Origin: a virus
IMG/VR virus record: IMGVR_UViG_3300036466_000025
Coordinates: 1 to 39,650 of that record
DNA: 39,650 nt
Reading direction: 5' to 3' (one strand)
Below the pieces are notes generated by a model. That model was not told the DNA's origin and searched no databases. It was given only the letters and a program-made list of their open reading frames with translations. Shown piece after piece: positions 1-39,650 of this stretch (position 1 is the stretch's first letter; each line of letters starts with the position of its first letter). The position numbers and the translations under genes are program-made.

Positions 1-1
1 T

Positions 2-229
2 GACATTGGCGCACATGATGAAGTGATTAACCTAATGTCACGGATGGTGAATGATTTCAACAAGCCTGTCGAAAAGGTTGTTGTAGGCAAGAAGTATGTC
101 AACCCATTTGAAAAAGCCATGGGTTTGATAGCCGACAAAAAGAAACGCAGAGAGGAAGACGACCTTCGTTTCACTGATGAGCAGATGGTGTACCTGTGCG
201 ACCGTTTTATTAAGGAGTATGTAGAATGA
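2..229 (+). CDS. Hypothetical protein, 5' end cut by window edge
   Basis: The reading frame is open from base 2 with no stop before the TGA at 227-229, so the gene probably starts upstream of the window. A GTG at 23 could start a 68-residue product, but nothing shows that it is the real start. The visible 75 or so residues are charged, with a Lys/Arg/Glu/Asp-rich stretch (KKKRREEDD) in the middle, and no recognised domain. The stop overlaps the ATG of the next gene (ATGA), so it is the first visible gene of the amidotransferase/amidoligase operon. Function unknown. Confidence 0.6.
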   Translation, partial: DIGAHDEVINLMSRMVNDFNKPVEKVVVGKKYVNPFEKAMGLIADKKKRREEDDLRFTDEQMVYLCDRFIKEYVE

Positions 230-873
230 TTAAGGTGTTTATTGTTGGTGCAGATTACGCCATTGGTGATATGTTCCGTGAGCGTGGTTATGAGATAGTC
301 ACTGAGCTTAGTGACGCAGATATCGTGCAATTCACTGGAGGCGCTGACGTGTCCCCAGGTTTGTATGGTGAAGATGAGCATCCACGTACCTACTTCACCC
401 CGATGCGTGATGCAAATGAGAAGATGATTTATGACAATTGTCTTGCTATGGGAACCCCAATGCTGGGCATATGCCGTGGTGGTCAGTTCCTCAATGTTAT
501 GAACGGTGGCAAGTTGTATCAGGATGTTCGTGGACATGCCATGCAGGGGCTCCATGAATGCTTTGATTTGCTTACAGGACGTAGGCATATGGTTAGCTCC
601 ACTCACCATCAGATGATGCGAATGGGTGCGACTGGGAAGCTCCTAGCCATAGCTACGCACATTGGTAAGGACAAGCAACACATGGCAGATGGTCAGTGTG
701 TTACTGTTCATGACGATGTTGTAGACACAGAAGCTGTGTTCTATGAGAACTCAATCTCCCTGTGCTTCCAACCACATCCTGAGTATGGCTATGCTGCTGA
801 CTCATGCCGTGACCTGTACTTCTCATACATTGAGAAACTCATCTTGCCTTATTTGGGCTATGTCTCACGCTAA
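226..873 (+). CDS. Class I glutamine amidotransferase (peptidase C26-like)
   Basis: The 215-residue protein is a triad-type class I glutamine amidotransferase of the peptidase C26 / gamma-Glu-GABA hydrolase type. It has the nucleophile elbow GICRGGQ (Cys83) and the catalytic His184 and Glu186 in QPHPEYG, preceded by a FTGGADVSPGLYG segment typical of C26 proteins. Such enzymes release ammonia from glutamine or cleave gamma-glutamyl amides. The ATG overlaps the upstream stop as ATGA. It lies in the same run as a class II amidotransferase, two amidoligases and an ATP-grasp ligase, so it probably supplies ammonia to, or trims gamma-glutamyl products from, that pathway (inference). All three triad residues are present, so it should be active. 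The substrate cannot be read from the sequence. Confidence 0.88.
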   Translation: MIKVFIVGADYAIGDMFRERGYEIVTELSDADIVQFTGGADVSPGLYGEDEHPRTYFTPMRDANEKMIYDNCLAMGTPMLGICRGGQFLNVMNGGKLYQDVRGHAMQGLHECFDLLTGRRHMVSSTHHQMMRMGATGKLLAIATHIGKDKQHMADGQCVTVHDDVVDTEAVFYENSISLCFQPHPEYGYAADSCRDLYFSYIEKLILPYLGYVSR

Positions 874-883
874 GGGGTGTGTT

Positions 884-1057
884 ATGAAACGTGAAGTAGG
901 TTTCTATTGGGTAATGTATGAGCTAGATGAGTGGACTGTCGGCCATTACGATGACGGATGGAAACGTCCGTGGTCGTTAGTTGGTAGCTATGATCCAATT
1001 TCGGAGGACGAGCTGCATGTCATCGGAGATAAGATAGATTATCCAGCGCCTCAATAA
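884..1057 (+). CDS. Small hypothetical protein (57 aa)
   Basis: I start this at ATG 884, which follows a strong AAGGGG ribosome site at 872-877; longer in-frame starts would lie deep inside the upstream amidotransferase gene. The product is 57 residues, rich in Trp, Tyr and acidic residues (FYWVMYELDEWTVGHYDDGW), and ends in a Pro-rich tail. It looks like the small compact Trp-rich proteins common in phages, but I do not recognise the family. It is the last gene before the 51-base spacer holding the repeated element, so it may end one transcription unit. Confidence 0.7.
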   Translation: MKREVGFYWVMYELDEWTVGHYDDGWKRPWSLVGSYDPISEDELHVIGDKIDYPAPQ

Positions 1058-1098
1058 GGGGTGCTAAAATCCGTAATTTTTGCCACAAAATATTTTGG
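1058..1098 (+). promoter_or_regulatory. Repeated intergenic element, copy A
   Basis: This 41-base stretch starts directly after the stop of the 57-residue gene. It reads GGGGTGCTAAAAT, then CCGTA, then ATTTTTGCCA, then CAAAATATTTTGG. Aligned without gaps to 7268-7308 it matches at 30 of 41 positions. It ends in the perfect dyad CAAAATATTTTG (1086-1097), and it also has AAAAT...ATTTT arms at 1066-1080. The first base of the next gene's start codon is 11 bases downstream, with a GGAG ribosome site partly inside the element. It could be a phage-specific promoter, an operator or an RNA leader control; the sequence alone does not decide. Confidence 0.6.
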
Positions 1099-1108
1099 AG
1101 AAACAGAT

Positions 1109-2494
1109 ATGTGTGGATTAGTAGGCGTCGTTGGCGCTATTGACGATAAAATCAAGAAAGCTTTCAACGATATGTTGGTATTAGACGTAATACGCGGCCA
1201 CCATTCAACTGGTGTGTGCACCGTTAACCGTTACGGTGGTGAGGTGAGCGTTGTCAAGAAGGTGGGGACACCTGACCAGTTGTTCGACAGCAAAGCGTAT
1301 GATGCAGCAATGCTGGCATCTAAATCAGTCCTTATGGGACATAATCGCTGGGCTACTAAAGGCTCTGTTACAGTAGCCAATGCCCATCCTTTTGAGTTCG
1401 ATACACTGGTTGGTGCTCACAACGGCACCCTTCGCCAACAATCTTTGTTAGATGACCATGCCAAGTTCACTGTAGATAGTGAGAACCTGTTCTATCACAT
1501 GGACAAGAATGGTGTGGAAGACACTATCGCAAAGCTCAACGGCGCCTACGCTCTAACGTGGTACGACAAAACTGACAACACAGTTAACTTCTGCCGTAAT
1601 GATGAGCGGCCACTTGTTGCCTGTTACACTAAGGACCGCAAGACAATGTTCTGGGCATCTGAGGCTTGGATGATTACTGTTGCAACAACCCGTCGCAGCA
1701 TTGAAATCACAGACATCTTCAAGATTGATGTTGACAAGCACTACAAAGTACACATCCCTAAGACTGTTGGCATTGTTCAGCAGCCTTTTGAGATAGAAGA
1801 TTTTGTAGTGACACCAGTAAAGCCTTTTCGCACACTCCCAGCGGTCAGCAAGACGACCTCGACTACCTCAAATGGTGGCTCGACCAGTGGGCGACAAACA
1901 ACGGCTGGGACGACGATCATCTCTAACTCTAGCGTGGGAAAGTACGCAGGGGTTGGCTCAGGGAAAAGCTCGCCAGACTTATCAGCATACTCTGATTTCC
2001 TCGGACAGACGGTTGAGTTTATTGTAAGGGGTGATGAAGTTGATGAAGAGACTGGTGAGATATTTATCGACTGTGAAGCTGTAGACGACCCCGATATAAA
2101 CATTCGTGCTTATGTCCAGCCACGTACAACGCAATGGCATGAGATGCTTCTCAATGACGAGGTGTACCAAGGCACCCCTAAGATGTTCAAGTCACGACAA
2201 GGTGGTTATCTTGTCCTTGATTTACGCACTATCCGTGAGATTCCTGGTCTTGCAGAAGAGCTGGCCTCTGCTGCCGAGGATGAGGACGAGACACTAATCA
2301 AGGTGTATGGTGGTCGCATGGTTAGTCGTCGTACATTCCTGTACCTTGTTGACCACGGGTGTGGTTGGTGTGGTAGTCCGATTGATGAGTCAGACTTCGG
2401 TGAAATTCAATGGGTTGATGCAGACACTTGCATGTGTCCAACGTGTTGCAACAATCCTGACGTTAAGGTTTATTATAGCCATATATTGAGGTGA
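1109..2494 (+). CDS. Class II glutamine amidotransferase with C-terminal Zn-ribbon-like region
   Basis: I choose ATG 1109 because class II (Ntn-type) amidotransferases need Cys as residue 2, exposed after Met removal, and the protein here begins MCGLVG. A GGAG ribosome site lies 8 bases upstream. Of 461 residues, about 1-215 form the amidotransferase domain: GHNRWATKG (77-85), AHPF (92-95), GAHNGT (102-107) and DSENL (123-127), like the glutaminase halves of GlmS, PurF and AsnB. A Ser/Thr/Gly-rich linker follows (about 247-290), then an unfamiliar region. The C-terminus has a CxxC (418, 421) and a Cys cluster (441, 443, 446, 447) that could bind zinc. No sugar isomerase or synthetase domain is present, so ammonia is presumably used by a partner such as the ligases encoded downstream. 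Confidence 0.88.
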   Translation: MCGLVGVVGAIDDKIKKAFNDMLVLDVIRGHHSTGVCTVNRYGGEVSVVKKVGTPDQLFDSKAYDAAMLASKSVLMGHNRWATKGSVTVANAHPFEFDTLVGAHNGTLRQQSLLDDHAKFTVDSENLFYHMDKNGVEDTIAKLNGAYALTWYDKTDNTVNFCRNDERPLVACYTKDRKTMFWASEAWMITVATTRRSIEITDIFKIDVDKHYKVHIPKTVGIVQQPFEIEDFVVTPVKPFRTLPAVSKTTSTTSNGGSTSGRQTTAGTTIISNSSVGKYAGVGSGKSSPDLSAYSDFLGQTVEFIVRGDEVDEETGEIFIDCEAVDDPDINIRAYVQPRTTQWHEMLLNDEVYQGTPKMFKSRQGGYLVLDLRTIREIPGLAEELASAAEDEDETLIKVYGGRMVSRRTFLYLVDHGCGWCGSPIDESDFGEIQWVDADTCMCPTCCNNPDVKVYYSHILR

Positions 2495-2496
2495 TT

Positions 2497-3324
2497 ATGC
2501 AAGTAGGTAAATATGAATTCCTGTTAGGTGCCGACCCTGAATTGTTCATCAAGGACGGCAAAGGGAAACTGGTTAGTGCTTGGGACATGGTGCCCGGTAC
2601 TAAGGACGAGCCACACAAAGTGCGTTGTGGTGCTGTCCAACACGATGGTTTGGCCGCTGAGTTTAATATAAAACCTGCTGCCACTGAGCGTGCATTCAAG
2701 TCAAACTTGACTGCTGTTCAAAACCAACTGCTGGCCTTGTTGCCAGCCAATCATAGTCTGCACGCCATTCCAACGGCACACTTCGGCAAAGCCTTCCTCA
2801 AGAAGCAGCCTGTTGAAGCGTTGGAACTTGGTTGTGACCCAGACTACAATGCATACAGCGGTGAAGTTAACCCACGTCCAGACGCTGGCGAGGTTGATTT
2901 CCGTACTGGTGCTGGCCACATCCACATTGGTTGGTGTGATGGAGTCGAACCACTCCTCCCAGCTCACTTTGAGGCGTGCCGTTTCTTGGTGAAGGAGCTT
3001 GATGCTCGTCTGGGTGTACTGTCCCTCCTGTGGGACGACGACAAGGAACGTCGTATCCTGTATGGAAAGGCGGGCTGTTTCCGCCCTAAGCCTTACGGTG
3101 TTGAGTATCGCACACTGTCAAACAAGTGGCTGACTAGCCCTAAACTGGTTGGGTTTGTGTACAACATGACCATTGATGCAATCCGGGCATGTGTCACAGG
3201 TAAAGACCTGTGGCACACCGTGTTCAATGCACAACCTTCCATCAACAAAGACAATGTGACTTTTGCAAAAGATGTCGCCCGTCATTTTAAAGTTGAGGTG
3301 CCAAATGTACGGAAAGGACGCTGA
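2497..3324 (+). CDS. phiEco32-like COOH-NH2 ligase (type 2 amidoligase)
   Basis: The start is ATG 2497, 5 bases after a GAGG site that overlaps the previous stop. The 275-residue product has the layout of the phiEco32-like COOH-NH2 ligase family, a branch of the glutamine synthetase / gamma-glutamylcysteine synthetase fold: GADPELF (11-17), DGLAAEF (50-56), GCDPDYNAY (112-120), GAGHIHIGW (138-146) and GVEYRTLSNKW (201-211). The acidic and His residues match the metal and ATP-binding positions expected of this fold. These enzymes are predicted to join a carboxylate to an amine using ATP. It sits between the class II amidotransferase and a second amidoligase. Family assignment is from remembered motifs, with no search. 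Confidence 0.82.
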   Translation: MQVGKYEFLLGADPELFIKDGKGKLVSAWDMVPGTKDEPHKVRCGAVQHDGLAAEFNIKPAATERAFKSNLTAVQNQLLALLPANHSLHAIPTAHFGKAFLKKQPVEALELGCDPDYNAYSGEVNPRPDAGEVDFRTGAGHIHIGWCDGVEPLLPAHFEACRFLVKELDARLGVLSLLWDDDKERRILYGKAGCFRPKPYGVEYRTLSNKWLTSPKLVGFVYNMTIDAIRACVTGKDLWHTVFNAQPSINKDNVTFAKDVARHFKVEVPNVRKGR

Positions 3325-3853
3325 TTATGCAGGCTCTCGTCTTAACGGAACCGTAGTACGTTACGGCGAAGACCCTGTGATGGTTCAACATGTCGATGAA
3401 AATGTCGTGTGTCATTGCTATGTGCTTGACACTGGCAAAGAGATTCAAGTGCCGTTAAGTGACCTGAATCTTTTACCTGTCCCTCTCGGATACATCAACT
3501 CACCCGGTCGTCATGCGTATTACGCTGTGAGACGCCCTATGAGACGAGATTGGAGACAAGGGCTACGGTACAACAGCATGGTGATTACAGACCGTCCTGT
3601 TGCTCCTGAGGAGATACCGTGGATTGACATTGCACGTACCATCCGGGGTAAATACCCCACGTTCAAAGAGTTGGTGGAATCCCTTGAGCGTGATGAGTTG
3701 ACCAAAACCACCGCATGGTCACGGCAGTATGCCCTGACTCCAGAAGCCACAGTGAAATATTGTGGCATGACAATTGGCCACCTTAAGAACGGAACTCTTA
3801 TCTTCAAAGAAGACTTCACTTACCTAAAAGAGTCGTTCGAGGAGACGTTATGA
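3305..3853 (+). CDS. Amidoligase-operon companion protein, unknown function
   Basis: ATG 3305 follows a GAGGTG site at 3295-3300 and lies inside the end of the upstream ligase gene. The 182-residue product opens with a region that looks beta-rich (NGTVVRYGEDPVMVQHVDE, then a segment ending PLSDLNLLPVPLG), which may be a small barrel. A basic middle part follows (VRRPMRRDWRQGLRY), and then a mixed helical C-terminal half. No catalytic motif is recognised. It overlaps the genes on both sides (20 bases upstream, ATGA downstream), so its product is probably needed in step with the two ligases, perhaps as a carrier, substrate-binding or scaffold subunit. That role is inferred from position only. 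Confidence 0.8.
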   Translation: MYGKDADYAGSRLNGTVVRYGEDPVMVQHVDENVVCHCYVLDTGKEIQVPLSDLNLLPVPLGYINSPGRHAYYAVRRPMRRDWRQGLRYNSMVITDRPVAPEEIPWIDIARTIRGKYPTFKELVESLERDELTKTTAWSRQYALTPEATVKYCGMTIGHLKNGTLIFKEDFTYLKESFEETL

Positions 3854-4740
3854 AGACTGTAATCGACTGGTTCAATATCCCGCGTGAGTATCACCAGAAA
3901 GGTGAGGTAGGTATTGAGATTGAAGTGGAGGGGCGACGCCTTCCACAAGCTCCCAAGTATTGGAGAGCAGACTACGATGGCAGTCTACGTGGGGCTGAGA
4001 ACTTGGAATACGTTCTCACCAAGCCATTGTCACGTAACGCCAGCCGTGTCGCCCTTGGCTATCTTAAGCGTGCTTTCAAAGAAAACAAAAGCACAATTGA
4101 TGATACTGTAAGGGCTGGCATTCACATTCATATCAATGTGCAAGAGCTCAACATCGTTGAGGTGTACAACATGATGTGTCTGTATTTGGTCATGGAACCG
4201 CTGCTCATCAAGTATTGCGGAGAAGGACGGGAAGGAAACCTGTTCTGTCTTCGAGCAATGGATGCACCATTTCTATTGCACATGCTGAGCCGAGCGGCAC
4301 GTCGCCGTCACTTCCGTGAACTTGTATCAGACAACTTACGCTATGCGTCCATGAATGTGAAAGCACTGGGTCAGTACGGAAGTCTGGAGTTCAGGGCACT
4401 GCGCTCTACCTCTGACATGGAGCGTATCAACAAGTGGGTGGAACTGCTTCTGTGCATCAAGGATGCTGCTAAGAAGTTCGCCGACCCTGTAGATGTAATC
4501 AATAGCTTTAGTCTTGATGGCCAAGATGCGTTTATCAATAACGTATTTGGTGGCAACGCTGAGCTGGTCAAGGGATTGTCCGATGATTACCAAGTGTTAA
4601 TGCAAGCCGGTATGCGCTGTTCACAAGATGTTGCGTTCAGCGTAAACTGGCAAGCTTTCTTGGAACCAGAGATGGTTGAGATTGGTGGGCTTAAGTTCCC
4701 TAAAAATATGTGGTTTGATGAGCCACAACATGATTGGTAA
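3850..4740 (+). CDS. Amidoligase_2-type ligase
   Basis: The 296-residue product has the signature of the Amidoligase_2 family, also in the glutamine synthetase-like fold: GIEIEVE (21-27), the DYDGSL (41-46) and LEYV (52-55) pair, AGIHIHIN (89-96), and a C-terminal LRYASMNV followed by YGSLEFRALRST. The Glu and His residues of these motifs are the expected Mg-ATP ligands. Members are predicted to form amide or peptide bonds. The start codon overlaps the previous stop (ATGA), showing tight coupling. Two amidoligases of different subfamilies plus an ATP-grasp enzyme in one operon suggest successive ligation steps. The substrate is unknown. Confidence 0.85.
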   Translation: MKTVIDWFNIPREYHQKGEVGIEIEVEGRRLPQAPKYWRADYDGSLRGAENLEYVLTKPLSRNASRVALGYLKRAFKENKSTIDDTVRAGIHIHINVQELNIVEVYNMMCLYLVMEPLLIKYCGEGREGNLFCLRAMDAPFLLHMLSRAARRRHFRELVSDNLRYASMNVKALGQYGSLEFRALRSTSDMERINKWVELLLCIKDAAKKFADPVDVINSFSLDGQDAFINNVFGGNAELVKGLSDDYQVLMQAGMRCSQDVAFSVNWQAFLEPEMVEIGGLKFPKNMWFDEPQHDW

Positions 4741-4752
4741 GAGAGGTTGAAA

Positions 4753-5526
4753 ATGGCTAAAGTATTTATTGCTCCGTACAAAATGGGTAGTGAGTCTGCA
4801 AAGGCTCTGTCACAAGAAATTGGTGCGCTTCGTATACGTAACGAGCGCTCTAAGTTCAAGGGCAATCCAAACAAGGTGGTTATTAACTGGGGTTGTTCAA
4901 AGCTTTCTGATGAAGCAATGAAGTGCCGGGTTATCAACCATCCAGATGCTGTCTCTATTGCAGCTAACAAGTTGAAGTTCTTCAACAAAATCAATGAAGT
5001 GGGGGGCGTACGTGTCCCAGAAACAACCACCGACAAAGCTGTCGTACAAGATTGGCTACGTGACGGCAGCTCTGTTGTTTGTCGTACTATCCTCAACGGT
5101 AATAGTGGTGCTGGTATCGTCCTTGTGGAGCCTGGCGATGACGTTGAGGTGGTAAACGCACCGTTGTACGTCAAGTATGTTCCTAAGAAACAGGAGTACC
5201 GTGTCCATGTTCGTGGTGGTGAGGTGGTTGACGTACAACGAAAAGCACGCCGTAAGGAGACGCCTGACGACCAAGTGAATTGGAAGATTCGCAACCATGA
5301 CAATGGCTTCATATTTGCTCGTCAGGACATTGACTGTCCTGATGATGTGAAGGCTCAAGCATTGGGAGCTGTTGAAGCCATTGGACTGGACTTTGGTGCT
5401 GTTGATGTCATCTTTAATGAGAAGGCACAACAAGCGTATGTATTGGAAGTCAACACAGCCCCCGGCCTGAGTGGGACAACACTGGAAGGTTATGCTAAGG
5501 CATTTGGAGGACTGAAGGATGCGTAA
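4753..5526 (+). CDS. ATP-grasp ligase (RimK / D-Ala-D-Ala ligase-like)
   Basis: I start at ATG 4753 rather than TTG 4747 because the GAGAGG stretch at 4741-4746 then has normal spacing. The 257-residue protein shows ATP-grasp features: a Lys near residue 73 (ANKLKFF), a glycine-rich loop RTILNGNSGAGI (111-122), the hinge strand YVKYVPKKQEYRVHV (139-153), DFGAVDV (213-219) and the metal-binding end LEVNTAPGLSGTT (231-243). The short N-terminal part is smaller than in RimK or Ddl. ATP-grasp ligases activate a carboxylate as an acyl phosphate and join it to an amine. It is the last enzyme of the amide-chemistry run, and the next gene overlaps it by 8 bases. Confidence 0.87.
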   Translation: MAKVFIAPYKMGSESAKALSQEIGALRIRNERSKFKGNPNKVVINWGCSKLSDEAMKCRVINHPDAVSIAANKLKFFNKINEVGGVRVPETTTDKAVVQDWLRDGSSVVCRTILNGNSGAGIVLVEPGDDVEVVNAPLYVKYVPKKQEYRVHVRGGEVVDVQRKARRKETPDDQVNWKIRNHDNGFIFARQDIDCPDDVKAQALGAVEAIGLDFGAVDVIFNEKAQQAYVLEVNTAPGLSGTTLEGYAKAFGGLKDA

Positions 5527-5701
5527 GGAAGGGATCTATGCCGTTGTCCTACATAATGGAAATAAACGGGAGTTCAGTGATGTTCGCCCGTTCACTGATA
5601 GTAGTGGTGCATTGCATATGTTGCGTACAGGCCGTAGTGGCGAAGTAGTGTGCATGGCAGCTTATGCAGATGGTGTTTGGTCAAAAGTGGAGAGAGTGTA
5701 G
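5519..5701 (+). CDS. Small hypothetical protein (60 aa)
   Basis: This 60-residue product starts at ATG 5519, inside the last codons of the ATP-grasp gene, with a GGAGG site 8 bases upstream. It begins MRKEGIYAVVLHNGNKREFSDVRPF, broken here by position rather than domain: a short N-terminal strand-rich part, then a GRSGEVVCMAAYADGVWSK segment that may be a beta hairpin. No family recognised. Tight overlap upstream and only 1 base to the next gene argue that it is translated. It may be a small regulator or accessory factor. Confidence 0.65.
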   Translation: MRKEGIYAVVLHNGNKREFSDVRPFTDSSGALHMLRTGRSGEVVCMAAYADGVWSKVERV

Positions 5702-5702
5702 T

Positions 5703-6185
5703 ATGTCATTGAATCAAATGATGGATGATTTCATGGGTGTTTATCAAGTGGAGCACACGGCTTTCGATGGGAAGAACAGCCGTGACATGCTTTCTTTAAT
5801 TGCCGATGAAATGGTGGAGCTTGAGCAAGAGCTTTATAATGGCTCATACAACCCACTAGGCGACAGCGTTATCAACAAGGGTGATGTTGTCAAGGAGACT
5901 ATTGATGTGCTCTACGTCGCTGCTCAGCGCCTAAGACGCATGGGGGTTGATGTTGATGCAGCACTAGCTGAGGTACACAGCTCAAACATGAGTAAATCTG
6001 TCCCTATAGACAAGCTAGTTGAAGAGACTGAGCTCGCAAGAGAGCGGTATCCGCACGTTGTTGGTGTCCAAACATCAGATACAACTGGCGTATTGCGTGA
6101 CACTGACACAGGTAAGGTTGTTAAGCCAACTACTTACACCGCTGCTGTAATTGAAGAGGGTGTACATTATGGAACATCTTCCTGA
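5703..6185 (+). CDS. MazG / phosphoribosyl-ATP pyrophosphohydrolase-like protein
   Basis: The start is ATG 5703, two codon frames away from the upstream ORF and preceded by GGAGAG; the longer in-frame start lies inside the previous gene. The 160-residue protein has the all-alpha NTP pyrophosphatase pattern: DEMVELEQEL (35-44) and KETIDVLYV (64-72) provide the Glu/Asp metal ligands, and VHSSNMSK (91-98) is typical of the PRA-PH/HisE branch seen in many phages. Such enzymes split nucleoside triphosphates or related compounds into monophosphate and pyrophosphate. Possible roles are house-cleaning of odd nucleotides or lowering an alarmone. The C-terminal 50 residues look like a flexible tail. 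Confidence 0.8.
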   Translation: MSLNQMMDDFMGVYQVEHTAFDGKNSRDMLSLIADEMVELEQELYNGSYNPLGDSVINKGDVVKETIDVLYVAAQRLRRMGVDVDAALAEVHSSNMSKSVPIDKLVEETELARERYPHVVGVQTSDTTGVLRDTDTGKVVKPTTYTAAVIEEGVHYGTSS

Positions 6186-6411
6186 TGGCACAGTGGTTAG
6201 GCTTAAACCACTAGAGAACAGGGGCTGGTATAAAGAAGTTTATTGCAGTCGGCAGATGTCAAAGATGTCAAAAGAAAGAATTGGTGGTGTTATTGTTGAA
6301 CCAGTTCCTATGATTGATGATGCATACAAGATACAGTTCACTGACTCTAATGAGGTGAGTGAGTGGACTTGGAGCGACGAAATGTTTGATGTGATTCACA
6401 TCCCTAAATAA
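6169..6411 (+). CDS. Small hypothetical protein (80 aa)
   Basis: ATG 6169 follows AGAGGG at 6155-6160 and overlaps the MazG-like gene by 17 bases. The 80-residue product starts MEHLPDGTVVRLKPL, which reads like the first strand of a small SH3-like or KOW-like barrel, and ends with a Trp-containing acidic stretch (SEWTWSDEMFDVIHIP). This resembles the neighbouring gene's RWAWSVDMV segment, so the two may be distant relatives. No function can be named. Confidence 0.7.
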   Translation: MEHLPDGTVVRLKPLENRGWYKEVYCSRQMSKMSKERIGGVIVEPVPMIDDAYKIQFTDSNEVSEWTWSDEMFDVIHIPK

Positions 6412-6421
6412 GGAAACAATT

Positions 6422-6889
6422 ATGGATATTAACGTTGGGGACAAACTCGTAATCAAGTGCGCAAATGAGATTCCTGAGTACCCACAGTTTGGTTTTAACA
6501 ATGACATGAAGAAGTATTGTGGAAAAACTGTGACAGTTGTTAGGCTTGACCCACGTGCACCGGGAAAACCACTCATCGGGATTAAGGAAGATGGTGGTCG
6601 GTGGGCATGGTCTGTTGACATGGTTAAGGAAGTGCTTGATAAAAAGAATCCAAACGCAATCAAGACTTTGGATAAGTTAGATAACCGCTCTCTGTTCCGT
6701 GTAGGTGGCTTATTTGAAGGGAAGGCACGTGTTTGTAAGGTTGCTTTTACAGATGCCGCTGGGTATGTTCCAAGTGTAATCTTCATCACAATGGCTGGCC
6801 CTGTGGGGAGCGTCACATTGGAAGAGGTAGTTTTGACCAATAAGCTGAGGTCTGGTGAAGTAACAATCATGTGTATTGAGAGGGGGTGA
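6422..6889 (+). CDS. Small SH3-like domain protein (155 aa)
   Basis: The 155-residue product has an N-terminal segment of the type often seen in small phage SH3-like barrels: VGDKLVIK near residue 5, KKYCGKTVTVVRL around 30-42, and an EDGGRWAWSVDMVKEV end near 56-71. The remaining half has no recognisable motif. The ATG follows an AAGGAA site. Comparable N-terminal patterns appear in the gene at 6169 and in those at 6892 and 13985, so the phage carries several small proteins that may be paralogs. Role unknown; binding to host protein or nucleic acid is only a guess. Confidence 0.72.
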   Translation: MDINVGDKLVIKCANEIPEYPQFGFNNDMKKYCGKTVTVVRLDPRAPGKPLIGIKEDGGRWAWSVDMVKEVLDKKNPNAIKTLDKLDNRSLFRVGGLFEGKARVCKVAFTDAAGYVPSVIFITMAGPVGSVTLEEVVLTNKLRSGEVTIMCIERG

Positions 6890-6891
6890 TT

Positions 6892-7116
6892 ATGGCACGC
6901 TATGAAGTTGGTGCACGTGTTCGCATTAATCAGTTGAGCGAGTACCACAACAAAGGGGACTACAATCCAAAGTACACTGTTCACGGCACTGTCACTAAAA
7001 ATGACCGTTGTGCTGGGAAAGATTACGATGGAGAACATCACCAGTATCAGGTAGAATGGGATAACGGTATAAGTAACTGTTATCGTCACAAGGACCTAGT
7101 TCCTGTGGGGGGCTGA
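6892..7116 (+). CDS. Small SH3-like protein (74 aa)
   Basis: ATG 6892 is preferred over GTG 6886 because a purine-rich GAGAGGGGGTG site lies directly upstream at normal spacing. The 74-residue product begins MARYEVGARVRINQL, then shows YTVHGTV, YQVEWDNGISNCYRHKDLVP. This is the classic pattern of a single SH3-like barrel (VGxRVRI ... GTV ... VxWDNG ... L), as in many phage proteins of unknown role. It overlaps nothing but follows the previous stop by 2 bases, so it is cotranscribed. Confidence 0.75.
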   Translation: MARYEVGARVRINQLSEYHNKGDYNPKYTVHGTVTKNDRCAGKDYDGEHHQYQVEWDNGISNCYRHKDLVPVGG

Positions 7117-7117
7117 G

Positions 7118-7258
7118 ATGTTGACATTAATGGACTTCTATAACAACCCATCCAAGTATCAGTACAATCTGCACTACGCTTGGAGACTTGCAATAGTCGA
7201 AGTGGTTAGTTATGTCGCTGTTGGTGTATTGCTTGGTGTTCTTCTAGCAAGCGCCTGA
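7118..7258 (+). CDS. Small membrane protein (46 aa)
   Basis: ATG 7118 follows a G-rich ribosome site (GGGGGG at 7107-7112) and opens a 46-codon frame ending at TGA 7256-7258. The first 24 residues are polar (MLTLMDFYNNPSKYQYNLHY); the last 22 form one hydrophobic helix (about 25-45, IVEVVSYVAVGVLLGVLLA). It is too short for a usual length cutoff but sits 1 base after the previous gene's stop. The likely location is the host inner membrane. It is the last gene before the second copy of the repeated intergenic element. Confidence 0.62.
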   Translation: MLTLMDFYNNPSKYQYNLHYAWRLAIVEVVSYVAVGVLLGVLLASA

Positions 7259-7267
7259 TTTAAAAGG

Positions 7268-7308
7268 GGGGTGCTGAAAATGGGCATTTTTGCTCAAAAA
7301 ATTTTTGG
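7268..7308 (+). promoter_or_regulatory. Repeated intergenic element, copy B
   Basis: This is the second copy of the 41-base element found at 1058-1098: GGGGTGCTGAAAAT, GGGC, ATTTTTGCT, CAAAAAATTTTTGG. The first 8 bases are identical in both copies, and the symmetric CAAAA...TTTTG end is kept although the central bases differ. It lies in the 110-base gap between the 46-residue membrane protein and rtcB. Downstream in the same gap is another short dyad (AATTTTTCAAAATT, about 7324-7337) and a TATACAT box near 7350 that could be a weak -10. A promoter or operator for the rtcB-replication block is the most natural reading. Confidence 0.6.
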
Positions 7309-7368
7309 CACTTCCTACGTCACAATTTTTCAAAATTCAAGTTATTAATTATACATAAGGAAATTGGT

Positions 7369-8469
7369 ATGAAACCTTATTCAATCTATGGGGATGTCAC
7401 TTGTGGCAAAACCCTTGCACAATTTATGGAAGCTATGAAGCAACCTTTCGTAGTACAAGGAGCGCTTATGCCAGATGCACATGCTGGCTATTCGCTACCA
7501 ATTGGGGGCGTGGTAATGACCGAGGATGCGGTTGTCCCTGCTTGGGTTGGCTATGATATTGGCTGTGGTGTAACTTCTACCCGCCTCAACTTGAAGCTTG
7601 AAGAATTTATCGTGGACTACGAGGAGTTGCGCAAGGCAATTCTTGAAGTTGTCCCTGTTGGATTCAACATCCACACAGAAGCGCAAGACAATCTCTTTCT
7701 CTCTCACAAACTCTCTGTGCTTAAGCACGAACACATGGACAAGTTGTACGATGCCAAGGCATTACGCTCTATCGGCACACTCGGTGGTGGTAATCACTTC
7801 ATCGAGATAGGGGTTGATGAAGATGGTTACATCTGCATCACCGTACACACTGGCTCCCGTGGCTTTGGTCATGCCGTAGCAAGCTACCATATGGCTAAGG
7901 CCGCTGGCTCTGACAAGCCAAAAGAAGGTCATTACCCATACACCAAGCCAGAGGACATCCAAACCTACCTGAAAGATATAAAATTCACCACTTGGTTCGC
8001 TCAAATGAACCGCTATCGTATTCTTTCTCGTGTTCAGGAATGCATCAGTAACATGGTCCACCCCTGCAACCGAGACATCATCGCAAATGTCCCACACAAC
8101 ACTGTAACAGAGGTTGGTGGTGGTATGTATGTTCACCGTAAGGGTGCAACTGAGGCTGCCCTAGGCCAAACCACAGTGATCCCTGCAAATATGCGGGATG
8201 GTGTGTATATTTGTGTTGGTAAAGGGGATGTTGAAGCTATTGTGTCAGCTTCCCATGGCTGTGGACGCACTATGAGTCGTGCACAAGCCAAACAACTCAT
8301 CACTAACGAAAAGTTTAAAGCGCAGATGGGCGCTATCGTATGTGATACGAGCGGGAAAACAGATGAAGCGCCTGATGCTTACAAAAACATTCACGAAGTG
8401 ATGAAAGCCCAGTCTTCATGTGTCAAAGTTGTTAACTTTATCCGTCCATTAATTAATGTAAAAGGTTAA
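7369..8469 (+). CDS. rtcB: RtcB-type RNA-splicing ligase
   Basis: The 366-residue protein is an RtcB RNA ligase, which joins RNA 3'-phosphate or 2',3'-cyclic phosphate ends to 5'-OH ends using GTP and Mn. Family signatures are all present: MPDAHAGYSLPIGG (34-47), GYDIGCGV (61-68, with Asp63 and Cys67 as metal ligands), GTLGGGNHF (136-144), HTGSRGFG (160-167) and SASHGCGRTMSR (293-304), where His296 is the residue expected to be guanylylated. It is a little shorter than E. coli RtcB (about 408 residues). The ATG follows AAGGAA. It heads the replication gene block after the repeated element. With two tRNA genes in the same phage, repair of tRNAs cut by host nucleases is a plausible job (inference). 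Confidence 0.93.
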   Translation: MKPYSIYGDVTCGKTLAQFMEAMKQPFVVQGALMPDAHAGYSLPIGGVVMTEDAVVPAWVGYDIGCGVTSTRLNLKLEEFIVDYEELRKAILEVVPVGFNIHTEAQDNLFLSHKLSVLKHEHMDKLYDAKALRSIGTLGGGNHFIEIGVDEDGYICITVHTGSRGFGHAVASYHMAKAAGSDKPKEGHYPYTKPEDIQTYLKDIKFTTWFAQMNRYRILSRVQECISNMVHPCNRDIIANVPHNTVTEVGGGMYVHRKGATEAALGQTTVIPANMRDGVYICVGKGDVEAIVSASHGCGRTMSRAQAKQLITNEKFKAQMGAIVCDTSGKTDEAPDAYKNIHEVMKAQSSCVKVVNFIRPLINVKG

Positions 8470-8478
8470 GGAGGCTAA

Positions 8479-10137
8479 GTGAGCCAATGCTTATGTAAAC
8501 TACCGCATTCGTGCGGTTCAAGGCATGGGTTACAGGTATTTGAGAAAGAAGACGGCACTGTTGACGGTTATTGCTTCTCTTGTGACACCTATGTTCGTCA
8601 CCCATTCGGTGATGAAAAGAAGGTTGAGGACATTCCCAAGAAACAGCGCACTGGCAAGACCAAAGAGGAGATGGAAGAGAAGATTCAATTCATCCATGGC
8701 CTCGGTTGTGTTGATTTGGTTGACAGACGTCTTCGCAAAGAAAATCTCGAATACTATGGCATTAAAATTGGGTTTAGTGAGGAGGACGGGAAAACCCCCG
8801 CCTTCCACCACTACCCATACACCTCAGATGGTGAATTTAAGGCCTACAAAACCCGTCTTATTGAGAATAAACGCATGTGGTCTGAGGGAGACCAGACTGA
8901 TGTTGACTTATTCGGGTGGGAACAGGCAATCAAGTCCGGTGCAAAGCGTTTAATCATTGTAGAAGGGGAGTTGGATGCCCCGGCTATGAAGTTTATCATA
9001 GACCACCACACTCCCGAGCAGTATGCAGACTTTAAGCCTGCTGTCTGTTCTCTGCCACATGGCGCTGCTGCTGCTGGACGTGACATTGCCCGTCTGCTCC
9101 CAAAAATCAGGAAACACTTCAAGGAGGTGTCATTAGCGTTTGATAATGACGAAGCTGGACAACGTGCCGTTGATGATGTTTGTAAAGTCCTGCCAGACGC
9201 TACAATCATTCCACTGCCAGCCAAAGATGCCAACGATTGCATCCTGCAAGGCATCACTAAGGCGGCATATAAAGCTATTGCCTTCAACGCACAGAAAGCT
9301 AAGAACTCTCGCCTAGTATTTGGTGAAGACCTGCACGAAGCAGCTAAGGAACAGGCCCAGTGGGGCGTTTCATGGCCATGGGATGACGTTACACAGCGTA
9401 CCCGTGGTATTCGTACAGGTGAGACCATTTACATTGGTGCAGCCCAGAAGATGGGCAAGTCAGAATTGGTTAACCAGATTGGTAGTCATTTAATGAATGA
9501 ACACAACTGGAAAATCATGGTGGCTAAGCCAGAGGAGGCCAACAAGAAAACTTACAAGCTTATGGCTGGTAAGATGGTTGGTAAAGTGTTCCACGACCCT
9601 AAAGTCCCTTTCGATTATGCAGCTTATGATAAAGCTGGTGAGTTGTTGAAGGGCAAACTGGTGATGGTTGACATCTATCAGCATCTCGGTTGGGATACGC
9701 TTAAGGCTGACATTTATGCGGCAGCAGCTTGGGGAGCCAAGGCTGTATTCGTTGACCCAATCACCAACCTGACCAATGGTATGGCAGCTAGTGACATTAA
9801 CACCAAGTTGCAGGAGATTGCTCAGGAGCTTGCAGCAATGGCTAAGGATTTGGACATTGTTATCTTTATCTTCTGTCACTTGAATAAGGTGGCTAAAGGT
9901 AATACACCACATGACCGTGGCGGCAAGATTACTGCTGACCAGTTCGCTGGTAGTAGTGCAATGGGTCGGTCTTGTAACTACATGTTTGGTTTGGAGGGGA
10001 ATAAAGACCCTGACTTGCCACTTGAAGAGCGTAATATGCGTGACCTTGTGTTGCTTGATGACCGCGAGTATGGTGAAGTTGGCCGTACCAAGTTGTATTG
10101 GGACCATAAGACCACGTTGTTTAATGAGGTGAAGTAA
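8479..10137 (+). CDS. T7 gp4-type primase-helicase
   Basis: This GTG-started gene (AAGGAGG site, spacing 6) encodes 552 residues with the primase-helicase order of T7 gp4. The N-terminal Cys-rich zinc module (Cys4, 6, 12, 32, 35) is followed by a TOPRIM primase core with VEGELDA (161-167) and FDNDEAG (221-227). A RecA-like helicase follows: Walker A GAAQKMGKS (320-328), Walker B KAVFVDP (421-427), FCHLNK (465-470), and the C-terminal ADQFAGSSAM segment around 486-495. It should unwind the replication fork and prime lagging-strand synthesis. The zinc module spacing is unusual (CLCKLPHSCGSRHG rather than paired CxxC), so its DNA recognition may differ. The stop overlaps the next ATG by one base. 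Confidence 0.93.
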   Translation: MSQCLCKLPHSCGSRHGLQVFEKEDGTVDGYCFSCDTYVRHPFGDEKKVEDIPKKQRTGKTKEEMEEKIQFIHGLGCVDLVDRRLRKENLEYYGIKIGFSEEDGKTPAFHHYPYTSDGEFKAYKTRLIENKRMWSEGDQTDVDLFGWEQAIKSGAKRLIIVEGELDAPAMKFIIDHHTPEQYADFKPAVCSLPHGAAAAGRDIARLLPKIRKHFKEVSLAFDNDEAGQRAVDDVCKVLPDATIIPLPAKDANDCILQGITKAAYKAIAFNAQKAKNSRLVFGEDLHEAAKEQAQWGVSWPWDDVTQRTRGIRTGETIYIGAAQKMGKSELVNQIGSHLMNEHNWKIMVAKPEEANKKTYKLMAGKMVGKVFHDPKVPFDYAAYDKAGELLKGKLVMVDIYQHLGWDTLKADIYAAAAWGAKAVFVDPITNLTNGMAASDINTKLQEIAQELAAMAKDLDIVIFIFCHLNKVAKGNTPHDRGGKITADQFAGSSAMGRSCNYMFGLEGNKDPDLPLEERNMRDLVLLDDREYGEVGRTKLYWDHKTTLFNEVK

Positions 10138-10355
10138 TGAAGATGAAAGAAGGGGTACTGTACAAAGCGACGCCAGGCACCCGCTTTCAGGAGAAGGTGG
10201 CCCACCTACGATGGAAGTTTGAGGATGGTAAGATTCATTGTGCTTCAATAAATGACCATCCTTACATCTGGCGTACAAGTTATTACAACTGTAAGCTGTT
10301 TCTTAGTGAACTAGAGAAGGGTAATTTTGTGGAGGCGTCTAGTGTCAAGATGTAA
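10137..10355 (+). CDS. Small hypothetical protein (72 aa)
   Basis: The 72-residue product starts with an ATG that shares one base with the primase-helicase stop (TAATG), and GAGGTGAAG just upstream can serve as its ribosome site. It is basic and aromatic, with GVLYKATPGTRFQEKVAHL and a HPYIWRTSYYNCKLF stretch; no motif or membrane segment is seen. It overlaps the start of the sigma factor gene by 14 bases. The location between helicase and sigma factor suggests a role in replication or transcription takeover, but nothing in the sequence proves it. Confidence 0.68.
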   Translation: MKMKEGVLYKATPGTRFQEKVAHLRWKFEDGKIHCASINDHPYIWRTSYYNCKLFLSELEKGNFVEASSVKM

Positions 10356-10839
10356 TGTGTTAATCGAAGAGTTTTATATTGAGAACCGTAAGCGTCTTGT
10401 TAAAGCTGTTGCTGCTCGGTGTCGTGACTTTGACGATGCTGAGGATATAGTTCAAGAGGCGTTCTGTCGTGCCCTCAAATACCTCGATTGGATCGATAAA
10501 GAAGACATGCACAGATGGTTCCACACGGTTATTGATAACGCTTACAATGACCATATGAGGGCCAAGCGTCGTAGTGGCTGTTCTGACCACATCGAGGTGG
10601 AAGAAGACCATACCACATTTGAAATGTCTGAGTGGGCAGAGGATATGGTGGAGAAACTTGAAGAGGAGATTAGCATCCTCCAAAATGGGTTGTACCGTCA
10701 ATTCTTCTACCTAGTTCTTATACGTCAGTTCAAACCAAAGGAAGCGGCTGAGGTTGTTTCTGTATCCCCTGTCAATGCCCGTAAGGCATTACAGCGTTTC
10801 AAAGAGGACTTTGTAGCTAAATATGGAGAAAGAAGTTAG
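10342..10839 (+). CDS. ECF-type RNA polymerase sigma factor
   Basis: I start at GTG 10342 because a strong GGAGG (10331-10335) lies 6 bases upstream; the longer TTG start has no such site. The 165-residue product has the two-domain plan of ECF sigma factors. Region 2 spans about 10-76, with DFDDAEDIVQEAFCRAL (29-45) and the WFHTVIDNAYNDHMRAKRR helix (59-77) that binds core polymerase and opens the -10 region. Region 4 spans about 105-160, with the helix-turn-helix KPKEAAEVVSVSPVNARKAL (131-150) that reads the -35. The acidic linker (about 83-105) is typical. It should redirect host RNA polymerase to phage promoters, as known for the phiEco32 sigma factor gp36. No anti-sigma gene is seen next to it. 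Confidence 0.88.
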   Translation: MSRCNVLIEEFYIENRKRLVKAVAARCRDFDDAEDIVQEAFCRALKYLDWIDKEDMHRWFHTVIDNAYNDHMRAKRRSGCSDHIEVEEDHTTFEMSEWAEDMVEKLEEEISILQNGLYRQFFYLVLIRQFKPKEAAEVVSVSPVNARKALQRFKEDFVAKYGERS

Positions 10840-12751
10840 TGTATTCGACATTGAAGCAGATGGCCTGCAAGCAACCCGTATCCATTGTTTGTCCGCCAAG
10901 GTGGGAGGAAGGCTGGTTTCTACCGCTAACTATGGCAACATTGCCAAATACGTTAGCCACAAAGACCGGGTTATCGTCGGGCACAACATCATCAGGTATG
11001 ACATACCAACAATAGAACGGATTATCGGCTGTAAGGTAGAGGCTAAGTGTGTTGACACACTCATCCTATCATGGTATTTGTTCCCTGAACGTCCTCGCCA
11101 TGGATTGGCAGACTGGGGGGAATACTTCGGTGTTCCTAAACCTCCTGTAGAGGACTGGGAAAACCAACCGCTGCACGTATACATCCATCGTTGTGAAGAA
11201 GACGTTAAGATTAATACGCTTCTTTGGGAAAAGATATGGGGCTATCTACTTGAGCTTTATGGAAGTGAGGAAGAAGCTTGGAGGCTTATTGACTACCTCA
11301 TGTTCAAGATGGATTGTGCCAGAGAGCAAGAGCGTGTACGCTGGAAGCTCGATGTTGTACGTTGTGAGGACGTGCTGGCTAAGTTGCAGAAAGAGAAGCA
11401 GGAAGCTTATAAGAACCTGATAGCGTCAATGCCAAAGGTTCCTGTGAAGACTAAGAAGTCAAGGCCAGCTAAACCGTTCAAACAAGATGGAAGCATGTCA
11501 GTAACAGGCGAGAGATGGTTTGCTCTCCTCAAAGAACATAACCTACCTGACTGGTGGAACAAGGAAGTGGAAGTGATTACTGGATGGAAGGAACCTAATC
11601 CCGGTAGTCACGAGCAAATCAAAGCTTGGCTGTATGAAATGGGCTGGAAGCCTATGACATTCAAATATGTCAAACGCAAGGAAGAAGACATTGAAGCTGA
11701 GTATCAGGCTGGTAATCGTAGGCCTGAGCGTTATCGTCCGATTGAGCAGATATACCTACCAAACTCTGGTGGTTCCCTTTGTCCCTCTGTTAAGGAATTG
11801 ATGGAGGAAAAAGAGCCAAACCTGAAATGGCTGGAGGGTGTGTCTGTTATCTCCCATCGCATCACCATACTGGAAGGATTCCTTAAGGAGGTGGATGGCG
11901 AGGGGTATGTTCAAGCTCAGATTCAGGGCTTGACTAACACAATGAGGTTTAAACACAAGGTTGTTGTTAACCTACCGGGCGTTGATAAGCCCTACGGAAA
12001 GGATGTCCGTGGTGTTCTTGTCGCACCAGAAGGGTATGAATTATGTGGTTCTGATATGTGTTCATTGGAAGACCGCACGAAGCAGCACTACATGTACCCT
12101 TACGACCCTGAATACGTTAAGGAGATGATGACTCCTGACTTCGACCCACACATTGACATTTGTGTTCAAGGTGGTTTGATGTCAATCGAGGACGCCATCT
12201 CTTACAAGAATGCCGATGAGGGATTCAAGACCACTAAGTTGTATAAAGCACTTGGTGGTGTACGTAAGAAAGGGAAAGCTACAAATTACGCTTGCGTCTA
12301 CGGAGCTGGTGGCCCAACAGTGGCACGCTCTGCTGGCATCTCCGAGTCAGAAGGAAAGGACCTCGTTGAGATTTACTGGAAACGTAATTGGTCTGTAAAG
12401 GCTGTAGCTGAGGCTCAGGAAGTCAAGGTTGTTCATGGTCAGAAATGGCTATTCAACCCAGTATCAAGGCTGTGGTATTCACTACGTGCAGAAAAGGACA
12501 GGTTCAGTACACTGAATCAAGGCACAGGTGTTTACTGTTTCGATACATGGACTGGCTTCTGTAGACATGGAGGCTTAGTTATGTGTGGCCAAATGCACGA
12601 TGAATGGATTTCTTTAGTGCGTAAAGGCCAACGTGACCAAGTTATTAAGATAGCGAAAGACGCTGTACAGAAAGTAAATAAGCTACTAAAACTAAACAGA
12701 GACTTAGATTGTGATGTCCAGTTTGGAGATAGTTATTCAGACATACACTAA
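10823..12751 (+). CDS. Family A DNA polymerase (T7-type)
   Basis: The 642-residue protein has a 3'-5' exonuclease domain and a family A polymerase domain. Exo motifs: VFDIEADGL (7-15), VGHNIIRYDIPTIE (52-65) and YIHRCEEDVK (120-129). Polymerase motif A is SDMCSLEDRTKQHY (410-423), motif B is RKKGKATNYACVYG (482-495) and motif C is QMHDEW (590-595). All catalytic acids (Asp411, Asp593, Glu594) are present. It is the phage replicase, used with the primase-helicase, exonuclease and ssDNA-binding protein nearby. Motif A replaces the usual DYSQIE with DMCSLED, a form I associate with phiEco32-like and related phages. It overlaps the sigma factor by 17 bases. The C-terminus (VQFGDSYSDIH) looks complete despite the endonuclease gene that starts inside it. 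Confidence 0.94.
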   Translation: MEKEVSVFDIEADGLQATRIHCLSAKVGGRLVSTANYGNIAKYVSHKDRVIVGHNIIRYDIPTIERIIGCKVEAKCVDTLILSWYLFPERPRHGLADWGEYFGVPKPPVEDWENQPLHVYIHRCEEDVKINTLLWEKIWGYLLELYGSEEEAWRLIDYLMFKMDCAREQERVRWKLDVVRCEDVLAKLQKEKQEAYKNLIASMPKVPVKTKKSRPAKPFKQDGSMSVTGERWFALLKEHNLPDWWNKEVEVITGWKEPNPGSHEQIKAWLYEMGWKPMTFKYVKRKEEDIEAEYQAGNRRPERYRPIEQIYLPNSGGSLCPSVKELMEEKEPNLKWLEGVSVISHRITILEGFLKEVDGEGYVQAQIQGLTNTMRFKHKVVVNLPGVDKPYGKDVRGVLVAPEGYELCGSDMCSLEDRTKQHYMYPYDPEYVKEMMTPDFDPHIDICVQGGLMSIEDAISYKNADEGFKTTKLYKALGGVRKKGKATNYACVYGAGGPTVARSAGISESEGKDLVEIYWKRNWSVKAVAEAQEVKVVHGQKWLFNPVSRLWYSLRAEKDRFSTLNQGTGVYCFDTWTGFCRHGGLVMCGQMHDEWISLVRKGQRDQVIKIAKDAVQKVNKLLKLNRDLDCDVQFGDSYSDIH

Positions 12752-13181
12752 CTACAGGTATGACGAGGGGTCCGGCCTGTTCTATAGTAAAAATGGGAAG
12801 CAGGTTGGCTCATACACACGTAAGTATGCACGCCTTTGTACATCCAATGGACAGGTTGCATTACACAGACTAGCCTTCCTTATTAAATTAGGCAGGTGGC
12901 CAATAGGGGAAGTAGACCACATAAATGGGGACACCCATGATAACAGGTGGGAGAACTTAAGGGAGTGTAGCAGAGAAGATAACGCAAAGAACAGGCCAAA
13001 GTATTCTTCTAACACATCTGGTGCAAAGGGTGTGCAGAAAGTTGGGAAAAAGTTTAAAGCATCTATCCGGTGCGGGAACACATACCATTATTTAGGTTTG
13101 TTCCAGTCACTGGAAGAGGCGTCAATAGCATACAATAAAGCAGCTAAGAAATTATTTAAAGAATTTAAGAGAGGTGAGTAA
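12714..13181 (+). CDS. HNH endonuclease with AP2 DNA-binding domain (homing type)
   Basis: About 155 residues combine an HNH nuclease (HRLAFLIKLGRWP, then EVDHINGDTHDNRWENLREC and NAKNRPKYSSN) with a C-terminal AP2 domain (SGAKGVQKVGKKFKASIRC ... YLGLFQSLEEASIAYNKAA). This pairing is the standard free-standing phage homing endonuclease. The start is uncertain: the frame allows GTG 12711, ATG 12714 or later non-ATG codons, and no clear ribosome site precedes them. I use ATG 12714 because the family usually begins about ten residues before the YDEGSGLFY block. It lies over the last 38 bases of the polymerase gene, a common landing site for such elements. Confidence 0.85.
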   Translation: MSSLEIVIQTYTNYRYDEGSGLFYSKNGKQVGSYTRKYARLCTSNGQVALHRLAFLIKLGRWPIGEVDHINGDTHDNRWENLRECSREDNAKNRPKYSSNTSGAKGVQKVGKKFKASIRCGNTYHYLGLFQSLEEASIAYNKAAKKLFKEFKRGE

Positions 13182-13182
13182 T

Positions 13183-13896
13183 ATGTGCGCATTAAAAGCA
13201 CAACGTCGTGAGATGGGTAAAGGTGGTAAACTGCAATCTCCTCTGCTTGACCCAGATAACTTCCCAGCCCGTCTGGTGCAAGTGATTGACTTGGGTTTGC
13301 AGAAGAACTTCTTCGATGAAGACAAGGTTAACCACGAAATCATGCTTACGTATGAGCTGGTAGACTGCTTCTGTCTAGATGAGGACGGCAACGAGGTGAA
13401 GGATAAGCCTCGCTGGTTCAGTGAAAAGATTAACCTGATTGACCTGCCTATCGGCATGGACTTACAGGAAATCTACAACGACCAATACCGTGGCAAAGCC
13501 AAGATGGTTCAACGTGCTCGTGCATTCGACCCTAAAGGTGTGCATGACTTCGACTTCTCTCAATATCTTAGTGGAGCATGTGCTGTCACTATCATTCAGA
13601 AGAAGAAGAAGGACGGCACTATCAAGAACGAAGTTGGTGGTGTGTCTGCTCCGATGCGTGGTATGCAGATTGCCGAGTTGGTTAACCCACCTAAGCTGTT
13701 CGCTCTGGACGAACCAGATATGGAAATCTTTAAGTCACTTCCTGAGTGGCTGCAAGACACCATCAAGAACAACCTTGAGTTCAAGGGCAGCAAGCTGGAG
13801 GCACTACTTAGTGGCAAGGATGTTCCGCAGGGTAAGCCAGAGCCACAGCAAGCTCCAGAAGCAGATGGTGAAATGGATGACGACATCCCTTGGTGA
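13183..13896 (+). CDS. Single-stranded DNA-binding protein candidate
   Basis: The ATG at 13183 follows GAGGTGA and is preferred to GTG 13174. The 237-residue product occupies the position of T7 gp2.5, between polymerase and exonuclease. It has a beta-rich core (FPARLVQVIDLG ... HEIMLTYELVDCF) that fits an OB-fold, a Lys run (KKKKDGTIKNE), and an acidic C-terminal tail (DGEMDDDIPW). That last segment closely copies the DDDIPF tip of bacterial SSB, which recruits replication and repair partners. Overall I call it a ssDNA-binding protein; the core fold is inferred, the tail is seen directly. Its stop is followed by two hairpins. Confidence 0.78.
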   Translation: MCALKAQRREMGKGGKLQSPLLDPDNFPARLVQVIDLGLQKNFFDEDKVNHEIMLTYELVDCFCLDEDGNEVKDKPRWFSEKINLIDLPIGMDLQEIYNDQYRGKAKMVQRARAFDPKGVHDFDFSQYLSGACAVTIIQKKKKDGTIKNEVGGVSAPMRGMQIAELVNPPKLFALDEPDMEIFKSLPEWLQDTIKNNLEFKGSKLEALLSGKDVPQGKPEPQQAPEADGEMDDDIPW

Positions 13897-13904
13897 TGAT
13901 GAAG

Positions 13905-13921
13905 GCCTAGATTACCTAGGC
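13905..13921. other. Perfect inverted repeat after ssDNA-binding protein gene
   Basis: GCCTAG at 13905-13910 and CTAGGC at 13916-13921 are perfect complements around a five-base loop ATTAC. There is no T run after it. It lies 8 bases beyond the stop and 12 bases before the terminator hairpin, so it may be an mRNA-stabilising stem or a protein-binding dyad. Confidence 0.5.
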
Positions 13922-13933
13922 TGCACAGGATGG

Positions 13934-13962
13934 GGAGAGGGTTAGCCTCTCCTTTCCTTTCT
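13934..13962 (+). terminator. Probable intrinsic terminator after replication block
   Basis: GGAGAGG (13934-13940) pairs perfectly with CCTCTCC (13946-13952) around GTTAG, followed directly by TTTCCTTTCTT. The T tract is interrupted, so termination may be partial. It separates the polymerase/ssDNA-binding block from the small gene and exonuclease that follow. Confidence 0.65.
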
Positions 13963-13984
13963 TATTAATTTATTGGAGAGATTT

Positions 13985-14185
13985 ATGAGCGAAGTTTACA
14001 TTGGCGCAAGAGTTAAAGTGGTTGATGGTGCGGGTCTGGACAACGATATCCACACTGAGGACGTTGGTACAATCAACGCCAAGTTTGAAGACCCAGAGGG
14101 CAACCGATATGTGATGTTCCAGCCTAAAGGCAAGGCTGAGTTCTACTGGATTGCTGAATGGCGTGTTGAGCTGCTGGAGGATTAA
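13985..14185 (+). CDS. Small SH3-like protein (66 aa)
   Basis: The ATG at 13985 follows a GGAGAG site; the longer TTG start at 13973 has none. The 66-residue product shows the small-barrel pattern VYIGARVKVVDG, HTEDVGTINAKF, YVMFQPKGKAEFYWIAEWRVELL. It is close in plan to the gene at 6892 (VGARVRI ... GTV ... V.W), suggesting a paralog. It is the first gene after the terminator and sits directly before the exonuclease. A role in DNA processing is possible but not shown. Confidence 0.72.
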   Translation: MSEVYIGARVKVVDGAGLDNDIHTEDVGTINAKFEDPEGNRYVMFQPKGKAEFYWIAEWRVELLED

Positions 14186-14188
14186 TCT

Positions 14189-15067
14189 ATGCAGCCACTA
14201 ATCGATGCGGATATTTTGTTATACGAAATTGGTAGCATTGGTCAGTACATTGACGAAGAATCGGGTGAGATTGTCACCCGTGACTTCGACTTTGTTGCTT
14301 ACCATTTAGACCAAAAGGTTAAAGAAATCTGTGGAATGGTGTGGGCCACTGAGCCACCTATCTTATTCCTTACAAACAACTGGAGAATCCACAAGAAGGA
14401 AAACCGCCAGCGTAAGCGGGAAGGTAAGGAAGAAAAGGAATTCGTTCCTAACTTCCGTGAGAAGGTAGCCAAGGCTAAGAAGTATAAGGGCACACGCCTA
14501 CCAGAGAAACCATTCCATTACGACAACTTGATTGCGTATATGCGGGGCAATTATGACGTACGTATTGCCGAGGGATATGAGGCTGACGACCTCATCTGTA
14601 TTGAACAGTATTCCCGACTCGATAAACTTGACACCATCATCTGCACTAGGGATAAAGATTTACGAATCTGTCCGGGAATGCATTTCGGATGGGAGTGTGG
14701 TAAACAGCGTCAGTTTGGACCAAAACGGGTCAGTGAGGTTGGAGAAATACACCTTGTCGGAAATAAGACTAAGAGCATAAAAGGCGAAGGCCTAAAGTTC
14801 TTCTATTCCCAGATGATTACTGGGGACAGTGTGGATAACATCCCAGGATTACCTAAAGGTGGACCTGTGATGGCTGACAAACTGCTGGCTGATTGTGAAA
14901 CAGAGGAACAAATGTTCCTTCGTGTATCAGCCGCATATAAGAATAAGCTTGGTGATGAATGGCGTCCATACTTCCAAGAACAAGCGAACCTCCTGTGGAT
15001 GTGTCGTGAGTTTGAAGAGGATGGTACCACGCCTAAGCGCTATGTAATGTTTGACGAGAGAGGTTAA
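14189..15067 (+). CDS. 5'-3' exonuclease (FEN / T7 gp6-type)
   Basis: The 292-residue protein carries the metal-binding acidic residues of the 5'-3' exonuclease / flap endonuclease family: DADILLYE (6-13), GYEADDLI (129-136), TRDKDL (153-158) and TGDSVDNIPGLPKGG (211-225, with the helix-hairpin-helix start that grips the DNA backbone). In T7 the equivalent gp6 degrades host DNA for nucleotides, removes RNA primers and helps recombination. The middle KENRQRKREGKEEKEF segment (about 70-85) fits the flexible arch that threads the 5' end. It is cotranscribed with the 24-residue peptide and HNH nuclease. Confidence 0.92.
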   Translation: MQPLIDADILLYEIGSIGQYIDEESGEIVTRDFDFVAYHLDQKVKEICGMVWATEPPILFLTNNWRIHKKENRQRKREGKEEKEFVPNFREKVAKAKKYKGTRLPEKPFHYDNLIAYMRGNYDVRIAEGYEADDLICIEQYSRLDKLDTIICTRDKDLRICPGMHFGWECGKQRQFGPKRVSEVGEIHLVGNKTKSIKGEGLKFFYSQMITGDSVDNIPGLPKGGPVMADKLLADCETEEQMFLRVSAAYKNKLGDEWRPYFQEQANLLWMCREFEEDGTTPKRYVMFDERG

Positions 15068-15069
15068 TT

Positions 15070-15144
15070 ATGAATGACAACAGTGGATTTATATTGGTGT
15101 TCTTTATGTGTTTCATAGCTAGTTTGTTATTACTTGGGGTGTAA
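15070..15144 (+). CDS. Tiny membrane peptide (24 aa)
   Basis: ATG 15070 lies 2 bases after the exonuclease stop, with GAGAGG upstream, and the frame ends at TAA 15142-15144, exactly before the next ATG. The 24-residue product (MNDNSGFILV then FFMCFIASLLLLGV) has a five-residue polar head and one hydrophobic helix. It is similar in kind to the 46- and 17-residue membrane peptides elsewhere in this arm. Its perfect fit between two genes, with no overlap and no gap, argues for translation. Confidence 0.55.
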   Translation: MNDNSGFILVFFMCFIASLLLLGV

Positions 15145-15561
15145 ATGGCAGGACGTAGAGGTGGCGAGAAGACTCGCTGTTCAGGTGCTTGGACGGAAGC
15201 TAAATTCCGCTCATTCGTAAAAGGTAATTTACGAAGAGCCACAATGAAGTGGGCACCAATTCAGCAATGTCTTGCAGCAGCTCGTGAGGAGCGTGGCAAG
15301 TATCGTTGTGCTGGATGTGGGGAATTGGTTCCAGCTACTGTTAAAGTTGGGCGTCTTCGTAAGAAGAACGTTCATGTTGACCATATACAACCTATTGTAG
15401 ACCCAAATGTTGGGTGGGTTAGCTGGGACAGTACGATTGACAGGATGTTCTGTGAGTTGGATAACTTGCAAGTGTTGTGTACATCATGTCATGACATCAA
15501 AACACAAGAAGAAAAAGAAATGGCTAAGGCCAGAAGAAATGCGGAGAAAGATTATGAGTGA
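15145..15561 (+). CDS. HNH nuclease with zinc-binding cysteines
   Basis: The 138-residue protein has a basic N-terminus and a zinc-bound HNH core: CAGC (55-58), HVDHIQPIVDP (77-87) and DNLQVLCTSCHDIKT (106-120). The spacing of the two CxxC pairs around the HVDH is the usual phage HNH/endonuclease VII-like layout. It sits right after the exonuclease, where T7 has its endonuclease I, so it may process recombination or replication intermediates rather than act as a homing enzyme. That is inference from position. The start follows the 24-residue peptide's stop without a gap. Confidence 0.83.
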   Translation: MAGRRGGEKTRCSGAWTEAKFRSFVKGNLRRATMKWAPIQQCLAAAREERGKYRCAGCGELVPATVKVGRLRKKNVHVDHIQPIVDPNVGWVSWDSTIDRMFCELDNLQVLCTSCHDIKTQEEKEMAKARRNAEKDYE

Positions 15562-15793
15562 TAGTTACAAGGGGTATAACCTGCACAATGACGTCGAAGA
15601 CCCTGCACTGCGTGCTTGGAATCGGTGTCAGACCGCAATCAACATCCGCAACGACCAAGGCTTAGGAATGGCTGAGGTGTATATTGGTAAGGTTGACTCT
15701 GTTGGTCAACTACAAATGAAGACAGTCTTTCAGGCTATTGCCTTGAAAGGTGAAGATTATGTTCGTCGCAGTGTATTTAAAGGAGCAATCTAA
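15554..15793 (+). CDS. Small hypothetical protein (79 aa)
   Basis: I start at ATG 15554 (GGAGAAAG site just upstream); the frame extends further back only through the HNH gene. The 79-residue product begins MSDSYKGYNLHNDVEDPALRA and continues with an Arg/Asn helix (WNRCQTAINIRNDQG) and a C-terminal half rich in hydrophobic and basic residues. It overlaps the HNH gene by 8 bases and shares one base with the DUF3310 gene (TAATG). I recognise no domain; repeated co-location of such small proteins with DUF3310 is plausible but unchecked. Confidence 0.7.
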   Translation: MSDSYKGYNLHNDVEDPALRAWNRCQTAINIRNDQGLGMAEVYIGKVDSVGQLQMKTVFQAIALKGEDYVRRSVFKGAI

Positions 15794-16200
15794 TGGCAGC
15801 TATTGAACAACAAGTTGGTGGTGATCACTACAAGGGCATGACTTATCAACCTTTTGAATTTGCTATGGACGTAGGGGGTACACCAGCTATCTGTAAGGTG
15901 GCTAAGTATCTCACTCGTGTGAAAGGTGACCGCCTTGAGAACCTACGTAAGGCCTACCACTGTATTCAGTTGGAGCAGGAATACCTTGCCTCCCCTAAAG
16001 GGAAAGAGCTGTACATGGGGGCCACAGAGCCGTGTGAGCTTGACGATATTGACAAAGCGTTCATCAAGAAGTTCTGTGGCCAGTTCCAACAAGGGGCTGT
16101 GTACAAAACAGTTCTCGAATGTACGCTTAGCAATAAGCATTCCAAGGCTATGGAGAACCTCACTAAGTTCGTTAAATATATGCGCTGGGAGTATATCTAA
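15793..16200 (+). CDS. DUF3310 (SaV-like) protein
   Basis: The 135-residue product opens with the DUF3310 signature: QQVGGDHYKGMTYQPFEFA, AICKVAKYLTR and a LENLRKAYHCIQL helix. This small helical family is widespread in phages and often lies among replication and nucleotide genes, but its biochemistry is not settled. The start shares one base with the previous stop and has an AAAGGAG site. The C-terminal half (about 75-135) is not part of the core motif and ends in a basic helix (KFVKYMRWEYI). Confidence 0.85.
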   Translation: MAAIEQQVGGDHYKGMTYQPFEFAMDVGGTPAICKVAKYLTRVKGDRLENLRKAYHCIQLEQEYLASPKGKELYMGATEPCELDDIDKAFIKKFCGQFQQGAVYKTVLECTLSNKHSKAMENLTKFVKYMRWEYI

Positions 16201-16202
16201 CT

Positions 16203-16373
16203 ATGATGAAAGACACTAACCTCTTTGGGGAGGAGCCAATAATTCGTAAGGTGAGAGGTAAGTATGTGCTGTTCACTGCTGATGGTAAGCGTCGGCTTGG
16301 TACACACAATACACGTAAAGAAGCCTTGGCTCAGGAACGAGCTGTACAAGCTAGTAAACACAAAAAAGGGTAA
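16203..16373 (+). CDS. Small basic hypothetical protein (56 aa)
   Basis: ATG 16203 starts a 56-codon frame ending at TAA 16371-16373. The product is strongly basic: KVRGKYVLFTADGKRRLGTH then NTRKEALAQERAVQASKHKKG. The pattern of two short strands followed by one helix (a GK-R-LG-x-x turn, then TRKEAL) resembles the small modules that contact nucleic acids in phage proteins, but I cannot name it. It lies 2 bases after the DUF3310 stop and 3 bases before the next ATG. Confidence 0.6.
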   Translation: MMKDTNLFGEEPIIRKVRGKYVLFTADGKRRLGTHNTRKEALAQERAVQASKHKKG

Positions 16374-16376
16374 GTG

Positions 16377-16952
16377 ATGACATCAGTATATATTGCCGGG
16401 CACATGCTTGATAAAGGCGCGCAGCTATTGCGCGCTAAGGAGCGTGATGACATTAAGGAACTGGGCTATGAAATTTACAACCCAGCGGACAACAAGGACA
16501 TCAATAATAAAGCAACAGCTATCCCCGAGGGCTTGGCTGAGCGTATTGTACTTGCTGACACTGCTGCTCTATGTAACGCTGATGTGGTTGTGGTTGAGCC
16601 TCAACCGTATGCATTGGGAACACATATTGAGCTTGGTCAGCTCCTAGGCATGAAGGACTTGGCCAATGAAATCCTAGAGATTATTGACCGTGGTGATTGG
16701 GATGAATGTGATCCTTACGAGCTGCTCTGTGCTATTATGGAGAGATGCGGGCGTGTTCGTGCCACCAGAGTTTATCCCCATATGGAAGACATCCGAAGGG
16801 AAACAACACACCCAGAGGCCGGAGACAGACGCTCATGGGCAGTCAATCAATACGTCTACGGGGCATGTCTTAAACTGACAGATGGCCGTGGTTTCTATGA
16901 TTGGGAGGAGATATTGGATGAATTACACAAAGAGAAGGACTTGGAATGGTGA
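16377..16952 (+). CDS. Nucleoside 2-deoxyribosyltransferase-like protein
   Basis: The 191-residue protein starts at ATG 16377, with an AAGGG site upstream. The N-terminal 95 residues follow the nucleoside 2-deoxyribosyltransferase fold: VYIAGHM (4-10), an Asp near the middle (Asp61), ADVVVVEP (68-75) and GTHIELGQLLG (81-91), whose Glu85 is the expected nucleophile. Members swap bases between deoxyribonucleosides or hydrolyse nucleotides. The last 95 residues form a separate charged helical domain I do not recognise. Located just before the anaerobic reductase genes, it fits a nucleotide-supply role. The exact reaction cannot be told from these motifs. Confidence 0.75.
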   Translation: MTSVYIAGHMLDKGAQLLRAKERDDIKELGYEIYNPADNKDINNKATAIPEGLAERIVLADTAALCNADVVVVEPQPYALGTHIELGQLLGMKDLANEILEIIDRGDWDECDPYELLCAIMERCGRVRATRVYPHMEDIRRETTHPEAGDRRSWAVNQYVYGACLKLTDGRGFYDWEEILDELHKEKDLEW

Positions 16953-16961
16953 GGAAGGGGA

Positions 16962-17093
16962 ATGATAGAACAAGTTGAGTGGGCGTTGATGAAAGCCCAA
17001 GACTCCATTAATAACTATGATGCTGAGTCAACTAAGCACTACCTAGCCATGGCGCGTCTGTGGCTTGGTCATATGAAGAGGAGCAACAAGTGA
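16962..17093 (+). CDS. Small hypothetical protein (43 aa)
   Basis: ATG 16962 follows GAGGAAGGGG at 16951-16960 and opens a 43-codon frame ending at TGA 17091-17093. The product is a predicted two-helix peptide (MIEQVEWALMKAQDSINNY then AESTKHYLAMARLWLGHMKR) with a basic end. Its stop overlaps the GTG start of nrdD (GTGA), suggesting translational coupling with the reductase. It could be a small partner of NrdD or just a coupling leader. Confidence 0.55.
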   Translation: MIEQVEWALMKAQDSINNYDAESTKHYLAMARLWLGHMKRSNK

Positions 17094-18940
17094 GTAGTGT
17101 GTTTGAGACGGTGCTGGGTATTGTAAACCGCACAGCAGACAAAGAGCTGCTACACAACAACGCTAACAAAGCCAGTGAGCGCATCCCAGTGATGAGGGAT
17201 ATGGTGGCTGGTGAAGTGGCAAAACATATTGCATTAGACACCCTCTTGCCAAAGGAAGTGGCAGAGGCACACAAGTCTGGAGATATTCACTATCACGACT
17301 TAGACTATGCACCTATGTTTCCTATGTTTAACTGCATGTTGATAGACATTAAGGGGATGCTTGAAAATGGATTCAATATGGGCAACGCTGAGATTGAGAC
17401 TCCCAAGTCTATTTCCACTGCCTGTGCAATTACAGCACAAATTATTGCTCAAGTTGCTTCGCACATCTATGGCGGAAACACAATCAACCGAATCGACGAA
17501 GCGCTTGCACCATACGTCAGGAAGTCGTATGACAAGCACCACAGGACGGGCAGACTATGGCTCAAGGATGAGGCCAAGGCATCAGTCTATGCGACGAAAA
17601 TGACAGAGAAGGAGGTGTATGATGCCTTCCAAGCCCTGGAGTATGAGGTCAACACGCTTCATACGGCTAATGGCCAGACACCGTTTACTACTTTCGGTTT
17701 CGGTCTCGGTACCAGTTGGGAAGAACGACTCATCCAGCAATCAATACTACGAGTACGACTTGCTGGCTTGGGCAAAGCCAAGCGCACTGCGGTCTTTCCT
17801 AAGTTGGTTTTCACCATCAAGAAAGGCGTAAACTTCCATAAGGATGATATTAACTATGACATTAAGCAACTCGCTCTGGAATGCGCTTCGAAACGCATGT
17901 ACCCAGACATCCTCAATTATGACAAACTGGTTGAAGTCACAGGGGGATTTAAAAACCCGATGGGTTGTAGAAGCTTCCTTGGCGAGTATGCTGACGCTAC
18001 TCACGACGGTCGTAATAACCTTGGCGTTGTTTCTATTAACCTGCCTCGCCTTGCTATCCGTTCCGGTGGCGATACTGGCAGACTTTATGGACTACTTGAA
18101 GAGAACCTAGGCCTATGCTACCAAGCCCTTTTAACACGCATCGAAGCCCTCAGCAAAGTAAAAGCAGAAGTGGCACCAATCCTGTACGTAGAAGGCGCTT
18201 GTGGCGTAAGGTTAAAGCCAGATGACTACATTGCCCCCATCTTCAAGAATGGACGGGCATCTATCAGCCTAGGTTACATTGGCCTACATGAGATGGCTAA
18301 TGCCATGTACCCAGACGCGCCACACACATTTGAGTCTCAAGATAAGCAAGACCTCATAGAGGGCGTCATGCACATTCTAAGAGACTCTGTGCATAAATGG
18401 AGGGATGATACTGGTTACGGATTTTCTCTCTACTCCACGCCATCTGAGAGCCTCTGTGACCGATTCTGTCGCTTAGATAGACAACAGTTTGGAGAGGTGG
18501 CCGGGGTAACTGACAAAGGGTATTACACCAACAGCTTCCACTTAGATGTATTGAAGAAGGTGACACCAACTGAGAAGATAGATTTCGAGGCTAAGTATCC
18601 CTACTTCGCAACTGGTGGCTTTATTTCTTATGTTGAGTTCCCTAACATGAGAAACAATCTGAAAGGACTTGAATATGTTTGGGACTACACGTACGACAAG
18701 CTTCCCTACTTCGGAACTAATACGCCAGTTGACTATTGCGGAGAATGCGATTTTGCTGGCGAAGCGAAGGCTACTCCAGCCGGGTTTCAGTGCCCAAATT
18801 GCGGAAACAGAGATCCAGAAACTTTATCCGTTACTCGTCGAGTGTGTGGATACCTTGGAGCACCTAACGCAAGGCCCTATATTGAAGGGAAACAAATAGA
18901 AGTGATGTCCCGTGTGAAACATGAGGGATGTGGATGTTGA
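17090..18940 (+). CDS. nrdD: Anaerobic ribonucleoside-triphosphate reductase (T4-like NrdD)
   Basis: I start at GTG 17090 because GAAGAGGAG lies 6 bases upstream and the codon overlaps the previous stop; the longer GTG 17060 is less likely. The 616-residue enzyme is a class III reductase, turning ribonucleoside triphosphates into deoxy forms by glycyl radical chemistry without oxygen. Visible: NCMLIDIKG (Cys82), MGCRSF (Cys293), the zinc site Cys550, 553, 568 and 571, and the radical loop RRVCGYLG (Gly587). Length and motifs follow T4 NrdD closely, offset by about 7 at the C-terminus. As in T4 there is no N-terminal ATP cone, so overall activity control by ATP/dATP may be absent. It acts with NrdG encoded downstream. 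Confidence 0.96.
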   Translation: MSSVFETVLGIVNRTADKELLHNNANKASERIPVMRDMVAGEVAKHIALDTLLPKEVAEAHKSGDIHYHDLDYAPMFPMFNCMLIDIKGMLENGFNMGNAEIETPKSISTACAITAQIIAQVASHIYGGNTINRIDEALAPYVRKSYDKHHRTGRLWLKDEAKASVYATKMTEKEVYDAFQALEYEVNTLHTANGQTPFTTFGFGLGTSWEERLIQQSILRVRLAGLGKAKRTAVFPKLVFTIKKGVNFHKDDINYDIKQLALECASKRMYPDILNYDKLVEVTGGFKNPMGCRSFLGEYADATHDGRNNLGVVSINLPRLAIRSGGDTGRLYGLLEENLGLCYQALLTRIEALSKVKAEVAPILYVEGACGVRLKPDDYIAPIFKNGRASISLGYIGLHEMANAMYPDAPHTFESQDKQDLIEGVMHILRDSVHKWRDDTGYGFSLYSTPSESLCDRFCRLDRQQFGEVAGVTDKGYYTNSFHLDVLKKVTPTEKIDFEAKYPYFATGGFISYVEFPNMRNNLKGLEYVWDYTYDKLPYFGTNTPVDYCGECDFAGEAKATPAGFQCPNCGNRDPETLSVTRRVCGYLGAPNARPYIEGKQIEVMSRVKHEGCGC

Positions 18941-18987
18941 TAGGGGGTTTTGCCCTTCTCATCATAATTGTTATTGGGAGTGTTTAA
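18934..18987 (+). CDS. Possible 17-aa hydrophobic microprotein between nrdD and nrdG
   Basis: ATG 18934 has a GAGGG site (18923-18927) with 6-base spacing and opens MLIGGFALLIIIVIGSV, 17 residues that are almost all hydrophobic, ending at TAA 18985-18987. The stop shares one base with the nrdG ATG (TAATG), and the start lies inside the nrdD stop region. It may be a translated membrane peptide or simply a coupling device that brings ribosomes to nrdG. The good ribosome site and exact overlap favour translation; size makes proof impossible from sequence. Confidence 0.4.
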   Translation: MLIGGFALLIIIVIGSV

Positions 18988-19439
18988 TGAACTACTTGGC
19001 ATACTACAAAGAAGATTATATGAATGGAGAAGGGAGGAGAGTTGTACTATTCGTATCAGGCTGCTCTCACGGATGTAAGGGCTGTCACAATGCTGCAAGC
19101 TGGGATGCTGATGCAGGTCTTCCAGTAGATGCCGAGTTAGTTGACCGCATTCTAAACGATTTAAAAGAAGCTGACGGCTTTACTATCACTGGAGGGGACC
19201 CACTATACCCTGCAAATAGAACGCCCGTTAGAGAGCTTCTCTATCGCATTAAAAAGAAATATCCTGACAAGGATGTTTGGATGTGGACTGGATACAAATA
19301 CGAAGACGTTAAGGACGTCGCTGCCCTTAAGTTTGTTGATGTGCTGATTGATGGGAAATATGAAAAGGATTTGCCACCAGCACCTTGGCGTGGAAGTGAC
19401 AATCAAAGAATAATCAAATTGGAGAGACAACATGACTGA
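18987..19439 (+). CDS. nrdG: Anaerobic ribonucleotide reductase activase (NrdG)
   Basis: The 150-residue protein is the radical SAM activase that makes the glycyl radical on NrdD. It has the cluster motif CSHGCKGC (Cys26, 30, 33), preceded by VVLFVSG and followed by HNAASW, and the SAM-contacting TITGGDPLYP near residues 70-80. Length matches T4 NrdG (156). I start at ATG 18987, where a GGAG site lies 7 bases upstream; the frame open further upstream overlaps nrdD and lacks family similarity. All three cluster cysteines are present, so it should be active, under low oxygen. Confidence 0.95.
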   Translation: MNYLAYYKEDYMNGEGRRVVLFVSGCSHGCKGCHNAASWDADAGLPVDAELVDRILNDLKEADGFTITGGDPLYPANRTPVRELLYRIKKKYPDKDVWMWTGYKYEDVKDVAALKFVDVLIDGKYEKDLPPAPWRGSDNQRIIKLERQHD

Positions 19440-19677
19440 ATTAGAACTGCTGCGGGCCTATGTGAAAGGTAAGCACTTAGTCCACCCAAAGAACCCAGAT
19501 AAGAGATACCGCATGATGTATGTCGCATCAATGCATGACAAAACTGGAGAATGGGTTGACGCCATGGTGTACGCAGAGAATGGGGCAGGTGGCCCAACTT
19601 ACGTAAGGTCTGTGCATGAGTTCCAGAACTTCACTGCTGCAGATCCTGTTAACCTTAACCCTTACGAACCATTCTAA
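19432..19677 (+). CDS. Small hypothetical protein (81 aa), last gene of plus arm
   Basis: The 81-residue product starts 8 bases inside the end of nrdG, with a GGAGAG site. It has a short N-terminal helix (MTELELLRAYVKG), then strands (KRYRMMYVASMHD, WVDAMVYAENG, TYVRSVHEFQNF). The order resembles DUF1653-like small proteins (YR..., VYR..., WVRP..F), but the match is loose and I do not assign it. Its stop is 8 bases before the terminator that closes the plus-strand arm. Confidence 0.68.
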   Translation: MTELELLRAYVKGKHLVHPKNPDKRYRMMYVASMHDKTGEWVDAMVYAENGAGGPTYVRSVHEFQNFTAADPVNLNPYEPF

Positions 19678-19685
19678 AAAGAACT

Positions 19686-19710
19686 GGGGGCGCAATGCCC
19701 CCTTTTTCTT
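19686..19710. terminator. Bidirectional terminator between converging arms
   Basis: GGGGGC and GCCCCC (19686-19691, 19697-19702) form a perfect GC stem around GCAAT, followed on the plus strand by TTTTTCTT. On the minus strand the stem is followed by AGTTCTTTTT, so it can also stop leftward transcription from the structural genes. It lies exactly where plus- and minus-strand genes meet. Confidence 0.85.
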
Positions 19711-19840
19711 ATTTCACCTTCTTCACTTTCTTCACATCCCCGCCCCTCTTCTTAGGCTGTTCAGCCTTTCCATTCTTCTTCGCCCTCTCTACAGGCACCT
19801 TCTTATTAGGTGTTTTTGTTGGTTGCTTCTTAACCGGCAC
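19709..19840 (-). CDS. Lys-rich small basic protein (43 aa)
   Basis: On the minus strand GTG at 19838-19840 opens a 43-codon frame ending at TAA (19709-19711), next to the terminator. The product is extremely basic, with about one third Lys (MPVKKQPTKTPNKKVPV, then KKRGGDVKKVKKVK), like histone H1-type tails. It overlaps the end of the coiled-coil protein gene by 11 bases, and AAGGA lies about 8 bases upstream of the GTG. It could bind nucleic acid or acidic membrane. The composition is not forced by the opposite strand, which supports a real gene, but it is short. Confidence 0.55.
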   Translation of the reverse strand: MPVKKQPTKTPNKKVPVERAKKNGKAEQPKKRGGDVKKVKKVK

Positions 19841-20201
19841 CCCTCTTTTCCTTTAGAGCTTTCTGCTCGACACTTAATTGAATTAAAAAGTTGTTAGTCT
19901 TACGCAGCTCAGTTGCTAATGCGTCAAACGATGTTGCTAGCTTTTCCTGTGTACGTTCAGAGTATTCCATCTGAGTCTTAAGCCTAGTATTGTCGTCCCT
20001 GTTCTTATCAACTTGCTGCTGTAAGTAAGATTGATATGACTCCATTTCGACAAACTTGGAATCATATTGTTTGAAGTTGCCCTCAACTTGGGTTGATACC
20101 ACCGCAATCTTATTGGATAACCCAATATATAGACCTGCGGCGGAACCAAGAAATAGCAGGGTGGCTATAATAGCATTCACCCATTCCGGAGCCTTCCCCA
20201 T
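19830..20201 (-). CDS. Membrane-anchored coiled-coil protein (123 aa)
   Basis: The 123-residue product has one N-terminal membrane helix (about 9-30, VNAIIATLLFLGSAAGLYIG), followed by a long polar helical region with heptad-like spacing (about 40-115). This matches a type II or N-in anchored coiled-coil protein, as in inner-membrane spanin Rz, but also some phage holin-like or virion proteins. AAGGAGGAAGG lies just upstream of the ATG. It is next to a lipoprotein candidate, which would fit an Rz/Rz1-like pair. No endolysin is adjacent, so the lysis assignment stays tentative. Confidence 0.65.
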   Translation of the reverse strand: MGKAPEWVNAIIATLLFLGSAAGLYIGLSNKIAVVSTQVEGNFKQYDSKFVEMESYQSYLQQQVDKNRDDNTRLKTQMEYSERTQEKLATSFDALATELRKTNNFLIQLSVEQKALKEKRGAG

Positions 20202-20256
20202 CCTTCCTCCTTATGGTGTAGCGCCACGGCTCCTAAGAGCTGTCCCTCTAGTATCA

Positions 20257-20589
20257 TCAATTACTCTCATTCTTACTCACCCATGGCAGAAGTTTAAGGA
20301 AACCTTTCCAGATTTCGCTAGGGGAAGGGAGAAGCCAGCCTAAGATAAGAAGCAACATGAAGAAGACCGGCACTTGGTCAACCCTCTCGATTGTTTGAAC
20401 GTTGTACTTGTCCGTGCTGCCAATCCTTGTATTCACCTGCACTTCTTCATTCTTCTGACCTACGGTCAACTCTGTGTCAATCCCACCTGATGCCGCACTC
20501 CCCACAGCAGCAGCCCCCATTGCACCCAATGAGGAACAGCCGCCTACAGGAAGCAGAAACAGGAGGAAAGCAAATAACCACTTACTCAT
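20257..20589 (-). CDS. Lipoprotein with C-terminal membrane segment (possible u-spanin)
   Basis: The 110-residue protein begins with a signal peptide and lipobox-like PVGGC (Cys18), followed by a Gly/Ala-rich and polar periplasmic part (about 20-70), then one hydrophobic helix (about 73-88, VPVFFMLLLILGWLL) and a short basic tail. An outer-membrane lipid anchor plus an inner-membrane C-terminal helix is the layout of unimolecular spanins such as T1 gp11, which join the two membranes at lysis. The periplasmic part here is short for that. Other readings are a virion-associated or host membrane lipoprotein. The start overlaps the previous gene by 8 bases. Confidence 0.68.
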   Translation of the reverse strand: MSKWLFAFLLFLLPVGGCSSLGAMGAAAVGSAASGGIDTELTVGQKNEEVQVNTRIGSTDKYNVQTIERVDQVPVFFMLLLILGWLLPSPSEIWKGFLKLLPWVSKNESN

Positions 20590-22327
20590 TTTCTACAGTC
20601 TTTCCTTTTTCTTGCTCTACACCGAACAAGCTCTCATAAAGTTTGTCGTATGATTGCTTGTAATTAACGTTGCCAGAAAGGTGACTATCAAGCCTGATTA
20701 GGTTGTTTGCCAGTGAGGCCGCCTTGCTATTCAACTCTCTCAGTGTGGTGTCGGAGTACACTGTACGCTTAACACCATCTTTCAATTTGAATGCAAGACC
20801 GCTGCCATTCCAGTATGGTTCAATAAGCTCAGTTGCTGGCACTTGTTTGTTCTCTCCACGAATAGCACGTGGGTCAAACTGGTTGTACACGTACAACATC
20901 TTGCCCTCGAACGCACCTTTGATTGCTGTTTCAACAGTGGCATTATACTGCTCTTGGAACACAATCTTGGCTTTGGCTGCCGCCTCTTGTGGCAGCCCAC
21001 CTTTCTTAGCTACGTATCTTCCAAACTCAGGAGATGTGAGGAAACCAACTACCTCTGCATACTCCTTAGGACTTTCCACAGCATTCCGATAAGCATCAAC
21101 ACCTTTCAGCGTCTTGACAACGTACGTCTCAACTTCCTTATCTGTCGCCTCTGGATTGATTGCTGTACCATTCACTAGCTTATCCATGTTCTGTCGAATC
21201 AATGCATTAGCACCACCCACTTCCTTTCGTCTCTCAGGTGTGTCAGGGAATGGGTCCCCTGCTTTGCCATCTGGTGTGGTGTTGCCAGCAATGAAGTCCA
21301 GTGATAGACCTGCTTGTTGTGCCAGCCACATAACGTCAGTGTTTGGGAACAGGGCACTGTTGGCAACAAGCTTAGCTGCTTTTGGGTTCTTCATGAAGTC
21401 AGCTTTGTACATGTTGGTTTTCAGTTTCACCTGATTCTCATACATGGTGTTGTCAATTTGACCAGTCACTAATTGTGTAGTTAGGTCTTTGACGTCCATC
21501 ATTGGCTTCATTAAGTTGGTGATATAGTCACCACCAGCATCCTTACCAACTTGACGCATAACTGTCTCAGCCACGTTAAAGCGTGCCTGAATCTCCATGA
21601 ATGCAGCTTTGTCATCTATCTGCCCAGATTTCCACCTAGATACAATATCTGACATGTCTATTTGCACCTTTGGCACGTACGCAGCTGCTAAACTAGAAAG
21701 GCCTTTTATAGACGTCTCACGACGCTCGGCTTGAATCAAACTAAGCTTAGACTGATCCAACCCCACTTGCTTAGCCTCAGCATCCAGCATCTTCGTCTGA
21801 CGGTCTAGTGCCTGCCCCTCCCGCTCAAAGCGCATGAAGCTATCAGTGGCCATTCGCTGCTCGTCTTTAGTCATGCCTGGAAGCACCCAACCTGCATCAG
21901 AGGCTTTACTCACCTGAGCGGCCTCGTTCTTCTCTTCCTCACTCTGCTGTAGCATCTCCTTAGCAAAGCCTGTGGTGGCTGCCAAGTCCTTACTTACTTG
22001 CATCAACTCCTTGCCCAGTTCTGGATAAGCAGAGATGTATTCAGCATATGTCTTACGCCATTTAGAACGGGCAACCCTCTCAGAGATTGCCCCTTGCTCC
22101 ACTGCATCAGCAAACTTAAGCTGCTTCTGCTGGTATGATGCCATTACGTTACGACTAGCTTTAGTTGCCCTGGCTTCTTGAATATCACCAAAGATACTTA
22201 CACCAGTCTTAGCCAACCCACCCAGAGCGCGAGCGGCAGTAACTGCCGTCTCGTCAACTACTGGTGCTAGGGGTTGGACGGGGTTTTCCATCTCCCCCAC
22301 TTGAGTTTGTCCAAAAATCCCCGCCAT
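20582..22327 (-). CDS. Internal virion protein candidate (581 aa)
   Basis: The 581-residue product has no clear catalytic motif. It is rich in Ala, Glu, Lys and Gln with long predicted helices (about 50-230), and the N-terminus is Pro/Val-rich (MAGIFGQTQVGEMENPVQPL). Its place downstream of the tail tubular proteins, next to a 148- and a 1611-residue protein, matches the T7 internal core proteins (gp14, gp15, gp16) that are ejected to form a channel across the cell envelope. By size it fits a gp15-like role, but in T7 gp15 precedes the largest protein, while here it follows it. The ATG shares one base with the upstream stop. Confidence 0.65.
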   Translation of the reverse strand: MAGIFGQTQVGEMENPVQPLAPVVDETAVTAARALGGLAKTGVSIFGDIQEARATKASRNVMASYQQKQLKFADAVEQGAISERVARSKWRKTYAEYISAYPELGKELMQVSKDLAATTGFAKEMLQQSEEEKNEAAQVSKASDAGWVLPGMTKDEQRMATDSFMRFEREGQALDRQTKMLDAEAKQVGLDQSKLSLIQAERRETSIKGLSSLAAAYVPKVQIDMSDIVSRWKSGQIDDKAAFMEIQARFNVAETVMRQVGKDAGGDYITNLMKPMMDVKDLTTQLVTGQIDNTMYENQVKLKTNMYKADFMKNPKAAKLVANSALFPNTDVMWLAQQAGLSLDFIAGNTTPDGKAGDPFPDTPERRKEVGGANALIRQNMDKLVNGTAINPEATDKEVETYVVKTLKGVDAYRNAVESPKEYAEVVGFLTSPEFGRYVAKKGGLPQEAAAKAKIVFQEQYNATVETAIKGAFEGKMLYVYNQFDPRAIRGENKQVPATELIEPYWNGSGLAFKLKDGVKRTVYSDTTLRELNSKAASLANNLIRLDSHLSGNVNYKQSYDKLYESLFGVEQEKGKTVENE

Positions 22328-25300
22328 TATTGTTCTCCTTTAAAACTATCCACATAATCCAAAGCCTTGAGCATGTCCTGCTTCTTGGAATAGGCTTGGT
22401 CAGGAATATTCTGAATCATAGTCCTATACCCTTTGGCATCTTTCCAACCTACTTGCTCCATTGCCCTCTTGAATAACAAGTCATCTCCCTTAGCAGCATC
22501 CCTCTTGAGTAAGTCAAACAGTATTTCACGGGCTTTCATGTTGTCATTACCAAACACACGCCATGCATCACTAAAAGAACGAACAAAGTATTCTTGCTCT
22601 TTGACAGAAATACCTTCTCGCGCCAGGTGACGCTTCAATGTAGTGTAGTACAGTGTGACATCATCTTTCAGTGACTTACTGTTGTTATACAATTGCTGAC
22701 CAATCCATGCCCTGTTAGCCTCATCCATTGTACCAAAACCAAACAGAGCTGCAATAGCCTCTGGCGTAGTGACGTCTTGGTCAGTGATGTTTCCGTTAAT
22801 ACTCATCTTCCTTCCTGTCTCAAGCGCATACTTGGCCTTGAAGGCGTTAGAGAATCCAGAGAACATACTAGCGTTTGCTTTCACTAGGTGCGAGAATGAC
22901 ACTGGGTCTTGGACATCAGTATCTTCCTGTAAGCTAAAGAAGCGTGTCCACGTTCTTGCAGCCTCAGTGATACGTGGGTTCTGTCCAAACACCAAGCTCA
23001 GTGATGGAGTGGCAGACAGGATGGAGCCAACGTCTGTCGTCCACAAACTTACTATGAACTCCTGCAATCCGTGAACATCGAATGGGGACAGCCCGCTAAA
23101 GTCAATGCTTGTCTTCTCACCTGTGGCAAGGCTAAGCAGCTTGTTTAGCATGTAACCCTCTAGCCCCTGTACAACAACTTCACGAAGCTCTGAGTCTTCT
23201 GGTAAGACATCACCAAACCAAGAGTACATTGCCGCTGGTGGAAGTGAGTACATCGTGGCATTAAACCCAATTAACCTCAGCTTCTCACTACGAGACAACG
23301 CCCTGTTTGTAGTCCATGTAAGCATTGCCTTGTGTGGCACCTGCATAAACTGGAACACCATGCCAAGGAAGTTCTGGTTGTAGGGCATGTCGCCTGCTCG
23401 GTTCATGTTGTAAGTGAAGTTACGGGCTTGTGCAGCAGCCAAGTCTTCCAACTCATCATCCACCTTCTTCCCGCTCTTAATCAACTTGTCCCTGTGTGCA
23501 AGCCACGCTGTCATTATGTTAAGCTCTTCACCCATGTCGAAGCCCACTTTACGAGACCATTGCAATGAACGGCTCAGTAAGTTGGAGCGCCCTTTCAAAC
23601 GCTGTTCTTCGAGAAGCTGTGTCAAACTACCATTGATAAGCGAGTTCTTATCCACAGAAGCTGATAGCCCACTTCGTTCCCAAGCCTTCACCATCTCATC
23701 GTATTCTTCACGCGTACGACCAAATGCTTTCAGGTACTTGTCATCTAGCTTAGCACCTAACTTAGAGGCAAGGAGCAGTGATACATCACCACCCATCTTC
23801 CTGCCAGCATACAGTGGATTGAATGCAAAGAGCTGCACCATCTGGTGGCTCTGAACAATAGCCTGTCGTAGTGGGTTGGAGGCTAGGTATAGGTTGAACG
23901 ACACGTTCTTAGCAAGGTTAGTTGGGCCGGGCAGTTCTGCACCTTTTCTCAAGGCTGTCTCTGTCCTTACCATACCGCGCTTACCGGTAATCTCAGCCAG
24001 TGTGTTTAGGATGGCTTTGTATGACTCATCCAAACCGTTGATATAACCCTTCTCAAGGTAGTCAATGAACTCGAATGTTGTACGTGCATCTGCAATATCT
24101 TTGTCATACACTCCTCCACGCTTCTCAATCTGCTTGATATTAGTAGGGAACAACTTACGTCCATACTTATCCTCTTGCAGAAGGTGCCCAAACTGAGACA
24201 TGAATCGTGACTTAGTGGCTTCCAGGTAGTCTCTGGTTGCTACACGGTTTGATGTGGTACGTGCTGATAACACCATACTGTCAACTGGTCCCATAACAAA
24301 GTTATCACCGAAGTTTTCAGACATGGTTGATTCTTCAAGACGTTTGCCACGGGTGCGCTGAGATGTACGACCTCTAGCCTGCAAGACGTCAATGCCATCT
24401 TGGTTCTCGAAGCCACCTTCACGTTTGATGTCGCCACGAGAAACATAGTCATTAACGGGGTCTGTCTTCTTGAGGTTAGCTGCCATAATCTCAGCGTCCC
24501 GAGTGTTGCCAGCAACAGCCACAGCTTGTCTGAACAGCTCATTACCTCTGCTGTCCTTCACAATCTTGTCGATGTACTTAGGGGCAGTGTAGTTCACTGT
24601 GTAATACCCTTTGCGGTATTCCAGCACAGTGTCACTCTCGTTAATACGTCTTAAATAACTACTACCGGGTGAGTTTTTAACCTCCATCAATTCCACTGCT
24701 TCATCACCAACCTTAATTGGGGTGCTCCTCATAGCCAGCGTACCGCCTTCTTGGTAAAGCTTGGTTAGCTCTGGTCCGGTTACAGTACGTACATCACCTG
24801 TTGATGGGTCATAGACACGGGCATGGCTACCAACTTTGTTGCGTGGTACTGGTCGAGCAAACAACTGTGTGCCAGTGCTTGGGTCAACAAGCCATTGGAA
24901 GTTCTGGGAGTTCAGTGTGCGGGCTAGGTCACGGTTATCTAGCCAATACATATCATCCCAATACTCCCTCCATGTTTTTAGTAGGTCAATTTCTTTATCG
25001 TTGAAACCTTGTGCTTTCAGGTCTTTGATGTTTAAGTCAAGACCTTCGGCGTTTGCTTGTTTGACGTAGTCGTGCACCACAGCTTGTCTTTCAGCTTTCA
25101 GTTTAACAAATCCATCAGAGAATGCCTTCCCCTTCTTCAACATTATGCGTTCAAGACCTGCGGCTTTATCAACAGCAATGTTGGCACCTAATGTGAGCTT
25201 TGGGTGAAGCATAGATGCTGCGTCTAGTAAGTGACGAGATAAACTTCCTTGACGGTTTCCAGTGAAGGCTGGTATGCGGTCAAATAAGTTTCCACGTACT

Positions 25301-27162
25301 GAGGCCTCCTGCCACTTCAAGTTATCCAGTGGGTTGAACTTGTAGTCATGGTTAACTTGCACTAAGAAGTCAGCGGGCTTGGACCTCTTTAGTTCAGATT
25401 TTCCTGCCTTTTCAATCACCGTGTTTAGGGCATTAACTTCCTGAATAGTCATTGGCACGTATTCATCACCAACACGTCCAAGCAGAGTGATGTCCTTATC
25501 TACTACCCCATAGTCACGCAGAGCAACCTTTACTGTCTCAATAGCCAGCTCTGGGTCATCGTACCCAAACTGCTTAGTTCCGTAAACAGCTTTGATACGC
25601 ACACCGTCGGATGTTGCTTCAATTTGGTTCATCTCTTTACGGTTACGTACACCAACAGCACTCTCAAAATCATTCACCACCTTGCTACGCATACGTGTTT
25701 TCTCGGCACGCCAGTAGTGAATCTTGCCGTCCGCTTGAACGAAGTCCATCAACTCAGGGCTTGGAGTGGCTGACTGAGCATAAGCCGACTCTGGCTCCCC
25801 CACCTTGTTCTTAACTGTGGTGGTGCCAACCTCTGGCATTATGTCATTTGCAACTGCTGTGGTTCTGTCTGTGCCATATATTGCCTGCGCAACCTCGCCT
25901 GTTTCATCAGTTGCAGCAGCCTCGTGTGCAGCCTTAGCCTTACTTACGTTGGTTTCCTTATACAACTGGCTCAATGATGTTTGGTCTGGTTGTCCTCGAA
26001 CAGACATACGTCTGGCCTCACGGATATGATCAATGTTCTTGGCTACCTTGAAGAGTGACTTACCAACCTTAAACCCCCTGGCTAAAAGCCCACCGAAGAA
26101 CGTGGTGTCGAGAATTGATGTTGCGTTATCAAGGAATCTGTCAAAGTCAGTGTAATAACCTTCCTCAAGCCCTGTTCGCAGCATCTCTAACCGGGCATAG
26201 TCGTTTTGCTCAAATGGTAGTGTACCCTCAGTGGCGTTGATTGCATTAACCAGTCTCTGTGCAAACTCAATTTGCTGGTCGGGTGACATCTTCCTGATTG
26301 AGTCCTTGAAGCCTTGCTTAGCCTCACCAAGAAAAGCTAGGTTCCCAATGACCTCAATAACATCTTCGTCATTCTTAAGACTAACTTGTGCGGCATAAGA
26401 GGACTCTGTGAATGGGAGCATGAAAACAAACAAGTCTTTGAACGCCTTCAATGTCTCGGTGTTTGATTTAGCCGCCTCTAGGTTAAGCAACGCTTGACGT
26501 TGGCGCTTTACATCGTTCACTTCCCCAATGGCGTCCAATGTATTAACACGAACAAACTCCTGACGGTAGTCTTCACCTGGGTCGTCTGCTGCAATACTTT
26601 CAGTCATTACAAGCTTGTTCAAGGACAGCTCAGACATTTGCAGATTGTTATAATCGTCCAGTGCCTTGGTCTTCTCTTCTTCACTGATACTAGGGTCTTG
26701 GATTATTTGGACAAGGGCATTCATGTCCTGTGTTGCTGTCTTCTCTTTTAAAAGAGACATAGTTTCATCAAGACCATCTGTACGTCCGTCACGTAAATCT
26801 GTTGTAACTTTTCCATAAGTTTGCAGTGCAGCTCCTTCCGTACCAAGGGCAGCAGCTTTCGCTGACACCACTTTGTTAGTGCTTTCAGTGTCAACAATAA
26901 CACGAGGAGCGGAAGCAGTATCGATGAAATCATCAACGGTTGGTTGTGAGGAGGCAAGAAAACTGTCCACGTCATACGTGGCCTCCTCCATGAAGATGGG
27001 GTCATCAAGAGCTGGCTGTGTAGGTTCCTTAACATCAACCATGTCTTTCAGTGTTTCACCTCGTGCTCCGTAGAGAGGGGTGTCTAAAGGCATACCACCT
27101 TCTACAGCGTTGGAGACATTCTCCTGTAAACTTTGCTCAATTTGTGGTAGCTCGTTAGCCAT
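22327..27162 (-). CDS. Very large internal virion (ejection) protein, 1611 aa
   Basis: I start at ATG 27162 because AAGGAGA lies 5 bases before it; an ATG pair 7 codons earlier lacks this site and overlaps the previous gene. The 1611-residue protein is mostly polar and helical, with acidic N-terminal 100 residues and a C-terminal half holding longer hydrophobic stretches (for example FNATMYSLPPAAMYSWFGD and FLGMVFQFMQV). No lysozyme or transglycosylase motif (such as ESGG) was found. Size and position fit the T7 gp16-type ejection protein, which is 1318 residues and does carry a transglycosylase at its N-terminus. Exact function is unknown. Confidence 0.72.
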   Translation of the reverse strand: MANELPQIEQSLQENVSNAVEGGMPLDTPLYGARGETLKDMVDVKEPTQPALDDPIFMEEATYDVDSFLASSQPTVDDFIDTASAPRVIVDTESTNKVVSAKAAALGTEGAALQTYGKVTTDLRDGRTDGLDETMSLLKEKTATQDMNALVQIIQDPSISEEEKTKALDDYNNLQMSELSLNKLVMTESIAADDPGEDYRQEFVRVNTLDAIGEVNDVKRQRQALLNLEAAKSNTETLKAFKDLFVFMLPFTESSYAAQVSLKNDEDVIEVIGNLAFLGEAKQGFKDSIRKMSPDQQIEFAQRLVNAINATEGTLPFEQNDYARLEMLRTGLEEGYYTDFDRFLDNATSILDTTFFGGLLARGFKVGKSLFKVAKNIDHIREARRMSVRGQPDQTSLSQLYKETNVSKAKAAHEAAATDETGEVAQAIYGTDRTTAVANDIMPEVGTTTVKNKVGEPESAYAQSATPSPELMDFVQADGKIHYWRAEKTRMRSKVVNDFESAVGVRNRKEMNQIEATSDGVRIKAVYGTKQFGYDDPELAIETVKVALRDYGVVDKDITLLGRVGDEYVPMTIQEVNALNTVIEKAGKSELKRSKPADFLVQVNHDYKFNPLDNLKWQEASVRGNLFDRIPAFTGNRQGSLSRHLLDAASMLHPKLTLGANIAVDKAAGLERIMLKKGKAFSDGFVKLKAERQAVVHDYVKQANAEGLDLNIKDLKAQGFNDKEIDLLKTWREYWDDMYWLDNRDLARTLNSQNFQWLVDPSTGTQLFARPVPRNKVGSHARVYDPSTGDVRTVTGPELTKLYQEGGTLAMRSTPIKVGDEAVELMEVKNSPGSSYLRRINESDTVLEYRKGYYTVNYTAPKYIDKIVKDSRGNELFRQAVAVAGNTRDAEIMAANLKKTDPVNDYVSRGDIKREGGFENQDGIDVLQARGRTSQRTRGKRLEESTMSENFGDNFVMGPVDSMVLSARTTSNRVATRDYLEATKSRFMSQFGHLLQEDKYGRKLFPTNIKQIEKRGGVYDKDIADARTTFEFIDYLEKGYINGLDESYKAILNTLAEITGKRGMVRTETALRKGAELPGPTNLAKNVSFNLYLASNPLRQAIVQSHQMVQLFAFNPLYAGRKMGGDVSLLLASKLGAKLDDKYLKAFGRTREEYDEMVKAWERSGLSASVDKNSLINGSLTQLLEEQRLKGRSNLLSRSLQWSRKVGFDMGEELNIMTAWLAHRDKLIKSGKKVDDELEDLAAAQARNFTYNMNRAGDMPYNQNFLGMVFQFMQVPHKAMLTWTTNRALSRSEKLRLIGFNATMYSLPPAAMYSWFGDVLPEDSELREVVVQGLEGYMLNKLLSLATGEKTSIDFSGLSPFDVHGLQEFIVSLWTTDVGSILSATPSLSLVFGQNPRITEAARTWTRFFSLQEDTDVQDPVSFSHLVKANASMFSGFSNAFKAKYALETGRKMSINGNITDQDVTTPEAIAALFGFGTMDEANRAWIGQQLYNNSKSLKDDVTLYYTTLKRHLAREGISVKEQEYFVRSFSDAWRVFGNDNMKAREILFDLLKRDAAKGDDLLFKRAMEQVGWKDAKGYRTMIQNIPDQAYSKKQDMLKALDYVDSFKGEQ

Positions 27163-27172
27163 CACACTCTCC

Positions 27173-27619
27173 TTATTCATCAAATAACTTCAAGAAGTCC
27201 TTCTCACCAAAACTGTACATAGCGCCACCAAGGTCTGCTGCTGCACCATACAGAGCACCTCTGGTCTGACTGTCAGCGGCTTTCTGACTAAGCCCAGTCA
27301 GTGTACGTGAGGTGGATGCCCTTCCTTCTGACATGCCAATATTGGCCATCACGTTAGTGGCTAACGCACCAATAGCGCCTGCTTCACCAGAGCTGCCACC
27401 AGTCCCCATTTGCTCAGAGGCTTGCTCAATCTTTGCAGCCCTTACGCGCCTTTCACGAATCTGTTTTCTACGTTGGTTAAGGGCTTCAACATCCTGTTGA
27501 GCTGACTGTACTTCCATCTGCTCCTCTTGAATGTCTGCCCTTTTCTTTGTCTCAACTGCGTTGGCTACAGTGCCAGCAGCAGAGACGACTAAGCCTGCAA
27601 TTGCTACTCCAGTCCCCAT
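27173..27619 (-). CDS. Small internal virion protein candidate (T7 gp14-like position)
   Basis: The 148-residue product starts at ATG 27619 (GAGG upstream), inside the end of the preceding gene. It opens with a hydrophobic helix (MGTGVAIAGLVVSAAG), then a long charged helical part (RADIQEEQMEVQSAQQDVEAL, RRKQIRERRVRAAKI), and ends in a Gly/Ala/Ser-rich region. This helix-coil-Gly/Ala pattern and the location right after the tail genes match the gp14-type internal protein of T7-like phages, which inserts into the outer membrane on ejection. Assignment is by architecture and order. Confidence 0.7.
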   Translation of the reverse strand: MGTGVAIAGLVVSAAGTVANAVETKKRADIQEEQMEVQSAQQDVEALNQRRKQIRERRVRAAKIEQASEQMGTGGSSGEAGAIGALATNVMANIGMSEGRASTSRTLTGLSQKAADSQTRGALYGAAADLGGAMYSFGEKDFLKLFDE

Positions 27620-27882
27620 GACCACACCTCATAATCTCGGAAGTCCATTGTTTTACTTCCACCCATCACTTTACAGAACTTTGGATTGCGTGTGTAAGTG
27701 TGAATGAATGAGTAGCCAGCCTTAGTGGCTTTCTCTTTCAGATTAACAAACTCTTCCTCAAGTTCACGTTTAATTGTCTTGTCCCACTTAAACACGTCTA
27801 GGTGGACGAACAAGCGCCCCTGCTCGTCCTCCAACCTAATAACGTATTCAGGGGCATCTAAGTAGATTCTAATCTTAGACAT
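27604..27882 (-). CDS. Small protein downstream of tail tubular protein B (92 aa)
   Basis: The 92-residue product starts 8 bases inside the end of the tail tubular protein B gene. Features: MSKIRIYLDAPEYVIRLED, a strand-rich beginning with VHLDVFKWDKTIKREL, then FVNLKEKATKAGYSF and KFCKVMGGSKTMDFRDY. The strand-helix-strand order with a conserved 'K..KF...GG' end recalls the acetyltransferase-like remnants found at this position in T7-like phages (T7 gp13 region). It is too short for a complete GNAT domain. Probably an assembly or virion accessory protein. Confidence 0.6.
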   Translation of the reverse strand: MSKIRIYLDAPEYVIRLEDEQGRLFVHLDVFKWDKTIKRELEEEFVNLKEKATKAGYSFIHTYTRNPKFCKVMGGSKTMDFRDYEVWSWGLE

Positions 27883-30103
27883 CCGTATTCATCCCCATTA
27901 CCATTGACCAACCAAGGATATTGCAGTCATGCTTTGGCTCCGTCTCTAGGTAGATGGCAAACACCCTGCCACTGCCCCTTAAATTGGTCTTACTACTAAC
28001 GACCGGGTAACCATCAGATTGGCCTGGTTGTTCATAATAGTACAATCTACGCTTCCTGTACACTTGGAACTGCTTGCTCCACTTCCCACTCTCAACGTTG
28101 TTAGACCACTCCCACTGAACTCTTGCTAGGCATGAGCATGGGTTTTCTGGTACAAGGTTACCGTCCTCGTCCTCATAGAAGGTTCCCTCTGTGTTACGCA
28201 TGTGGAACGTCAATGGTGCGAGTTGTTTCTTGCGTTGGTAGTCACCACCACTAATGAACCCGGTTAACATATATGCCTTAGCGTCAGAACCAAAGCCTGT
28301 ACTGGACCAGTCAGTGTAGTCCTTCGCAACATAGTGGGCAAACTTGTATGAAGTGGTTGGTTCATACCCAACAATGGTTAAATACTTAACCTCTCTTCGC
28401 CTAATGTCGCCAAATGCATCCACTGCAACTGGTAAAGTCAGAACAGGGGCGATTACATTAGCTGTCCCCTCTCCAATTCTCCCAATCTTATTAATATAGA
28501 ATGAGCCAAGTGTGGCATCTAGTATTAACTCACGTGTCAGTCCGTCGTCATTGTTTTGGTACACCCATCGCGCACGTCTTTCGTATGTGTCGTACACCCC
28601 GAATGCACTTTGTTTTTCCTTTTCCCCTATGCGGTCGAACAATGTTTGGATTGTTGTCTTTGTGATGTTCTCAACAGACCACTCTCCGTACTCGTTTCTC
28701 TTTGCGTGGTATATTCCCTCAGACGCCCAGAATAGGAATGTGTTGTCAACGACCACCAAAGTGTTATCGCCAATAATACCCCTATCATGTATCTTCTGGA
28801 TCTTGTGATTAGTGGCACTAAAGCCGCTCTCACCACCGCTAATCAACCAAACACCATTGGCTGCAAGAACCGCAAGTGCTGTGTCTACGTTAACAAAGCC
28901 ACGAATACCATATGCACCATCTATCCGAATAAATCCACCATCAGTGTCTATAATATCTGGATTGTCTTTTGAAGTGGGGTCACCTACCTGATAACATTGT
29001 GTAATGTCAGTGGGGTCACGTACAAGTCTGCTAAACAGCACATAAGAAGAAAGACGAGGAGATTTTTCATCACCGTCTATAATCTCACCTGAGAGGCCAC
29101 CATACCAAACACGGCCAGCGTACTCACCAACAACACTAACTCCACCTGGGGTTTTGTCAGTTGGCAGTGTTGTCACTGGGTGCTCCAAGGATGGGTACTT
29201 ATCTTTCATCCTAGTGAGGGATTCCATTCTACTTGCACCACGCTCAAACAAATCAATTATGAAATGTCCAGTTGGCGCCTCAAAGTTACCAATTGGGTTC
29301 TCTACCAAGTCTCTTGGATGGAACCTATCAACTGTACGTCCAGTGTCATCATTTGAGTCAGCGTACAGTGCTTGTGTAACTTGGTCAGAGTTGGAGGGAA
29401 ATGCCGTTAGTTCTTTGTGTACTGTTGTGTATGCATTCTTGAAAGCTGTTATCGGGTCTTCAACTGTGTTACCAGTCGTTCTCCTTTCAATACCCCAAGT
29501 TTGGTTGCGTAGGTTGTAGATGTGGGGCTCAAGCAGCTCTGCGGGTCTTGTACTAATCTCGTTCCCTGACTTTAGGTCGATGTTATTCCACTTGTCCTCA
29601 ACCCCGAATAAGTCCCTTACTTTCAGAGTACCTTCGGTCCAAACAATTTTTGCGTAGTCTTTAAACCACATTGTGTGAACCTGTTTCTGCCCTGTTGAGA
29701 CGATAAGTAAGCCATCTACTGAGGTGAAAGTGAAGCGTGTCTTTACGTTGACGCCATCAAACTTCTTAACATGCACAATGTTGTAAGACAAAGACTCTTG
29801 CTGTTCCAACACAGTGATTTCATTACCGACCTGAACAACTAAGAAGTCTTTGTCAGCGTAACCACCGGGGTTCTCCCAGTTGTAAATAGACAAAGCAGCA
29901 TCTCTATCAGAGATGGTGGTATTTGTAGCGGCTGCCCCGGTCTCAAAATCCATTCCATATCGTCTGTGTCTGCTGCCGTCTGTATTCAAGACAAAGTTCA
30001 CCTCTTCAACAGAAGCGTTTTCTGGGTAGGTCAGAGGGCTGACCTCTGTAATTAATCCCTTAACCCAGTTCCTTACCTCCACTGGACTTCTTTGTCTTGC
30101 CAT
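27875..30103 (-). CDS. Tail tubular protein B (T7 gp12-like)
   Basis: I start at ATG 30103 (GGAG site 8 bases upstream), where the protein reads MARQRSPVEVRNWVKGLITE; the longer start would fall inside the small upstream gene. The 742-residue product shows the nozzle-type pattern of T7 gp12: ENASVEEVNFVLNTDGSRHRR near the N-terminus (TxxxNxxL...G...RR), beta-rich middle repeats, and segments such as GDPTSKDNPDIIDTDGG. It forms the lower part of the short tail tube. It overlaps the 68-residue gene by 44 bases and the next gene by 8. Confidence 0.87.
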   Translation of the reverse strand: MARQRSPVEVRNWVKGLITEVSPLTYPENASVEEVNFVLNTDGSRHRRYGMDFETGAAATNTTISDRDAALSIYNWENPGGYADKDFLVVQVGNEITVLEQQESLSYNIVHVKKFDGVNVKTRFTFTSVDGLLIVSTGQKQVHTMWFKDYAKIVWTEGTLKVRDLFGVEDKWNNIDLKSGNEISTRPAELLEPHIYNLRNQTWGIERRTTGNTVEDPITAFKNAYTTVHKELTAFPSNSDQVTQALYADSNDDTGRTVDRFHPRDLVENPIGNFEAPTGHFIIDLFERGASRMESLTRMKDKYPSLEHPVTTLPTDKTPGGVSVVGEYAGRVWYGGLSGEIIDGDEKSPRLSSYVLFSRLVRDPTDITQCYQVGDPTSKDNPDIIDTDGGFIRIDGAYGIRGFVNVDTALAVLAANGVWLISGGESGFSATNHKIQKIHDRGIIGDNTLVVVDNTFLFWASEGIYHAKRNEYGEWSVENITKTTIQTLFDRIGEKEKQSAFGVYDTYERRARWVYQNNDDGLTRELILDATLGSFYINKIGRIGEGTANVIAPVLTLPVAVDAFGDIRRREVKYLTIVGYEPTTSYKFAHYVAKDYTDWSSTGFGSDAKAYMLTGFISGGDYQRKKQLAPLTFHMRNTEGTFYEDEDGNLVPENPCSCLARVQWEWSNNVESGKWSKQFQVYRKRRLYYYEQPGQSDGYPVVSSKTNLRGSGRVFAIYLETEPKHDCNILGWSMVMGMNTDV

Positions 30104-30266
30104 GTTCTTTCTCCGCTTCAAAGGTGTCAATAGCCTGTTTGGCAAACTCATAAGTAGTGTAGCTATCTCTTAACGACATGTTCACACTACCTTTGCCTAT
30201 AGGCTTAATCCTCTTCATGCCAAAGGTTCCATCACCTTCAATCATGTAGCCTTTATACTCTATCAT
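30060..30266 (-). CDS. Small conserved protein between tail tubular genes (68 aa)
   Basis: ATG at 30264-30266 overlaps the stop of tail tubular protein A (ATGA) and has a GAGGAAAA site. The 68-residue product reads MIEYKGYMIEGDGTFGMKRI, then KGSVNMSLRDSYTTYEFAKQ and a Lys-rich tail. Short proteins with a YKGY-x-I-x-DGTFGMK pattern occur between the two tail tubular genes in T7-like phages, which supports the call, but no function is known. Its end overlaps tail tubular protein B by 44 bases. Confidence 0.72.
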   Translation of the reverse strand: MIEYKGYMIEGDGTFGMKRIKPIGKGSVNMSLRDSYTTYEFAKQAIDTFEAEKEHGKTKKSSGGKELG

Positions 30267-31015
30267 CGTTTTCCTCGTCTTCCGTAGTTCGGATATTGGA
30301 TTCCGCCATGTGCTCTCCACGCCTTACGTGAAAGCCATGACTGTTGTCTTCGTGCGTCTTGTTCAGCCTTAATGTCTTGCGTTTGATTCAACCTAAGCAT
30401 TGTAGCACTCTTAGCCTCTGCCAACAGTGCAGAGAAGGCCTCAGATGGCAAGTCTGGGATGAAGGAATCTGTGTGGTTCCATTGAGGCATTATATATGCC
30501 ATGGCCTGCACCTTAGATTCCTGTAGAGTATCATCTACTAGCATATCGTAGGAATCAAACACCAGGTATTCGTCATCAAATGATGTGTAATATTGAGGAG
30601 CCTTGTTGTTTAGTATCAGTAATTGCACCCCAGTGTCATCTTGAATTACGTCAACCTCAGGTTTGGTGTTGTCACGTGTATTCAAGAACCGTAAGAAGTC
30701 GTCTGGTTCCCTCCACTTCATTGGCCTGTAGTCAAGCTTATTTTTGTCTTGGGAGCAGTTGTAGTTGATGAACACTATCTCCTTTATGCCCTCTTGGAGA
30801 TACATGTGTGTTGGACGACCTGTTTGACCAGATGGGATAATTTGAATTAACTTACGCAGATGTGGCCAGTTACGGTTAGACATCATAGACTGATAGGTGG
30901 AACGGAGGATGTTGGCTACTTGAGCACTATCGAATGTGTCATCAATGCTGTTAACCTCGTCATCAGACATATCAGACAAGATGTCTTGAGTCATTTCTAG
31001 TAGCGATTGTTTCAT
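30263..31015 (-). CDS. Tail tubular protein A (T7 gp11-like)
   Basis: The 250-residue product has the helical-bundle pattern of the gatekeeper/adaptor that connects portal and tail nozzle: ILSDMSDDEVNSIDDTFDSA, then ILRSTYQSMMSNRNWPHLRK, LLILNNKAPQYYTSFDDEYL, and a basic C-terminal helix with RQQSWLSRKAW. Such SxxxxxW and 'PxYYTSFDDE' signatures are typical of gp11-like proteins. GGAG precedes the ATG. It lies just after a terminator, so its expression is probably lower than that of capsid genes. Confidence 0.88.
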   Translation of the reverse strand: MKQSLLEMTQDILSDMSDDEVNSIDDTFDSAQVANILRSTYQSMMSNRNWPHLRKLIQIIPSGQTGRPTHMYLQEGIKEIVFINYNCSQDKNKLDYRPMKWREPDDFLRFLNTRDNTKPEVDVIQDDTGVQLLILNNKAPQYYTSFDDEYLVFDSYDMLVDDTLQESKVQAMAYIMPQWNHTDSFIPDLPSEAFSALLAEAKSATMLRLNQTQDIKAEQDARRQQSWLSRKAWRAHGGIQYPNYGRRGKR

Positions 31016-31028
31016 CTACTCTCCTTAC

Positions 31029-31056
31029 AAAAAAGGCCGGACTAAAAAGTCCAGCC
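31029..31056 (-). terminator. Intrinsic terminator between head and tail genes
   Basis: On the minus strand GGCTGGACT pairs with AGTCCGGCC (9 pairs, one G-T) around TTTT, followed by six T. It lies after the 116-residue head protein gene and before tail tubular protein A, so it should limit transcription into the tail genes. Confidence 0.85.
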
Positions 31057-31064
31057 CCTTTTAA

Positions 31065-31415
31065 TTAGCCCATGTAGCGCATGTACTTGAACAGTACAGT
31101 GCCACCAGTTAGGCCAGCTTGTGTAACCACGCCAGTGTTGCCTTTCGGGATTTTCACTGGATCGGCATCGGTAGCGTCTTTCACTTCAACGCCACCTACC
31201 TTCAAGGATGTCAATACACCAGTTGCCTGAGCCGTGACGACACCAGTTACCAGAATACCACACTCCTTGCTCATCGGGAACTGCAGATCCAAGTTAGGGC
31301 CGTCCAGGTTCAGAGAGAAGGAACTTGCATCTGGGTTAATACCAGCAGTGCCGCCTGAGTCACGTGCACCATAGTGATTGTGTACGCCACTAAGACGCAT
31401 CTTTTCGTATGCCAT
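31065..31415 (-). CDS. Small probable head (decoration-type) protein, 116 aa
   Basis: The 116-residue product lies directly downstream of the major capsid gene and upstream of a strong terminator, a place typical of abundant virion proteins. Its sequence is beta-rich and polar: DSGGTAGINPDASSFSLNL, then ECGILVTGVVTAQATGVLTS and a TVLFKYMRYMG end. It could be a capsid decoration or head fibre protein, or a small coat component. No family recognised with certainty. The ATG has an AAGGAA site at about 9 bases. Confidence 0.65.
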   Translation of the reverse strand: MAYEKMRLSGVHNHYGARDSGGTAGINPDASSFSLNLDGPNLDLQFPMSKECGILVTGVVTAQATGVLTSLKVGGVEVKDATDADPVKIPKGNTGVVTQAGLTGGTVLFKYMRYMG

Positions 31416-31435
31416 TATATTATTCCTTGTTGATT

Positions 31436-31467
31436 AAAAAGGCTAAAGCCACTAATTACTTAGTGGC
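31436..31467 (-). terminator. Weak terminator or processing hairpin after capsid gene
   Basis: GCCACTAA and TTAGTGGC (31448-31467) form a perfect 8-base stem around GTAA on the minus strand, overlapping the last capsid codons, with TTTAGCCTTTTT downstream. The T run is displaced, so this may be partial termination or an mRNA-stabilising end that keeps capsid expression high. Confidence 0.5.
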
Positions 31468-32400
31468 AGTAGCAGAAGTGAAGATTACACCAAGTGTGTC
31501 GACACGCTGAGGACCGAAGCCATAACGGCAGGTTACAGTGTGCTCATCACGACGGAGGGTGATGTTGCGCTCAGACTCACTCTTAGGCATACGACGCCAT
31601 GCACCCATAATAGGTTTGCACTGGTCATCAGCAATACACATTGCAATGTTAGCGATGTCACCTGCGGCACCACCAGCGGTTGCTTCCTCAGCTTTCAGGC
31701 GAGGCAGGCGGTTGGAGGTCATAATGTCGAAGCCGTACAGGTTCATGATGAAACGCTGACCACGAGCCATACCGTTCTTAATCAGGTCAACTGCGAACGG
31801 GGTGATGTCAGAGGTGATGGTCACTTTCTTGTTCAGGGTGGCCTCAACAACTGGGTCAACAATCAGGATACGACCTTCAGCGGGAACGTTAGCCTTGTCG
31901 AACGCCAAACGCAGGTCAACAATGTCTTCAAGAGACATGGTTTTGTTAGCGCCAGTGGCAGCAAATCGGTGAGCAAAGCCGTTGATGGTGTTCTTGTCGT
32001 TAGGGGTTTGAGCATCGTTAGCTGCACGCAGGAAGTCAGACTCAAAAGTTTCTTGAATAGCACGGGTAGATGCTTGTGCACGCTGAGCCAGCAGAGAATC
32101 GATTTGAGCACCGTCTTCACGCATCTTATCAGTGATGTACCAGGCGTCACCTTTGTATTCGGTGATACGGAAGGTTACTTCACCAGATTCGATTGGGTTG
32201 AAGACCAGTGGCACTTCTTCGCCAGCTTCTTGCAGGGTCACATCACCTACGGTTTTGATGTGCAGGGTTTCACCAGCAGGGAAATCTGAAACGTTACGGT
32301 AGAAAGTACCGGGCAACAGACCGTCATGCAGGTTCAACAGAATGAACTGAGAATACACCTCAGATTCAATAAACGCACGGTTGGTGGCTGTATTAATCAT
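31456..32400 (-). CDS. Major capsid protein
   Basis: The 314-residue product matches the size and layout of HK97-fold major capsid proteins of phiEco32-like and some T7-like phages: an N-terminal arm (MINTATNRAFIESEVYSQF), an FPAGETLHIKTVGDVTLQEA strand region, FRITEYKGDAWYITDKMRED, a DIVDLRLAFDKANVPAEGR spine helix, ILIVDPVVEATL, and a C-terminal RRDEHTVTCRYGFGPQRVDT. Scaffold lies just upstream and a small head gene downstream. It builds the icosahedral head. Assignment rests on gene order plus these motifs. Confidence 0.88.
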   Translation of the reverse strand: MINTATNRAFIESEVYSQFILLNLHDGLLPGTFYRNVSDFPAGETLHIKTVGDVTLQEAGEEVPLVFNPIESGEVTFRITEYKGDAWYITDKMREDGAQIDSLLAQRAQASTRAIQETFESDFLRAANDAQTPNDKNTINGFAHRFAATGANKTMSLEDIVDLRLAFDKANVPAEGRILIVDPVVEATLNKKVTITSDITPFAVDLIKNGMARGQRFIMNLYGFDIMTSNRLPRLKAEEATAGGAAGDIANIAMCIADDQCKPIMGAWRRMPKSESERNITLRRDEHTVTCRYGFGPQRVDTLGVIFTSATATK

Positions 32401-32406
32401 TGATTA

Positions 32407-33165
32407 TTATCCTTGATAACCAAACTTAGTTTCCATCTCTCTTCGGAGTTGGGCAACCAAGTCTACATTAGTGCGGTTGATACCGCTAAACTTAACCTTC
32501 TTCTCTGCCTCTGCAAGACGCTGTTCAAGAGTCATTTCAGGACTAGAGAGAGGCACACTTCGATGTCCGCCAGCAGTTGGCGTAGGTGTTGGAGCATGGG
32601 CTGCCTCAAACAAAGACAGAACAACTTGTGGGGTGGTAGCCGCCATGTTCTTAAGTTGTTCTTTAGTGAGGCCAAGTGCTTCTGCTTTCTTATTCAAAAC
32701 TTCGGCTGCTTTGTCTCCAAACTTCTCACTAAGAGCAGCTTCTACTTTAACGAGGTTCTGCTTAACTGTTGACTCAGTGTCACGCTTAGCAAGAACCTCT
32801 TCAAGCATTTTCTGAACTGCTTCCTCATCAAGACCTGCTGGGGCTGGTGTTGCCGGGTCCTTCGGTTCTTGTTGAGTTGTTAGACGCGATACAAGGTCCT
32901 CTACAGAGCTTCTTTGTTCTAGTTCAGCTTTCAGTCGAGTAATCTCCTGCTCATATTGGCTCACTTGCCCTTTAAGAGAGGGGATATACTCTTGTGAATG
33001 CTTGAGTGCTTTGAGAGCGTCCTCTGGGGTCTCGTATTTTTGTCTACCGGTTTCGTCCACGATTGTCTTAAGCTGGTCGGCAAAAAGACTTTCTGTTGGA
33101 ACGCTAGTTGGCTGTGCAGGGGTTTCCTGCGGATTATCCTGTGAAAATAATGACGGGTCTGACAT
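32407..33165 (-). CDS. Scaffolding (head assembly) protein
   Basis: The 252-residue product is acidic and Pro-rich at its N-terminus (NPQETPAQPTSVPTE), has a long predicted coiled coil (about 75-105, GQVSQYEQEITRLKAELEQ), a flexible middle (EPKDPATPAPAGLDEEAV), and a basic C-terminal helix (LVAQLRREMETKFGYQG) that would bind the capsid. This, together with its place between portal and major capsid, fits a T7 gp9-type scaffold. It is the first gene after the two tRNAs. Confidence 0.82.
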   Translation of the reverse strand: MSDPSLFSQDNPQETPAQPTSVPTESLFADQLKTIVDETGRQKYETPEDALKALKHSQEYIPSLKGQVSQYEQEITRLKAELEQRSSVEDLVSRLTTQQEPKDPATPAPAGLDEEAVQKMLEEVLAKRDTESTVKQNLVKVEAALSEKFGDKAAEVLNKKAEALGLTKEQLKNMAATTPQVVLSLFEAAHAPTPTPTAGGHRSVPLSSPEMTLEQRLAEAEKKVKFSGINRTNVDLVAQLRREMETKFGYQG

Positions 33166-33187
33166 TATTTATAACTCCTTAAATAAT

Positions 33188-33264
33188 TGGCGGGCATGGT
33201 AGGACTCGAACCTACGACCATCCGCTTAGAAGGCGGACGCTCTATCCATCTGAGCTACATTCCC
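33188..33264 (-). tRNA. tRNA-Arg (anticodon TCT)
   Basis: On the minus strand a full 77-base cloverleaf is visible, including an encoded CCA. Acceptor GGGAATG/CATGCCC (one A-G mismatch at pair 4), D arm GCTC/GAGC, anticodon stem TCCGC/GCGGA with loop CTTCTAA, and T arm GTAGG-TTCGAGT-CCTAC. Anticodon TCT reads AGA and AGG, rare arginine codons in many enterobacteria. Confidence 0.93.
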
Positions 33265-33270
33265 TTAATT

Positions 33271-33348
33271 TGGTCTGAGAGACAGGACTCGAACCTGTAA
33301 TATCCGCCATCCAAGGGCGTCACGTTAACCAATTGACGCTACTCTCAG
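33271..33348 (-). tRNA. tRNA-Pro (anticodon TGG)
   Basis: A 78-base cloverleaf on the minus strand with encoded CCA. Acceptor CTGAGAG/CTCTCAG is perfect and has the C1-G72 pair expected of bacterial proline tRNAs. The D arm is GCGT/ACGT, the anticodon stem ACGCC/GGCGG (outer A-G mismatch) with loop CTTGGAT, and the T arm ACAGG-TTCGAGT-CCTGT. Six bases separate it from the Arg tRNA. Confidence 0.92.
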
Positions 33349-33468
33349 TTTAAATATACTTATAGCTTTCTTATTATATTATAGATTATAAATAAGATAG
33401 ATAAGATAATTATTAATAAATATTATATATTATATTATATATAACTTAAAATTTGACTTTTTGTGACA
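33349..33468. promoter_or_regulatory. Extremely AT-rich spacer with short tandem repeats
   Basis: Only about 14 of 120 bases are G or C here, far below the surrounding genes. It contains two back-to-back copies of ATAAGATA(G/A) at 33392-33409 and a long TA-rich run (33421-33442). On the minus strand it lies between the 80-residue gene and the tRNAs and offers many TATAAT-like boxes, so a promoter for the tRNA-scaffold-capsid genes is likely, but no clear -35 can be chosen. It could also help DNA melting. Confidence 0.5.
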
Positions 33469-33711
33469 TTATTTTTCTAAAAGGGCTAAAATTTCTTGCA
33501 TTGCGCGCCTATATCCCACATTATCAGCTTGTTTGTAAGCCCAGTTAGCGCAATCATACCCTTCTTTAGCAAGACTAACGCGGTCAGCAGCATCCATCTT
33601 ATCTTGAATAACAAAGGAGAGGCGCTCCCGTAGGAACGCTCCTCTTTCAAATGCAACCTTTACGTCAGACTTTTCCTCGGCTTTTAATCCTTTAGTCCAT
33701 ACTGTCTTCAT
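33469..33711 (-). CDS. Small hypothetical protein next to portal (80 aa)
   Basis: The 80-residue product starts one base inside the portal stop (TAATG). It is mainly helical and charged (WTKGLKAEEKSDVKVAFERG, RERLSFVIQDKMDAADRVSL, YRRAMQEILALLEK) with no membrane segment. A small gene at this site is common downstream of the portal in T7-like phages, with unknown function. It is the last gene before the AT-rich spacer and tRNAs. Confidence 0.7.
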   Translation of the reverse strand: MKTVWTKGLKAEEKSDVKVAFERGAFLRERLSFVIQDKMDAADRVSLAKEGYDCANWAYKQADNVGYRRAMQEILALLEK

Positions 33712-35468
33712 TACACTACACCACCTGAAACATCAGCCCCTGCTTCCACCATTAGATCTTCTTGCATCTGGTTGGCGGTAGCATTAGTCTCCTGCTGCTC
33801 CTCAAGCGCCACGTTAGGTCGGAAGATGTCATAGCCAGTGAGACCAGTCACATCATTTACGAACTCTGTGAGGGCGATTGCGGAGGTGTGAGGGCCAATC
33901 AACTGACCTATTGGAGAGTTGAACACGCCAATCAAGTTCTGCAAGTCTTGTGCCTGTTTGGCAAAGTGACGAGCACCAACTGGACGAAGCTTGCCGTTGG
34001 CAACAATGTCGTCACGAGTAACTGACATAAACTCCTGAACGCCAAGTTCATCATCCATAACACGAATCAAGTCCGCCCCATCCATTGAACGACGTGCTAC
34101 TTCAAGCATATCATTAAGCAGAGGTTCGAGCAGTTCGATTTCGAAATGTGTAATCTTCTCTTGGAAAATTCGCCCTGCTGCATTTTGCAATGTGTTGATT
34201 TCTGTTGCGGTCTTTTCTCCTGGCGTACGGATGCCCATTGCTTCTCGTGGTGCGCCTGCCATGAGCTCCATCTTGTCTTCCAACATCTGAATGTTGTTGT
34301 CAGCCATGACCAGCCCGTTAAGGTTCTTACTAACTTCTTCAACGTTACCACCTTCATCAATGTGAATCTCAGCGCTTGGGCCCCATACAAACTCCTCAAC
34401 CTCACCAATAATCTTCAATGGTGGGTGGACAATCAAGTCCATGGCGTCTGCCTTAAGGTTCTCCAAGTGGTCAATACGATACTGCATACCAACTAAGTTG
34501 TCTAGTGGCCCCATGGCCCATAGATTGTCTTGACGTAGGCGCCACCCAACATGACGAATAGGTGCGCTCCCCATCCACGATGGAATGTCTGTGATACGTG
34601 CAACGTTACAACGGTCAGCAATTGTAATCACTTGGTTGGTGTACAGCTCACCAGTGTCTGCGTCATGGTAATCACCGTAGAACTCAAGGACCTCTACCCA
34701 GTCACTTTGGAAGTATTCGTATAGGTTGCCAAATCCGTCCACAGAGAAGCCTACAGCCTTGTTAAAGTCCTCAGAGCTGTAAGCACCCATCCGACGCTGT
34801 AACTCTCGTCTACGTTCCAGTACGGGCCCCCAGAAGGCTTGGTCAGGGTTCTCCTTGGCAAGCTTCTTCAACTCACCAACAGTCTTCACAGACCGCACAA
34901 TCTTCCAGCTCTCATTAAACGTAGGTGCAAGTGGATTAAACACGATATCAAGTGGTGAGATTCGTAGAGCCCGTGGGCCTATATAATCGGGGACAATTGT
35001 CCCGTCAGCCATCTCCTTGTACTTGGCTTCAAAGTAGGAGGTTACAAACGCATTTCCATAGTCAATGAAGTCATATAGCAACTTACTTACTTCTGTACGT
35101 AAATGTCCTTCACGTGTCTTGTTCTCCATATAGGCTTTAACAGCTTGTGATTTGGACTTTACTGCAGCATCCTTAGAGAACGGAATCCAGCTCATCCAGT
35201 TGTCTTTCGGGAACAATGCACTAATGTAGTTTGAATGCAAGTTGTCTCGAATCTGGCACAGCTTTGGTAGTGTGGTCGAGTTCTTCCATGGAAGCGTCGA
35301 GTTGGTTGTAGTTGTTGTATCAGTTGCAAAGATATAATTGCGAAGCTCTTGCCATTCTGCAATCTTCTCCTGTCGTTGCCCATTGTACTGGTCCCACATG
35401 TAGCTCACCCAAGCTGCGGGCGTATCTACTTGCATTAGGTTGGTAATTTCTGCTACTTTATCGCTCAT
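33711..35468 (-). CDS. Portal (head-tail connector) protein
   Basis: The 585-residue product has the typical T7 gp8 / podovirus portal pattern: WQELRNYIFATDTTTTTNS, a KLCQIRDNLHSNYISALFP segment near residue 70, DYIGPRALRISPLDIVFNP, and the conserved GIRTPGEKTATEINTLQNA followed by AGRIFQEKITHFEIELLEP. It forms the dodecameric DNA gate and binds terminase and tail tubular protein A. The C-terminus is Gln/Asn/Glu-rich. GGAG precedes the ATG. Next upstream is the HNH homing gene. Confidence 0.92.
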   Translation of the reverse strand: MSDKVAEITNLMQVDTPAAWVSYMWDQYNGQRQEKIAEWQELRNYIFATDTTTTTNSTLPWKNSTTLPKLCQIRDNLHSNYISALFPKDNWMSWIPFSKDAAVKSKSQAVKAYMENKTREGHLRTEVSKLLYDFIDYGNAFVTSYFEAKYKEMADGTIVPDYIGPRALRISPLDIVFNPLAPTFNESWKIVRSVKTVGELKKLAKENPDQAFWGPVLERRRELQRRMGAYSSEDFNKAVGFSVDGFGNLYEYFQSDWVEVLEFYGDYHDADTGELYTNQVITIADRCNVARITDIPSWMGSAPIRHVGWRLRQDNLWAMGPLDNLVGMQYRIDHLENLKADAMDLIVHPPLKIIGEVEEFVWGPSAEIHIDEGGNVEEVSKNLNGLVMADNNIQMLEDKMELMAGAPREAMGIRTPGEKTATEINTLQNAAGRIFQEKITHFEIELLEPLLNDMLEVARRSMDGADLIRVMDDELGVQEFMSVTRDDIVANGKLRPVGARHFAKQAQDLQNLIGVFNSPIGQLIGPHTSAIALTEFVNDVTGLTGYDIFRPNVALEEQQETNATANQMQEDLMVEAGADVSGGVV

Positions 35469-35481
35469 TTAAAAGCCACTC

Positions 35482-35961
35482 CTAAACTAATTTATTGTAT
35501 GCAACATATTGTCTAACAAGTTCATCGAACTGGTCTAGTCCAAATTCAGACAAAGCAACATTCATTTGATAGCAAACTATCCTAACATTTCCCATTGTGT
35601 ACCCAAGTTCAGGTACAATCCTATCTAAAGATGGTGCGTATGGATTTACCTTTCCTTTATCAGACCTATTCAGCTCTAACTCAATTCCAGACAAGGCGCA
35701 ATGACCATCCCATAAGTCCATTAAATAATCTAAACTTAAGTTAAATTCCAAGCCTTTTGTTTTAGCTCTGTTCTTAGCCATTGCCATTAATTTACTTAAT
35801 CTAAACTCTGGCTTAAGCATATTTGCTTCATAAGAGTTCATACTCATACATTTGTTGCCACAATACTTTGAGTTACCCCTTCCAAAATAGATTGAGCCAC
35901 ATTGCTTACATACACGCTTAGTATCTTCTTTTAGTGCTTTTATGCTGTTTTCGTTATACAT
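35482..35961 (-). CDS. Free-standing HNH endonuclease between portal and terminase
   Basis: The 159-residue product starts with a zinc finger (Cys18, 21, 34, 38: CKQC ... YCGNKC), then a basic helix, and a C-terminal HNH-type core (DGHCALSG, SLDRIVPELGYTMGNVRIVC). The 'LDRI ... GYT.GNV' ending is typical of phage homing endonucleases. The gene is visibly more AT-rich than portal and terminase around it, which suggests a recent insertion between them. It begins 7 bases after the terminase stop and ends 13 bases before the portal ATG. Confidence 0.85.
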   Translation of the reverse strand: MYNENSIKALKEDTKRVCKQCGSIYFGRGNSKYCGNKCMSMNSYEANMLKPEFRLSKLMAMAKNRAKTKGLEFNLSLDYLMDLWDGHCALSGIELELNRSDKGKVNPYAPSLDRIVPELGYTMGNVRIVCYQMNVALSEFGLDQFDELVRQYVAYNKLV

Positions 35962-35968
35962 TTTTTAC

Positions 35969-37573
35969 CTACTTGAATGACACACCACCAAATCTAGAAT
36001 TTGTTCTTATTTGTGTTTTAAAGAAATCAGGGCCCATACTTGAGCGTGACTTCTTAGGTTTAATTGCAATCTCTACTGCTGATGCCAAGGCATCCTTTAC
36101 GTCATCGTGCGCTGGTCGTGCAAGAATCAATTCCTCTTCTAGCACTGGGGTCCAACCGCCTTCAAAGTGCCACATCTGGTAGTTATCATATCTGTGCTCA
36201 AGTGCAGCCGCAATACGTTCCTCTTTAGTGCCCTCTGCTTTGGATGGCCTAAACTCTTCCACAGAAAGCCTCAGTCCCTCTTTACGCACATACCCTGTGA
36301 TGTCGTTAACAATCACCTTCTGAGCCACTGTAACCTCAGCACGGAGCTTCTTGAACCCCCATTTACTATGCAAGGCAGCAATGTGTTTGAAGTATTCAAT
36401 TGTTTTGTCAGACTTAAATCTGTCAATGTCTACGACATAATAGTTGTCATCACAGTCTACACCAACTACTACTATTGCTGTAAAGTCAGCAGCCTTAGAT
36501 AAAGAGAATGCGAAGTCAACTGCAGCATAGATGTTTAGTTTGTTCTCTTTATAATACCAATCGCCGCCAGACCTCTTGAGATAGCGCGGATTATAGTATT
36601 GAAATTTGTCACGACTAATGCGGTTAGAGCCAGGGTCATTAGGGTCATTATAATACTGAGCATAGAACTGAACGCGGTCAGAGTACTCAGCTCTAATACG
36701 AGCAAGAGACCTTCTATCAAATCCATAAGCTTTCCCGTCATCACGAATAACACGTGGCCAGAGGAATAGGCCATCTTTTTCTACGACATACTCCTTGACT
36801 TCCCACACTGGCTTGTGGTCAACTAAGAAGCCTTCGTCGTCGTAGTCTTCGTACATCTGCTTCTTCCAAGTGTCGTATATATCCACTGGGTGGTATCTAG
36901 TACCACAAGCCATGGTGAAGCCACCAGCATTACGAATAGATGTAAACTGAGAGGCTTTCTTGGAGACCGATTCCCGTCCATCTTCCGTATAGGCGTTTTC
37001 AGGCACAACCAAGTCGTCAGCGACAATGATGTCAGCATGCCAACCAGTGGTGTTTGTAGTAAGTCCGGCGGTAGAGATAGTGGCATCCCGGACGCCCTCG
37101 TCTTTGCGCTTTTGGTGGTCCACGCTAATCTTTGTACTAGACCACTTTTCCCGCTTCCCTTCTTGTGGGTTAACATATTCTGGGAAGTAGCGCATGTACG
37201 TGCTGCTAGCCAAGATGTTCTGAATAGCGTACAACTGAGTAATTGCTAGTTCTGCTGTTGCAGATACATATAGCATAGTTACTTCTGGGTGACGTGTTAT
37301 AATCCACGCACACCATGTTGCAACCATGTGACTCTTTAAGTGAGCACGTGGTAGCATAATTAGTTTGTTTGCAGTGAGTGCATTACCTTGACCGAACAAT
37401 GTATAATCTTGCATCCACCTAAAGATTTCATCATGGATGCCTCCATACATGTAGCCGGGGTTGACTAATCGAGCGAAGAACCTTAAATCATTCATCGCCC
37501 GTTCCCTGACTTCTAGAGCCTCTTTAGGCATACGGTCAATCTTGGTATACGCCTCGATTAGCCAATCTTCCAT
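35969..37573 (-). CDS. Terminase large subunit
   Basis: The 534-residue product carries the terminase ATPase with a deviant Walker A (LPRAHLKS, 74-81), Walker B (DIIVADD, 181-187) and a coupling region, followed by the RNase H-like nuclease (AAVDFAFSLSKAADFTAIVV, then a later Asp pair near KGYV...). It drives DNA into the head and cuts concatemers, working with the small subunit encoded just upstream. The N-terminal GGIHDEIFRWMQDY segment is typical of T7 gp19-like terminases. The C-terminus is basic. Confidence 0.92.
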   Translation of the reverse strand: MEDWLIEAYTKIDRMPKEALEVRERAMNDLRFFARLVNPGYMYGGIHDEIFRWMQDYTLFGQGNALTANKLIMLPRAHLKSHMVATWCAWIITRHPEVTMLYVSATAELAITQLYAIQNILASSTYMRYFPEYVNPQEGKREKWSSTKISVDHQKRKDEGVRDATISTAGLTTNTTGWHADIIVADDLVVPENAYTEDGRESVSKKASQFTSIRNAGGFTMACGTRYHPVDIYDTWKKQMYEDYDDEGFLVDHKPVWEVKEYVVEKDGLFLWPRVIRDDGKAYGFDRRSLARIRAEYSDRVQFYAQYYNDPNDPGSNRISRDKFQYYNPRYLKRSGGDWYYKENKLNIYAAVDFAFSLSKAADFTAIVVVGVDCDDNYYVVDIDRFKSDKTIEYFKHIAALHSKWGFKKLRAEVTVAQKVIVNDITGYVRKEGLRLSVEEFRPSKAEGTKEERIAAALEHRYDNYQMWHFEGGWTPVLEEELILARPAHDDVKDALASAVEIAIKPKKSRSSMGPDFFKTQIRTNSRFGGVSFK

Positions 37574-37575
37574 GG

Positions 37576-38082
37576 TTAACTCCTAAAGCTAGCAAGGCGA
37601 ACTAAGTCACCCTTGTATTCCTCTGTGAGACGCGCTGTAATGCGTTCATTTCGCTCAGTAGTGTCCTTAGTAGGTCTACCTACTTTGCCCTTCTCCCAGC
37701 CCCTCTCAGCGAGGAATTTGGTCATTGCAGCATTACCCTCGGCAGACAAACCCTGTGCTGTTGCAATAGCCTCACTACGAATCTGTATTTCAATCTCTTC
37801 GAGGGCCTCTTCAATCAATCTGTTAATCTTTTTGTTAGCTTTCATTGATTTGTAATGTTGCCAACCCATTAAATACTTCTTAGCAAAGTCATACCCAGTG
37901 GGGTCACCACATTCTACAAACAACCTCTTAAAAGAATAGAAGGTTCGCTCACCAATCTTCTTGTCCATCTCATCCTTGGTAAAGACGGCATTTTCAGAAA
38001 TACCGTCCTCCAAGTCGATGAACAAGCCAGTGGTGAGTGGCTTGCCATTGCCACCCATCATTCCTGACTTGTCTATCTTCAT
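37576..38082 (-). CDS. Terminase small subunit candidate
   Basis: The 168-residue product lies 2 bases before the large subunit and starts after a GAGGTGA site. It is helical with a central region EEALEEIEIQIRSEAIATAQ and a C-terminal basic linker-helix (ERGWEKGKVGRPTKDTTERN) of the kind found in T7 gp18-like small terminases. These recognise the packaging site and bring the large subunit to DNA. The assignment is by position and the GRPTK-type C-terminal region; there is no clear N-terminal helix-turn-helix. Confidence 0.72.
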   Translation of the reverse strand: MKIDKSGMMGGNGKPLTTGLFIDLEDGISENAVFTKDEMDKKIGERTFYSFKRLFVECGDPTGYDFAKKYLMGWQHYKSMKANKKINRLIEEALEEIEIQIRSEAIATAQGLSAEGNAAMTKFLAERGWEKGKVGRPTKDTTERNERITARLTEEYKGDLVRLASFRS

Positions 38083-38099
38083 TATGTCACCTCATTTAG

Positions 38100-39650
38100 T
38101 TAAAGGGAGTAGTTAATGCCAATAATTTTATAAAGCTCACCATTCTCTCTGGTAATCTTGAACTTAGTCTTAGATGTGTCAACCATCTGCCAGAAGAAAA
38201 AGATTTCTGAGCTGGCCAATAATTCCCATTGCTTAGTTGTGCCAGCCAAAGCATACATCTCTTGTAACTCCTCTCTGGTCTTCATTGAGGACACAGGAGA
38301 GTTTCCACCGTCATGGCTACCAATCACAACTATGGCATCGAATTGGTCCCATGCTTTGGCAAGGGTGTACACTGTAGCACCACCGTAGGCAATCTTACCA
38401 GAGTATAGTGTAGTCTTAGTTACGGTTGGTTTATTTGGTTTGCCAATAACCTCATCCCACACTGGCCAACGTGTAGCATACTTAGGCAGCCCTGTCAAGT
38501 CTCCCCAAGAGTGGCTGTGTGAAACTGGCGTAAAACTGCTTGGCTTTCCGCTTACCTCACCCCATGATGGCCACCTGGTTGCCGTTGCCGGTGCACCTGT
38601 TACTTGCGACCATGAATGATTGTGAGCACTGGGTGCAAACGTAGTTGGTTTACCTGTAACACCCGACCAAGGAACAGAACTAGCAGATGAAGCATTTCCG
38701 CTGAATGTACCGGTAAATACCCCAGTACTGGAAATTGAAGCGACATTAGCACCAGCGTGTTGGAAAATCCATCCTCGGTTATTTGCACCAGACATAGTAA
38801 AGTATGTAGCCCAGTCGCCAGTAACCCCGCCATGAGTGCCGTTCCCTGCGGTACCAGTGAACAATAAACCATAAGACGGTTTGCCTGTGTTTGCCCCAGC
38901 ATAAAGAGATATTCCTTCCTGAGAACTACTGCCAGTGTTATTCACACCCAATCGAATCCCTTCTACTTCAGTTACCGATATACTTGAAGGGAGGCGGGCA
39001 TTACTAATCGTACCACTAGTTATATCACTACCAGAATGATTGTGAGCACTCGGAGCAAAAGTACTTGGCTTACTAGTCACCTCTGTCCACGTAGGCCAGC
39101 GAGTCGCAGTTGCGGGAACACCTGTGACCTGCGCCCATGGGTGAGTATGCGAGGCCGCAGCAGCACCAAGCTCCGCTAAAGTTGGCTTGTTGAACGTAGA
39201 GTAAAGCTCTATCCAACTACCCCAGCTGGTGCTATACTTACTCCTTACATACACCTTATTGCCACCAGGGCTGTAAGTAGTGTACATCTGCGTAACACCA
39301 GCTGATTTCTGCACTAATAAGCTGCCAGCTTGTGTAGTTGGGTAGTTTCTTGCAGCAGACGTATTTGCATTAGAAGTTTGATAATAAAATCCTGGGGTCT
39401 CTATTGTGTTTAAGTCAGCTGTGCCAAGATACTGACTTATGCTTGGTATATCAGTTGCCTTTATCCCCACTTCACCATAGTTAGGCCACCTAGTGGCATA
39501 CACAGGAACACCATTAATATCTTCCCAGTTATGCTTGTGTCCAAGCTTTGAGTAGGAGCTATCATGGTTGTGGTTACCAGCAGCAACAGTGGTAGATGTT
39601 GTACCAAGTGGTAGTTTACTAACTGGGGCCACGCCACGTAGCTCATCCCA
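38100..39650 (-). CDS. Tail fibre / receptor-binding protein, 5' end cut by window edge
   Basis: The frame is open to the last base of the window, so the N-terminal part, including any tail-attachment domain, is missing; 516 residues are visible, starting WDELRGVAPVSKLPLG. The visible part is built of repeats with HxHxW, GxPxxATRWPxW and EVxxKP blocks, a central GANNRGWIFQHAG and SSTGVFTGTFSGNASS region as in T4/T7-type fibres, and a non-repeated C-terminal ~105 residues (from TLYSGKIAYGGATV) likely forming the tip. It should bind the host surface. The stop is 17 bases before the small terminase ATG. Confidence 0.88.
   Translation of the reverse strand, partial: WDELRGVAPVSKLPLGTTSTTVAAGNHNHDSSYSKLGHKHNWEDINGVPVYATRWPNYGEVGIKATDIPSISQYLGTADLNTIETPGFYYQTSNANTSAARNYPTTQAGSLLVQKSAGVTQMYTTYSPGGNKVYVRSKYSTSWGSWIELYSTFNKPTLAELGAAAASHTHPWAQVTGVPATATRWPTWTEVTSKPSTFAPSAHNHSGSDITSGTISNARLPSSISVTEVEGIRLGVNNTGSSSQEGISLYAGANTGKPSYGLLFTGTAGNGTHGGVTGDWATYFTMSGANNRGWIFQHAGANVASISSTGVFTGTFSGNASSASSVPWSGVTGKPTTFAPSAHNHSWSQVTGAPATATRWPSWGEVSGKPSSFTPVSHSHSWGDLTGLPKYATRWPVWDEVIGKPNKPTVTKTTLYSGKIAYGGATVYTLAKAWDQFDAIVVIGSHDGGNSPVSSMKTREELQEMYALAGTTKQWELLASSEIFFFWQMVDTSKTKFKITRENGELYKIIGINYSL
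38452..39560 (-). repeat. Imperfect protein-level repeats in tail fibre
   Basis: The block ATRWP followed by W or Y and then EV occurs four times in the fibre (near 39490, 39095, 38575 and 38468 on the DNA), each preceded by a His-x-His-x-W and G-x-P segment. DNA of the copies is clearly related but not identical, with GGCCA[A/C/G]C-type shared cores. Such repeats are the usual metal- or sugar-contacting shaft of phage fibres and can change number by recombination. Confidence 0.7.

Follow-up and report, generated by a model that had tools for sequence, protein, structure and literature searches.

The window is the whole 39,650-nucleotide stretch that was analysed; its source is a lytic virus infecting bacteria, and the record is incomplete. 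The amide-bond run occupies positions 226–5526 and encodes five enzymes (class I, class II, L1, L2 and G). Together with their neighbours the genes are arranged as follows, all on the plus strand:

2–229, plus strand: C-terminal stub of U, 75 aa, assigned from its ATGA overlap, its position and an NPF motif, the rest of the gene being lost at the contig end
226–873, plus strand: I, class I amidotransferase fold, predicted gamma-glutamyl-amide hydrolase (Peptidase_C26, PHROG 7218 and PDB matches)
884–1057, plus strand: 57-aa ORF with no PHROG match and no homologue among the loci examined
1109–2494, plus strand: II (GATII), class II glutamine amidotransferase (Cys2, GlmS/PurF-type glutaminase domain, C-terminal domain)
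2497–3324, plus strand: L1, phiEco32-like COOH.NH2 ligase type 2 (PF14395, PHROG 3815; alternative start GTG 2491)
3305–3853, plus strand: x, phrog_11055, 182 aa (conservation across contigs, AF2 model)
3850–4740, plus strand: L2, Amidoligase_2 (PF12224, PHROG 7469)
4753–5526, plus strand: G, RimK/MptN-like ATP-grasp ligase (PHROG 2599, NCBIfam and PDB matches; likely start ATG 4753)

The core of the module (COOH.NH2 ligase type 2, Amidoligase_2, ATP-grasp and class II amidotransferase) is adjacent in the window. The earlier sequence-only reading had placed the five enzymes with intact catalytic motifs in one run; all five lie at these positions, their families are confirmed and their catalytic residues are kept across 69–90 relatives per enzyme. 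Its description of overlapping starts and stops holds in part: the ORF of x overlaps L1 upstream and L2 downstream, and the U stub overlaps the class I start via ATGA, as in relatives, but class I and class II are separated by 235 bases without overlap. The 57-aa ORF in this gap probably lies outside the module. The order I-II-L1-x-L2-G is found again in diverged viral contigs and the module proteins match PHROG families with E-values of 1e-32 to 1e-121, so chance is excluded. Hydropathy revealed no membrane-spanning stretch in any module protein, and none of eight proteins matched a PADLOC model of known anti-phage defence. The first reading had overlooked x (3305–3853), the U stub (2–229) and a recurring gamma-glutamyl cyclotransferase (GGCT).

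The class I protein contains the Cys-His-Glu triad of glutamine amidotransferases, and its Cys83, His184 and Glu186 are 99–100% kept among 80 relatives. It matches Peptidase_C26 (PF07722) at 4e-21 versus 2e-4 for GATase, the latter being below the cut-off, and PHROG 7218 at 5e-52. The top NCBIfam models are gamma-glutamyl-amide hydrolases, and among solved structures Lin1909, SpuA and PuuD (PDB 3fij, 7d4r and 6vtv) come nearest. PuuD and SpuA, the nearest relatives of the enzyme within Peptidase_C26, take part in gamma-glutamyl-polyamine breakdown, but the similarity to them is low and far under the NCBIfam equivalog cut-offs. PuuD removes a glutamyl group during putrescine breakdown, and BtrG does so in butirosin synthesis. 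The role of a GATase-type ammonia donor is unsupported for this protein, as gamma-glutamyl hydrolase families are closer to it than GATase families. The claim of two ammonia donors is therefore not upheld: the class I protein is nearest to gamma-glutamyl-amide hydrolases and no synthetase partner for such a donor is evident. The triad is common to C26 and class I glutaminases, and hydrolysis of glutamine itself remains conceivable.

Of the two gamma-glutamyl-cleaving families, GGCT and C26, the module of the window contains C26; GGCT was not found in the window's own record, which is incomplete. Of 50 near-complete records, 26 carry GGCT and 46 carry C26; 49 have one or both. GGCT was found in phiEco32, tf, Vp_R1, LAh_8, phi14:2 and Lbo-JY46, and a C26 match is absent from all of them (module stretch only) with the exception of Lbo-JY46. 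Replacement of C26 and GGCT by one another is only suggestive, with a Fisher p of 0.018 when only genes up to 10 kb from the module are counted and of 0.06 and 0.61 on other samples, all uncorrected for relatedness. The substrates of GGCT are small gamma-glutamyl compounds. This, together with the likeness of C26 to PuuD and SpuA, would fit a small metabolite, i.e. a cytoplasmic gamma-glutamyl peptide or polyamine conjugate serving takeover or defence evasion and having no macromolecular target. Such a product is rather unlikely, however: no amine-making enzyme or transporter was recognised in the conserved neighbourhood, and x and U would be left unexplained.

The likely start of the class II protein, ATG 1109, puts Cys2 at the N terminus. 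The residues of the glutamine site (R80, T83, N105, G106 and D123) are present and 97–99% kept, and the fold agrees with class II membership: the model resembles the glutaminase of GlmS/PurF and also EgtC, which is a gamma-glutamyl amidohydrolase. Among the best Foldseek matches listed, the glutaminase domain alone is covered and the C-terminal domain has no match. The C-terminal part harbors a conserved set of four cysteines (C418, C421, C443 and C446), a probable zinc ribbon.

L1 matches PF14395 at 6e-8 and PHROG 3815 at 4e-74, and its residues D13, E15, E55, H141, H143, R185, K198, E203 and R205 are invariant in 90 relatives; a PDB sequence search with L1 gave no match. L2 matches PF12224 at 5e-9 and PHROG 7469 at 1e-88, with E23, E25, E27, E53, H92, H94, E180 and R182 invariant in 80 relatives. 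Homology between L1 and L2 is undetectable by profile comparison, and therefore their shared fold is taken from the literature. G belongs to a phage family of its own (PHROG 2599, 1e-97); its nearest relatives are the RimK/MptN alpha-glutamate ligases (NCBIfam MptN 2e-12, RimK 4e-9; PDB 7qyr, 5zct and 4iwx), but it scores under all curated cut-offs. The D-Ala-D-Ala ligase family is distantly related to G. Assignment of G to the R2K clade of ATP-grasp proteins (CDC123-like) was rejected, R2K_2 (0.0011) and R2K_3 (0.038) both being below the cut-off.

The protein x is found in 113 of 124 distinct contigs, and within this phage group its conservation equals that of the enzymes. The predicted model (AF2 pLDDT 97) and fold comparisons describe it as a Tudor/KOW-like SH3 barrel followed by a second part, for which there is no PDB match among the matches listed. 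It is not a universal part of the module, since neither the phi14:2 nor the Lbo-JY46 module gave a match to x. Two functions proposed for it were discarded: a LysW-type amino-group carrier, as the last residue varies and is Glu in 2 of 90 sequences, and SspH, whose match (3e-5, just under the cut-off, in 10 of 89 members) is read as a small shared barrel. The relatives of U, a gene coupled to the module and found in 106 loci, are ~280 aa long with invariant Cys, Arg and His, and they have in common with the stub the NPF motif near the C terminus. The stub alone gave no significant HMM match, so its assignment rests on position and motif; a PDB sequence search with U also gave no match.

SH3 barrels of the Tudor/KOW type are common in translation and transcription factors, and RimK adds glutamate to ribosomal protein S6. 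It is thus possible, though doubtful, that G and the amidoligases put glutamate or a peptide on a host or phage protein, with x as the docking part. The RimK/MptN-like character of G and the barrel of x are consistent with this, but cofactors are also substrates of RimK-fold ligases (MptN, CofF), the barrel matches of x have Z-scores below 7, which show no function, and the modules of phi14:2 and Lbo-JY46 would lack the docking part.

Checked across phage genomes, the genes behave as a co-inherited set: GATII, L1, x, L2 and G stand together in 106 of 107 viral contigs (contigs cut by a contig end excluded), L1 and G each occur in 317 of 50,697 phage records with a nearly equal genus breakdown, and independent occurrence is rare. 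The multi-step pathway proposed earlier is supported in the form of one co-inherited amide/peptide pathway. Bacterial versions of L1 amount to five matches, every one in metagenome-assembled bins. Four of these bins have the phage-like set of C26, GATII, L1, x, L2 and U, plus an ATP-grasp match that is weaker in one of them; the fifth match is a 5.8-kb fragment. The hosts named among the matches listed are outer-membrane bacteria whose wall is of the mDAP type.

The module type is already known from related phages, and the window is a further example. Paundecimvirus PA11/TC6/O4 and Salinovirus CW02 (Zobellviridae) have the same genes in the order I-II-L1-x-L2-G, adjoining primase/helicase and sigma factor as in the window. 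Protein identity to PA11 is 38–61%, and U is split across the two ends of the PA11 record; CW02 differs in having GGCT, none being seen in the incomplete record of the window. In RIO-1/PSA-HP1, LUZ24-like and phiEco32-like phages L1, L2, G, GATII and x are clustered as in the window, but these stretches are with GGCT and without C26, and the order in tf and phiEco32 (L1-x-L2-II-G-GGCT) is different.

The wall type of the named hosts and the distant relation of G to the D-Ala-D-Ala ligase family are in line with a strict modification of peptidoglycan, in which the ligases would add unusual links to stem peptides and so block other phages. We regard it as a tentative explanation: the module has no relative of Mur ligases or MurT/GatD and no exported protein, and neither x nor the C-terminal domain of class II has a wall-binding signature. 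The explanation is stated for PA11-, LUZ24-, RIO-1- and phiEco32-like phages, where the genes are called a "peptidoglycan modification cassette" (PMC5498523, PMC11945000, PMC10580990), but it is a prediction there, originating, as quoted in these papers, from Iyer 2009 and Hardies 2013. The same quotations agree with the earlier attribution of the idea to Iyer et al. 2009.

The position beside replication genes, as well as the MazG-like and nucleoside deoxyribosyltransferase genes within the window, would suit a hypermodification of DNA or nucleotides through attachment of amino acids to a carboxylated base. Cyanophage S-B43, in which CmoY acts after CmoX/CmoA (PMC12783734), provides the precedent and the one known route by which a phage places an amide on DNA. 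The chemistry is alike, but the ligases of the module are of another family and the required partners are missing: CmoA and C5-methyltransferase families were each found in 0 of 50 near-complete records, which led us to reject the CmoX route. Neither a C5-methyltransferase in the window's record nor a hydroxymethylase, glycosyltransferase or base kinase in the window was recognised, and we consider this explanation highly improbable.

Of the readings considered, a cytoplasmic pathway building and trimming gamma-glutamyl-type (isopeptide) amide bonds is the likeliest, and we give it an even chance. L1 and L2, being glutamine-synthetase-like, would use ATP to activate the carboxylate of a side chain and link it to an amine, and G would couple a carboxylate with an amino acid, probably glutamate. 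C26, the glutaminase domain of class II and, in many relatives, GGCT would cleave gamma-glutamyl amides, the glutamyl group serving as a protecting or carrier group as with PuuD and BtrG; class II could also release ammonia from glutamine. Docking of the enzymes onto the target, or else the last step, would probably fall to U and the SH3-like x. The pathway, whose genes lie next to replication genes, would act early in infection. The likeliest single target, itself put forward tentatively, would be a cytoplasmic cell-wall precursor, altered to hinder superinfection or attack; none of the features analysed singles out the cell wall. The parallels with PuuD, BtrG and superinfection are drawn from general knowledge and literature prediction. 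It is quite unlikely, if conceivable, that the pathway puts an undescribed gamma-glutamyl-derived conjugate on a host macromolecule. In that case U, with its invariant Cys, Arg and His, would resemble a transferase or a protease, x would serve as the docking protein of U, and the system would be confined to viruses, being common to short-tailed phages, one crAss-like phage and one cyanophage.

The revised role of class I together with x and U narrows the search to chemistry that involves gamma-glutamyl groups (the mass of glutamate, +129 Da) or releases pyroglutamate. The module takes up 5 kb, or roughly 10% of a 50-kb genome, and is kept by more than 300 sequenced phages, among them phages that infect laboratory strains of E. 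coli and P. aeruginosa.

The amide-bond module occupies positions 226-5526 of the window as a series of genes encoding a class I amidotransferase-fold enzyme (C26), a class II glutamine amidotransferase (GATII), a COOH.NH2 ligase (L1), the phrog_11055 protein x, Amidoligase_2 (L2) and an ATP-grasp ligase (G). L1 and x overlap by 20 bases and x and L2 by 4, L2 and G are separated by 12 bases, and the 235-base gap between C26 and GATII holds a 57-aa ORF with no relative among the loci examined. The catalytic residues named in the sequence-only reading are correct, and catalytic positions are nearly invariant in each family (69-90 diverged relatives per family), a pattern which looks like that of active enzymes under selection. 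The five enzymes of that reading also stand, but its inventory was incomplete, as x and a protein encoded upstream of C26 (U) were overlooked.

The record is a single viral contig of 39,650 bases with a podovirus-like genome, arranged as follows.

Left half of the window, + strand: early-type genes (the module, MazG-like protein, RtcB, primase/helicase, ECF-type sigma factor, DNA polymerase, exonuclease, anaerobic ribonucleotide reductase)
17060-18940: NrdD of the anaerobic ribonucleotide reductase pair
18921-19439: NrdG of the same pair
Right half of the window, - strand: structural genes (tail proteins, major head protein, head-tail adaptor, large terminase subunit)

The NrdD/NrdG pair, preceded by a nucleoside 2-deoxyribosyltransferase-like protein (16374-16952), suggests a host sometimes growing without oxygen. 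The phage-encoded RtcB RNA ligase (7369-8469, PF01139 9e-80), just 3' of the module, may repair tRNAs cleaved by host defences. tRNA genes for Arg (tct) and Pro (tgg) lie amid the structural genes (33188-33348, - strand), and an endonuclease VII/HNH-like gene (35482-35961) is flanked by the terminase and head-tail adaptor genes. The closest annotated relatives of the module are found in Pseudomonas PA11-like phages and Salinivibrio phage CW02, assigned to Zobellviridae in their records.

When 2.9 million viral contigs were scanned twice, once with G and once with L1 as seed, 160 loci emerged, which together with the window and annotated phage loci make 124 distinct contigs. GATII, L1, x, L2 and G are all present in 106 of these, in a sample ascertained via L1 or G that gives no measure of how often the other genes occur alone; C26-GATII-L1-x-L2-G is the most frequent order. 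Of the remaining 18, all but one appear truncated, the contig ending at the module or within it. The one other contig (L030, 54.6 kb) carries G with a gamma-glutamyl cyclotransferase (GGCT) gene and no detectable L1, the sole such case seen. In an independent tblastn search of 50,697 phage records L1 and G each matched 317, with a nearly identical genus breakdown (L1/G: Pseudomonas 121/120, Escherichia 93/93, Vibrio 22/22, Proteus 8/8); the agreement is one of totals and genera, and about 2 common records would be expected by chance. The x protein matched 27 phage records, including PA11, CVT22 and Klebsiella phages. The module is real, intact, co-inherited and widespread, and the multi-step amide pathway proposed earlier is supported.

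Cyanophage Lbo-JY46 and the crAss-like phage phi14:2 of Cellulophaga also have GATII, L1, L2 and G clustered, and in their modules x was undetected; x is found in phiEco32, tf, Vp_R1 and LAh_8, the matches in phiEco32 and tf being weak. In Leptolyngbya phage Lbo-JY46, three C26-like proteins lie within or around one module (10811-19304). A search of bacterial genomes with L1 returned five contigs only; every one belongs to a metagenome-assembled bin, and most have a phage-like gene set, so the module in this form looks virus-only. These contigs (L167-L171), filed under Crocinitomix, Colwellia, Dojkabacteria, Patescibacteria and one further bacterium, carry the phage module and are probably phage contigs in bacterial bins.

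The fold of x is predicted with high confidence (pLDDT 97). In the predicted structure its first 62 residues make up an SH3 barrel of the Tudor/KOW-like kind (best Z 6.8, a common arrangement); beyond residue 62 no solved structure appears among the matches listed. Gly62, Arg76, Arg80 and Gly86 are best conserved, and the C-terminus is not conserved. The gene immediately before C26 encodes U (~280 aa), and the two genes frequently overlap by 4 or 8 bases. U is present in 106 loci with invariant Cys and Arg and a near-invariant His; it has no match in Pfam or PDB and no informative PHROG match. The window retains only its C-terminal stub, assigned by position and an NPF motif without a significant score. 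In the PA11 record NC_007808 the U gene spans the arbitrary record ends and is annotated only partly (ORF070). The C-terminal domain of GATII contains four cysteines, conserved in ~95% of relatives, which probably form a zinc ribbon.

The class I enzyme matches Peptidase_C26 at 4e-21 and GATase at 2e-4, below the cut-off. Among NCBIfam models it fits those for gamma-glutamyl-CDP-amidate hydrolase and gamma-glutamyl-GABA hydrolase best, GMP synthase being weaker, with all scores far below the equivalog cut-offs. The closest solved relatives are Lin1909, PuuD and the 'probable glutamine amidotransferase' 7d4r, which we take to be SpuA of Pseudomonas. Judged by these matches, hydrolysis of gamma-glutamyl amides is a likelier role for the enzyme than ammonia donation, and the earlier count of two ammonia donors is wrong or unproven.

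Among 50 near-complete records, C26 is present in 46, a GGCT-family gene over the Pfam cut-off in 26 and either one in 49; modules lacking C26 tend to carry GGCT, by statistics that are weak and uncorrected for relatedness. The GATII fold matches not only the GlmS/PurF glutaminase but also the gamma-glutamyl amidohydrolase EgtC, and G is closest to MptN and RimK, glutamate-adding enzymes. Taken together, these family relationships point to the making and removing of gamma-glutamyl links.

The module is already described in relatives of this phage. Such genes were reported in phages TC6, tf, UFV-P2, PSA-HP1 and OM43 and, through these, in PA11, RIO-1, LUZ24 and phiEco32. The PSA-HP1 and U17 papers, citing Iyer and Hardies, describe these genes as a peptidoglycan modification cassette or module, and the former supposes their purpose to be stopping superinfection; we found no experiment on them in the open-access papers searched. 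The only proven phage amide ligation found is that of CmoY on DNA (PMC12783734); that route employs other enzymes, and the CmoY partners are absent from the 50 module-bearing records. At the level of chemistry, a gamma-glutamyl/isopeptide pathway is the best explanation, with an even chance of being correct. A cell-wall precursor ranks first as its target, though only as a tentative candidate.
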